A stretch of DNA of 64,000 nucleotides from assembly GCA_963920525.1 (NCBI GenBank), contig OY986436.1, forward strand, positions 182,589,496-182,653,495, given 5' to 3'. Position numbers and translations under genes: made by a program. The notes under the pieces were generated by a model, which made no database searches, had not been told where the DNA came from, and worked only from the letters and a program-made list of their open reading frames with translations. This stretch comes from Dichetophora obliterata (lineage: Eukaryota; Arthropoda; Insecta; Diptera; Sciomyzidae). Shown piece after piece: positions 1 through 64,000 of the stretch (position 1 is the first letter of the stretch; the number at the start of each line of letters is the position of its first letter).

Positions 1-1060
1 GTCCTCTGAAAATTCTTTAAAATTTCTCCTTTCCGCTGTAAAAATGTAATAGACAATATTTTTAAGAATTTTTTGGTAAGGAATGACTAAATTTAATTTC
101 AGAAGTGCGATTTTAGCATCCGTTTGTGATTTTTTGAATAATTGGAGAGGACAGAATGCATTTATTCTTATAAAAGTTTCACAGTTGAAATTAAACACAG
201 TTGTTTCTATTTAGTAGGGATGTAATAATATGTAATATTTATTAATATATTCAAAAATGTAATAAGAAATCTTTGCAAATATAAGTTATCATCGTTATCG
301 TTATCTTTTTTTATCGGTGTCGTTATTTGGAGCAATGGTAAATTTTCGAAAAGGTATATATCAAAACTCTCTTTATAATGAAAACAATCGCTAAGGGATG
401 GTTTTGTCCCACTTCTATGTAAAAATACTGTCATTCCTTGTCAAAAAATTCTTAAAAATATTTTCCATTACATTTTTACAGCGGAAAGGAAAAATTTTAA
501 AGAATTTTCAGAGGACAAGTGGCGTAAGTCCATTCATTTTATATATCCCTTTATAATGAAGATAATCGCTAATGGGTAGTTTTGTACAATTTCTCTGTAA
601 AAATTATGTCATTCCTCATAAAAAATTTTTAAAAATATTGTCCATTACATTTTTACAGCGGAAAGGAGGAATTTTAAAAAATTTTCAGAGGACAAGTGGC
701 GTAAGTCCATTCATTTTATATCTCCCTTAATAATGACGATAATCGCTAATGGATAGTTTTGTCCAATTTCTATGTAAAAATTATGTTATTCCTCATCAAA
801 AAATTCTTAAAAATATTTTCCATTACATTTTTACAGCGAAAGGAGAAATTTTTAAAAATTTTCAGAGGACAAGTGGCGTAAGTCCATTCATTTTATATCT
901 TCCTTAATAATGAAGATAATCGCTAGGGGCAGTTTTGTTCAATTTCTGGGCAAAAATGCTGCCATTCCTCATCAAAAAATTCTTGAAAAATCTCCTTTTA
1001 GATTCCTACAGCGGAAACGAGAAATTTAAAATAATTTTAAGTGGCGCAAATCCAAATGTT
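1..1060. repeat. 177-bp tandem satellite with an inverted partial unit
   Basis: Four direct units run from about 345 to 1060. The landmark GAGGACAAGTGGCGTAAGTC begins at 511, 688 and 865, a period of 177 bp. The first 87 bases of the window (1-87) are the reverse complement of 430-516 with few differences, so the array begins with a head-to-head copy. Units differ by scattered substitutions and short indels, and the last unit (about 895-1060) is the most diverged. No open frame is conserved between units. Confidence 0.85.
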
Positions 1061-1230
1061 TTTACTAATATGCAATATTCTGCATTATTTTGGTGTATTA
1101 TTTAGTTTATATTTTACGATATGGATAGCTTCAATTATGCTCTTGACCAAGCTTATAAGCAAAACTGAGTTCTTCATACTTGGAATTTATCTTAAGAATT
1201 TTTCTAAATGTTCGATTTTCTCAAAACTAC

Positions 1231-1431
1231 CAAAATGGACTTACGCCACTTGTGCTCTGAAAAAATAATGTTATTTGTCAGAGCAATAACAAAGTGTTGC
1301 ATTTTATTCAGAGATTACGTAAGCTAGGAGTTTCTAGCCCGTACTCATAAATAGGGTACATTTTTCTCTTCACTTCTACGTACTTAAATCAATTTCCCTA
1401 AAAAATGGACTTACGCCACTTGTGCTCTGAA
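1231..1431 (-). repeat. Orphan inverted satellite ends (two copies)
   Basis: The satellite core reappears in reverse orientation at about 1232-1260 and 1404-1431 (ATGGACTTACGCCACTTGTG). The spacing of about 172 bp is close to the unit period, although the sequence between is not recognisably satellite. The rest of 1061-1495 is AT-rich with no gene seen. Confidence 0.6.
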
Positions 1432-1917
1432 CAGCTCATATATAAACAAAACTAATCAAAATGTGTATTAAAATAAAGGCTATTCTATTACTTATTCATT
1501 TATTTATTTATTTATTTATTGGCCAAACAAGGCAATGCAATGCAATTTACTTATTCTAACTTATTCTAACAGGTTTTGTTTACTTATTACTAAGTTTAGA
1601 TTACTAAGTTTTTTGTTTTTCTTCTCCCCTTTCCTTGTTTTTATTTTATTTTTTATTTGGTGCTCTTAGTGGGCATACTCCGCCCACCGGATTGACACGA
1701 TTTCAAAAACCATGTCAAAACTAAGAGAAGAGGAGGAAAACAAGAGAGACTATATACACACTTAAGATACGATGTATATATATTATTCTTAAAGACTATA
1801 AGGACAAAAGGACGTAAATGGGAGATTTGGAGAGGGATGTTAAAGAATTTTGATTTATTAAACTAAATGCTTATACATATAAATCCATACCTGTATGTAG
1901 TTTATCTGAGGCCTGGG

Positions 1918-4902
1918 TTAGTTCTGATTACTGAGTGATTTATATAGGGTTTGCTTGAAAGAGGATTTGGACATAGAAGGTGAGTAGTATATAGAGATAT
2001 TATTAAATTCTCTGCAACAACGATTGATGGGTTCATTATTTGCATATGTAGTTTGGTGCTGATATTCAGTTAACAATCGAGTATGCCTAGTGCGCCTAGT
2101 TGGATCGTTAAAGGAAATCATATTAGAAATATATTCGCTGTGAATAGCACCATTAATTACATCAAATGTGAAACATGAGCCCAATAACGATCTTCTTGTT
2201 GATAGTGGCATCAAATTTAAAAGGCTGAGCCTATGTTCATATGATGGAAGGCTACAATAATCATGGGGGTTGTACATATCTCTAAGCGCGTATAGTAAGA
2301 ACTGCTTTTGAATAGACTCAATTCTTTCTCTATGGGAATCGAAAGATGGATTCCAAATTATGCATGCATATTCAAGTATTGGGCGCACTAATGCACGGTA
2401 CAAGGATGTAGTGACCCATATATTCTTGAATTCATTTGCTCGTCTTTTTATAAAACCGAGCTGTTTGCTGGCCCTGGACACAATTTTATCATAGTGCAGA
2501 TTAAAGCGCATCTTGCAATCTAAGACAACTCTAAGATCCACTATATGGTTGACCCTTTTTAGTTCGGTACTATTGAGGTGGTAGGTATGTAATGTTACGT
2601 TGTTTTTACGAGAAAAGCTAATAACATTGCATTTATTGACATTAAAATGTAGTTTATTTTGAAAACACCATTGCTCAAGAGACAACAATTTTGATTGCAA
2701 AAAATGTACATCTACATCTGATTGAATTGAATAGTACATTTTTAAATCATCTGCATACATAAGATGTGGGATATCGTTAAGAACTTCTGACAGATCGGAT
2801 ATGAATATGTTGAAAAGAAGAGGACCAAGATGACTACCTTGCGGAACTCCCGAGGAGACTGCAATTTTTTTCGATAGAACTCCCTGGAATTTAACAAACT
2901 GGGATCTGCCGTTTAAATATGATTTTAGCCAACTTAGTACGGACCCTGCAACACCAAATTTTTCTAACTTATATATAAGAATGTTGTGATCAACTCGATC
3001 AAAAGCTTTACTAAAATCAGTATAAACAGCATCTATTTGGTGCCCTTTTTCCATTTTGACTAAAACATCTGATACCATAATCATGAGATTAGTGGATGTA
3101 GATCGCCCTTTTCGGAACCCGTGTTGCTGCTCATTTAGACGTGGGTTAATGAAACTTGTTAGCTTTTCACAAATAAGTTTTTCAAAAAGTTTTGGAATGG
3201 CTGACAAGATTGCTATGCCTCTATAATTTTCAACTGATCTTTTATCACCATTCTTGTAAATTGGCGTAAGATGGGATGATTTCCAATATGAAGGAAATGT
3301 CCCACAAACCAGTGATTCGTTAAAGATAATGTGTAATGGCAATAGCAGTTGGTCTAAACATCGCACCAAAAAGCTTGTAGGTATTAAGTCTGGTCCTGGT
3401 CCCTTTAATATATCCAGTTCTTTTATTGCATTAGAAATCTCTTCCTGGGTTAAATATAAACTATCAACTATAATAGTTGAGCTAGGAGAAGTTTCAGATA
3501 AGGTGGTAGGAAGACAAAAGACCTCCTTAAAGTGATCGGCATACAAGTTGCTTATTTCAAGAGAATTGGACGAAGTGACATTACCTTTAAACATAGACGA
3601 TGGATAGCCGCTAGATTTGCGCTTCATGTTAACAAAGTCAAAGAATTTTCTCGGCTCTTGGACAATTTTTTCTCCGATGATGTTCGTGTACAACTTGTAC
3701 GCTTCTTCTGACTTGATAGAGAACTCTCTTGATAGCTCGTCATATCTAAGCTTCAGTTCATCGCTTATATTATCAGTGTTTTTGAGAAGTTTGTAGATTT
3801 TATTTCTTTGATTCCTCAAAAATCTGAGATTGTTGTCTAGCCATGGTTCTGTGAGCTTATTCTTATTCTTTATTATTGGCACATAACTTTCGATAGCGGT
3901 AAAAATGTGCTGATAAAATATAGAGACAGCACTGTCTAAATCTAAATTGAATAGAATATGATTCCAATTTAGAGAACTAAGATAACATTTTATTCTTTCA
4001 TAATCGGCGTTGAGGTAATCGTACGCAATGGTGTTATTATAAGACTGGGTAAAGTTGATGTCATTAGCAGAGAAAACAACTTTTAAGGCTGTATGATGAA
4101 CAGTGTTGGTTAGTAAATTTTCTGCTCCCATGCATGGACTAACCTTCACTTCTTCATACGAGTTAGTAAAAATTAGGTCCAACCATCTGCCATTCTGATT
4201 TTGTACAGAAGAGACTTGCTGCAAGTCACTGCCATAAAAGGTGCTAAGTAAGTTGAAGTCTATGGCATTAGAAAGATTTACAGGAAGAAGAAAGTTGTCG
4301 TTTTCGTCGGTGACAAAAGATATATTTGGGCGATTAAAGTCACCAAGAATAACAACTTTATCTTCCTCTTTTAGGGAGGAGGTAAAAGTGGTCAGTGTTT
4401 CACATAGCTCGTTGTATGTTGTTTCACTTGAGCCGGGAGGAATGTAAACGACTCCTATGTACACATTGAGACTTTTACCTGAACAAACTCTAATAATTCG
4501 GTGATCGAACAGTTTATGGTTAGGTGTGTCTATTAGCTCACTTGAAAGGGAATTGTGAGATGCTTCAAGGACACCACCTCCTCGAGAAAGACCTGTTGAG
4601 GAGTAGTCCCGATCCTTTCTGAAGACAGTCCAATTGCTATCAAGAATTTCCTCATTATTGAAGGTTTCGTTTAGCCATGTCTCAGTGAATACTAGGACAT
4701 TGAAGTGGCATGATTTAGCGTCAACATAAAGTTTGTTTAATTTGCTTCTCATGCCGCTACAGTTATGGTAGAATATATTTAAGAAAGAAGAGTTAGGAAT
4801 GATAATATTGCTGTTGCTCTTTACGAGATTTTTGAAGAAGAGAAACATGTTTAGCTCTGACATGAGCGCCATAGGTTTCCAGATCCACTTTGACTTGATC
4901 AA
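1918..4902 (-). CDS. LINE ORF2: AP endonuclease and reverse transcriptase
   Basis: This is an uninterrupted 994-residue frame. The N-terminal third is an apurinic-type endonuclease: HNCSGMRSKL near residue 47, FTETWLN near 93, and a later GDFNRPN. The reverse transcriptase follows, with GFRKGRSTSTN, TDFSKAFDRVDH, SGVPQGSHLGPLLFNIF and the catalytic YADD at about residues 716-719. The C-terminal thumb-like region holds the YACIIWNP and RIESIQKQF words usual in CR1/Jockey proteins. The enzyme would nick target DNA and reverse-transcribe its own RNA at the nick. The absence of any stop suggests a young copy. The first ATG (4902) lies about 40 residues before the endonuclease, so the true start may differ. 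No gag-like ORF1 was found. Confidence 0.9.
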   Translation of the reverse strand: MIKSKWIWKPMALMSELNMFLFFKNLVKSNSNIIIPNSSFLNIFYHNCSGMRSKLNKLYVDAKSCHFNVLVFTETWLNETFNNEEILDSNWTVFRKDRDYSSTGLSRGGGVLEASHNSLSSELIDTPNHKLFDHRIIRVCSGKSLNVYIGVVYIPPGSSETTYNELCETLTTFTSSLKEEDKVVILGDFNRPNISFVTDENDNFLLPVNLSNAIDFNLLSTFYGSDLQQVSSVQNQNGRWLDLIFTNSYEEVKVSPCMGAENLLTNTVHHTALKVVFSANDINFTQSYNNTIAYDYLNADYERIKCYLSSLNWNHILFNLDLDSAVSIFYQHIFTAIESYVPIIKNKNKLTEPWLDNNLRFLRNQRNKIYKLLKNTDNISDELKLRYDELSREFSIKSEEAYKLYTNIIGEKIVQEPRKFFDFVNMKRKSSGYPSSMFKGNVTSSNSLEISNLYADHFKEVFCLPTTLSETSPSSTIIVDSLYLTQEEISNAIKELDILKGPGPDLIPTSFLVRCLDQLLLPLHIIFNESLVCGTFPSYWKSSHLTPIYKNGDKRSVENYRGIAILSAIPKLFEKLICEKLTSFINPRLNEQQHGFRKGRSTSTNLMIMVSDVLVKMEKGHQIDAVYTDFSKAFDRVDHNILIYKLEKFGVAGSVLSWLKSYLNGRSQFVKFQGVLSKKIAVSSGVPQGSHLGPLLFNIFISDLSEVLNDIPHLMYADDLKMYYSIQSDVDVHFLQSKLLSLEQWCFQNKLHFNVNKCNVISFSRKNNVTLHTYHLNSTELKRVNHIVDLRVVLDCKMRFNLHYDKIVSRASKQLGFIKRRANEFKNIWVTTSLYRALVRPILEYACIIWNPSFDSHRERIESIQKQFLLYALRDMYNPHDYCSLPSYEHRLSLLNLMPLSTRRSLLGSCFTFDVINGAIHSEYISNMISFNDPTRRTRHTRLLTEYQHQTTYANNEPINRCCREFNNISIYYSPSMSKSSFKQTLYKSLSNQN

Positions 4903-4945
4903 CCGTTACACCGAGGTGCTCGCTATTCAATAAGCTATTATCCAT
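4793..4945 (-). CDS. Short frame overlapping the LINE ORF2 start (ORF1 remnant?)
   Basis: A 50-codon frame starts with ATG at 4945 and ends with TAA at 4795-4793, overlapping the ORF2 start in another frame. It begins MDNSLLNSEHLG and has an in-frame stop just upstream of the ATG. It may be the tail of ORF1 in a 5'-truncated copy, or a chance frame. No domain is recognised. Confidence 0.3.
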   Translation of the reverse strand: MDNSLLNSEHLGVTVDQVKVDLETYGAHVRAKHVSLLQKSRKEQQQYYHS

Positions 4946-4950
4946 AAAAT

Positions 4951-6873
4951 TCCATTAATTACTTTCTAAGATATAAGTCATTTTATGTACCAACTATTTT
5001 GCATCAAACTTTAGATGCATTTCAGATTCAAATAAAAACGACGAACAAGAAAAATTGTTATTAAAAATCGCGGCGATTTTTAATAACAATTTTTCGCCTG
5101 CGGCGCTTTATTTATCCATCGTTTATTTAACAGTTCCTAAATATTTCAAAAATTCTTACAAAATTAATAATATTTAATACCTTTAACTGTATAACTTAAT
5201 CTGTAAATGCTTTAAAAATTTCTCGAGTGTGGCCCTTTCTTCCTCAATCGCTCATGTAACTATTTAACTTACTTCGAAAATATTCCTACATCATATATGT
5301 TACATCATTTATGTAACTAGTTATACCTTAGTTACTTAAATTGCAATAATTCCTTTTTTTATATAATTTGGACTGCCAGCTTAAAAGTGTTTTGCCCTTG
5401 TACAAAACGAAAATATTTAAGTATAAAAGAATTTATATCTTAAAAAGTTATGCATGGATTTTAATGTTTGATACCTCGTTGAATAGGTGCTCGTATTACC
5501 TTTCTTTTGATAGCCATAATGCTTACTTTTCTAAGAAAATTGAAAAAATTACAGCATGTTTTAAGGCCATTTTTTCTAACTTTGGACATCTATAACTTTT
5601 AAACGTCTTTAGAGCGACCTCTAATTTTTTCACTATTCGCTTTTTTAGCTCCAAATACACATTTTGAAGAAAGAAAAAAAATTAAAAAAGTCCATTTTAG
5701 CTAAAGGTAAAATGTTCCTTTAATTCCATTAATTTACCTGTGAATTGAAAGGACAAATAAATGATGGTTCCAAGTTTTTAAATAATGAAACAAATTTTGT
5801 TAAGTTAATGTATTTTTGTATTTTTGTTTTCGTTTGTGTGTTTTCTACAATTTCTTGGTTTAATTTTTGTATTTATTGCAAACATCAGGTTTCTGAAAAA
5901 TATTTTTTTGTTACTGTTACCACAATTAGCAGCTGCACACTTCCTTTTTTAAATTTTAAGTTAAAAACTCGCAAATATACATCGATATATACACAATTAA
6001 ATAAAACACAACCGATCGCGGTACGTTTCTCAAAGAAATAAAATATTGTGACGTAGTCAACTGAACAGCTGGTTGTCAAACTCGATTAGCAGAAGTAACG
6101 GACCTGCGCAAAGCGTAATCTCTTATTCTATCATTCTTGGTCGATAAACACATTGCCACTTAAAAAAAGGGAATATAAATAAAACTATGTGGACTATTCA
6201 ATAAAATTTTTATTAAAGCACATTAGTGTAACTAACAAAATATTAAAAATTATTTAAGTTAAAATGATTAAGGCAAGGATTTAATAAATTAAATAAGATT
6301 TTATATTTTCTTTTCACGCGTGACTTAACAGTTCAAATTTTTTGAAAAAGTACCCTCCTCAGTTCTTCTGTTTTTTCTTTTTTACCATGTTGCCAAATTT
6401 CTCTCAAAAGTCCTCCAACACATTTCAAATAATAATGACAGTAACACACGTAAAATAATAAAGCCAGCAACATACTTTAAATAATAAGCAGAGTAGCACA
6501 CTACAATTTTGAAACAATACTTTTAGAATAAATCATTATAAAGTATTATTAAATTCTAAGAGAATGTGTTGGAATTATCACTGAACACAAGGCACTGACA
6601 TCAAAATTGTTGGTGATGAACTTTATTTCTTATTGAAATTGTAATTTTTAGTGCTTGGGGAATTCCAAATTCCACAATAATGTGGAAAGTTTGAAACAGT
6701 TACCTCTGAAAGCATTTTCCAATCATACTTTGAAAACGCTGGTAATTTAAACTTCAAGTAAACTTACTACAAGTATTATTATAAAAAGCTTACTTTTATT
6801 ATGTTTCGATACAATTTTTATAACACGACTTGTAAGTTTATAACGTAGACTAGTGTTGCGCTGAGAATTCATT
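4951..6873. other. AT-rich intergenic DNA
   Basis: No supported gene. The only structure noted is the perfect hairpin at 5049-5095. The short frames here (for example 5745-6041) have biased composition and no recognisable domain. Confidence 0.5.
5049..5095. repeat. Perfect 23-bp inverted repeat with one-base spacer
   Basis: Bases 5049-5071 are the exact reverse complement of 5073-5095 around a single G at 5072. The arm has the core TTGTTATTAAAAATCGC. It could be a cruciform or the remnant of a foldback element. No flanking duplication is obvious. Confidence 0.85.
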
Positions 6874-7726
6874 AGGGGTATTCACGATTCAGTACACTTA
6901 CCTGTGCAGTTGAGGACTTGTGCAGTAAGGTTTTCGTGAACACACTATTATTAGGCTTGGGTAGTTCACGAACTAACTAGTTCAATTTAACTATTCGCAC
7001 TCATGAACTATGTGAACTAGTTCGTTAATTCTCGTTCTTTTAGTTCAATTGATTTTGCAGCGAGTCAAATCGAAATGAACGAGAAAAAATTTATTCAACA
7101 ATGGTTTTGGTCCGTGCTGATACAGTTTTTCACTAATGAACGGTAAAAAACTTTTTTGGAATAAAAAATTTTTGTGCCAAATATTGTGTGAAATGCCCCT
7201 TATTTTGTATTTTTATGTAAATTTTTGCTATGTCCACAGTTAATGATTGATTCGTTCATTTAGTTCGTTTCATTTTATAGACCTGATCATGAACAACGAG
7301 TAAACAAAACGAATTAAAAGACCTAATGAGCTAACCTCCATAACGAGCTAACATACATAACGATTTAAGACACCAAACGAACTATAGACGTAACGAACTA
7401 GCAAGATGAACGAGTGCACGAAACGAGCGAACTTAATGAACTAAAAAAACTATATGAACGAACTATTTCATTAAACTCAACTGAACTAAAAAGAGCGATC
7501 TTTTTAGTGAACTAAAATGCCCAAGCCTAACCACTTTCACTTTTTCAATGCTGTCAAAATTTATCAATGCACACAAGTGCACAACTGCACAAGTCCTCAA
7601 GTTTTAGGCTACAGTAGAAAAGCACTTTTGTGGATTTTTGACGTACGTGTATTTTGTTTTTGTAAAGTGCACAGGTCCTCAAGTCCTCAACTGCACTGGC
7701 AAGTGCACTGAATCGTGAATACCCCT
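6874..7726. mobile_element. MITE with AGGGGTATTCACGATTCAGT ends, interrupted
   Basis: The left end at 6874 and the right end at 7726 are inverted copies over about 45-60 bp: AGGGGTATTCACGATTCAG, then GTGCAGTTGAGGACTTG. The element is non-coding and carries a second inverted-repeat element at 6952-7529. No clean target-site duplication was seen. The superfamily is unassigned, possibly hAT. Confidence 0.75.
6952..7529. mobile_element. Nested inverted-repeat element packed with a GAACGAACT-like motif
   Basis: The termini TAGGCTTGGG at 6952 and CCCAAGCCTA ending at 7529 are inverted repeats. The interior is filled on both sides with degenerate copies of words such as GAACGAACTA, AACGAGC and TAGTTC, with opposite orientation prevailing in the two halves. 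It sits inside the MITE at 6874-7726, so it inserted later. The layout resembles hAT subterminal transposase-binding arrays; the superfamily is inferred. Confidence 0.65.
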
Positions 7727-8395
7727 CATGTTTTTTTTTTTGTTTCAATATAAAGATTCGTATTTCAAACGTTGAAACCAATTTTTGTGTTTGCCATCTA
7801 AATATTCGTCGCTTCGCTTCACTCCTTTTTTGAAGAAATTTCATTTCACTTCGCTTCACTTCACTTTTTTTAATATTTCAATTCACTCAAAAATTTTGAA
7901 GAGAACTGAACAAGCCTACTTAAATTCAAGTACTTGAAAAGGCTTGAACTTTAATTTCTTGAAATTATATATCCAAACTTGAAAAAGCAAGCATAAACAC
8001 CAAACAGATACAAGTCATATCCCTGCTTTCTCGTGGACTTGGCTTGTTGAGACTTATTGCAAGTTTATGTAAAACTAAACGAAGGCTGAACATCATGAAA
8101 GAAACGAGCAACAATATTTTTTGATATGGAAAAATGTATTTCTTACCGTGTCTAGAACCATATTCAGACTTCGTTCTACATAAACATGCAGTTAATTCGT
8201 CGGGCAGAAAGTTGAAAAGCTTGAAATGATCGGAAAAAGCCTGCAAACTCGCAAGTATCCAATAATTTGAATTTAAAGCAAGTATCCAAAAAATTTAATG
8301 AGCTTGTGCAGGAAAGCTTTAGCGTATTAGGATTTTTTAAGGTTCTCTGGACTCACCGATTGGAACTTTTAGGGGGTAAATGATTTCGGTTCTGT

Positions 8396-9288
8396 AGCTC
8401 GTTCCTGTAACAAAATCGACAAGTTACAGATTTGTGTGACGTCAGCCGTTATCGATCCCTAGCTACCGATTTCCTGACAACTAATGTTTCTGTACGTTTA
8501 AATCGGTAAAAACTCCGACAGTTATGAATAAGAACACAAATTGAGAAGAAAAGTTGCGAAATTGAGTGAAATGACAAGCAGCTGTTTACTCGAATATATT
8601 GTTTTAGTTGCGCTAAAACTTTATAATAAATAGGTGCTTGTCTTATTAATAAAAAGTGAATATTTGCAGTTTAAGAAAATTAATTATGTTATAATGAAGT
8701 GTATTAATGGTTGCGGAAATAATCAACGATTATGAATGTAAATGTAATTTTACACTTAGTGCTGTGCAGCAAAAACTTAGCAAATATATGAAACCGGGTA
8801 CTTTTTTATAGCTCAAACATATACTGTTTTGCTAAAATTTGTAACTTTTATGTAAACAGGCATTATTTATAAATTGCATTACCTTTAAAATTAAAACTTT
8901 TTTAAGAACAATGAAATATTTCAATTCGTAAAAAATTCGACTTATATGAAAGTTACCATTTTAAAGGTATATTTCGAGTACTTATAACTCAATAATACAC
9001 AACATTACTGACATTAGATAAATCGGTAGAATTCTCACTTGCCGCAAAGCCAGTGAGAAAAGTGACACATTGTTATCGATTCACTTTACGTACAGAAACA
9101 CTTTTTTAAAAGGTTCCATTGAAATGAAATCGGAACATGTGATAGCTTATCGATTTGGAACGAACGAATCGAACAGAAATCGATTCAGTTACGTACAGAA
9201 ACATTGCAGGCGAGAGTGACATCAGCGTGACGTCAAATCGGTAATATGAGTCGGTAACTACGATCGCTACGAGTTACAGGAACGAGCT
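8396..9288. mobile_element. MITE with 16-bp ends AGCTCGTTCCTGTAAC
   Basis: The 16-base ends at 8396-8411 and 9273-9288 are exact inverted repeats. Inner inverted words (TGACGTCA, GTACAGAAACA, CGGTAACTAC-like) mirror each other. The interior has no coding capacity. It is inserted in the larger inverted-repeat element at 7905-9905. Confidence 0.7.
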
Positions 9289-9640
9289 CCTAATGTCAGA
9301 ATTTAAAATTTAAGATGGCGGATAAAGTTGCCACATAGATTTTTTTGTATTTTTGCGAATTCTTGTAATTTTGAAACTCTAACAACAGATTTGATTTAAA
9401 ATCTAATTTCAAAGTTGTAAAATTTAAGATGGCGGTAAGCGTTGCCACCTTAAATTTTACCGCAGTATTGTCATCTACTAAAATGTATTTGTAAGAGTTT
9501 TAAACATCATTTAACAGTGATAGGGGGTCGCTCATTGCGAATCCGAATTCAAAATCTTAAAATTCAATATAGTAGATAGGGCTGCCACCTATTTTTTAAA
9601 TTCTTATTTTATTTTTATTATAAATTCCGAAATCAGCTAC
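9289..9640. repeat. Diffuse monomer repeat with AAGATGGCGG and GTTGCCACCT words
   Basis: About three degenerate copies of a roughly 115-bp unit. Each joins a CAGAATTTAAAATTTAAGATGGCGG-type block to GTTGCCACCT and an A/T-rich filler. GTTGCCAC occurs near 9327 and 9443, with a variant near 9582. The same family is at 26330-26540 (reverse), 60500-61090 and 62386-62490. Confidence 0.65.
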
Positions 9641-9905
9641 CACTAAAACTGCCAACCACGGAGTCCACGGAACCCTTAAAAGTCCTAATACGTTTAAGCT
9701 TTTCCTACACAAGCTTATTGAAGTTTTTGGATAGTTGCTTTAATTGGATACCAGCCTTCAATTTCAAGCTTTTTGCCGAAAGCATCAAGTTTTCCTTTAC
9801 TTGGGACTTCATGCCGTTCGCTTGTAAGCTAGCATACTTGGAAGTCGCTAGCTGTCGTGTGTTTATTTATATTACAAGTACAAGTCAAGATTTTACTTTC
9901 TGCTG

Positions 9906-11057
9906 AATTCACTGCTGAATCAAGTGTTCCTCAAGGTAGCCACCTTGGTCCACTTCTGTTTATTTAAGCCATTAATGATGTAACCCACATCATCAAACAC
10001 TCTCATCTACTTATCTATGCAGATGATATGAAAATATACAGAGCAATAGATGCTAAAGACAATTCAGATCTGCTCCAGTCTGATTTGAAATCTTTTGAAA
10101 TTTGGTGCTCTAAAAATAATATGTTTCTAAATCCAGATAAATGCCAAACTATGACCTTTTCGCGAAAAAGGATTAATTTAATTTTTGATTAGAAGATAAA
10201 AGATACTGCTTTAAGTCGTGTAGATGCTGTCAAAGATCTTGGTATATGCATGGATTCTAAGCTATCGTTTAACGTTCATAATGATTACATTTGTAAAATA
10301 GCTTCTTCTATGCTCGGGCTTATAAAACGCTGGGCCAAAGAATTTAATAGCATGATCAAAACTACAATGCTGTATTATGCAATTGTGCGACCTCACTTAG
10401 AGTATGCAAGTCAAGTTTGGTCCCCAAGTTGCAATGTACATGTTGAACGTATAGAGAGAATCCAAAAACATTTTGTTCGGTTTGCTCTAAGGGGCTTAAG
10501 TGCAACTGACACTTCAAACCTTCCTCCTTATGATCGTTTAAAACTATTAATAATGCAATCTTTGAATGGGAGAAGGAAGTCTGCAGATATCGTCTATTTA
10601 CACCAACTCATAACTGGTGTATTCGATTCTCCAGAACTCCTAACTCTTAAATTTAACTCCTAATAAATTTTAACATTAACCGTAGAAGCAGTAGAAATGC
10701 TAACAATTTCATTTACTTACCTTTTAGTAGAACAAATTATATGGCTACTGCTCCTTTACATCGCATGACTACCTTTGTTAACAACTGTAGCTTTTTTTAT
10801 GTTAACTTCTCGAATGGTGAACTCAAAAGTAGATTGAAAACTAATGTTTGATTAGATCTATGTAAACGCATAGTTAGTTGTTATGTCTTGTGTTGTCCCT
10901 GAGCCCAACCCATATTATGGTGGGTAAATTTTTCTCACTTTAGCCTGTTTGGTACCACTCTTATCGATATCGTTGAGATATATTAAATGTTATTTGAGCT
11001 GGTTCTTAAGATGATCTAATGGGGAGAAAGTGCGAAAAAGCTGCAGTAGCTGAACCG
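9906..11057 (+). pseudogene. 5'-truncated CR1/Jockey-like LINE, RT C-terminal part
   Basis: The fragment opens inside the reverse transcriptase: SSVPQGSHLGPLLF, an in-frame stop, then a YADDMKIY catalytic motif near 10014-10037. Another stop lies near 10190. The longest open part (10250-10663) encodes the C-terminal region with PHLEYASQVWSP and [16 protein letters not shown]. The 3' untranslated part ends around AGCTGAAC at 11057, the same place as the related copy at 26938-28207. It is a dead copy from a family different from the intact LINE at 1918-4902. Confidence 0.85.
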
Positions 11058-11834
11058 TTTATCAAATAATTTGATGAAACTCGTCAAATTGTGTAGTCAA
11101 ACGATTTTGTCAGTTCAAAAAAGTTTTCAATCTGAGCATATCGCGGCAAAAGAAGGAACTGAAGAAAATAATAATGATAAATAAATGTGGCAAATAATTT
11201 ATAATAATTTATAAAATAATTTCTTCTTAGTAACAAGTACATACTACTACAAAATTTCCATCATCGCGACTTGCTTACTTCGCTGTTCAAGACAAAATTA
11301 AATTTGACGAAAAATTTTATGAGTATGAACACTTATGTGGTCAAACGATTTGATGAGCGATTTGAAGTGTAAACGGGACTAATGTAAATTACTAAAAATG
11401 TACTTACCAGTAGGGGCCCTCAAACGATACTACATGTCAAGTAAAGGACTTTTTTCGTTGCCCCTACACACATCGGGCTGGTGTGGATGGAAGTCGGATG
11501 AACTTCATTATTTTTTAGCTTCCGAAGAGTTAACATGGAATAAAAATATTAACATTAGCTGCGTTCCTTTCGCCTTAATATAATCGCGATAACAAATTTT
11601 TTAAAGGAATGGTAAGAAAAACGACTCGTAGAGGGCATTACCGTTGCAGTCAAAATTAAATTCAAACAAGCAATCATGATACAATAACTATTAGGTGTCA
11701 TGAGAACGTGTGTCGTTCAAAACTGCTGTGAACTGTTATGGTAGCGATACCTTAGTGAACGATGTTTTTCTCTGAATGTGTTTTACTCTAAACGTCAGGA
11801 AAATTGTAAATTATTTAATTTAATTTTTAATATT

Positions 11835-12116
11835 TTTAACTCTAAATACTTTTTTATTTGTATGTTTAATTTTATTTATGAAGATTGGTTTTTATGCGAC
11901 TTTCTCCTTTGTCAGACGGCGAGATAGAGAGAGCGGAAACGAACAAATCAAAATGGCTCTCCTTCACTTTTGGCAGCTGTCAAAGTTCAAATGCCATCTG
12001 TCTGTCAAAAGTGAATGTCGAGCTATTCATGCAGGGATGCCAAACTTATTCTAGCTAACAGGGCAATCACACGTGACGCGTATGATTCACGAGACTGCGT
12101 AAATTTACTTTTACAA
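11835..12116 (-). repeat. Gypsy 3' LTR (282 bp)
   Basis: Near-identical to 16704-16984. Relative to that copy it lacks a 5-base AAAAC and carries a 6-base extra piece within GGCTCTCCTTCACTTTTGG. In transcript sense it begins TTGTAAAAG and ends GAGTTAAA, so the usual TG...CA ends are not clear. Confidence 0.85.
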
Positions 12117-12233
12117 CTCGGCCAATCTGACAAGGGATCGTCCTCGATAACAATGCAATATTAAATCTATGGTTTACAATGTTTGCTTATAATTATTACA
12201 AATTTTATTTCTTCAGTAGTGGTATCGGCTCTG

Positions 12234-14834
12234 TTATTTAGACAACCATTTTCGCATTCTGTTAGCTTCTACCACTCCATCATACGGCAACTGAGTCAGC
12301 TGGCAGTTTTCTACGTCACGAATGACATATCTATCATGGCCAAGGGCCTTATGTACAACAAAAGGTCCCTTATACTTTGGTAGTAGCTTTTTATTCGTCC
12401 CGACTACTGTATTAACATTTCTAATCACGACGAAGTCACCCACATTGTAGCGTTTTGGGTTAGATGAATGTTTTAAAACATAATTAAAGCTGTATTCTTG
12501 AGATTTTTTTATTGCTTTGGCAGCATCGGACCGCATTTGATTCAAATCACGTCCCTTACCACAGTCTTGTTTCCCGTTTATATATTCTGTAAGTTCATCA
12601 ATAAACTCACCACGTTGCTCTACACCGAACAAAAGCATACTAGGAGAATAATTTGTAGTACTATGAATTGAGTTGTTGATTGCATATTCCACCTGAGTAA
12701 GTTTATTAACCCAGTCGGCATGTTCTAAAGGCTCACTTAATTTTCCTAGCATAGCTTTAATCACCCTATTAACTCTTTCAACCTGACCATTGGCTTGTGG
12801 AGAAGCCACAGCCACTTTGACGTGCTGTATTTTCCATTTTAACAAATACTCCCCAAATTCTAAAGATGTGAAACATGTTCCCCTGTCTGATATAATTCGT
12901 CTGGGTCTACTATAATAAGAGAAATATTTTTCCAGAGAAGCAGTTACTTCTAGTGTGCTAGTGGAATTAGTGGGATACAACTTTACAAACTTCGAGAAGG
13001 CATCAATTACAACTAATATATGTTTTCTCTTCGATTTGATGGAAGGCAGTGGCCCAAAGTGATCAACATGAATAGTGTCAAATGGTAACGTGCTTTTTGG
13101 AATGCTATACAAATTTCTTTCAGTATGTCGGACTGGTGCACTATACATTATACATTTCAGACAATTCTCAATAAAGCATTTTATTTTTTCCCGCATATTT
13201 GGGAACCAATAATACAAACTAACACTGTCATAAGTCTTATCTGTTGCTTGGTGGCATATTTTTTCGTGAATTAATCGTATAACATTATCCTCCATCTCTT
13301 TGGGCACGAATAATGCTTTAATTCCACCTTTTCTTACTCTAAAAACAAGTCCATCTATTAGTTCATAATCTTTTACCTCTCTTATCTCGAGACGAGCACG
13401 TATATCCCTTATAACTTCATCTCTTTCTTGAGAGATTCGGATCTGAAAGTCTACCTCACTTTGCTCCAGAAATAATACAATTTGGCAGCGGCTTAATGCA
13501 TCTACATGCCCCATTGAAGCACCGCTGCGATACTTAATGGTGTAGTTAAAATTTTCTAATTCTAACGCCCACCTCGCGATCCGTGGATTTGTTTGTTTTT
13601 TTGATAAAGTCATAGTCAGCGAATTACAATCAGTTATTATTTTAAAAGGTATTCCTTCCAGATAAACTCTAAAGCGTCTTAATGCATAAATAATTGCTAA
13701 AGTTTCTAATTCAAAGCTGTGGTATTTGGCTTCTGCTGCAGAAGTAGTTTTTGAAAAGTAAGATAAAGGATGGAATTTTCCATTACTCTGCCGTTGAAGT
13801 AGGACAGCAACAAATCCTATTGAGCTAGCATCACAATGCAGCTCGGTTTCTTTCTCGGGATTTTAAATTGCTAAAACAGGGGCTTCAGTCAACTTCGATC
13901 GTAAATCGTATAATGCTGTTATACATTGTTCGTCAAGAGTATATTCGGTATCTTTCTTTAAAAGCATTAATAAAGGTTTGGCTATTCGGGAAAATTACGG
14001 TATAAATCTCCTAAAATATGAAAATAGCCCAATGCACGAGTGTAATGCTTTTCGATTTGTGGGTAAGGGATACTTCATTATGGAAGATATATGGGATTCA
14101 CTTGGTTTTATTCCTTCAGGAGATACTGAATACCCTAAAAACTCTATAGTTTTATAGCCGAATTTACATTTAGCAAGATTCAGTTTAAGTCCTCGTTGAG
14201 CAATACGATGCAGAACAGTCTGTAGTAATGCTATGTGTTCGGAAAAATTTGTCGTAGTTACTAGTATGTCGTCCATATAGACTATAATTTTCTTTTCGTC
14301 AATTAGATCTTTGAATATATTATTAATAAAACGCTGGAACACAGCCGGAGCATTTTTAAGTCCGAAAGGCATCTTCAAGTATTCGTACTGTCCGTTAGGT
14401 GTAACAAATGCAGTGAATGGAATTGATTCCGGTGAGACATTAACCTGGTGAAACCCGCTTTTTAAATCTAACACAGTAAATAATTTTTTACCCTCTAAAT
14501 ACTCTACACAATCGTCAATAAGCGGAAGTGGATAATTATCTCTAACAGTGATCTTGTTCAAACCTCTGTAATCAACGCAAAGGCGTGTCTGCCCGTTCTT
14601 TTTCTTAACTAGGACAATAGCTGATACATATGGCGAACTACTTGGTCGAATTATTCCATCTCTTTGCAGTTCGTCCAAAATATTCTTTACTATGGTTCGA
14701 TCCATGTATGATAGTCGACGAGGAGGGCAGTGAAACGGAACGTCAGTAGTTAAGTGAATTTTCATTTCATGCTTGTAAGGTTCAATTACTAAATGTCTAG
14801 GCCTAACATAAGAATCTGCGATCAACGACTTCAA
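12234..14834 (-). pseudogene. Gypsy pol: reverse transcriptase, RNase H, integrase (two nonsense codons)
   Basis: One reading frame runs from 14834 to 12234 (about 867 codons) and is broken by two in-frame stops, at 13997-13995 and near 13866. The first segment (14834-13995) is the reverse transcriptase, with LCVDYRGLNKIT, FTVLDLKSGFHQV, LKMPFGLKNAP and the YMDD box. RNase H follows (ELHCDASSIGF, then TDCNSL). The last segment (13613-12234) is the integrase: an HHCC finger (HEKICHQ ... CLKC), the DDE core (HVDHFGPL, ISDRGTCFT, SPQANGQVERVNR) and a C-terminal chromatin-contact-like region. The enzyme set is complete in order, but this copy cannot make the full polyprotein. Confidence 0.9.
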
Positions 14835-14878
14835 CTCTATACTTTTTGACTTGTCTAAAAAGTAGTCAATATTAAATT

Positions 14879-15712
14879 CTACATCATCATTTGTGATTTC
14901 AATACCAAATATCTATATATTTCAGTTTCAGAAGTACCAGCATTACTTATATTACCAACTGACTCAGCATTCGGAACATTCTCAGTATTATTTAAAGATT
15001 TTATGTGTAATAAAGTAGAAAAATCATTTGGAGTGGAAGTGCACAAATTTTTATTATTAATTTCTAGTAACAGTTCTTCAGTTTTACAATTCATTTTAAC
15101 TTCTGTTAACTGTATATGAAATAATTTCAAAAAGTCTCGGCCTAAAACGACCGGCATGAACATCGCGCTGTCAGGCACGATTTTAAGTTTAATACTTTTG
15201 GTTTTAAGTCTAAATTTTATAAGGCAATAAGCTTCTTCTTCAATATGAATTTTCATTCCGCCAATACCAAAGAAATCTTGTGTAAGAGGCTGAACCACGC
15301 AATATCTTGAAACAAGAGATCGTTTAATGAAACTAATAGGGCTGCCGGTATCAAAAAGAGAAAGATATTCGTTAAATTTTGCACCTCCAAACCAATTAAT
15401 TTTAAAACTAATACTCACTAAATTATATATATCTACTGGATCATTGTTGTCTTCATCTACAGCTGCTAATTGTCTGTCAGCGAGCGGCTTTAAAATCTTC
15501 TTTTGATTGGTGCAGGAGCGGTGCTCGTGGCCCATCTGCCAGCATCGAAAGCAAGAGCCAATTGGTCGCAAAGGATATGGGCAGTTCGGCTTCATATGCC
15601 CATCTTGTGAACAGTTGTAGCACTTCACTGGATTTTTTTCAATACCTTGCTTTGGTTTGGCAGAAGTAGCGACAGTATTTCGTCCAACGGAGGTAGGAGT
15701 CTTTACTTCCAA
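14879..15712 (-). CDS. Gypsy zinc knuckles and aspartic protease segment
   Basis: A 277-codon frame. Two CCHC knuckles lie near the N-terminus (CYNCSQDGHMKPNC, then CFRCWQMGHEHRSC), the nucleocapsid part that binds RNA. An aspartic protease follows, with the active-site word LFDTGSPISFI near residue 122 and a later VVLGRDFL. The frame ends in QMMM and a stop, and the pol frame continues in another phase just upstream, so a frameshift mutation or a programmed shift separates them. It is joined to gag by a damaged stretch (15713-15921). Confidence 0.85.
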   Translation of the reverse strand: MEVKTPTSVGRNTVATSAKPKQGIEKNPVKCYNCSQDGHMKPNCPYPLRPIGSCFRCWQMGHEHRSCTNQKKILKPLADRQLAAVDEDNNDPVDIYNLVSISFKINWFGGAKFNEYLSLFDTGSPISFIKRSLVSRYCVVQPLTQDFFGIGGMKIHIEEEAYCLIKFRLKTKSIKLKIVPDSAMFMPVVLGRDFLKLFHIQLTEVKMNCKTEELLLEINNKNLCTSTPNDFSTLLHIKSLNNTENVPNAESVGNISNAGTSETEIYRYLVLKSQMMM

Positions 15713-15921
15713 ATATTTTTGTTGATAGCGATTGATGAATTTCTTTTATTCGTCAACTGTTCGGGCACTCATCAAAAGATTTATGTTGGCCACACCGTCG
15801 CCAATTCCTTCAATAATGAAATCAATCAATTCGATTTCTTCAATGTCTGAGCGCTTCGCTATTGACTGCATGCTAAAAGTACATAGCAATGTAGTGACTC
15901 ATTCTTTTTGTTCCAACGTCT

Positions 15922-16647
15922 CTAGCTTAGAGTGCGGTAGACACTTTGACGAGTGACTGCAATGTCAAACTCATTGATAAGTGCAGCTTTCAGATCGCTA
16001 TAATTTAAAGCAATCGTAGTCGACAAGAAAATTCGAGCTGTTCCAGAAAGCGATCGCCTCAAGCTTAGCTGTTGCAACCGGTCGTCCGCATTAATTGACT
16101 GCATGATCTCTTCAAAGTCTCGGATGAAACTGCGAATGGAATGTCTCAAATCATCACCACTGTACTTAGGGATAGCGTACTCAACGTCAGCGAAATCCAT
16201 CCGTCTATCTTGGTTAACAATTGCAGCTCCTTCTAACTCTTGAATCCTCTTTTTCAGTTGTAATATTTCAAGGCGCCCTTGCAACTCTTTCAATTCAGCA
16301 TCATAAACGTCGGTGTGAACGGCAGCGGTAGTGACGGCAGTGGCACCGATACAGACGTCAGTAGCAGCGGTAGTGACGGCAGTGGTAGTAGTGGCAGCAG
16401 CGTCTGTTGCGTTGAATGCAACACCAACACAATTTCCAAATTGTCCATCAATATTATTGATATCTTCATCTGACAAATTTTCGGGTGTAGGTTCGGCTTG
16501 TGCAGGAGTATCGGTGGATTCTTCCCCGAATTTCTTGTTATGATCAGATATCAAACGTTTAAGTTGGAATACAGTGGCCGTAGCTGGAAATATCACCCCT
16601 GCTGTAGTCAAGGCATCCATAAGTGCCTGCTTGGATTCGCGTTGCAT
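15922..16647 (-). pseudogene. Gypsy gag-like frame, 3' end degenerate
   Basis: ATG at 16647 opens a 241-codon frame beginning MQRESKQALMDALT. A low-complexity Ala/Thr-rich stretch (about residues 83-115) comes from imperfect trinucleotide repeats at 16320-16400. A predicted coiled-coil region follows (ELQGRLEILQLKKRIQELE), then a capsid-like part with FADVEYAIPKYSGDD and FIRDFEEIM. The frame then fails: 15713-15921 can be read as gag-like only with frame changes and stops. Its role would be to assemble the particle. Confidence 0.8.
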
Positions 16648-16703
16648 TTTAATTTATGAAATAATAATTTCTTATTGTGGAATCTTTACCCCACATCTGA
16701 GTT

Positions 16704-16984
16704 TTTAACTCTAAATACTTTTTTATTTGTATGTTTAATTTTATTTATGAAGATTGGTTTTTATGCGACTTTCTCCTTTGTCAGACGGCGAGATAGAGAG
16801 AGCAAAACGGAAACGAACAAATCAAAATGGCTCACTTTTGGCAGCTGTCAAAGTTCAAACGCCATCTGTCTGTCAAAAGTGAATGTCGAGCTATTCATGC
16901 AGGGATGCCAAACTTATTGTAGCTAACAGGGCAATCACACGTGACGCGTATGATTCACGAGACTGCGTAAATTTACTTTTACAA
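16704..16984 (-). repeat. Gypsy 5' LTR (281 bp)
   Basis: The upstream LTR in transcript sense, only about 56 bases before the gag-like ATG at 16647. No standard tRNA primer-binding site was recognised in that short leader. A TGGGGTAAAG word about ten bases from the LTR edge is the only candidate. Confidence 0.85.
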
Positions 16985-17849
16985 TATTATGCAATTATAT
17001 TAATAATTTAAGTGCAATTGTTGGCTGCGCTGAATGCGTTCAATGTGTGTGACACACGCGGTTTGTTTTGTTTTTTTGTTGTTTAACATTCTATGGTGGC
17101 AGCTCGTGAGAAAATAGGTAGCTGTCCTGGCTACCTAATAGTCATTGTATCAAACAAACAAATAATGAAATGACAGCTCATAAAAATATACAGGTGCGGC
17201 ACCTGTGTTTCAAGTTTTTTAAAGGCTATATCACAATTTTATATGGATAGCAAAAATAATCCTATTTATTATAGGATTATTATTTTTGTTTTTGCTTTGC
17301 ATGTAAAAAAAAATAATCTGGATTATTTTGAAGCGAATGGAACGCAGCTTTTAATTGTTTTGAACATTTATTCTTATATTTTTCACTTTTGATATTGTAA
17401 GCCATCACGATTTTAGGCAAAGATGAAAAAATTCTCGTCAAAATATAGCATTTGTTACGTTCAGCAGTTTTGCCGCGAGACGTGCTCCTCTGAAAAATTT
17501 TCATCTAATGTAAAAAGACCTCAAGTTGAATGGCCACGCACACAAATGGAACTACATGTCGGATAGACTTAGCAAAAAGTCCAAAAAGTTTTGTCTTCCA
17601 TCGGACATGTCCATCCGACTTAAGTTTTTTCACACAAACGATACTACATGTGTGATGACTTACAGATCCGATGGACATGTAGTATCATTTGGGGCGTCCT
17701 AATGGATCTAAAATTTATGTAAGTTTAAAATAATTTTGTGATGCCAATTTCTTTTTAATACAATTACGGAATCTACTCGGTTTTTATTTAGAGTGGGTTC
17801 GTGGAAGCGCTTAGCATAAACAGCTATAAGTACGCTTTCAGTATATATA

Positions 17850-18718
17850 CAGTTGAGGTCAAAAGAATAGCAGTGCTTTTATATTCAGACATGTTTGGAT
17901 AAATAAAACTAGTCTACAAATTTTGGAGCCGGTAAGCCCATTATCATTCATATATGAACTTTTAACACTGGCTCTATATATGTACTTAGTTTCCTTCCTT
18001 ATTGTAAAATTTTCAAGATACAGGGTATTTTACGTTTTTGGTACTTGTTTGGTATTATTGATCTAGAAACTAAACTACTAACCATTAAATAAAAAAATAA
18101 TATTTTCTATTTCAGAAAAAATATCAACTTTTCCTTCAATATATCAACTACTCTCGTGTTATGTGCTTTAGCGGAGATAAAATTTTCAGATTATCCAACG
18201 AAATATTAGAAAATTTTGTATCTTTTATTTTAGAGGAGCTGTTATCATCTAAAGTAAGAATTTAATACAAAACTGTTGATTTAGTGTATTTTTACAAGAA
18301 AAACAGACATTTTAAATTTGGACGATTACAACTCCGCTTAAACAAAAGATACAAAATTTGTTGATATTTCAATGGATAATCCCAACATTTTTGCTCCACT
18401 ACCGCACATGACAAATAGTGGTTGCTATATTGATTAAACAGTTGATATCTTTTCAAAAAAACAAAATAAGATTTTTTATTTTATGGCGAGTAGTTCAGAT
18501 TCTAGATCAGTAATACTAAACACGTGCCAAAAACGAAAAACACCCTATATATGGAAAATTTTAAAATATAGGAGGAAACTGAGTCCAGATTTTGAATCAG
18601 CGTTGAAAGTACATATAGGAACGATAATGGGCTTACCGGATCCGAAATTAGTAGACAAATATTTTTTATCCAAACATGTCTGAATATAAGAGAACTGCTA
18701 TTATTTTGACCACAGCTG
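17850..18718. mobile_element. Tc1-type MITE, 869 bp
   Basis: The ends are inverted repeats of about 52 bp (CAGTTGAGGTCAAAAGAATA at left; CAGCTGTGGTCAAAATAATA inverted at right, then TATATTCAGACATGTTTGGAT on both). A TA lies on each side (17848-17849 and 18719-18720), as for Tc1/mariner. The interior resembles the core of the MITE at 27445-28122 although the ends differ. The frame at 18483-18683 spans the right inverted repeat and is not a gene. Confidence 0.85.
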
Positions 18719-18935
18719 TACGTCGTTCATTGAATACCGTTAATATATTTTCCAATGTCTTCCTTCCATTCTTATTCCGGAATGAAAAAAGAAACATACC
18801 CCCTTCTTTGTTGAATGGTTTAATTTAAAAAATCAAGTGAAAATATTTTTTATTATTTTTAGTTTAGTTTAACAAACATAAACATTTATTTTCATGTACG
18901 TATTGCAATCGATCAATCTTTATTATAAAGTAATG
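18719..18935. other. HYKK 3' flank
   Basis: A minus-strand AATAAA lies at 18924-18919, about 12 bases after the HYKK stop, and is the likely poly(A) signal. Nothing else is seen here. Confidence 0.5.
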
Positions 18936-20023
18936 CTATTTAATACTCTGAGTAAGATATTTATCTGCGGATACTTGCCATATCTCGTCGATTTTCGAGA
19001 ATTGTTCACGCCACAATTCTTCAATTAGTTTCCAACCGTATTCTTGCGTTACTAATACATAATCATTTGATTGGTCCTGTGAATAAGTATAAGCGCCCAT
19101 GACCAAACTCTGAGCTAGACGTGCTGCTACACAATATTTTAGATACTGCTTTTCCCTTGCAGAAATTGGATGTATTGAATTATAACCCGCTAGGAAAATA
19201 CCGCCACTCTCTAGTGATTGCGCTTGTAGCATTATATAGGCCATTGCTATGCCGACTTCGAAAATAATCGGTGATTTATTCGTATCGCCAAAATCAATTA
19301 TTCCCTCAATTTTATATTCACTATTTTGTGAACCTGGCACCAGATCGACAATTATATTATGTTCATTATAATCACCATGTATAATTTGGAACTCGAAACT
19401 TTCCAATTTCGTCAAAACATTTGCCTCAAATGATTCAATGATTTCTTCTATGATTGTTTTACGCACATGATCTTGCAGAACATAGATAAAATTTTTCAAA
19501 TTTGGAATTAATTGAAGCATCCATGTACTTCTGTGAGTTTCATAAGCTTCATGTTGGAAATTCTGTAAGAAACAATAAAGCGAGAAAATTCGTAAAAATA
19601 ATCAGAAATAATTTATTGATATTTGCGAACCTTTGCAGCACGATCAAACTTGGCAATGTATTCTCCGCTGTTGAATAAGAGATAGTTAGTCTTCGGTACC
19701 TCATGGAATATTTTTCCAGGTAAATATTGGAGAAGGCGCACTACATGATCGTCACCGTTAATATTCTCAACCGAATAGTATTTTCCAGTCACATTGAGGA
19801 TAGGTTTAGGACATCGTATATTCTGTTTTGCTGTGAAATAAGTTATTAAAATAAAATGCATACACATAGATGTTTGAAATAGAAATACAAATAATTACCC
19901 AAATAGATCATCAGTTGATTTTGTGCTTCGATAAAATTGATTTTCTTTGAATCCAATGTGTTCAAAATTTTCAATACATAACCATGTGGCCAGTGAGGTA
20001 CAATCAGTGGATTTTTCATATTT
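18936..20023 (-). CDS. HYKK: HYKK exons 2-4 (kinase core)
   Basis: Exon 2 20023-19899 (ATP-binding YVLKI region), exon 3 19830-19631 (VRLLQYLPG) and exon 4 19562-18936 (HGD and DFGD motifs, C-terminus). The introns are 68 bases each (19898-19831 and 19630-19563). The ATG codons inside exons 2 and 4 are internal. Codon phase at each junction rebuilds conserved family words. Confidence 0.9.
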
Positions 20024-23000
20024 CTAGAAAAATTTAGAAGTACTTATGAAAGTGAAGAGGATATATGTAGTTAGTTAGTTATTGATATAGTTAGTACACA
20101 CTAGTGGTCAATATTAAAGAAACCAAAGAATTTTAGCTGTTGCATGAAAAGTTTAAAGTAAAGATTAATAGTTTTCCTCAAAAGAGAATATACATTGGCG
20201 TCGGAAGCGGGGGGAAAGGGGGACAGTTGCCCCCCACTTTTTTGCTAGATAAACAATTAACAATGACAAGAAAACTTCAAAAGTTATTCATAATATCAGT
20301 TTTTTTTACAACGATAATCTTTTTGTGTTATATATTTTCCTCTTCTTTCTTTCTTCTTCATAAGCATGCTTGCGGATAACCATTTTCTTTCTCTATGTTT
20401 GCAAAAAGATAGAACAAAATGTAGAGTTTCTACTGCAAACCCACCACTTCAGTTTAAAAGCACCCTTAAGTATGTAGCTTAATACTGTAATATTTTAATC
20501 AAGGCCTTCATCGGAAAAGTGCCTTCTGAACAAAATCTAAAAACAAAACTAGATCTTTATGCAGATGATTTTGATGGGAGTGACCTCCACGCGTAACTTA
20601 AAATGCTGAAGCAATTGCCTGGCCAAACACCTTGAAATTGTAGTGGCATTGTATCCCAATTTGCAAAAAATTCGGATACTGTAAAAAAACTATTAAATTA
20701 AGTTGAAAAACTTATTGCTTTGCTTTTGACTGTGTCTGCATCAGCAGCTTCATCTGAGCGTTTTTTTAGTGCACTAAGGCGACTTAAAACGTATCTTCGA
20801 GCAACTATGACACAAACACGACTCACTCATGCGGCACTTATACACATTCACAAAGATAAAACCGAAGAATTGAATTCGATGGAGGTGGTGAAAGAGTTTG
20901 TTTCTCACAAAGACAAAAAGAAACGTTTTGGAAGAATTTAAATTGATATAACTTTTTGTACCTTATTGCATTTAAACCATGTAAAGATATACCTAGTCTT
21001 GCTTTATAAAAGCAACCATTATTTCTTATATTTTCATATTACCATATAAAAGATCCTTTAAAGAATGATCTCTAATATTGAAATTGGAATAACTTTTAAA
21101 AATAATGAAATTTTAATATTTTTTATATATATTTTTATATATTTATTTATTTTAAAATAATATAAAAAATTCGTTTATTCACATTCATATTTCTTTGAAG
21201 AAATTTTGGTGAACTTTTTTGCACCACCATTTGCACTGCCCCTCCATTTGTACTGCCCCCCCCCCCCCCCGATGAAATTCGCTTCCGACGCGCTTGAGAA
21301 AATATAAATTGACTGAATATTTTGTTCTGCTACTGATTAGAAAAAGATGATATCTTGAAATGTTCATTATTTCAATGCACGAATAACTATACAAGTATTT
21401 GTACATTTTTGTATGAGTTGGTGTGGCAAAGGAAATCGCAGACAGAATAACTCGATATCTCTTACTCGGTGCATTTTAGTACATTTCATATGGAAACCCG
21501 ATATACTATTCGAAAGCTTCATATGAAATAAATATATGGTAATAATTTTCTATATAATTAGTATAAATATTTTTTTTTTATAAAGAGTATTTTACATTTT
21601 AAATATTTTTTATATGTATCTACTTTTTTTAAATGCAATTTAATTAATTACTACAGAATATTTGGGAATATTTATCAGAAAAAAACACAAATGAATAATA
21701 TATTAAAAATTAAATTAAAATAAGATAATAAATTTTTCACAAATTAATTAAACTTACTTTTTAAATATATTTTACTCTTTTTTTTTATTTATTGATTAAT
21801 ATATTCATATTCATACACACAAAATTTACAAGCTAATATTCCAGTTTATATATATATACAGTTAAAGTTAATAAAATATAATTAAGTATTTAAAAGTATT
21901 TACAGATTAGTTGAGTAATTTTGTGATTTTATTTTATATGCTCCATTGCCTGAAAGCTTTTCAAGGAGCTTACTCATCTGGCATTAGCCACTAATTAGCA
22001 TTGTTCAACTACAATCAACAATAAATTAATAATTTTAAACGTTACAATTATCAACTTTCTAAACTATTAAACTCTGTTAGTTAGCAAATTAAGTTTTAGT
22101 TCTGATTTAAACTGTCCAAGGGACATAAGATTTCTAAGTTCCAGTGTCAGATTGTTGTATTCATTTGGACCCGCATAGAGGTATCGCTGTTTGGTAAGCT
22201 CTAGTCTGTATCTCGCCACAACAAGGAAATACTTTTTAATTTAAATACTTTTAATCTATGCATTTGTACACCATTTGTACTACTTTTCTTTAATCTATAC
22301 TATATATTTGTAAATTCTATACTATATAATACTTTTCATTGAGTTCAGTTAATTTTATATAATATTTTGCTTATTTTATAATTCACAACAAACTGTAAGT
22401 GTTGAACCTATTTGAATTGCACTATTGCATATGTTCATATCTGGCATTTCTTGGCAAAAATATTTCTGAATGCTCTCTTTTTCATAAAATATGCCAAAAA
22501 CTATGGACACTTTCTTTTCGTGTTGTAAAAAAACCAAAAAGTTTCTGCATTAAGATGAGCACACACTTAAAAAACTTATAGCACTTACAGTTTATCCCAC
22601 ACGGGTGGAACACAACATGGCGACACAAATTGTTGTGAAATAGCGAGTGTTCAAACTGTTCATACCTGGGTGTCACACGCACGCTTTTTTTGTTGTTGTT
22701 TTATTTTTTCTTTGCAATGGCGTCCACTGGAGAAAAAAATTTTTTCCAAAGGCCATCATGGGTGTCATACTCGCAAACATGCTTGCAGGCTATCCTACCT
22801 GTGTGAACATGTCCGCCTTGTGGCACACGTGTAGGATAATCTGTAAGCTGCATTATTGGGTGTTCACACGTCTGTCAAAAGATTGAATCAATCAAAATTT
22901 GTGGTTGCTTTCTTATGTTAAAAAATTAACTCCCTGCGAGAGCGAAAATTAACTTCAAACTCTTCATCGAATCAGTCAAAATTTTAATTGAGCTCCAGAT

Positions 23001-26000
23001 CTGCATCAATCAGTCAAAGGGTTGCATTTTTTTACTAGTCTGTTGTTAAGTAGCAAATTATTTCTAAAAAAGTACTTATTTGAACACAAAAGCAGTTTTT
23101 CGAAGAGAAAAAAGGAGGAATACACAGAAAAGTAGGCAAAAAAGTATTCAGAAGAGTAACAAATGCTTGCATCGGTACTTCAATCAAAAAATCATGTGTG
23201 AGCAGAAAAAAATCAAAAATTTTAGAGCGAGTAAAAAATCGCGTATACTTCAATGATTTGACAAACGTGTGAACACCTCTTTATTACAGAAATCTAGTTA
23301 TATAAAATTCACCTCTTGGCAATGTTCGAAACTTAATAAGTGGCAGCCTTATGTTTGCCGTCATCTTCGAAAAAATTTGGCATCACTGTAGGTTGTTTTG
23401 ACAACTTGCGAACTTGAAGTCGCGCCAATTCTTATTTTATTTATTTGTTGATATTAAACGATAAGAGAATACTGTGTTTCGTAGTTAGCATCAATTGTCG
23501 ATATAAATAAAGTAATATATTTACAAATGCAATGTTGAAATGATAATTGCTACCCTTATTTATTAGTGTTGAATATTAAATGGGTATCACTGGCTTAATA
23601 CCCTTTCTTGAAAAAGCCTCGCGAAAGGTGCATCTCAAGGATTTGCGGGGCTCTACAGTTGCTGTGGATACGTATTGTTGGCTGCACAAAGGAGTCTTTT
23701 CTTGTGCTGAAAAACTGGTTCGTGGAGAGGAGACAGATGTTTATCTACAATATTGTCTCAAATATGTGCAGATGTTATTGTCATATGATATTAAGCCGAT
23801 TCTGGTATATGATGGTCGTCACCTACCGGCAAAAGCACTTACTGAAAAACGACGACGGGAAGCACGACAACAATCAAAGAAACGAGCAGCCGAGTTGCTA
23901 AGATTGGGACAGACAGATGAAGCGCGTTCGCACATGCGACGTTGTGTTGATGTAACGCATGAGATGGCATTGCGTCTTATACGTGAATGCAGAGATCTCA
24001 ACGTAGACTGCATCGTAGCGCCCTACGAGGCCGATGCACAAATGGCGTGGTTAAACAAAGTCGATTTGGCGCAATACGTCATAACAGAGGACTCGGATTT
24101 GACCCTTTTTGGGGCGCGTAAAGTAATTTTCAAGCTGGACTTGACGGGCGCTGGCTTGTTGGTAGAGTCTGACAAACTCTATTTAGCTATGGGTTGTCGC
24201 AAGGAGCGGTTTACTTTTGAAAAGTTTAGACGAATGTGTATTTTATCTGGCTGTGATTATTTGGACTCATTACCTGGTATTGGTTTGGCCAAAGCCTGTA
24301 AATTTGTACTTAAAACAGAAGAGAATGATATGTGGCGAGCTTTGAAGAAAATTCCACAGTATTTAAATATGCGCAACTTAGAGGTAAGAAGAAAGCAAAC
24401 CGATGCTCTTCATCAAAAATTAATTTACATAGAGTTTATTTTATTCCTATTTCTAGGTGGACGATGAGTACATTGAGAATTTTCTTAAAGCCGAAGCCAC
24501 TTTTAAGCACATGTTTATCTACAATCCGCTAAAACGTGCAATGGAACGTTTGCATGAACTGCACGAATTCGACACCGATGAACGTTATTGCTCTAATGCT
24601 GGCACGCTATTGGAAAATGATGAACAAGCTTTCCAGTTGGCTTTGGGTAACCTTAACCCATTCAGTCTTAAGGAATTAGACAATTGGCATCCAGACAGAA
24701 ATTTTGGCTTAAACCAAGCTACGCCAAAAAATGTCAAACGAGCCAAGCACAACAGTATTTGGCGAACCAACTTTGAAGCACACACAATTACAGCACTAAA
24801 GAAAAAGTTTGATCCATTTGAGTCAAAAACTTGTGGTATATACTTTCAGAAAGTAGATTTTATAAGTAAAACTATTGACGATGATGTCAAGGCAAACATT
24901 AAAGAAGAGCAAGACAAACCAGCGGAAGAAGATATATTTTCAATGTATAAAAATGAAGCCATTGGAGATGGCGCTACACTGCATTTAAAACGGAGGCGTC
25001 AGAGCGCAAGGTCGTCTAGTGATGAAGCGACTTTATCATCTTCACCTGCGTCTATGCGTGCACGTCATAATCCATTTGCTATTGCAGCTGAAAACAATAA
25101 TGATCATACAAGCTTAAATATATGCAAAAACAGCTCTTTACTCAAAATGTTAGGTTCAGAAAAGAATCTACTGAAGGACGAAACTGTTCGTACTTTGACG
25201 AGTGATTGTACAATGAAGCATTCCATATTCGCAGAAAATGAAAAGCTTAAACAAACATCCCATAAAATTGAGATAAAAAGTCGTTTTTTTGTCGAAAATG
25301 TAAAGAAAGCATCGAAGACGCAGATACTAACACAACTGCGCCAAACACCGCCTAAAGATCTGACGAATGAAATAAATATAATCGAAAGCCTTTCGCAACA
25401 AACACAAGAAACTCAATTGCAGTTATACAATCATTGTACACCTTCGCCGAAAAAGCGCAAAGCAATAACAAATGATAAAATATCCTACAAATTGCTAACA
25501 GAATATAAAGCCATGGACGAAAATATTGACAACGCAATTCTTGGCAAGGATGTTAAATCTTTAGAAGACATCGCCAGCCAAAAAAGTCAACAACAAACAA
25601 ATGACGAGAGCATTATTTTGTCTGATGATAATGATGAGGCAGATGACTTTGACTTAAAACCGTCTAAAAATAAAACTTTGGAAATATGCAAATTTCAACC
25701 ACTACGAGCACCACGTTTGGGGCTATCTAACCCCAAGAAAACTTCTGCCAAAAATAAAATTAATTCAAAGAGTGGTGCCAGTGGCAGCTTGCCGACGAAT
25801 CAAACGCGTTTAAGCATGTTTGGCTTTCAAAAGCGTCCAACACTTAAATAATTGTTATTATTGTTGCTTAATTAAGGTATAGTTATTAAAGTGATATTTT
25901 TTACAGTTCATAAATTTACACATTTGTTTAATAAAAATATGCGTCAAAGGGTTGCCAAGCTCAAGGTCTGCCATAAGAAAAATGACTAAGACTGAAACTA

Positions 26001-29000
26001 CCTCAACTATTTACAGATTAAGAAATATAAATAACTTATGAAATAAACTATTTAATGTATATTGAACAATATCTCGAACAATATCTCTTATATTTAAAAA
26101 CTATAAGTATTATATATTCAGCAGACCATTTGGTTCACGTGACTCTTAATAAAAAAAATCAGGGGCCGAATTACAGCATCCGTGATCGAGCAAAATTACG
26201 AAGGGCACGACGAGACAAGTGGCTATCAGTCTTATACAATTTTGCTCGATCACGAATGCTGTAATTCGGCTCCAGATTCGAAATCAGCTACCCTAAATAC
26301 TGTTAAACGACGTTTAAATTCTTAAAAATACATTTTACTAAGTGGCAATACGGTGGTAAAAATTTATGGGGCAACCCTAACTTTCATCTTAAATTTTAAA
26401 ACTGACATTAGATTCAAAATCAAATCCGTTGTCAGAATTTTAAAACTACAAGATTTCGCAAAAGTAAAAATAAATCTAGGTGGCAACTCTACCTGCCATC
26501 TTGAATTTTAAATTTTTACATCAATTCCGAAATCAGCTACCCCCCTAAAACTGCCAAGCACGGAGTCCACAGAACCCTTAACAGTCCTAATATGCTTAAG
26601 CTTTTTCTAAACAAGCTCATTGAAGTTTTTGCATACTTGCTTCAATGAAATACTTGCCTTCAATTTCAAGATTTTCAAGCTTTTAGTTTGTAAGTTAGCA
26701 TACTTGCAAGTCGCAAGCTGTCGGGGGCTTATTTATATTACAAGTTTATATCAAGTACAAGTTATACTTGATTGAAAATTATCAAGCTCAAGCAAGCTTG
26801 AACTTGTATTTTAAGCAAGTACTTGAAATAGACTTCAAGTAGGCTTGTGCTATTCTCTGATGTATATGTTATTCTTGTTGGCTTCACTGTTACCATTACA
26901 AGCAGGCGCGTACGCAGGGGGATTTTGGGGGTTAAACCGAACAAATAGAATAGAAAGCATTCAAAAACGATTTGTTCGGTTTGCTCTAAGGGGAGCTTAA
27001 GTGGAAATGACACTTTAAATCTTCCTCCTTATGAGGATCGTTTAAAACTAATAAAAATGCAATATTTAAATGAGAGAAGAAAGTCTGCGGATATCGTCTA
27101 TTTACACCAACTCATAACTGGTGTGTTCGATTCACCAGAACTCCTAAATCATGCAAATTTTAACACTAACCGAAACTCTATCAATTTAATTTACTTACCT
27201 TTTAGTAGAACAAATTTTATGGCTACTGCTCCTTTAAATCGCATGAGTAAATTTTTTAACAACTGTAACTTTTTTGATGTTAACTTACCGAAAGGTCAAC
27301 TCAAAAGTAGATTGAAAACTAATGTATGATTAGATCTATGTAAACGCATGGTTAGTTGTTATGTCTTGTGTTGTCCCTGAGCCCAACCCATATTATGGTG
27401 GGTAAATTTTTGTTACTTAAGATTATTTTGACCACTTTTATCTACAGTGATGTGCAAAAAAATAGGGACATCTGTATTTTTATATATAAAGCTACATGAA
27501 TTATATACAAGGTGCCCCAGATATAGCATTAATTCCCTCGGCTGGTGATTTTTCTTGATAAGGCGAATATAGCACTTTATGGAGTTTCCTCCCACATTGT
27601 AAAACTTTCAAGATACAGGGTGTTTTACGGTTTTGGTACGTGTTTAGTATTATTGATATATAATCTATGCTACTCACCATAAAATAAAAAATAATATTTT
27701 CTATTTTAGTAAAAATATCAACTTTTTCATCAGTATATCAACCACTTTCGTGTCATGTGCTGTAGCGCAGCTAAAATTTAGAGATTATCCAACGAAGTAT
27801 CAACAAATTTTGTATCTTTTCTTTTATCGGAGCTGTTATCATCCAAAATTAGAATGACACGAAAGTAGTCTTGATATATTGATGGAAAAGTTGATATTTT
27901 TTCTAAAATACAAAATATTATATTTTATTTTATGGTGAGTAGTAAAACAAACTGTATCTTGAAAGTTTTACAATGTGGGAGGAAACTCCATAAAATTTTA
28001 TTCTCGCCTTATCAGGAGGAATCACCACCCGAGGGAATTAATTCTATATTTGGGGCACCTCGTATATAATTCATGCAGCTTTGAATATAAAAAAAGGGGC
28101 CCTATTTATTTGCACATCACTGTATATGAGATATTTCAATGATATCAAGGTTGGTTCTTAAGATGATCTAATGCGGAGAAAGTGCGAAGAAGCTGTAGTA
28201 GCTGAACTCTCTTGTTATTGTGTTTTTTTTAACAACATGGCAGCCGTGTTTTTATGGTCACGACAAAGATCTTTAGATGACATTTCACATTGGAAAAAAA
28301 TAAGACTCAATTTAAAACATTTATTGTGAAAAGACTTTAATATATAGACTTAAAATTTTTTTAAGTGCACTGAGGGAATATGTGTTAAAATTTAATGAAA
28401 CTGTGTTCATATTATTTCATGAATTTGTTTTTGTGTTCATGAATTTGTTTTTGAAATAGATCTTGAAACAATTTCACTTAATTTAAACTCAAATGTTTGT
28501 ACAGTTAAATTTAAAAATAAAGTTTTTTCAAAACAATGTTTTTAAATATACTTTTATAGTAAACATTTACAATTTAAAAACATTTGCTTAAAAAAAAACT
28601 TTAAAACAAAAACTTGAGTATTAAAAACAAATATTTAAAAATTTTAAAACCGTAATAAATTAAACCGTAATTTGTCCAATGCCATTTTTTAAATTTTTTC
28701 GAGTTTTCGACGTCATATCCGTAATCAGCGACCCCCGGAACCCCTCGAATACCATATTTTACCTCCATTCGACGTAGTTTGCGTTTTATTGCGGCTTAAA
28801 ATATTGAAATATTTAAAATATTAAAGTAATAAATTAGTTTTTATTTCATCTCATGCTCATTATTTGTAAAACCAATTTAAAAAATATTTTCACACAATCA
28901 AATTTAAAATCGGGGTTATCTCAGCTTGGTCTCAATTCTCTGTCAATTATTGTCAAAGGTTCTACTGCACATAATTTTTCAATTCAATCTTAAATAGCGA

Positions 29001-32000
29001 CGTATTTTTTGTTATTGCAAAGAAATAATAAGAAAAAAATTATAAGAAAATAAATGAGTTTATAGTTGAAAATTTTGTATTTTAGAAACGCAAAAGTGTT
29101 TAATTTCTATTTTAAAATTTTTTGTTTAATTTAAAAGTATGCTTTTATTCGCAGTGTAAATAATATAGAAAACTAGCTTAAACCCGGCGCGTTGCTGCCG
29201 CGGCCCCGTTGCCAAACGCGAATAAAATGTTATCAGTGAAACTGTATATGTAAATTGTGGTCGAATACTCAATTCCATGGCTGTGCGACCTATAACTCAA
29301 AAGCTGTAGAATTTCTCAAATTTTGGTTGCATGGGAGGTGACACGCCCCCTTGTCCAACGCCATACAAAGCTATCAGTAAAACTGCATGTGTAAATTGAG
29401 TTCGAATGCTGAATTCCGAGGCTTTGTTTGCTTTGTTTGATTGACTCAAAAGCTATTCGATATCGCAAATTTGGGTTGTATGAGAGGTGCCACGCCCACT
29501 GTTAGTAGGAGGTTGAAATATACTTTACGACCTATTCTCATACCTACAAAATATACATACAAAATTTCATGAAAATCGGTCGAGCCGTTTCGGAGGAGTT
29601 CGATTACGCACCCCGTGACAGAAGAATTTTATATATTAGATATTCGAAAATAAATTTTTTGTTTGTTTTTAAATGCATCTTCTTCTCGATAGGTGACATA
29701 AAAAAGCATTCCTTTTCAGCCGGTGTCAAAATATTTTGGTTCCAATTTATCGGAAAATAAATCAAAGTGCATTTTAATAAGGGTACTTGTAGCTACAACT
29801 TTTACTAGAATTACTAAGTTTGGCTCAATAGGAAAAATTAAGCGCGACTTTTAAAAAAATGCTGTAATTTTCAACGCTTTTGATCCACGTATCGGGGGAA
29901 AATTGTAAACAAACCTTATAATAGTAGTTAAGCAAAGAGTAGTAAAGAGTTGTCAGTTCTGCACAGTTGCGTTTGTGCAGAAATTTGTGATTAGTGAGTG
30001 TTGGACGAATGTGGATGTGAAGGAAGGCGATAAAATCGAAATTTGTCGCCTGACTTTGATCAGCTGTGCTTAGCTGACGTTGCTTTGTGGTTTCGACGCT
30101 TAGCGAAGAATGATCTGTATGAGTGCGAAGAAATAGAAAATAGAAAGCGTGTGATGAAGCGAAAAGAAAATAGTTTGCTATTGTTTCTTTTCGCTTCGGT
30201 ATGACTTTTTTTGTTTCCTATAAGAATCTTGCACTCATATGAATGTTTACATTTTTTTAGCTGGATTGGATTTTGTAAATTGAATGAATTTACCAATTTC
30301 AATCTTTTTAAATGATGAGAACATTTTTATGCCCTCCTTTACCTATAAATTTATTTTAATTCTTGCAGGTAAGAAATGTTTTATTTGAAGCTACATTTTT
30401 TATCAATTTCCAGGTACTATTAAGAATTCAGCCAATTTTTTCATTCGAAGCTAAATTTTTTTCTCAATTTCTAGGTACTATATGAATTTAGGAATTTTTT
30501 TGATTTGAAGCAAAATTTTTTTGCTACATTGGATTTGGTAAATTAAATGAATTTACCAATTTCCAGCTATTTAAATTATGATAGTATTTTTATATGACCT
30601 TTATCTATAAATTTCTTTTAGATCTTGCAGGTACAATGTATTTACGAAATTTTTTAGCTACATTGCTTTTGGTAAATTAAATTAATTTACCAACTTCCAG
30701 CTATTTAAATGATGATAAATTGATTTACATGATTTCAATTTTTAGCTACATTGGATTTGGTAAATTAAAGGAATTTACCAATTTTCCTCTTTTCAAATTA
30801 TTATAAATTTTTAAGCTACACAGTATATACACATATATGAGATGTATATACTTTCTTTATGTAAAAATATATATAAATATATATTTCTGTCAATTGTTGC
30901 AGGTATTTAGAAAATTTTTATTTTATTTTAAACAAACTCAGAATGTTTACGAAAGTGTTTAAAATATTAAATACCATAAAAAAAGTTTGAAACATTAAAA
31001 TTTAAGTATTTTGTTGTGTTTTCAAATCCAAAATATAAAACTAATTGTGTTTGTTTAATAATCCAAAAATGGTATTAATATTTAAAGATATTTTTTCTCA
31101 TTTTAATTACCTTCTTTAAACAGTAATTGTTATGGTGACATAAAGTTTCTTGTTTTTTTTTATTTTGAGATTTTATTAAAATTTTGTATAAAATCTATTT
31201 GCTGAAGGTATTTAAAGATTTTTTAATTTTAGCAAACAGATTTTTCAATAAATTAATAAAATTAATCAACTAATAAAGGAAGCAAAAAATTCATCTTTTT
31301 ATGAACTATGAGTTTATTTATAGATTTTTTAATATATTAATAAAATTAATCAATTAATAAAGAAAGCAATAAATTCATCTTTTATTCATTTAATAAAGCA
31401 AAATTATGTCTGACATACATATTAATTTATTTTGCAGTTTTGGTTTTCAATTGTTGGTGTTTTAAAACTTACCTCATTTTATTCTTCTAATTCAATAAAA
31501 AATTAATACATTTTTGAACTGGCTCTTATTATTTAATATAATACGGTGCTTATTATGTAATATAACTAGCTGGAACCCGGCGCGTTGCTGCCACGCCCCC
31601 GTTGCCAAACTTCCATAAAATGTTATCAGTGAACCTGCATTGGGTTGATCTAAATTTGGGTTGAATGCGAGGTGCCATGCCCCTTTGTTTAACTCCCATA
31701 AAATTTTATTAGTGAAACGGCATGTGTAAATCGTGGTAGAATAATGAATTCTTAGGCTATAACTTCAAAGCTATTCGATATCGCAAATCGCATATTTGGG
31801 TTTTATGGGAGGTGACACGCCCCCTGAATGGCGTGTGTAAATTGTGGTAGAATACCGAATTCCGAGGCTGTGCGAGCTGTAACTGAAAAGCTATTCGATA
31901 TCGCAAATTATGGGAGGTTGCCACACCATACGTCCATAAAATGTTATCAGTAAAACGACATGTGCAAATTGTGCTCGAATACCGAGGCTGTGGAGGTCTA

Positions 32001-35000
32001 TAACTCCAAAGCTATTCGATATCGCAAATTCTGGTTGCAAGGGAGGAGCCACGCCCCTTGTACAACGCCCATAAAATGTTATCAGTAAAACAGCACGTGT
32101 AAATTGTCGTCGAATACTGAATTCCGGGGCTGTGTGAATTATAACGCAAAAGCTATTCAAAATATTAAATGTGGGTTTTAAGGGAGGTGCCACGCTCCCT
32201 TTCCCAACGCCCATAAAATTTTATCAGTAAAACGGCACGTGTAAATTGTGGTCGAAAACCCAATTCCATGGCTGTGCGAACTATAACTCAAAAGCTATTC
32301 GATATCTCAAATTTGGGTTGTATGGGAGGTGCCACGCCCCCTTGTCCAACACCATAAAATGTTATCAGTTAAACTTAATGTGTAAATTGGGTTCGAATAT
32401 TAAATTCCGAGCCTGTGCGGTCTGTAACTAAAAAGCTATTCGATATCGCAAATTTGGGTTGTATGAGAGTGCCACGCCCCCTTGTCCAACGCCCATTTTT
32501 CTTTCTGTAAAAAACGTTTGTAGACTATTACAAACATTTTAAAAAAGTTAGCCAAATTGGCGCAGGCGTTCTGCGATTTTAGGTATATATAAAAAAGTGG
32601 GCGTAAAAGTGGGAGTGGTCAATTTTTCTTCAGTAAAAACTTAAAATGGATTACTACAAACATTTAAAAAATAAATTAGCCAAATCGGTGTAGCCGTTTT
32701 CCGATTTTAGATAAATAAAAAAAAGTGGGCGCAAAGTGGGCGTGGTCAATTTTTCTTTCCGTAAAAACCTAAGTTGGACTATTACGAACATTTTAAAAAA
32801 AAAATTATCCAAATCGGTTCAGCCGTTCTCAACTGATGCAATTACCAACGAACGACATTTGATTTTTATTTATATAGATATCTTAAAACCTAGAATGAAA
32901 TCTTATTACATAATGTAATAATTTAAAACTAAATGAAAATCTTATTACATAATGTAATAATTTAAACCTAAATGAAAATCTTATTACAGAATGTAATAAC
33001 TTAAAACTAAATTGAAAACTTATTACATCGCTTGTTTTCTTCAATAACGTTATAATCCGAAAAACACTTATTCGACTTTGTGATTACATCACTTTAATAA
33101 ATTTTTATTTTACTTATATTGTAAAATATATGTAAATGTATATACAATTTAAATATTGTAAATACATTTCTGTAAATATTTACTGTAAATATTGTATATA
33201 CTTCTTTTTATAATGTAAATATTGTACATATTGTAATTATATTGTAATTATATTGTAAATGTATTTTACAATTTAAATATTGTAAATACATTTCTGTAAA
33301 TATTGTATATACTTAATTTTATAATGTATATATTGCACTTCCTTTAATTTCTGCTTAAGACTTAAAACTCTTGTGCTGAAAAATCAGTTTTTTTTAATTG
33401 TGACGTTATTGTAAAAACGAGAGATATGTTAACATAGAAGTTCTATTACATTTTGTCAAAAATATATATTTTTGTATATTTTGAAACATTAATAAAATGT
33501 CAAAAAATGTGTCTGGTAAACGCCCCTATTAAATATTTAAGCTGTGGGGTCAGCTGTGTATTTTCTCAGTTGTGTACTAATGATAAATAATACTCAGCTT
33601 AAATCATGATTAGTACGGATTTTTCTTAATACTCAGTATTTTTGAAAGTTTCGAGTATTAAATTTTGTTATTGGTAAATGACTACGTTTTGCATAACCAT
33701 GATTTTTTGCTGTATACTAGCCGCTTATATAACTTGCATTCGCTGCTGTACCATGCGAGGCTAATTCGATCATAATATTTCCAAATCTTTCTTATGGCAT
33801 CGCTTACAAACGCTTTTTTCCTTTTATAAAAATGACCGTTTTCAACTTTGGGCTCGGTAGACTCATTTATAATTTTCAAAATTTTCTATCTACTATTTCA
33901 GGTTATTAAATTCTTTCCTTCTTTCAAACACAAGAAATTCTTACTTGTCTTTTTTTCCCGGAACAACAAAAGTTTTTTGTATATACAGTAAATATTGTAA
34001 ATACATTTGTGAAAATATTTACTGTAAATATTGTAAAAATTAAATTAAAAAATATAAATAAACTGGCCATTTCAGCCCTTGGAAGGACTTTGACCTAGCT
34101 TCTATTGATCAATTGTGTTGTGCGTGTTGTTAAATGTTTGATCACAAATGACCGAGAACTGGACCTACGTGCTTAATGCCGACTCCGAACGGCTTATGCC
34201 CTCAAGAAGCTTTACATGGCAATTTTTACTCTCTGAGGTTTGCCATTGTCTGCAGAGAGGTGACGACCGAACAGAAAAATTAATTCAATTGAAAAAACTT
34301 TCTGTCTGAGCTGGAATTGAACCCGGGCTACCGCAGTTCTTTAGCTTAGGAGCCACGCACTCTACCCACTAGGCTACGACCGCCACCAAAATTATATGAT
34401 GTAAATATTGTACATAAATTTTTGAGGTTACAATAACCGTTTATTAAATTACTTTATGTAATTTACATATCTGTAAATACTGTAAATATTGGAAGTTTAT
34501 TAAATACTTTTACTTTTCTAGTTTTAAGTTGTAAATATTTACTTTATTATATTACTTAGGTTAGTTAAATACATTCAAAGTGTTTGCCTTAGTTGATAAT
34601 TAATTACATTATGTAATAAGTTTTCAATTTAGTTTTAAGTTATTACATTCTGTAATAAGATTTTCATTTAGGTTTAAATTATTACATTATGTAATAAGAT
34701 TTTCATTTAGTTTTAAATTATTACATTATGTAATAAGATTTCATTCTAGGTTTTAAGATATTATATTATATAATAAGCACCGTATTATATTAAATAATAA
34801 GAGCCAGTTTAAAAATGTATTAATTTTTTATTGAATTAGAAGAATAAAATGAGGTAAGTTTTAAAACACCAACAATTGAAAACCAAAACTGCAAAATAAA
34901 TTAATATGTATGTCAGACATAATTTTGCTTTATTAAATGAATAAAAGATGAATTTATTGCTTTCTTTATTAATTGATTAATTTTATTAATATATTAAAAA

Positions 35001-38000
35001 ATCTATAAATAAACTCATAGTTCATAAAAAGATGAATTTATTGCTTCCTTTATTAGTTGATTAATTTTATTAATTTATTGAAAAATCTGTTTGCTAAAAT
35101 TAAAAAATCTTTAAATACCTTCAGCAAATAGATTTTATACAAAATTTTAATAAAATCTCAAAATAAAAAAAAACAAGAAACTTTATGTCACCATAACAAT
35201 TACTGTTTAAAGAAGGTAATTAAAATGAGAAAAAATATCTTTAAATATTAATACCATTTTTGGATTATTAAACAAACACAATTAGTTTTATATTTTGGAT
35301 TTGAAAACACAACAAAATACTTAAATTTTAATGTTTCAAACTTTTTTTATGGTATTTAATATTTTAAACACTTTCGTAAACATTCTGAGTTTGTTTAAAA
35401 TAAAATAAAAATTTTCTAAATACCTGCAACAATTGACAGAAATTTATATATATATTTTTACATAAAGAAAGTATATACATCTCATATATGTGTATATACT
35501 GTGTAGCTTAAAAATTTATAATAATTTGAAAAGAGGAAAATTGGTAAATTCCTTTAATTTACCAAATCCAATGTAGCTAAAAATTGAAATCATGTAAATC
35601 AATTTATCATCATTTAAATAGCTGGAAGTTGGTAAATTAATTTAATTTACCAAAAGCAATGTAGCTAAAAAATTTCGTAAATACATTGTACCTGCAAGAT
35701 CTAAAAGAAATTTATAGATAAAGGTCATATAAAAATACTATCATAATTTAAATAGCTGGAAATTGGTAAATTCATTTAATTTACCAAATCCAATGTAGCA
35801 AAAAAATTTTGCTTCAAATCAAAAAAATTCCTAAATTCATATAGTACCTAGAAATTGAGAAAAAAATTTAGCTTCGAATGAAAAAATTGGCTGAATTCTT
35901 AATAGTACCTGGAAATTGATAAAAAATGTAGCTTCAAATAAAACATTTCTTACCTGCAAGAATTAAAATAAATTTATAGGTAAAGGAGGGCATAAAAATG
36001 TTCTCATCATTTAAAAAGATTGAAATTGGTAAATTCATTCAATTTACAAAATCCAATCCAGCTAAAAAAATGTAAACATTCATATGAGTGCAAGATTCTT
36101 ATAGGAAACAAAAAAAGTCATACCGAAGCGAAAAGAAACAATAGCAAACTATTTTCTTTTCGCTTCATCACACGCTTTCTATTTTCTATTTCTTCGCACT
36201 CATACAGATCATTCTTCGCTAAGCGTCGAAACCACAAAGCAACGTCAGCTAAGCACAGCTGATCAAAGTCAGGCGACAAATTTCGATTTTATCGCCTTCC
36301 TTCACATCCACATTCGTCCAACACTCACTAATCACAAATTTCTGCACAAACGCAACTGTGCAGAACTGACAACTCTTTACTACTCTTTGTCTTTACTACT
36401 CTTTGAGTTAAGGTTGTCGTAATCTTATTAATATCATGGTGCAACTAGACAAGGTAGTGTTGGGGCTGAACGTGCTCTCTTTCATGGTGACCATAACTGC
36501 CAAACTCGCCATTTTGATATTTTTGGCTATTTTTGCCTTCTCATTACATTCTCATTGGTTGCAGATTTGGTATGAGCTGTTAACTTCGTTTAGACAGTTT
36601 CGGTCACCGGCTTTCCGCCCTAACACTACCTTGTCTAGTTTTGCCATGGTTAATATGCACTTTGAATTTTTTTGTTTGACCTGTTTTATATTGGGCAAGA
36701 CTTAAAAGCAAGTTTTTTGACGTGATAAATGAATACATGACGTAACCAAGTATATCTTAAATACAATGTAGGTGCGAGGCCTCCAACACCTATGCACACT
36801 TTGAATTACATTTGTTCGGGCACGGACGCTAAACCACTGATGACACCTATCTTACACAGTAAACCGTTTTTGCAGAAATCTTATAAAACTTTAGGTGTTT
36901 TTTTTTTGTGCTCTGATTTATATTGCAAAATTAAATAAATGTTTTGTGGACGGACTGTCAAAAGCAAACATACCGACAGACGCATAATGTGGAATTTAGG
37001 TAAATAGACGGACATGTAAAATGCAGACGAATAGTTAAAACAAAAATATTTTTAAGCTGGATCAAAAACTGACATGAATTTGCAGTAAGGTGGAGCGAAA
37101 ACTATATGTTGCAAATATAATATAATTATATGTTGCCCGGCCGCGGTAAAGTTGAGAATAAATTACATGAATTAAATTGCTAGTTTTAGATCAAGTAAGT
37201 TCTTAAGAAGGCAATAACAGCAACAAGAAATCTGTATAGAGCAGCGCTGGGCGCCCCATAGCTCACTGAGCGCTCTCTAAGCGTAACTTTTCACATGTCC
37301 ACAAAGCTCACAACAGAAGAAAATATAATTCAGTCGTTTGCTGACGGTGATGCTGTGAGGACCTATGTCACAAATTTTATGTACACTCTTAAAAAACAAA
37401 CTTTTTGATTTGCACTTTCATAATACTTGTGCATATATTTTTTTATTTCGTAGAATTTCATATTATCCGTGTAAGATTATTTGAATTATTAATTCATATT
37501 ATTTATCGCGTATGAAAATAAGAAGGATTTTTTCCGTCGACAAAACGTGGATCCATCACTATACACCAGAGTCAAAAGAACAGTCGAAATAGTGGTCTTC
37601 ACCGACCAAACGTGCTCCGAAGAAGGCGAAGACGGTGCTATCGGCCGGAAAGGTTATGGCGACAGTATTTTGGGATAAACGTGGTATAATCCACATCGAT
37701 TACCTTCCACCGAAAGGAACGATCACTGGCGAATACTATGCAGCCAAATTGTACCGTTTCGACGACGCTTTGAAAGAGAAACGCCCCCATTTGGCGAGGA
37801 AAAAGTGCGTTTCCATCAAGACAATGCGCGTGTTCACATACACCCAGCTCCCATGGGAAAATTCTATGAATTCAAGTGCGAATTGCTTCCTCATCCAGCA
37901 TATTCTCCAGATTTGGCCCTCTCCGACTACTTTCTCTTTCCAAACTTGAAAAAATGGCTTGGCGGAAAGAGATTCACCACCAGAGAGGAGCTTATCACTG

Positions 38001-41000
38001 AAATAGGGGCCTATTTTGAGGACCTTTCGAAAACGTATTTTTCGGATGGGTTCAAAAAAATAGGCGGAACGTTGGACGAAGTGTTACAAGCCAGAGACTA
38101 TAAATACTATAGACCTTGCAACTGAAAGACTCGGAACAATATGAGAAATTTGCTGTGACCAGCCAAGAGACCCAGCGAGTAGCAAACCGAGCGAATACAA
38201 TCACTTGCAGGAATTTATGTTGCAAGCACAACATGTATGCTGCAGAAAACTCCTTCCTTCTTTTTTTATGTTGCTAGAAACCTCTGCTTCTACATACATT
38301 TTTTAGATTTCGGAGCAGAGAAACCTGGGGCCGAATTACAGCATCCGTGATCGAGCAAAATTACGAAGGGCACGACGAGACAAGTGCCTATCAATCTTGT
38401 ACAATTTTGCTCGATCACGAATGCTGTAGTTCGGCCCCTGGCTTTTGCTTAAATTTGTTTTTGCTTGATTTGTTATTGCTGCATTGGACTTTTTTGACTG
38501 CTATTTTTTTGCTACGATAGGATTTTATTCACGTTTTGGTAGCATTTCGTTGATGGTCAGAAATAAATCATATTTTGCGATTTTGTCGATCTGAGGCAAA
38601 GGCGTTTTAGATAAATCGATATATCTTTTTTATTTCTGATCGGACTTAAATGCTCCTAAGGACAACATTTAAGAAAATTGATCAATCTTTCAAATGACAT
38701 CAAAATTAAATTTCACAAAAATTAATTCAATTATTTATTAACTTTTTTAAACAGATTTAAAACAAAAACTCTCAGGCGCATACCCAGAAAAAATTTCGGG
38801 TGTTTTTAATTTTTTTGTTTTTGTTTAGTCTTATTCCAATTTTTTTTTATATAATATATAATAATAGTATATATTTTAAAGACCCCAATAGGGTCTATTT
38901 TGAGACAACGTAAATCAGTCAATTTAAACGCGTTTTTCATTGTAAGTTTTATTTTGAGGGAAAAGTATTGAAATTTTGAAAAAATTCCAGTTACATGACC
39001 CATTATTAATTTCAAAGTTTAATACCACGCCACCAAAAGGCGCTATAATTTTTTAAGCCTTAACTACTACTGTAAGGTTTGGTTACAATTTCCCCCCGCA
39101 ATGGGGATCAAAAGCGTTGAAAATTACAGCATTTTTTTAAAAGTTGCGCTTAATTTTTCCTATTGCGCCAAACTTAATAATTCTACTAAAGATTGTAGCT
39201 ACAAATACCCTTATTAAAATACACTTTAATTTTTTTGTTTCCTATAAATTGGGACCAAAATATCTTGACGCCGGCTGAAAAGTATTACTTTTTTTATGTC
39301 ACCTATCGAGAAGAAGATGCGTTTAAAAACAAACAAAACATTTATTTTGGAATATTTTTGTTATTATTTACACTGTAAATTTTCAACTATAATCTCATTT
39401 ATTTTTTTATAAATTTGTCTTGTTATTTCTTTGTAATAACAAAAAAATGGGTCGAATGGGTCTGGCAGTGATTGCAGATAAGACGAAATACTTGGTGTCA
39501 ACAAACAAACAATCCCAGCGTCTTGGAACCCACGTTACAGTTGACAATACCTCCTTCGAGGTTGTGAAGGACTTTGTTTATCTTGGATCCAGCATAAACT
39601 CAACCAACTACATCAGCATTGAGATCAAACGAAGAATAACTCTTGCCAACAGGTGTTACTTTGGGCTCAGTAGGCAATTGAGAAGCAGAGCCCTCTCTCG
39701 ACAAACGAAAATCACGCTCTATAAATCGCTCATCATGCCCGTCCTACTTTATGCATCACAAACCTGGACGCTGAGCAGTTCAGATGAAAAGACTTTAGGA
39801 GCACTCGAGAGAAAGATTCTTCGTAAGATCTACGGACCAATCTGCGTCAATGGCGAGCACCGAATACGGTGGAATGATGAACTGTATGAGCTGTACGCTG
39901 ACATCGACATAGTCAAGCGCATTAAAATCGAGCGGCTTTGCTGGCTTGGTCATGTTCAGCGCATGAAAGACGATGCTCCAGTGAAGAAAACATTCGATTC
40001 GGTACCCAGCGGCGGTCAACGCAGAAGAGGACGACCGCATCTTCGTTGCAAAGACCAAGTAGAGGACAACCTGACGAGGCTTGGCATTTCCAACTGGCGC
40101 CAGCAAGCGAAAGACAGAAATGGCTGGCGCAAATTCTTAGATGAGGCCAAGACCGACATACGATTGTAGCGCCAACTAAGTAAGTAAGTAATAACAAAAA
40201 ATACGTCTCTATCTGAGATTATTTTGAATAATTGCCAGATAATTGAGGCCAAGCTGAGAAAAACCCCGATTTTACATTTGATTGTGTGAAAATATTTTTT
40301 AAATTGGTTTTACAAATAATTAACATTAGATGTAATTAACATAATTAACATAAGATGTAACATTAGAACTAATTTATTACTTAAATGTTTAAAATATTTA
40401 AAAATTTTGAGCCGCAATAAACCCAAACTTCATCGAATATAGTTAAAATATGGTATTCGAGGGGTTCCTGGGGTCGCTTATTACGAGTATGTCGTCGAAA
40501 ACTCGAAAAAATTAAAAATATAGAATCGAAAAAATGGCGGTTTAATTTTATTGTTTTTAATTTAAGAACGATATTTTAAAATTATGTTTTAAAATATTTG
40601 TTTTCAATACTAAACTTATTTTTAAATTTTAACTGTAAATGTTTACTATAAAAGTATGTTAAAAGCATTGTTTAGAAAAAAACTTTTATTTTTAATTGAA
40701 CTGTACAAACATTTGAGTTTAAGTTAAATGAAATTTTTTCAAGCTCTATTTCAAAACCAAATACATTTAATATGAACACAGTTCCATTAAATTTTAACAC
40801 ATATTCACTCAGTGCACTAAAAAAAATTTAAGTCTATATATTGATTATAGCCTTTTCACAATAAACGTTTTAAATTGAGTCTTTTTATTTTTTCTAATGT
40901 GAAATGTCATCTAAAGATCTTTGTCGTGGCCATAAACACACAACGGCTACCGGTTGTGCTGAGTGTTTCTCTCGAAGCTCATTAAAATTATTTCATTTCG

Positions 41001-44000
41001 GGTGGGCGGGGGGTGTCTAACCCCCAAAATTGCTCCTGCGTACGCGCCTGAAAACTCTAATCTGCTGCACAGGGCTAAATACATTTAAATTGCATTTTTT
41101 AAAAAAAGACCATGCATTTTGTTTTCTTGTTTTTTATTTGTAACTAAATTGTGATTCGGCCAATTTGTTGTTGAGAAAAAATATATATTATTATTATTTC
41201 TTTTTTTAAGCAAAATCTAGGCTGACAAGCAAATTTTTAGATGGAATTATTGGATAAATATTTATTAAATAAAATTATATCAAAATTGTTTTTTATAAAA
41301 TTCTTCTTTAATTGTTTTAAATAGATTTTAAAAACTTTCCGTTAATGCGTTTATATGATGTAATGAAAACTATTCGATCATAATTTGTTGCACTGGGTAA
41401 AATGTGCTCATAACAATTTTTTGTTTCTTCTTTTATTTAATTGTGATTAAATTGTGATTCGACCCATTTACAAGAACAAAAAAGATATTATTATTGTTTT
41501 TTTTAAGCATGATGTAGGCTTATAAGCAAATTGTAAGCTCGAATTATTTATTAAATTGTGAAAAAGGAATACATACAGTGATGTGCGATGAAATAGAGCC
41601 AGTGCTATAAAAATTATTTAAATCGAAAAATCTAAGGAAACTTTGCATATTTAATTTTTTCTTTTAGTAGGTAAAAAAAATAATTCATATTAGTAAATTA
41701 ACTAATTAACCTAAGTGTAAAACATAAACGAAAAAATTCAATATTCAATGATATGTCCTCTTTCAGCTGTGACTTGAAATAGAGCCAGAAGTAGTTACTT
41801 AATTTTAGCCATGACCTGTGATTAGAAAATTTGAAATTTCATGATATAATCAATAGAAATGATTGAAATATAATTATTTCTACCTCAATATTTGGTGGAG
41901 TATCCATTGTTTTTGATAACTGCTGAGAAACGCCTAGGCATCGAATCCACTAGTTTTTGGCACTTAGTAGCTGGAATTTTCTCGCATGCGTCCTTGATTA
42001 ACCTCCAAAGATAATTTTTGTTGGCTGGATGTATTTCTAAGAGCCACTTTAACATCTCGAGATAAATTTTTGATAGGCTTAAGGTCCGGAGACTGTGGCG
42101 ACCAGCTTAAAACTTCGATGTGCTTTGGGTCGTTATCCTGCTGAAACAACCATCGAAGCTGCATATTAAACTCTGCGTAAGGCTACATGGTTTCACTCAA
42201 AATCCTAGTGTATTGCAAAACATCCATCTTTCCCTCGATGCGAAATAAGGGACCTGTGTCATTATATGAGAAACACCCCCAAACCATTATACTCAAACCG
42301 CCATGTTTAACCGTTTTTATAGTGTGCTGAGGGAGGAATTCGGTATTGGAGGGTCTTCTCACAGAAAGGCTGCCTCGGTCTGAGTTAAATAAATTAACTT
42401 TGGCTTCATCTGACCAAAGAATATTTCGCCATTTGCTCGTTGGCCAATCAGCATGATCCTTTGCGAATTGTAATCGCTTGCGGACATTAACTTTGGTCAA
42501 AAATGGTACCTTCCGACCAGCTTTAGCCTTCAATCCGTTTTTAATTAAAAGTTTTGGAATCGTTGAAGTTACCACATCCAAGGAATATTGTTTTTTGAGA
42601 GCGGAAGAGGTCACAAACGGATCTTTTTTACTTATTTTGGGTTGTTTCCTTTTGGTTTTGGTTTTTTTGTGTAAACTTTAATGGGTTCTCAACCATTTTC
42701 TTTGAACTATACTGGCTATTTCCTTTTGACTTTTAACTTGTTTACGCAAATTTTTAAAAGTTTTTCGGTTTTCAGGACTGCAATGCCTGGCTCTTTCAAT
42801 TTTTAGAACAAATTGCTTGAAATACTTAAATTTATTCTAAAATCTTAAAACTGAAAACTCTTACTCACGTTTTGTACTAAAATGTTATTAAAAAAGATCT
42901 TTTAAAATTAAAGTTTTTTTAATTACATTGGTTGGCTCTATTTTAACGCACACTTTTAAAGCAATAATATCACAGTTTCACAGATTTGCGAAAAATGAAC
43001 GCGCAATTGTACTCAAAAGTAACTGTACAATTTTCATGGAATAACTGGTTTTTAAGCTACAGTTGGTTCACAGCATGCTATGTTGTTATAAAAAAAATTT
43101 TAATTAAGAACTATCATCAGCAAGTACGTGCCTCTATTTCATCGCACATCACTGTATGTATATGAAAACCAAAATAACTCAAATGGTTTTAAGATTTTTG
43201 TAATATTGTTAACTTCAAAATGAATTATTAAAAAATAAGTTTTGAAGTTTACAAAATTTTACAACATAAATGAAATTTTTAATAGGGCTATTCCCGATTA
43301 CGGGCAAATAGCGTGGCATCGTGGCATTTGCAAAATATGATGGCAAATATTTTCAACACAACAACAAAATGTACAGATTTGCATTTGCCCGACTGTGTCA
43401 AATTTGCAACACTAAATTCGCATTGCATACAGTCGAGCATGGGCAAAACTTATTTGCCGATCAATCAGCTGTCACATTTTAACCAAACGCCGCCAATAAA
43501 ACAAAATTAACAGACTCTGATATGGAACTCACTTTGATAAATAATACACTTTGATAAATAATAATGAAAAACACCACAAATACTGTTCGTGCTGTTTTTT
43601 TTTCCTCCAAAACAGCTGTGAGTTTTGTTTGCAACAGTGTTCTAAAAAGTGTGCTCACTGTTGATGGCAAATATTTGGTAGGGCATACAATTGCAAAGCT
43701 ATTTGCCCGTAACTGGGAATAGCCCTAGTGTGTTTTTTCTTTTTCCTTTGAAAATTTTTATTCAAAAATTTAATTTTTTTCCTTTGCTTTTAAATTTTAT
43801 TTCAACAGACTGATTTAATTGTGATTAAATCCGATCCGATTCCCCGGGAAAAATTATTCAGAATCGGGCTGATAATTTGAGTGAATCTACGTAAAAAATA
43901 GAAATTAAAGTTTTTCTATATGACCTTGTTATTTATTATGTTGACTTTATATGATTTAAATACAAATTCTAAATGCATGATTTAAACTATCAAATATTTA

Positions 44001-47000
44001 AAATTTGTATTTAAATCATATGAAATCAACATAAAAAATAGAAATTTTAATTTTCATGTGTAGCCACTCGAATTTAGTTTAGTTTGATGTTACATTGCCA
44101 GTGTTTTCCAGTGTTATCTTTCTTTGTATGTAGTCATACTTCTGGTGATAAAAAATGCTGATACTACTATTATTTCTAAAAAAAAGCCGGCTCATTTTTA
44201 TCACTAATGTTTGCTTATTATGTAACCCAAAGATAACAAGACAAAGAGTAGTCCTTTGAACAAGATAGGAAGCTTCTGTGGGGAACCCGAAAAGTGGTGA
44301 AGTAAAACACACGTACGAGAAAAATTCGTTCACCACGAATTTCTTCACACTTACCTGAATATGTTTTAGCTCAACTGTCAATTTGCTAAAATAGCGAGGT
44401 GAATAAGTCAGTTGCTAATTATGCTACATAGCTATTCCAACACATTTGTTATTGATTGGCTTCAAAACGAAAATAAAAATTTGTAAAGTGCTTTACTTCA
44501 TGTTAAATACAGTACCATACATAAAAAACCACATTATGTCCTTCCGAAAAGTACAAAAATGGTGCATGAAATGATAGGGTTAACAATGGCCGCTGTGTGA
44601 CTTTATGAATGAAATAAATCCTAGTGTTGCCAACTTTTCTTTTTTCGGCTAACTTTTAAATTACAAAAAAACGGTTCAGGGAAATAACGCCCAAAATGAA
44701 AAATGAAATAAAGCAAAAAAAAAAAATTAAATAACGCCCAAACTGAAAATGAAATAAGACCCAAAATATTTTGGGCTTACAAAAATTAAATAGCGCCCAA
44801 AATCAAAAATGTAATAAAGCCCAAAAAAATGAAATAACGCCCAAACCGAAAATAAAATAAAACCCAAAATCTTTTTGAAAAAAAAATTGGAAAAATTTTA
44901 CCGGCTCCGAGAAATAACTCCCCTAACAGTAAATTAAATATGTCCTAACGTTGGAAGATGAAATAATTCCTAACTCCTGGTGAAATAAGACCTAAAGAAA
45001 AGATGAAATAAAACCTGACATTTAGGAGTATGTACATTATGAAATAAAACCTTAACGGATATGAAAACTTAAGTCCTACTTTTCAGAACATTAAAAAAAC
45101 AATAGCGGTTCTTCTGACCGCGACCATAAAGCGACCAGGGAAGGCTTGAGACCTCTGGAAAAATGCGCACAAAACTAAAAATTAAATAAGGGCCGAAATT
45201 CGGGATCTTTTTTTAATATGAAATATTGCCCCACCACATAAAATGATATTTGGCCGATAAAATGGTTTTTCCTTGCACGGAATTTCAAAACCACATTTCC
45301 TATAAGGGCAAATCGTTATATCATAAATAAAAAACCATTTGGGCTTTATATGGACATGCCCTTTTTTTCGTTTTACAGTACTTCTGGATATAATTATCTT
45401 TTTAATAGGACATAAGATACCGATATAATAAGGTCGCGGCTTGTTTAGCCACCGAATCAAAATGTTTGAATAGCTTCTTATTCTTTATTTTTAAATTTAA
45501 TTCTTTTCTCTTTGGTCAAAACTTATTTAATTTTAGTTACTCAACATTTGTGTGTAACACTTCAATATATCATTTCTATTCGCATTTTTCTTTATAAATA
45601 TTTTTTAATTACTTTGAACCGCATTATTCAATCATAATTTTTTTCAATACTATTTCCATGAGCTTTATTTTTTTTATTTTTAAGTAATTTTTTTATGAAT
45701 TATTTAATTCGAATAAAAAAAACTTACAAACTTAAGTAGTTTTTCAAATACTTTTCCTTTTGTACTTTTTCTTTTTATTTATTACAAATTTCATTTAAAT
45801 AGTCACGATTTTCTTTTATGATTTTTTTTGGCAATTTCCTTATTTCAATATTTACAGAAATGTATATATATATATATTTATTAAGGCGTAGTGAAAATTT
45901 TTTTCTATAAAGCGGGATTGAAAAACTGAAAACTTACACAATTTTTAGCAACTTTGCCAAAGGATTCTGCTCTCCGATGAATTTCGAACCGCCAAAGCTT
46001 TAAAAATAGCTTTTGGTATGAATGTGTTTAAGAAATATTAAGAAAAATAAGATGTGAACTGTTGTTCTAGATCAATGGTGGTTAGTGATTAAAAGAACAT
46101 GGTAATTTCAAGTCAGAGAGCCAAGTCAAAGACAATGCATGGAAAAAATAATGTGTGGAACATTTTAATAACGTATCTCGCATGGGTTTTCTGCTGAAAA
46201 TTGGGAAAATAACAAAAATTTAAAAATCAGTATTTCACAGATTTTTTCTTCAAAAATGTATATCTCAGTAACCAAGTATCTCAAACAATCGAACAATGTA
46301 TCAAAAAGTTTGTATTTTAATTATCTAGAAACTGTTTAGACAATGTAATGACGTCACTTTATTCGTACGCATGATACGGAGCAATTTGCAAAAAAATCAG
46401 TTTTTTGTGTTCAGAAATCCAAAATATTTTTTTCCCAATGTCAACTTTCTAGAGCCACCATTGATTTAGATTCTAGAACAATAGTTCACCTCTTATGAGA
46501 GCAACAAACACTTTTGAGCAATATTTCTTAAGCACATTCATATAAAAAAAAACTAAACTCAAAATATCATAAAAAAGCGATACGGAATTTACTTTATTGC
46601 CAATTTTTAAAAGTATGCAGATATCCATTTTTTGCCCAGAACTGATCATCACTTATGTCTTCATGTATTTTGTTTATAACGGTTCATATATTTTAAAAAA
46701 ATGGGTCGTAGTTCGTGCAATTAAAATATCGTTTTTTACGATACTTTGAGTTTAGTCGTTATTCCTTGTGACCACAGATATCTATATATATAAAAATGGA
46801 TGTATGTATGTGGGTATGTGGGTGGGTATGTGGCTATATCACGTATAGACTCCAAAACCGCTGAACCGATCTTTATGAAATTTTCAGGGAAAATAAAGCC
46901 ACATCTTGAGAGTGTTCCTGTGAGGTTTCGTAACGATTGGAGAAGGGGGCATGGTACCTCCCATACAAGCCAAATTTGCTCCATCGATCACAAACAAAAA

Positions 47001-50000
47001 AAAAGAAAAATATCTCACGGTTTCAATCGTAAAAAACTAAGATTTGGGGATTTTGTTCAGATGGTTACTGTCGGTAACTGTACAAAAAATGGGCGTGGTC
47101 GTTATATAAATACGCCTACTTTTTCGAAATCATGGCAATTCCGGTGTTCTGCACATTTTTACAGTGAAACTTGCTCTTTATGTGCTCCAAGAGACAAACA
47201 CAATTTATAAATGTTTTCACGCCCACTTTTAACGCCCACAAATCAATATCTATATATATATAAAGCAAAACGATGTGTGTCTGGCTGTGTGATGTCTATA
47301 AACTCCAAAACTACTGAACCGATTGACCTGAAATTTTAGCAGTCGATTTGTTTCAGGTACGAGATGGTTGAGGAAAAAAATTTGCCGCACCCCCCTTTTA
47401 CCGCCCCCAAATCAATAAAAATGTTATATTTCAGTCGGTTTGGGTCGTATATGGCTAAAATTTTGTAATTTAGTATGTACGGTTACTGTCGACAACTGTC
47501 CTAAAAATGGGTTTCCACGCCCCCTTTTACCGCCCACAAATAAATGAAAATGGTTTATTTCAGACGGCTTTGGTCGTATAAGACTTAAATTTGTTACTTT
47601 GGTTTGTGAAGTTACTGACAGTAACTGTACGAAAAATTGGTTTTCACGCCCCCTTTTGCGCCCACAAATCAGTGAAAATGCTATATTTCATGCAGTTTTG
47701 GCCGTATGAGACTAACATATGATACTTAAGTTTGTATGGTTACTTTCGGCAATTGTACTAAAAAAGGACGTCAGCGCTATATAGCCACACCCACTTTTTA
47801 AGAAACCATCAAAATTGACTACTGGGTCGATTGAGCTAAAATGTTGGCTTAGTTTGTACGGTTACTGTTAGCAACTGTACTAAAAATTGGTCTCCACGCC
47901 CCCCTTTTACCGCCCACAAACCAATGAAAACGTTTTATTTCAACGGTTTGGGTCGTATTAGACAAAAATTTTGTAATTCAGTACATATGGTTACTCTCGG
48001 CAAGTGCACTAAAAATAGGCCTGCCCTACTTTAGTTAAACTCACTTTTCGGGGAGTTAGCGTCCAGTGAAGTAAAGTGCGCCAGGCTTAACCTAAATTGA
48101 GGTGAAATTTGGGCAGTCGATTTGTTTCGATTACGAGATGGCTCAAGGGAAACATTTTACCGCACCCCTTTTTACCGCTTGCAAAACAACAAAAATAGAC
48201 TAAAATGTGGTTATTTAGTGCACATGGCTACTTTCGGCAGCTGTACTGAAAATGGTGAATATATTTGACATTTCTTGACATTTTTGTGTATAGCAGTAAG
48301 GCGGTCTGTGGCAGAACAACGTTTGCCTAGGAGATAGATTGTTCCTGTGAGGTTTGGTAACGTTTGGACGAGGGGGCGTGGTTCCTCCCATACAAGCCAA
48401 ATTTGCGCTATCGACCACAAACCAAATAAGGGATATATATCAGACGGTTTCGATCGTAAAAACTAAGATATTATCATTTTGTTCAGATGGTAACTGTCAG
48501 TAACTGTACAAAAATAACTTTTTCGTCGCAATATATATACGCTCACTTTTTCGAAATCATGGCAATTCCGGAGTTCTACACATTTTTATACTGAAACTTG
48601 CTGTGTAGGTGCTCCAAAAGGCAGTCACGATACATAAATGTTTTCACGCCCACTTTTAGCACCCACAAATCAATATCTGTACATATAAAAATGAATCGTG
48701 ATTTGTTCGGATGCTTAAAACTTGAAAACGACTAGACCAAATAGGATACTTCCTTCTACTGGTTTGTTCGTAACTGCTACGCAAAGGTTTAGGAAAAAAG
48801 TAATGCCACACCCCTTTTATCGCCCACAAATCAATAAAAATGCTATATTTAAGAAGGTTTTGGTCGTATTAAATTAAAATTTGGTAAATAAGTTCTTATG
48901 ATGACTGTCACTAACTTTAATAAAAACGGGCGTTGTCACACTTCATCTACGCCTACTTTTGGAAATATCACAATACTCCGAAACTATTGGTCCGATTGAG
49001 CTCAAATTTTGTAAGTGGCTTTGCTTTGAGTACGAGATGGTTTAAGAAGAAATGCCACTCCTTCTTTTACCTCCCATTAATATAAAAACAATTTGTGTTA
49101 TCGAATAGCGTTATGGGTTGCACAGCTTAGAAATTCGGTATTCGACCACAATTTAGACGTACCGTTTCAGTGATGAAATTTTATGGGAGTTGGACAAGGG
49201 GGAGGGGCACCTCTCATACAACCCAAATTGGTGATATCGAATGGCTTTGAATTTATAGGAATTCAGCTTTGGAATTCAGTTTTTGACCTCAATTTACACA
49301 TGCAGTTTCAATGATTTTTTTTTATGGGCGTTGGACAGGGAGGCCTGACATCTCCCTTACATCCCAAATTTGCAATATCGAATTGCTTTGAAGTTATAGG
49401 TTGACAGCGTAAGAAATCGGTATTCGACCTAAATTTATACATGCACTTTCATTTCTTACATTTTATGGGCGTAGGGAAAAGGGGAGTGACACTTCCCATA
49501 CAACCCAACTTTGTGCTATCAAATAGCTTTGGAGTTATAGGTCGCACAGCATCGGAATTCAGTATTTGACCAAAATTTACGCATGCAGATTTACTGATAA
49601 AATTTTTAAGAGTTTGTCGGGGGGCGTGGCACCTCCAACTTAACCCAAATTTGCGATATCGAATAGCTTTGGAGTTATAGGTAACTCAGCCTCGGAATTC
49701 AGTATTCGACCTCAATTTACACATGCAGTTTCATTGGTTAAATTTTATGGGCGTAAGGAAAAGGGCAGTGGCACCTCCCATACAACCTAAATTTGTGCTA
49801 TCGAATAGTTTTGGAGATATATGTCGCACAGTTTTGGAATTCGGTATTCAACCTCCATGTACACATGCAGTTTAATTGATTACATTCTATGAGCGGTGAT
49901 CAAGAGGGCGTGGCACTTCCTATACAACCCTAATTTGTTATATCGAATGGCTTGTGGATATAGGTCGCACAGTCTCGGAATTCAGTATTCTACCTCAATT

Positions 50001-51712
50001 TAGACATGCTGTTTAACTGATAACATTTTATGGGCGTTTGAATAGGGAGAGTGGCAGCAACGCGCCGGGTTTCAGCTAGTAACATTATATAAGTGCATAC
50101 GTATATTAATAAAATATTTTACAGAAATGTATACATACGACTATACTTTTAAAATTTGTCCAGGTACACATTCCAATTAAAAAATTGAAGTTTAAAATAT
50201 GTTCTGATTCTAATGAAATGAGCATTTTTGAGTATGAGTATGTCACTATTGCAATTTATGCAGCAAGAGTATGGTGCAATTCCATTCATTTCTTTGAGAT
50301 TTTGTTGGCCTTTTTTAAACTTATTTAATTTGCATTTTTTTGTTGCTTTAGACTTTCGAGATGCGACCGATCATTTCGCAGTAATATTTTTTAGTTCAAG
50401 TGTTAGTCTCACAAGAACTTCCTTTTTTAGTAACGTCCCGAATGACCCCAAAAAAATAACAAATTTAGATGCGGTAAGATGCAGGATGTTATAATTATTA
50501 TAAATTATACTCATGAAGAGCTATTTAACCAGATACATCTTAATTGAAAAACTGTTAATACAATTTGCGACATTTATGAAAAAATGTATCAGAATAGAAT
50601 TACCCATAAGCAGCATACGGTAATATATTGCAGCTAACATTAATGCTGTAAATCCATAATCGAGTTTAAGGAATGTTCCTTACGTCCTTTTTTATACGAC
50701 CCGACTGATAAAAATATCTTATTGCTCAAATTACAAGATTATCACCTTGTATGAATACCCTTAATATTTATTCCACTCAAGTAAATTTGTGACGAGAACA
50801 ACTAACTTTATCTAAAAAGCTCACAATTAAATTCATGTATGTTATGTTTTCTAAGTTTCCTATCTTGTTATCTTTGATGTAACCTACAAAAACTATTTCT
50901 TTGACAGACGTTACTCAAAACTTATACCTACAGTAATTTCACAATTCCCTTTTTTTTCTTTTTTGTTCTCTCCAAATAACGGTAGACTGCGTTGTATAAC
51001 ACAGTTGTATTAAATTGTATAACACAGTTCAAATGCATCTCTTGTTGTGAATAGTGTAACTTTTGTTAATTTTTTATTTTTTCGTTTTTACTAACAATAG
51101 ATAGTTTTGCAGCAGATAACAAAGTCAGTAAATTGTTTAAAAAAAAAAATAAAATAAAATTGAACAGAGCAGACAATACATTTACTCTAGCGTATTCATG
51201 TATTGGGCAGAGAGTACAAGGCTAAAAAACATCGCTTGGTCACGTTTGATTGCTTAACAATGAAAATCCGAGTTTTATAACAAAAAAAAAAACAACAAAA
51301 AAAAAAACCAGTAGAATCACAAGTTGTGAATTAAAGCTATTTAAATAAAGACTCGAAACATTTTTTTAATATAAATAAAGTTCTGTTGTGATACTTACGG
51401 ATCTTCAGTTATGATGAAGTTACGATCATCATATGATATGCATTCTTTGATGGTACTAATCGTTATGCCATAAAGACGACGCACTAAAGCTTCTACAACT
51501 TCAACTTTAATTTCGGGCTTGATTTTCGATCCAGGCTTTAGTATACCACTTTGATCCGGCTGATCTTTATCATCGCTGACCTCTTCCATTGTTTCGTTTG
51601 CTTTGTTGATCGCACTGTTTTGTGGCGTTACACCATCGTATTGATGATCTGGTGTATAGGATTTGGCTTTGGAAAGATTGATCAGTTCAACATTATTCCA
51701 ATGCTCCTCCAT
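18936..51712 (-). CDS. HYKK: Hydroxylysine kinase (HYKK/AGPHD1 family), four exons
   Basis: Exons 51712-51399, 20023-19899, 19830-19631 and 19562-18936 sum to 1266 bases, 421 residues. Donor and acceptor signals are canonical (GTAAGTAT at the first donor, TTTTTCTAG at the next acceptor) and all phases agree. The protein is an APH-type kinase that phosphorylates 5-hydroxy-L-lysine with GTP in mammals, in lysine/collagen breakdown in the cytosol. Motifs: SYDDRNF at the end of exon 1, the nucleotide lysine in YVLKI (K123), VRLLQYLPG, the catalytic HGDYNEHN (H275, D277, N282) and IDFGDT (D303). The N-terminal 60 residues are acidic and poorly conserved. Intron 1 is about 31.4 kb, full of transposons, and contains tosca on the other strand. 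The intron join is inferred from domain order and phase; a transcript would prove it. Confidence 0.85.
20193..21296 (+). mobile_element. hAT element remnant (ZMYM1/TTF-type)
   Basis: Ends CATTGGCGTCGGAAGCG (20193) and its inverse (to 21296) share an 11-base exact core. The flanks AGAATATA and AGAAAATA form an 8-bp duplication with one mismatch, as expected for hAT. Homopolymer G/C tracts sit next to both ends. A short transposase tail is encoded at 20720-20941. Inserted in HYKK intron 1. Confidence 0.8.
20720..20941 (+). pseudogene. hAT transposase C-terminal dimerisation fragment
   Basis: A 73-codon frame with [21 protein letters not shown] and HAALIHIH, the hAT C-terminal dimerisation signature of the ZMYM1-like (TTF zinc finger) group. 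The DDE core is missing; upstream sequence (20400-20720) holds only scattered broken pieces with stops. Confidence 0.8.
21297..22066. other. AT-rich intron DNA and LINE 3' untranslated tail
   Basis: Very AT-rich, with no gene. The part at about 21930-22066 is the 3' untranslated region of the LINE fragment at 22067-22219. Confidence 0.45.
22067..22219 (-). pseudogene. LINE ORF2 C-terminal fragment
   Basis: The minus strand reads [20 protein letters not shown] then [17 protein letters not shown] and a stop near 22067. This is the pattern that closes CR1/L2-type reverse transcriptase ORFs, where a small product lists N.LP..L and FK..L words. Nothing of the reverse transcriptase core remains. 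Confidence 0.55.
22580..22855. mobile_element. Short MITE near tosca
   Basis: GCACTTACAGTTTATCCCAC at about 22581 is inverted near 22830-22850 (AGCTTACAGATTATCCTACA on the other strand). Non-coding. Boundaries are approximate. Confidence 0.5.
22858..23278. mobile_element. MITE with GGTGTTCACACG ends
   Basis: GGGTGTTCACACGTCTGTCAAA at 22858 faces an inverted AGGTGTTCACACGTTTGTCAAA ending at 23278. The flanks CATTATT and CTTTATT could be an imperfect duplication. It lies about 300 bases upstream of tosca. Confidence 0.6.
23279..23579 (+). promoter_or_regulatory. Upstream region of tosca
   Basis: The stretch between the last MITE and the ATG must hold the promoter and 5' untranslated region of tosca. 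No TATA box or clear initiator can be named with confidence. Confidence 0.35.
23580..25851 (+). CDS. tos: Exonuclease 1 (tosca orthologue), two exons
   Basis: Exons 23580-24383 and 24457-25851 are joined over a 73-base intron (GAG/GTAAGAAG ... TTTCTAG/GTG), giving 732 residues. This XPG/FEN-family 5'-3' exonuclease and flap nuclease acts in mismatch repair, end resection and meiosis. The N-terminal nuclease starts [10 protein letters not shown]. The metal-binding acids are present: D30, D78, E150 and D152 (in YEADAQ), D171 and D173 (TEDSDLT) and D226 (SGCDY). The helix-hairpin-helix part is [11 protein letters not shown]. The long, polar C-terminal half is poorly conserved. It contains KSRFF (about residues 542-546), matching the MLH1-interacting peptide pattern, and QTRLSMFGF (from residue 717), a degenerate PCNA box. 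AATAAA lies near 25930. It sits inside HYKK intron 1 on the opposite strand. Confidence 0.95.
25852..26162. other. tosca 3' region
   Basis: Holds the tosca 3' untranslated region with an AATAAA near 25930. No other feature is seen before the MITE. Confidence 0.5.
26163..26272. mobile_element. 110-bp MITE, copy 1 (TSD CAG)
   Basis: Exactly 110 bases with inverted ends of about 36 bp (GGGCCGAATTACAGCATCCG ... ), flanked by CAG at 26160-26162 and 26273-26275. A nearly identical 110-base copy is at 38328-38437 with CTG duplications. A three-base CWG duplication is known for some PIF/Harbinger elements, so that superfamily is the best guess. Confidence 0.85.
26273..26902. repeat. Diffuse repeat and right half of the 7905-9905 family
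   Basis: 26330-26540 holds reverse-orientation monomers of the GATGGC/GTTGCC repeat. 26520-26850 matches 9625-9890 (AAATCAGCTACC, CACGGAGTCCAC, CTTAAGCTTTTTC) and then becomes CAAGCTTGA-rich, ending CAAGTAGGCTTGTGC. No gene. Confidence 0.55.
26938..28207 (+). pseudogene. LINE 3' fragment carrying a MITE
   Basis: Reads [16 protein letters not shown] from its start, then broken frames (for example 27057-27329 with [20 protein letters not shown]), and the same 3' untranslated region and end (AGCTGAAC) as 9906-11057. The MITE at 27445-28122 is inserted in its 3' untranslated region. The fragment lies in the outer left arm of the giant palindrome and is absent from the right arm. Confidence 0.8.
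27445..28122. mobile_element. Tc1-type foldback MITE, 678 bp
   Basis: Nearly the whole element is an inverted repeat (arms about 330 bp). Ends are CAGTGATGTGCAAA, flanked by TA at 27443-27444 and 28123-28124. The related LINE copy at 10930-11050 shows the uninterrupted 3' untranslated sequence, so the insertion point is clear. The core resembles that of 17850-18718. Confidence 0.9.
28231..29935. repeat. Outer left arm of the giant palindrome
   Basis: Inverted copy of 39058-40965, roughly 90 percent alike in the stretches compared by eye (for example AAAGATCTTTAGATGACATTT at 28267 and inverted near 40910). It contains the Helitron at 29173-29640, absent from the other arm. Confidence 0.85.
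29173..29640 (-). mobile_element. Non-autonomous Helitron, 468 bp
   Basis: On the minus strand it starts TCTAATATATAAAA (29640) and ends AAGCTAG (29173), between A and T, with no duplication. The matching site in the other palindrome arm (about 39355) lacks it and reads through, so both ends are exact. Contains GCGCGTTGCTGCC next to the CTAG end, shared with 31566-32878 and 46781-50079. Confidence 0.85.
30060..30302 (-). other. 80-codon frame in left inner arm
   Basis: Encodes [20 protein letters not shown] and onward, the same 80 residues as 36020-36262 in the other arm. Lysine, serine and phenylalanine rich; no known domain. The identity may only reflect DNA identity of the arms. It is not claimed as a gene. 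Confidence 0.3.
31566..32878 (-). mobile_element. Non-autonomous Helitron, 1.31 kb
   Basis: On the minus strand: 5' TCTATATAAATAAAA (32878), 3' CCAGCTAG (31566), between A and T. The opposite inner arm (about 34770) has the uninterrupted site. The interior has several degenerate copies of a roughly 145-bp unit (TTATCAGTGAAAC, GCCACGCCCC, TATTCGATATCGCAAAT) and about 2.5 copies of a 115-bp unit with TTTTTCTTTCNGTAAAAAC. Confidence 0.88.
33029..34035. repeat. Centre of the palindrome, TGTAAATATTG-rich
   Basis: Not palindromic. Holds many degenerate TGTAAATATTGTAAATACATT copies (33110-33330; resumes at 33980). The 33682-33879 frame is not supported. Confidence 0.5.
34048..34386 (-). mobile_element. 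tRNA-derived SINE
   Basis: On the minus strand the head has an A box (TAGCCTAGTGG, 34376-34366) and an exact B box (GGTTCAATTCC, 34323-34313), then a tRNA-unrelated body with CTTCTTGAGGGCATAAGCC and an A/T-rich tail. The flanks AAAATTAAATTA (34036-34047) and AAAATTATATGA (34388-34399) form a 10/12 duplication. Acceptor-stem halves do not pair, so it is not a tRNA gene. It sits at the centre of the palindrome. Confidence 0.8.
34602..36388. repeat. Inner right arm of the giant palindrome
   Basis: 1787 bases, the inverted copy of the left inner arm and free of Helitrons. It gives the empty site for the 31566-32878 insertion. It holds the second copy of the 80-codon frame (36020-36262). Confidence 0.9.
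36020..36262 (+). other. 80-codon frame in right inner arm
   Basis: Same protein as 30060-30302 on the opposite strand. See that entry. Confidence 0.3.
36435..36649. mobile_element. MITE, 215 bp, TSD TTAATAT
   Basis: Ends CATGGTGCAACTAGACAAGG and the inverse of CATGGCAAAACTAGACAAGG; both continue into TAGTGTT(G/A)GGGC. TTAATAT lies on both sides (36428-36434 and 36650-36656). The 89-codon frame at 36436 runs through the terminal repeats and is an artefact. Confidence 0.75.
37510..38125 (+). pseudogene. Degenerate mariner transposase fragment
   Basis: Begins with [20 protein letters not shown], then an in-frame [23 protein letters not shown] and IIHIDYLP. A frameshift near 37800 moves the reading to 37805-38125, with [28 protein letters not shown] and KKWLGGKRF. 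The D residues of the first and second catalytic positions remain, but the frame is broken. Sequence type is mariner, perhaps cecropia-like. N-terminal DNA-binding part missing; terminal repeats not found. Confidence 0.85.
38328..38437. mobile_element. 110-bp MITE, copy 2 (TSD CTG)
   Basis: Same family, length and orientation as 26163-26272, flanked by CTG at 38325-38327 and 38438-38440. Only a few substitutions separate the two copies. Confidence 0.85.
39420..40169 (+). pseudogene. RTE-type ORF2 C-terminal region
   Basis: The open frame reads [73 protein letters not shown] and [18 protein letters not shown], the typical C-terminal words of RTE-clade LINEs. The catalytic core is absent because of 5' truncation. 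The first codons (39420-39447) belong to the target site, not the element. No internal stops, so a recent insertion. Confidence 0.85.
39448..40187 (+). mobile_element. 5'-truncated RTE-type LINE with 15-bp TSD
   Basis: A 740-base insertion flanked by GTAATAACAAAAAAT at 39433-39447 and 40188-40202, with a short TAAG tail. The left arm of the palindrome has the uninterrupted sequence. It encodes the C-terminal end of ORF2. Confidence 0.9.
41051..41575. other. AT-rich DNA between elements
   Basis: No gene or element is seen. Confidence 0.4.
41576..43154 (-). mobile_element. Tc1-like element, degenerate
   Basis: 1579 bases, with ends CAGTGATGTGCGATGAAATA in inverted orientation and TA on both sides (41574-41575 and 43155-43156). 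Further subterminal copies of AAATAGAGCCAG-like words (for example near 41778 and 42925) suggest an IR/DR arrangement. The transposase is on the minus strand and is broken. Confidence 0.9.
41964..42614 (-). pseudogene. Tc1-like transposase, broken
   Basis: One frame 42614 to 41964 is interrupted by TAG at 42185-42183. The upstream part has [14 protein letters not shown] and [11 protein letters not shown] with the first catalytic Asp, then [14 protein letters not shown]. The downstream part has the second Asp (FQQDNDPKH) but then jumps directly to [15 protein letters not shown]: the linker residues are deleted and the third catalytic position (normally PIENLW) is Lys. The DNA-binding N-terminus is not recovered intact. 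Confidence 0.85.
43283..43727. mobile_element. MITE with TAGGGCTATTCCCG ends
   Basis: TAGGGCTATTCCCGATTACG continues to CAAATAGC and is inverted at the right end (GCTATTTGCCCGTAACTGGG onward), about 29 bases with a few mismatches. It is 445 bases. Inner words (GATTTGCATTTGCC, GCAAATATTT) are repeated. No clean duplication. Confidence 0.75.
43728..44669. other. Intron DNA with a 31-bp stem-loop
   Basis: 43938-43968 and 44002-44032 are inverted repeats (ATATGATTTAAATACAAATT) with three mismatches. The 44079-44381 minus frame has no recognised domain. Confidence 0.45.
44670..45215. repeat. Motif array: GAAATAACGCCCAAAAT-like words
   Basis: About a dozen degenerate copies of GAAATAAcgCCCAAAA (variants AAATAAGACCCAAAAT, AAATAAAACC) in one direction between AT-rich spacers. 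Terminal repeats were not fixed. Confidence 0.6.
45216..46780. other. AT-rich intron DNA with an inverted repeat pair
   Basis: About 46010-46095 and 46450-46560 are inverted copies (GAATGTG, TTAAGAAATATT, GTTCTAGA, ATCAATGGTGG). They may mark another foldback element of about 550 bases. No gene. Confidence 0.45.
46781..50079 (+). mobile_element. Composite Helitron tract
   Basis: Starts A/TCTATATATATAAAAATGG at 46781 and ends CAACGCGCCGGGTTTCAGCTAG/T at 50079. A second TCTATATATATATAAAG start lies at 47249. The block at 46913-47250 recurs at 48342-48690 (both with GTTCCTGTGAGGTTT and CCCATACAAGCCAAATTTG), a spacing of about 1430. The last kilobase (49080-50079) holds seven degenerate units of about 142 bp. 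It is non-coding, and no Rep/helicase was seen. Confidence 0.75.
49080..50060. repeat. Seven degenerate 142-bp units in the Helitron
   Basis: The shared words ACATGCAGTTTCA, ATTTTATGGGCG, CCCAAATTTGCGATATCGAAT and GAATTCGGTATTCGACC recur at about 49150, 49300, 49438, 49580, 49720, 49865 and 50005. The same words are in 31600-32500 in reverse. Confidence 0.75.
50080..51398. other. HYKK intron 1, proximal part
   Basis: AT-rich, with poly-A runs near 51280-51310. The 50228-50494 frame has no domain and is not supported. Confidence 0.45.
51399..51712 (-). CDS. HYKK: HYKK exon 1 (N-terminal)
   Basis: Encodes residues 1-104 plus two bases of codon 105. ATG at 51712 begins [10 protein letters not shown]. 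The family part starts near [20 protein letters not shown] and runs through LVRRLYG and SYDDRNF. The donor CC/GTAAGTAT is strong; if read through, a TAA follows at once. An arthropod-type initiator TCAGT lies on this strand at 51812-51808, about 100 bases upstream. Confidence 0.88.
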
Positions 51713-52417
51713 GCTGTAGCTTATTTGTGATTGCGTTCCAATGCTTTTGACTGCAATTGAATGTGTTTGTAAATTTTACTGTTTTCGCCCTGCGCTGTTG
51801 TTTTCACACTGATCGTGCACAACTCAAATGATCACTCGTTTTACTCGAACTCAACTAAACTCAACTCGATCTTCTTCTATGCGTTGAAATAAAATGGCAT
51901 TAATTTGTTCTATTTGCTTAATTTTTAAATCGTGTATCTTATATTTGCTTAAGTTTAATTTGTCTTTTGTTATATTGATTGTTGTTCCTACTTCTGGTTG
52001 CTCCAACAGTGGGATAGTGCATATTCCGATGTTAGTTGTTTTATTATTTATCAAAATATAAATCGCGTAAAAACGGTTTTGCAGCATATAGCAATGTTTA
52101 AATTTCCAAAAAGGTTCCAGTGACTGAATGTCTGCTGATAAGATTCGAAAAAGAAAAAATTAAACTGGTGTACAAAAGAAATATCAGCTAGGCAAATATA
52201 TGTGCTATATATTATTTGTTAGATAAGGGTGACCCAAATTAAAAAAATGTCTCTAGTCATGATTGTTAATTTATAGAGGTATGAATCTCAAAGTTTCATC
52301 TTAATTTAACAATTGTCAATTTTCCTTTTAAATTTTTTTCATTTGTTTAAGAATTTAAAATTTTACAATTTTTATTGAAAAATTGTTAAATTTCATTAGC
52401 TGTCGTATTGTTTCTGT
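51713..52417 (-). promoter_or_regulatory. HYKK upstream region
   Basis: Contains a minus-strand TCAGT initiator-like site (51812-51808). A 78-codon minus frame (51851-52087, MLQNRFYAIYILINN) ends just upstream; it has no recognised domain and may be chance. Confidence 0.35.
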
Positions 52418-53224
52418 TTTAATCGCCCAAGTGCCAAAAGGAACAATCACCCAAAAGTTTTAACTTTTATTCATAATGTAAAATCGTTCAAAAAAAGGAT
52501 AAACAATCGCCCAAAATTGTCAATAATCGTCCAAATTTGAAATGAACAATCGCCCAAAGCATTGGGTATTTATTCATAATGAATGATTACCCAAAGTTAC
52601 AATGATCAATCGCACAAACCAAAGGCAGAAGATATCCCCTTCTCTTGATTTAGAGTTGATTTTATTTCCATCAACTTTTTTGATCATTCCCAATAACCCG
52701 AAAAATTTCACATGATCGCTTTCAAAAAGGTCGTACGCCAAAAAAAAAAAATAGACCATAACTTCAAATTGATTTTCCCTTACGATGCATTTCCCTTGTA
52801 CGAAATGAGCACATAATGATAAAGTATTTATAAAAACATTTCGTACATGAGATTTTCAAATCAATTTGGGCGATCGTGCACTACGGCACGTCTACACAGT
52901 TCAAATAATTAACTTTCAATGGCAATTTTTCCTAACAGGTGGTAGATAACCAAATGTGCAAACATGCATTCACAGTCACTTTTGATTTTAAATAGAATAG
53001 ATGACAAATTAAGCAAAATGAACAATCGCCCAAAAAGCAAATACATAATTAGGTAAATTTTTGTAAAAATATTCATTTAAATACCAATTTCATAAATGAA
53101 AAATCGCCCAAAATTTAATATTAGGTGATTATTCTCGCTTTTAATTAATTTAAATTTTTTTTGTCAATTTTTAGCCGAATTTTGGGCGATTGGTCATTTT
53201 GGCGCTTTTGGCGATTAGTCACAC
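52418..53224. mobile_element. Motif-array element: AACAATCGCCCAAA-like words
   Basis: TAATCGCCCAAGTGCCAAAA at the left is inverted at the right (TTTTGGCGCTTTTGGCGATTAG). The interior has many degenerate copies of CAATCGCCCAAA in both directions. Non-coding. Resembles the array at 44670-45215 in plan. Confidence 0.6.
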
Positions 53225-54917
53225 AGCCGTTTTTAACACACTAGGTCCCTTTCTTCATACAAGTGTACATATAGATAAATATCTTACTCGTTTTCTTGAT
53301 AACCTTACATAAAAAAAATGGACCACCCTTACAAAAAAGTTATAAGATACACAATTTTGCTTATAGTAAATACGTTTGCATGCAGCGTAAAATTGGGCGA
53401 TAATCATTGTTAATTTAATAATAAAGAAATATAGCAAAAAGACAATAAGAAGTCTGCAGTCCCGACATTGGCTTAGTTTAAAAACAAGAAATATTATTTC
53501 AAACATGCCGTTTCAGAAATTTTATAAAAAAAAATTAATCTTAGATCTTTGATATTTGAATGCAACTCAGTTATTGACATGTCAAAAATGCTATGATAGC
53601 CTGACATTATACTATAGCTATTAGTGAAATTTGCGATCTAGTGCAAATGGTCTTGCATGAATGCAATTGCAAAATATTATTACATATGTTTGCACTACAC
53701 TAACAAAATTCTCAGATTTGCACTTGCTACGTTCTTGCAAAAATGCACCACTGAAAACCTGAAAACTGCTTTCAGGTGAAGACAAAACGTGTCAAAAGTT
53801 TGGGAAGAATTCAATTTTGTTTCATTGCGATCTTAAAGTAAAACTAGTAAGGAATTATCTTCGACTGGACCGAAGTTAAAATACCCCTACAGCCGTATTT
53901 TACTTTATTTGAGGTCTTGAATGTTGTATTATTTTGATGACGTCACTTTTATAAGGCGTGATTTTTATCCAAATATTTCATATTTGAAACTGAGAGTCTT
54001 TTTTATTTATTAAAGCTTGCAATATTAGGTATTATGTGCAATATTAGATTTAAACATTAGTTTTTTTTTTTAAATTTATAAAGGTTTCTCTATTATGATG
54101 ACGTCACTTTGTATGGCCGAATTTTCAGTTTCTTTTACCCAATTCCTAGAATCGAGTACATAGTAAAGATTCAAACTTGTTTGCAAAATTTGAAGCCATT
54201 GTACTAAATTTTATTGGAATTTAAGGAGATTTTACAGTTTTAAAAAAGTCACCTTGTATGGGAGGTTGACGTGGTTTTCATTCGAATTTTACAAACTTCA
54301 TGCTCACAGTGCATATTTAGGCCTAAAACTTATGTGAAAAATTTGAAGGCATCAGATCCATTTTCGTGAAATTTAAGGATGTAGTCTGGTGGTCGAGTTT
54401 TAAATGTTTATTAATGAATTTCGAAAGTACAATATATTGAGAGTATACTGTACAAATTTCCAACCAAAATTCAAAATATTAGCGCCTCATATTGCGCGTT
54501 GTGTGTTGTTTTTTGGATCGGCCCGGTTTTACAAAATTCTATCGGGCCGATTGTACTGAAATTTGAACACTAAACGCACCGAACCACTTTGTGCTTAATA
54601 CGGTTTCATTTTTTCTCTGGCTACCAATATGCATTTCTACCTATGAATTCTAGTATCTTAATAATATGCATGGATTTGATACACAAACAGTCAAAAGTTG
54701 AGCTGACAAAACCGAAATCAATAGGGGTATTCTATATGTCTAGGATATGCCCGTTGCATGGTGCAAAAATAGAAAATATACAATCCGTGCATCGCCACAA
54801 CAACAAAATACAAGTAAAAAATCTTGCAATATTTCCTATGTATGCTACACTAAAACCCATGTTACGGCGTTGTTATGAAGAATAGTTTATGAAATGCAAC
54901 CCTGTGATTGTAATGAG
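53225..54917. other. AT-rich region, nothing assigned
   Basis: Two TGATGACGTCACTTT words (near 53938 and 54097) lie in similar contexts, so part of 53900-54250 may be an old duplication. Frames at 53255 and 54589 lack domains. Confidence 0.4.
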
Positions 54918-55702
54918 CAGGGAAGACAGAAATATGCACGAAAAAATCTAAAATAAGTATGCTAATATGCTCTAAAAAATGGCAAAATATGCCATCAAAT
55001 AAGCACGAAAAATGTCGAAGTCAGAGTTTTATTATTCAAAATTTTATTCAATAGTTCATAAAAAAAAACAAAATAATAGCCCTTTCAAGGCGTAAAAGTA
55101 AATATTTCAGTTTAAATAAATTATAATTTTAATTATAAAGTAAAAATTTAATTCTATTTTAATCATTTAATGAATATTTTGTTTGGTAGCTCGAAGCCAA
55201 TGCCAAAAGTCTCCTTCCGGACGAAGTCCATTATTGCAGTATTGCATTCAGCGATTACACTGAACAATTAAATGCATTTTTGTATTATCAAAAAGAAATT
55301 TTCTACGATTTTCAGCCAACAATGTTTTGTATTGTGAGAAAGGCCGCTCGACATCGCAGGATGTAGTTGGGCACCATTTAAAATAAGGGACTTCGTTCGG
55401 AAGGAGACTTTCGGCGTATGGATCCATTGTCTGTGAGTTTTTAAGCAAAATATTTTTTATACATATATAATATAATATCTCTTTATAAATATATATAATA
55501 TCAAAGAAATTACAATGTTGCCAGATGTGAAGGAAGTATCAAAATTTGCCCGATTACAAGCTAAAATCTGTTCGAAAAGTTAAAAATATGTAAAAATATG
55601 CACAAATAAGCACAATCGTTATAAATATGCAAAATTATTAACAAAACGTCCAAATATGCAAAAGCATATATTATATGCATTTGCATATAATTGTCTTCCC
55701 TG
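54918..55702 (-). mobile_element. Non-autonomous hAT with perfect 8-bp TSD
   Basis: Ends CAGGGAAGACAGAAATATGC (54918) and the inverse of CAGGGAAGACAATTATATGC (55702), flanked by GTAATGAG at 54910-54917 and 55703-55710. Many ATATGCA and AATAAGCAC words crowd both halves. 785 bases with a transposase tail on the minus strand. Confidence 0.92.
55248..55448 (-). pseudogene. hAT transposase dimerisation-domain fragment
   Basis: A 66-codon frame with YFKWCPTTSCDVERPFSQYK and LLAENRRKFL, the hAT C-terminal dimerisation pattern (S..ERxFS, then R..L). All upstream transposase parts are missing from this 785-base element. Confidence 0.75.
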
Positions 55703-56063
55703 GTAATGAGAGAGCAGCCAAACAGAAGGTGGAATGACCGTGAAGTGCAGCTCACTATAGAGTTCTTTGAGCTGTTGATTTTACTATGCTACGCTTGTAG
55801 ATTGTTACAATCCGTGCTATCAAGCAATTATGCTAGACATAGAGAATACCTCCTAATATATTTGTATATAAGAAAGCTTGAATCCGGTCAAATGACCGGT
55901 GTCGGTATGATTAGTGTTAATACGTTTTTCTACACGCCAATGATTCTCGCAGTAGTAGAATTGTACATCTTTAATAATTTTTCCACCGATTTTCCAAAAA
56001 AATACGATATTTTTGAAAATGTATGTTTATAAGTCCGGCATTTTGTTATTTTTTAATGAAAAA
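55703..56063. other. AT-rich spacer
   Basis: The 113-codon frame at 55691-56032 starts inside the hAT end and shows no domain, so it is not accepted as a gene. Confidence 0.4.
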
Positions 56064-56524
56064 AGGTTTGTTTCCGTACTCGCTTCAAGTAACTTGAAGC
56101 TACTTGAAAGCGTTTCCTTACACATTTTTCAAGCGCGAGAGAGAGGAAGAACAAGCAAAATGTCACTCTCTATTCTATTACAATTAATTTAACTTTAACT
56201 GAAAAATTTCTTCGAGCACGAATTTCAAGCTACAAACAGCTGAATGTCAAATAATTGTCTTGTGAAATAAAAATGATTCCTATCATTAAATACAAGTATA
56301 ATTGTTTTATATATTTTGCACAAAGTGTTTTTTATACGAATAAACTAATAATTTCAAGCAACAATAAATTTTTCTGTTGCAAAAAGGCGTGAACAGCTTG
56401 AAACTTACTTGAAGTCGTTTCCGTACTTTTTGATAAATATTCTCATTCTGACAAATAATCAAGTTACTCTCTTTTACTTGAACTTTACTCGAACTTTACT
56501 TGAAGTTAGTACGGAAACAGACCT
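56064..56524. mobile_element. MITE, AGGTCTGTTTCCGTAC ends (461 bp)
   Basis: AGGTTTGTTTCCGTACTCGC faces an inverted AGGTCTGTTTCCGTACTAAC. CTTCAAG and CTTGAAG words are common inside. No clean duplication. Confidence 0.75.
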
Positions 56525-56577
56525 AATTTTTAAATCTACTACCTGGCAGAATGACAAGCGCACAGAACAATAATAAA

Positions 56578-56704
56578 TCTGTTCCCGTACTTGATTCAAG
56601 AAGCTTGAAAGCTTTATTTTGAAGCTCGAGGGAGAGGAATAACATGCAAAACGACACTCTCTAATCTATTACAATTACTTGAAGTTAGTATGGAAACAGA
56701 CCTA
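56578..56704. mobile_element. 127-bp deletion derivative of the 56064 MITE
   Basis: TCTGTTCCCGTACTTGATTC at the left and the inverse of AGGTCTGTTTCCATACTAAC at the right. It shares GAGGGAGAGGAA and CACTCTCTAnTCTATTACAA with the larger copy 54 bases away. Confidence 0.7.
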
Positions 56705-57699
56705 ATATATTTAATTTTTTTGTTTCAGATGACTTCAAGTGCCACTATCACCCGGGACAGCAACACACATTTTTTTGTAAACTTTGGACGTAAATAAATT
56801 AAAAAAAAATAATAAAATAAAAAATGTAAAGTTTAGGATTTTCTTATAAAAAAAAAAATCCGAAATAAGCCTTGAATATTATAAAACATTTACACCGAAA
56901 CTAAAACACGCTTTATCGCTATTGTGTTTTATTTCAAAACACGACTGTTTACACCGCCTTTTTCACGTTTCATAGCCGATACACATTGGCTGCAACAGTC
57001 GTCCACCGACAAAATGAAAACTTGCCGTCAGAGAGAAATGTCGCAGTATTCTCGACGACTTGATTATAATGAACGCAACAGTGACAATCTGTATTTCATA
57101 CAAAACATAAACAAACTCTGCTATGTTCGCTCTTGTCGTCTATCAAACTAGAAATAGATTGAAGTCTGCGGCAGCAACAATTGTGGTCATGTTCTCTTTT
57201 TGTCGTGCCGTCTTCAAAAAATAAATCTTTATTGTACTGAACACATTGACGACGACTGCAACAGTGCGAAACAACATGAAGAAAGAAACAACAATCTGGA
57301 AGTATCATTAGATTGTTTCATTCACGTATACACAAACACTTATATTGCTCTGTTGTCGCACATCAAATTAGAAACAATTGTAAACCGACGACAGCGGCTT
57401 TGTTACAATCACTCATTGTCGTTGCAACATTTTCACCACATTCAGCTCCATAAGAAAAGCACATTTGACGCACTGTTGCTGTCGTCTAGTCTATTGTGAC
57501 CAAAAAATGAAAACTTATTAAAAACGTATTAATTTATGATATTTTCTAATAAAAACATTTTAATTTAATTAATTTAAGCAATTTATACATAAATTCATTT
57601 ACCATGATGATCAAATGTGTCACAAATGTACTGTGTCACAAATGTAGTTTTTCTTTTTCGTAAATGTTTCGTAAACTTTTTAGTTTTATATAAAAATGG
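56705..57699. other. Region with recurring CGAC/CAACAGT words
   Basis: 56900-57500 has many CGTCGAC, GCAACAGTG and TTGTCG words, less AT-rich than around it, and could be another motif-array element. The frames there have no domain. Confidence 0.35.
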
Positions 57700-58460
57700 T
57701 AGGCATTGGCTAAATATAACGAAAAAATGGCTGAGGCAAGGAAAGGACAATATATTCAATTTTTTTTTAATTTTTTAAAAGCCTGATAAAAAAAACCAAA
57801 GAGTAAAGATTAAATTTGATCACTTTTCAAAAAAACGTATGTTATTTTAAGCCCTTCTAAAAAAGGTGTATACAAAAAGTCTTGCCCAATTCAGAGAGTT
57901 TTGCAAATTTTGTAATTCAAGTCAAAAATCACTTCCGTTTTTTGTAACGTAACGCCAGCACATGTTTTTACTTAATCTTTATATCCTAAGGGCCGATTGT
58001 TGTCATTGTTTTTACTTAATATAGTGCTACTTAATTATTACGCAAATATCAAAAAGTCTTTTTAAAAATTAGACATTTTCATTATTTTTTTAACATTTCT
58101 TCGTACAAATCGTCCGTAACGCCAGTTTGGAAATGCCCATATATTGAATTTTGTGACGATAGCTCTATATTTACAGCGCTGTTATCGTGATCACAGACGA
58201 ACAGACAGACAGACGGATAGGAGGTGATGCTGATCAAGAATAAACATATATACTTCTGTATTTTTTAATAGAAAGCTTAAATATTGAATTTCATTACAAT
58301 AGTTTTAAAATTACGTCTGTTATCGTGATCACAGACGGACAGGCGGACATGGCTAATCGACTCAGGAGGTGATGCTGATCAAGAATATACATATATACTT
58401 TTCTATACCTGTCACGCCTACTCATCGGCGTTACAAACGGAGTGACAAGGTTAATATACC
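57700..58460. repeat. Two copies of a repeat with GTGATGCTGATCAAGAATA
   Basis: About 58180-58260 and 58318-58400 share TTATCGTGATCACAGACGAA-like and GTGATGCTGATCAAGAATA words followed by ACATATATACTT, a dispersed pattern seen at the ends of many fly repeats. The trailing CCTTGGGTAAAATATAA may be the 3' end. Source element unknown. Confidence 0.5.
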
Positions 58461-59861
58461 CCTTGGGTAAAATATAAAAGGAAAATTAAATAAAATTAAA
58501 ATAGTTGAATAAAAATTATTTCTTCAACAGCTTGTTCTATTTAAACTTCTTCAGATTTCTTCAGAAAATACAAAAACTGAATATGTCATAAAGTGATTCT
58601 TTTCTTCTTCTTTCTTTTACAAATCAGCTGTTGTAATATAATAATAGTTTTGCAGCAAGTGTTTCAGAGTAGCCCAAAAAAGTCTGCCCTATTGTATTCT
58701 ATTGAGGACTCAACTACTGTTAACATCGGTAAGTTTAACATGTTTTATTATGAAACTAATCTTATCTCTTGACTAATTTAATATAATGACAAAAAGCGTG
58801 TAGGGGTCATAAAAATTCACACTCTCGCAATCATGTGAGTGCTAGAAGATATCTCGAGAAAAGTTCATGTCCCTATATTTCTTATCTACACAAGCAAACA
58901 TGCATGTATGTAAGTGTTAAATTCATCTCAGTTATCACTTTGAAAATTGCTTGCTGTAAGCTTTCCAGTCTTTAATTGAATCAGCCACAAAATCTATTTT
59001 TAGTTTTTACGCGAATGTATCTTTATTGCTTAAGTCAAAATACTATGGCCCTTATTATGAGCTGCGTTCGATCTTCGACTGTAGTCGAATGACCTGATCG
59101 AACGAATTTGCATTTGGTATTATAACGTGCTTTCGGCAAAGAGTAGGGCTATTATAAATTTCGTTCATTTTGTTTGTTCACTGTTTTATATTTCTATCAG
59201 GTGATCGTTGTTTTATTTCAACTAAATACTATTGGTTTGAAAGTTGATTGCAAAAAATGCGACAAAAAATTATGACTATAACGAAATTATGGTTCGACGC
59301 TTCGTCAGAAGAGGATGAAAGTTTGACGGAACTGGCTAGAAGTACAAAATGGTTAAGCAACGTTTTCTTTAGCTAATCTTAAGCTACTATGATGTTGTTT
59401 TAAGCAATTTAATTCCAGCGTTAGTTCTTCCCATTTCTTTTTCGCCTGAACAAATACCCTTTGAATTTAAAGTTTGCCTCCATCAATGAGACCAGTTTTT
59501 CTAACTGCGATTTGTTGCTCACCACCTTAAACCTGCATCAAATTTACCAGTTCAATATTAGGTTTTACTCTTTAAAAAGGAAAACACAATCACAAAATAC
59601 TTAAATTTTTAACAATTATTGCTCAGCACGCATCGCATCGAAAGCAAAATCCTATTCGACTGAAATTTCGATGAGCAACGAACATTTCGATATGGTTGCA
59701 CTGCTCGGCCTTATCGCGCTTATTTTTCACGCGGAATTGGAAAAGGGAATTTCCATTTTTAAGATAAAGTTCAAGAATATTTGGAAAATTTTTAATGCAA
59801 ATTTATTCATCGATGGTTGATAAACAAATTTGCATAAAAAATTTTCCAAATATTATTTGAT
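58461..59861. other. No gene; a 29-bp stem-loop
   Basis: 59776-59804 and 59826-59854 are inverted repeats (AATATTTGGAAAATTTTTA) with one mismatch and a 21-base loop. The rest holds TTCGAT/ATCGAA-rich inverted words (59040-59160 and 59620-59700) that may bound an old MITE. Confidence 0.45.
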
Positions 59862-60229
59862 CATTGGCGTAGCAAGTGGGGGAAAGAGGGCAGTTTCCCC
59901 CCCCTCCCCCGATTATTTAGCTAGATCAACAATTTAAAAAGAAAACTTCAAAAGTTATTCAAAATATCAGTTTTTTTACAACGATATTTTTGTATTATAT
60001 ATTTTGCTCTTCTTTCTCTCTTCTTCATAAGCAAGCTTTCGGATAACCATTTTCTTTCTCTGTGCTTGCAAAAAGATAGAACAAAATGTAGAGTTTCTAC
60101 TGCAATTCTAATTTGAAAAAAATTCGGATACACTGAAAAAACTATTAAATGAAGTTGAAAAACTTGTTGCTTTGGTTTTGACTGTGCCTGCATCAGCAGC
60201 TTCATCTGAGCGTCCTTTTAGTGCACTAA
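59862..60229 (+). mobile_element. Truncated second copy of the 20193 hAT
   Basis: CATTGGCGTAGCAAGTGGGG and the following 180 bases match 20193-20440. The sequence then jumps by internal deletion to the dimerisation region (ACTGTGCCTGCATCAGCAGC) and stops at TAGTGCACTAAGG. The right end is missing. Confidence 0.7.
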
Positions 60230-60439
60230 GGGCCATTTTGTTCGCAAAGGGCATAAATATGATTTAATTCGGGGATAACTATCTCTAGGTTAATTTTATA
60301 CCAAGCGTATAAGTCGGGAGATAAAAAAGTGGTTTTGTTCACATTTTATCCCGGCTTTATGCTTATAGCATAAAATCGCTCTCAGTTTATATCGATTTCC
60401 ATTGGAATGTTAGAGTGTTGCTCATTAATTAAAAAATTT

Positions 60440-61090
60440 GTGGGGATTTTTGGTTTATTTTTGCGAATTTGGGGGTTGGAGTGAACACTAGGTAAAAATG
60501 GATCGCTGATTTTGCATCTGGTGTCAGAATTTCATAATTCCAACTAAGCATTTTTTTAAGAATTTTAAACATGAAGAAACAGTACTGGGGGTTACTTCTT
60601 TCGAATCTGGTGTCAGAATTTTAAAATTCAAGATGGCGGATAGAGTTGCCACCTAGTTTCTTGCTTATTTATGCGAATTCAACTCTGGGAGAAACACTAG
60701 GTAAAATTGGGTCGCTGTTAATGTAAAAATGTTTTATTTTAAGAATTTTAAACATGAGGAAAAAGTATTGGGGTTCGCTGATTTCGAATCTGAAGTCAGA
60801 GTTTTAAAATTCGAGATAGTGGATAGGGTTGCCACCATAATTTTTTGTATTTTTATGATTTTGTGGCTGGCAAAAAAATGCTATGCCAAAAATGGGTCGC
60901 TGAATACGAATCCATGGTCAGAAATTCAAAATTATAAAGTTTTGAAATAATAGAGTTGCCACCTAATAATATGTATTTTTAACAATTTTAAACATTATTT
61001 GACAGTGTTACGGAGTCACTGATTTCGAATCTAAAGTCAGAATTTTAAAATTCAAAATTGAGGATAGGGTTGACACCTTAATTTTTTGTA
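60440..61090. repeat. Diffuse monomer repeat, GTTGCCACC family
   Basis: Copies of TTTCGAATCTGAAGTCAG, TTAAAATTCAAGATGGCGG and GTTGCCACCT near 60646, 60829, 60953 and 61070. It continues after the mariner at 62386-62490. One interior unit (60840-60960) matches the right flank and shows what the site looked like before the mariner inserted. Confidence 0.6.
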
Positions 61091-62383
61091 TTTATTGGGG
61101 GTTGGAATTAGTTTTAAAGGTTTTCTAAGAGATGGCGTAACTATCAATAGATCGCATCGGGCACACTTGTGACTATATTCATTTCAAAGCACATTGTCTA
61201 AGCTTCATTTTTCAGTATGTGTCATTCCACTGAAGTGTAAACAACATATATTTTTTTCTCTGTGAACATGTCGACTTTCGTTCCAACAAAACGCAATTTG
61301 CGGGAAGGTTTACTTTTGTGCTTCCATTTGAAGAAAAAAGCTTTTGAAGCACAACGCACGCTTACTGAGGCTTACGGGGACTATGCTCCATCAATTTCTA
61401 CTTGTGAGTACTGGTTCCGTCGGTTTAAAAGTGGTGATTTTGATACGGAAGACAAAGAGCGTCCGGGCCAGCCGAAAAAGTTTGAAGATGAGGAATTGGA
61501 GGCTTTGCTCGATGAAGACCCGTGTCAAACCCTTCAAGAATTGTCAGAAGCATTTGGAGTCGACTTATCAACGGTCGGCAAACGCTTGAAGGCCATGGGA
61601 ATGATTCAAAAGCAAGGAAATTGGGTGCCGTACCAGTTGAAGCCGAGAGACGTTGAACGGCGATTTTGCATGTGCGAACAACTGCTTCAACGGCATAAAA
61701 GGAAGAGTTTTTTGCATCGTATTGTCACTGGCGATGAAAAGTGGATCCATTACGATAATCCTAAGCGAAAAAAATCGTGGGGTCCACCCGGCCATGCATC
61801 AACATCGAGGGCCAAGCCGAATATTCATGGCGCCAAGCTTATGCTGTGTATTTGGTGGGATCAGAAGGGTGTCGTGTACTATGAGCTGCTAAAACCTAAC
61901 GAAACCATCACTGGGGAACGCTACCAACAACAATTGATGCAATTGAGCCGAGCATTAAAGGTTAAACGGCCGGAATATGCCAAAAGACACGACAAAGTGG
62001 TTTTTCAACATGACAACGCACGGCCACATGTTGCAAGAACCGTCAAGGAAACGTTGGAGGCGCTGAATTGGGATGTGCTACCCCACCCGCCTTATAGCCC
62101 AGACATAGCCCCTTCCGACTACCACCTATTCAGATCGATGACGCATGGCTTGGCTGAGCAGCGCTTCACTTCTTACGAGGATATAAAAAAATGGGTCGAT
62201 TCGTGAATTGCCTCAAAAGACGAATCGTTCTTCCGGCGCGGAATCCATATGCTGCCAGAAAGATGGGAAAATGTTGTAGCTAACGATGGACAATACTTTG
62301 AATAATATACATTGTACCGTTGTTTCTAAATAAATGCTCAAAAACCGAAAAAAAACCTTTAAAATTAATTCCAACCCCCAAAA
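61091..62383 (+). mobile_element. mariner element (irritans-like), nearly intact
   Basis: About 1.29 kb between TA at 61089-61090 and 62384-62385. The ends are inverted repeats (TTGGAATTAGTTTTAAAGG against TTGGAATTAATTTTAAAGG). It is inserted in the diffuse repeat. It carries one transposase gene with a single nonsense codon. Confidence 0.9.
61262..62305 (+). pseudogene. mariner transposase with one premature stop
   Basis: Reads 314 residues to TGA at 62204-62206, then stays open in the same frame to TAA at 62303-62305 (32 more codons). Two helix-turn-helix parts lie at the N-terminus (residues 1-115; CEYWFRRFKSGDFD, TVGKRLKAMGM), then WVPYQL. The D,D(34)D catalytic triad is present: D158 (VTGDEKW), D251 (QHDNARPH) and D286 (APSDYHLF). 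The stop takes the place of a Trp in the usual mariner WVDSW-type word. The lost tail contains the conserved ML..RW and V...G.YF words, so activity is likely lost. An alternative start is two codons downstream. Confidence 0.9.
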
Positions 62384-62517
62384 TATGAATTCGGGGCTGG
62401 CAAAAAAATGGTATGCCAAAAATGGGTCGCTGAATCCGAATCCATGGTCAGAATTTCAAAATTATAAAATTTTGAAATAATAGGGTTGCTTTTACTTTTG
62501 AAAATATATATTTATAT

Positions 62518-63972
62518 ACTAGCAAATACCCGCTGCTTCACCTGCGATAAAAATGTTAAATTCCATGTAAAAATTTTAAATCTTAAAATTAAAGTATTTA
62601 GTTGTATTAAAACAAATTCAAAATATAAAAATTATTGTGTTTGTTTTTTTTAATTATGAAAAGATGGTATATATATTAAGAAATTACTTTATTTAGTTTG
62701 AATAACTTATTTTAACAGTAATTGTTTTTATGACTTAAATTTGCCTGGCTTTCTTTTTTTTACTTTTGAAAAAGTCCTGCATAACAGCGTTATAAAAAAT
62801 ATTTGGGTAAAAAATTTTTAAATTTTGTAATCAAAAATGTAATTTTTTACATATATTCTGAAAATAAATATATTCTTCTTAAATTGTTGTAGTTAATCGG
62901 CCTTATTCAGTTATTAATTGTTGTTATTGGGCTTCGGCCAAACAACAATTCTTCTTAAATTTAAAAAATAAAAACGTTATAATGACATCAAACTTTTGGC
63001 GATATCTCAAAAACTATAGACTTTCTCAATACATAACAACGCAATCTTGTATGGACAGTCGTTGATTAATAAAATTAACGGTAATTTTCTTTTCTTTTCT
63101 TTTCGGAAATATTTTGCACGGATATTAGGTATGTTTTAAAAAAACCTGTTATTATAATATTAAAATTTTTGCGATATCTCAAAACTATAGATTTTCGCAG
63201 TATAACTTCATAAGCCTCAGAATGAAAGCGATAGAAATTTCATGTTTTGACTCAGCAAGCAAACATTTCCGCCATTTTCAAATCGATTTTCATCGAATTT
63301 TCTTTGTTTGAAAGTTCAATAAAGTAAATTGGGAAAATGAGAAAAGGTTTACCGTGACCTTGCCAATGCAATGTTTTACATTGTTTTCAAAAAACCTCTA
63401 AAATATCTAACTTGTACTAAACAATAGGCCAAGAGTTGCTTTTGTTGCACATATTTTTTTTAATTTTAATTTTTTTTTCATTTTCCTTATTCTTTCATGT
63501 AACACAATTTACCTGCAAAAATTATTCTATTTTAACACAAACAGTTTCTATCATTAAAAATCATGGGCCACCTACCCCCCCCTATGATTTTTTGATGAAA
63601 ACTAATTTGATTAAAATGTTATTTTTTTGCAATGTGCTACAGCTTAAAAACTAATTTATGTGAAAAACATTTTCAAATATAGCTTCAAAAATGATTCTGT
63701 GAAAAATATTTCAAATATTTCAAACTATTCCAAAGTTATATACATAAATCTATGTTTTAATCTATTTCCTTGTCTATATATTCATAGTTAACGTTATAGT
63801 TATAGTAGAATTTGTACTGACCCAATTCAATGAATTTTTTATGATCGTTTTGTGAATTTGTAAAAGTGTAAATTGACTTTTGAACAAAACACATGCTAGA
63901 CGATTCCGTTTGAAACATCAATGCATGACGATCAGAATTTTCTGATATATACAGCATTCTTATTGATGTATA
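62518..63972 (-). mobile_element. Helitron-like repeat (CTAG end with CCCGCTGCTTC)
   Basis: CTAGCAAATACCCGCTGCTT at 62518 is the reverse of a Helitron-type 3' end. The interior has repeated GCGATATCTCAAAAACTATAG words (about 63000 and 63170). No coding part or clear other end. Confidence 0.45.
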
Positions 63973-64000
63973 GTATTGCCCGGCAGACGTTGTCCTGCCG
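63973..64000 (-). mobile_element. Start of another Helitron-like end
   Basis: The last bases, ATTGCCCGGCAGACGTTGTC and onward, are like the GC-rich 3' ends of common insect Helitrons. Cut by the window edge. Confidence 0.4.

What the first reader, a model, noticed from the sequence alone, without database searches (positions are those of the whole stretch)
26903..41050. Giant foldback-like palindrome inside the intron
Inverted outer ends, two-part arms and a 1.57-kb centre make a structure of about 14 kb (about 1.78-kb inner arms, 1.2-kb outer arms after removing insertions). It has no transposase and no flanking duplication. It does not match a standard class I can name.
Basis: seen in the sequence. 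Interest (0 to 1): 0.75.

Follow-up and report, generated by a model that had tools for sequence, protein, structure and literature searches.

The report
Nested transposons posing as one palindrome
The 14-kb "giant palindrome" in a fly intron is several unrelated jumping genes stacked together: two old copies of one element that happen to face each other, and inside one of them a young self-folding (foldback) relative of the P element that is present in many copies in the genome.

Summary
The inverted arms are real, but they are not one element. (1) The inner 6.47 kb (29933-36405) is a complete foldback transposon: 1.78-kb arms differing by five substitutions, ends CAAAGAGTAGTAAAGAGTTG, and a 7-bp target duplication AGTTAAG hidden by a 16-bp repeat at the right end. 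The genome has 443 exact 20-bp ends. Three of 20 fetched loci of the family carry P-superfamily transposase pieces between the arms, so this is a non-autonomous, Galileo-like P-superfamily foldback. (2) The "outer arms" are two separate, older copies of another family facing each other. The right copy (38773-41050) is complete, with its own 8-bp duplication AAAACTCT; the left copy (26903-29932, resuming at 36413) is interrupted by the foldback and has no recognisable far end. A relative is a plain 2.9-kb element with an 8-bp duplication, probably a non-autonomous hAT. (3) The stack lies in a ~31-kb intron of a hydroxylysine-kinase gene. Of 100 listed places with the outer end (235 in all), only the window has facing ends within 15 kb. 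On C1, C2 and most of C3, 41 of 72 foldback end pairs lack matching flanks (at least four explained), but no reciprocal, inversion-type pair was found. New member of a known kind.

The parts
29926..29932 (.). left 7-bp target duplication AGTTAAG of the inner foldback
29933..31563 (+). left arm of the inner foldback, outer part
   Evidence: end CAAAGAGTAGTAAAGAGTTG
31564..32868 (+). 1.3-kb insert with ~141-bp and ~128-bp tandem repeats in the left arm (edges good to about 5 bp); all or part of it sits at the same arm position in L040, L043, L044 and L045, so it travels with a sub-lineage
32869..33028 (+). left arm of the inner foldback, inner part (39-bp tandem repeats)
33029..34610 (.). centre of the inner foldback; lies in either orientation in other copies and is partly absorbed into the arms of some
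34611..36389 (-). right arm of the inner foldback
36390..36405 (-). 16-bp tandem duplication of the terminus, which hid the target duplication
36406..36412 (.). right 7-bp target duplication AGTTAAG of the inner foldback
26903..29932 (+). left copy of the older outer family (probable non-autonomous hAT), from its terminus to the inner insertion
36413..36437 (+). continuation of the left outer copy after the inner insertion (36406-36434 matches C4 copy 1768-1796 at 96.6%; C6 copy to 36437 at 93.8%); its far end was not found
26948..27442 (+). 3' fragment of a LINE-type retrotransposon inside the left outer copy; the 39 other scored genome matches all begin at 26948
27445..28122 (.). short element with inverted repeats and TA on both sides (Tc1/mariner type, assigned by eye)
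29172..29652 (+). ~480-bp repeat related to the 1.3-kb insert, inside the left outer copy (edges approximate)
38765..38772 (.). 8-bp target duplication AAAACTCT of the right outer copy
38773..41050 (-). right copy of the older outer family, both ends present
41051..41058 (.). 8-bp target duplication AAAACTCT of the right outer copy
39449..40180 (+). 3' fragment of another LINE (C-terminal part of a reverse-transcriptase protein) inserted in the right outer copy (edges by eye)
18939..20022 (-). 3' exons of the hydroxylysine-kinase gene whose intron holds the stack
51398..51712 (-). 5' exon of the hydroxylysine-kinase gene

Best explanation
A stack of independent transposons. Two old copies (about 14% apart) of one high-copy family with 8-bp target duplications came to lie facing each other. 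Much later a non-autonomous P-superfamily foldback transposon inserted into the left copy and duplicated the 7 bp AGTTAAG. The foldback most likely moves by cut-and-paste when a P-type transposase made elsewhere in the genome binds its long inverted ends. Shown here: the separate families, their copies, the target duplications, and transposase pieces in three relatives. Inferred: the source of transposase, the chemistry, and recent or present activity.
For: Inner part: 40 near-full matches to its first 588 bp (the 40 scored of 758 first-look candidates; two are the window's own), 98-100% identical, mostly +/- pairs. 398 exact 30-bp ends, reversed-pattern control 0. Exact 7-bp duplications in 10 of 20 examined elements, window included, and in 31 of 72 adjacent end pairs on C1, C2 and C3 up to 192.4 Mb, against 5000 shuffles with mean 0.51 and maximum 4. 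P-type transposase domains in frames of L052 and L056 (PF21787, PF21788, in L056 also PF21789); the L056 frame matches the solved P transposase 6p5a at E 4.4e-13; L053 by tblastn. L052 has both ends and an exact 7-bp duplication. Outer part: the C4 copy 55-2951 has both ends, 8-bp duplication CACTCTAG, and no long terminal arms; the window's right copy has AAAACTCT. The C4 copy reads straight through the point where the inner element sits, a paralogous empty site.
Against: Homology between the outer arms stops within a base or two of the inner insertion point. The right copy lacks about 250-320 bp there relative to the C4 and C6 copies, but the shared point is unexplained. The left outer copy has no second end, so its own duplication could not be tested; a second end was not found for the C6 copy either. 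About half of the inner family's end pairs lack matching flanks. No intact transposase was seen, and a whole-genome search for one did not complete.
Confidence: 0.93

Rival explanations
1. One giant 14-kb long-arm transposon whose inner arms were recently homogenised by gene conversion while the outer arms drifted.
For: Both outer ends match, and the outer arms meet the inner boundary almost exactly.
Against: The inner element occurs alone with its own 7-bp duplications. The right outer copy has its own 8-bp duplication. An outer relative is a 2.9-kb element without long terminal arms. No other of the 100 listed outer ends shows the layout (135 of 235 places were not listed).
Confidence: 0.02
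2. Assembly artefact or a local inverted duplication.
For: Near-identical inverted arms are a classic place for mis-assembly, and no reads could be examined here.
Against: The same inverted layout recurs at many loci with different flanks, and exact target duplications far above the shuffled control would not arise from mis-assembly.
Confidence: 0.02
3. The inner element is a Mutator-superfamily Foldback rather than a P-superfamily element.
For: Most foldback elements are held to be Mutator-type, with long arms and tandem repeats (passages of PMC4079207 and PMC5225508).
Against: 7-bp duplications instead of 8-10 bp, and P-type transposase pieces between arms of the same family.
Confidence: 0.03
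4. The two outer copies face each other because of a past local inversion or recombination between copies, not because of two independent insertions.
For: The left copy lacks its far end and a testable duplication.
Against: The right copy is complete with its own 8-bp duplication, so it looks like an ordinary insertion.
Confidence: 0.1

Closest known systems
Galileo (P-superfamily foldback of Drosophila)
   Same: Long inverted arms with internal tandem repeats, P-type transposase, 7-bp duplications, a palindromic target preference, a middle part found in either orientation, arms that take in neighbouring sequence or other transposons, and copies without matching flanks (passages of PMC2775673, PMC3573991, PMC4168063).
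   Different: Arms reach 2.47 kb here (L052) against 1.26 kb for the longest reported in D. mojavensis. The 10 of 20 examined copies without matching flanks still have arms 98.8-99.96% identical, whereas chimeric Galileo copies are described as having divergent ones. Terminal sequence and transposase clade were not compared with Galileo itself.
Foldback-type elements assigned to Mutator (FB, Tetris)
   Same: Long arms with tandem repeats and a non-coding middle (passages of PMC4079207).
   Different: 8-10-bp duplications for Tetris, 7 bp here; P-type transposase pieces here.
hAT-type non-autonomous elements (for the outer family)
   Same: 8-bp duplications; termini that begin CAG and end CTG (the hAT terminus rule is recalled, from no call).
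   Different: No hAT transposase was sought. In the window's right copy the only frames of 110 aa or more lie in the inserted LINE fragment; the coding capacity of other copies was not examined.

Membership tests
P superfamily (inner element) | P-type transposase (TNP-like RNase H and GTP-binding domains) | tested here: met
   Met for relatives, not for the window copy: L052 and L056 by Pfam, L053 by tblastn; 3 of the 20 loci L040-L059. In L056 the RNase H piece and the next piece lie on opposite strands, so that gene is rearranged.
P superfamily (inner element) | 7-8-bp target duplication | tested here: met
   7 bp exactly, in 10 of 20 elements and 31 of 72 end pairs
Galileo | long, internally repetitive inverted arms | tested here: met
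Galileo | target consensus GTANTAC (from PMC4168063 passage) | tested here: inconclusive
   Of 31 duplications 31 have T at position 2 or A at position 6, and 20 have both; positions 1, 3, 5 and 7 agree only in part
Galileo | terminal ~40 bp and transposase group with Galileo | not tested
   No Galileo sequence was held; the nearest protein was an uncharacterised Bactrocera dorsalis protein at 40% identity
Galileo | N-terminal THAP domain in the transposase | tested here: inconclusive
   The five frames scanned, all partial, gave no THAP hit; no complete transposase was obtained
Foldback / Mutator | 8-10-bp target duplication | tested here: not met
   7 bp
hAT (outer family) | 8-bp target duplication | tested here: met
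   A second end was found in 2 of 4 copies examined (window right, C4); both have exact 8-bp duplications. None was found for the window left and C6 copies.
hAT (outer family) | hAT transposase in a related autonomous copy | not tested
   no search made

The most novel reading that the evidence does not exclude
A Galileo-like, P-superfamily foldback has been active recently outside Drosophila. Its arms are kept near-identical within each copy by hairpin-mediated repair or gene conversion, and about half of its copies have been through ectopic exchange, which would make it a rearrangement engine for this 1.3-Gb fly genome.
Probability: 0.25. Interest if true: 0.6.

Novelty: new member of a known kind. 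Interest (0 to 1): 0.35.

Why it matters
It removes a supposed new class of giant palindrome and replaces it with three ordinary, separately datable events. Galileo of Drosophila makes natural inversions (PMC2775673, passages). A second such family with about 443 exact ends gives an independent system in which to ask whether foldback arms drive rearrangement and how the two arms of one copy stay alike.

Tried and rejected
One 14-kb element: rejected on separate target duplications and separate families.

TIR extension as in Galileo (older outer arms, newly recruited inner arms of one element): considered after reading passages of PMC3573991; rejected because the inner element has its own ends and 7-bp duplication.

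Inversion by exchange between foldback copies: tested among 41 end pairs without matching flanks on C1, C2 and C3 up to 192.4 Mb; no reciprocal pair found. The test sees only ends with an exact 20-bp terminus, and C4 and the smaller contigs were not tested because the lists stop at 100 rows.

Post-insertion gene conversion between arms: in the first 640 bp of 18 copies, private changes were found on both arms 8 times and on one arm 16 times; within-copy differences were 0-5 and the between-copy median 0.94%. This does not prove conversion; young sub-lineages with already equal arms would look the same.

tRNA and Rfam scans of the window: 0 hits. Phage tblastn with the L056 frame: no match, as expected for a fly gene. 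Papers on Galileo in calyptrate flies: one search found 20 papers with 3 of 4 terms; 8 were listed, and those 8 do not contain the word Galileo.

The 20 elements leave out L041 (chain of copies) and L056 (left end outside the fetched stretch). Of the 41 unmatched pairs at least four are explained: the window (16-bp terminal repeat) and three whose matching flank lies at a further end (C1 68.25 Mb, C1 198.92 Mb, C3 91.02 Mb).
Full report
Setting. The window is G000:C2:182589496-182653495 of a 1.31-Gb genome in 76 contigs. Host proteins point to a fly: a LINE frame is 66% identical to a Zeugodacus cucurbitae protein and the hydroxylysine-kinase gene 64-68% to Glossina proteins. The gene is on the minus strand, with matches at 51712-51398 and 20022-18939, so the stretch 26903-41050 lies in an intron of about 31 kb. 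The same intron holds an XPG-domain nuclease frame at 23580-24467 on the other strand (Exo1/tosca is a name from recall).

Observation. Self-alignment finds four inverted blocks: 28232-28951 with 40957-40227 (79.6%), 29640-29932 with 39355-39059 (89.2%), 29923-31565 with 36400-34761 (99.5%), and 32866-33028 with 34773-34611 (98.2%). With the 1.3-kb insert in the left arm left out, the inner arms differ at five substitutions, a 4-column gap and an 8-column gap at the insert edge over 1791 columns. The outer arms are 85.8% identical over 1094 ungapped columns. The two sets of arms therefore differ greatly in divergence.

Inner element. A genome search with the first 588 bp returned 40 near-full matches (those scored of 758 first-look candidates; two are the window's own) at 98-100% identity, mostly as facing pairs 1.8-7 kb apart. 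I fetched 20 loci. They share the end CAAAGAGTAGTAAAGAGTTG. Arms run up to 2.47 kb (L052), the centre occurs in both orientations, and in several copies parts of the centre belong to the arms. The 1.3-kb tandem-repeat insert of the window's left arm sits, whole or in part, at the same arm position in L040, L043, L044 and L045, so it spreads with a sub-lineage. In L041 and L051 a copy lies inside another copy of the family at CTTTTTA.

Target duplications. Of 20 elements examined (L041 and L056 left out), 10 have exact 7-bp duplications, the window included once its 16-bp terminal repeat (36390-36405) is counted as part of the element. Genome-wide there are 398 exact 30-bp ends, with 0 for the reversed pattern, and 443 exact 20-bp ends: 175 with G, 109 with A, 53 with T and 106 with C seven bases out. 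For C1, C2 and C3 up to 192.4 Mb the lists are complete: 252 ends, 72 adjacent facing pairs within 12 kb, 31 with an exact 7-bp duplication; 5000 shuffles gave a mean of 0.51 and a maximum of 4 (one search had one mistyped coordinate). The duplications have T at position 2 or A at position 6 in 31 of 31 and both in 20 of 31. This palindromic leaning resembles Galileo's GTANTAC (passage of PMC4168063) without matching it fully.

Copies without matching flanks. 41 of the 72 pairs lack a duplication; at least four of these are explained (the window, and three with a matching flank at a further end). Among the 20 examined elements the 10 without matching flanks still have arms 98.8-99.96% identical. 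In Galileo, chimeric copies with unmatched flanks have divergent arms (passage of PMC3573991). I found no reciprocal pair of the kind that marks an inversion. Whether these copies arose by exchange followed by arm homogenisation, or by loss or change of one flank, is open.

Transposase. The window copy has none. Frames in L052 and L056 match P-superfamily domains PF21787 and PF21788, L056 also PF21789; the L056 frame matches the solved P transposase 6p5a (E 4.4e-13) and an uncharacterised Bactrocera dorsalis protein (40%); L053 matches too. These are 3 of 20 loci, all partial; in L056 two pieces lie on opposite strands. L052 has both ends and an exact duplication, so the transposase pieces do lie inside the family. 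The inner element is therefore a non-autonomous P-superfamily foldback that works like Galileo; membership of the Galileo clade was not tested.

Outer copies. The right outer end has at least 39 other matches at 81-88% (40 scored of 1465 first-look candidates), nearly all beginning at or within two bases of the terminus. Two copies were fetched. The C4 copy runs from 55 to 2951 with both ends and the 8-bp duplication CACTCTAG and has no long terminal arms. Mapped on the window, the right "outer arm" is a whole element, 38773-41050 on the minus strand, with the duplication AAAACTCT on both sides. The left "outer arm" is a second copy in the other direction, 26903-29932. It resumes after the foldback at 36413: 36406-36434 matches C4 copy 1768-1796 at 96.6%, and the C4 copy runs through this point uninterrupted. 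The far end of the left copy was not found. The right copy lacks about 250-320 bp just at this point relative to the C4 and C6 copies, which is why the arms seem to end where the foldback begins. That coincidence is unexplained.

Layout elsewhere. The exact outer end occurs at 235 places; of the 100 listed, only the window has two facing ends within 15 kb. Other insertions in the stack are a LINE fragment from 26948 (39 other scored genome matches begin at the same base), a short inverted-repeat element 27445-28122 with TA flanks (by eye) and a second LINE fragment about 39449-40180.

Order of events (inferred). The two outer copies came first, the other insertions in them at unknown times, and the foldback last: its arms differ by about 0.3%. 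With a Drosophila neutral rate from recall (about 1.1% per million years per lineage) that would be of the order of 0.1 million years, if the arms were identical on arrival and not converted since.

Verdict. The finding is real as sequence but composite. Its interesting part is the inner family, a new member of a known kind. Papers were seen as follows: passages of PMC4079207, PMC5225508, PMC2775673, PMC3688188 and PMC4168063; the first of seven parts and passages of PMC3573991; abstract and outline of PMC10990002.

Noticed in passing
11833-16984: Direct repeats 11833-12116 and 16702-16984 (95.5%) flank gag/pol-like frames on the minus strand (12234-16653): an LTR retrotransposon with ~284-bp LTRs, described by eye from the frames.
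   Followed up: no
1918-4905: A 995-aa minus-strand frame that reads like a LINE endonuclease/reverse-transcriptase protein (by eye).
   Followed up: no
61241-62206: Mariner-type transposase frame of 321 aa (Pfam Transposase_1, HTH_48).
   Followed up: partly
26160-26274 and 38327-38441: Two copies, about 94% alike, of a short palindromic element starting CAGGGGCCGAATTACAGCATCCGTGATCGAGC, one outside and one inside the stack.
   Followed up: no
29172-29652, 31564-32868, 49110-50056: ~141-bp tandem-repeat units with the motif GGTGCCACGCCCC, in three places of the window on both strands.
   Followed up: partly
17848-18720: An 870-bp inverted-repeat element (78% self-complementary) related to the short element at 27583-27855.
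   Followed up: no
39058/39059: The right outer copy lacks about 250-320 bp exactly where the foldback inserted in the left copy; possibly an old excision scar at the same target, not tested.
   Followed up: partly
34060-34390: A stretch in the foldback centre that looks like a tRNA-headed SINE on the minus strand (by eye; ARAGORN and Rfam gave no hit).
   Followed up: no
G000:C2:202853858-202860786 and 203000392-203007321: Two foldback copies 146 kb apart with the same pair of unmatched flanks (ATCTTAT / CTGATGC): probably a segmental duplication.
   Followed up: no
G000:C2:90806182-90806700: Four foldback ends in a row, spaced 164 bp: a small tandem array of the terminus.
   Followed up: no
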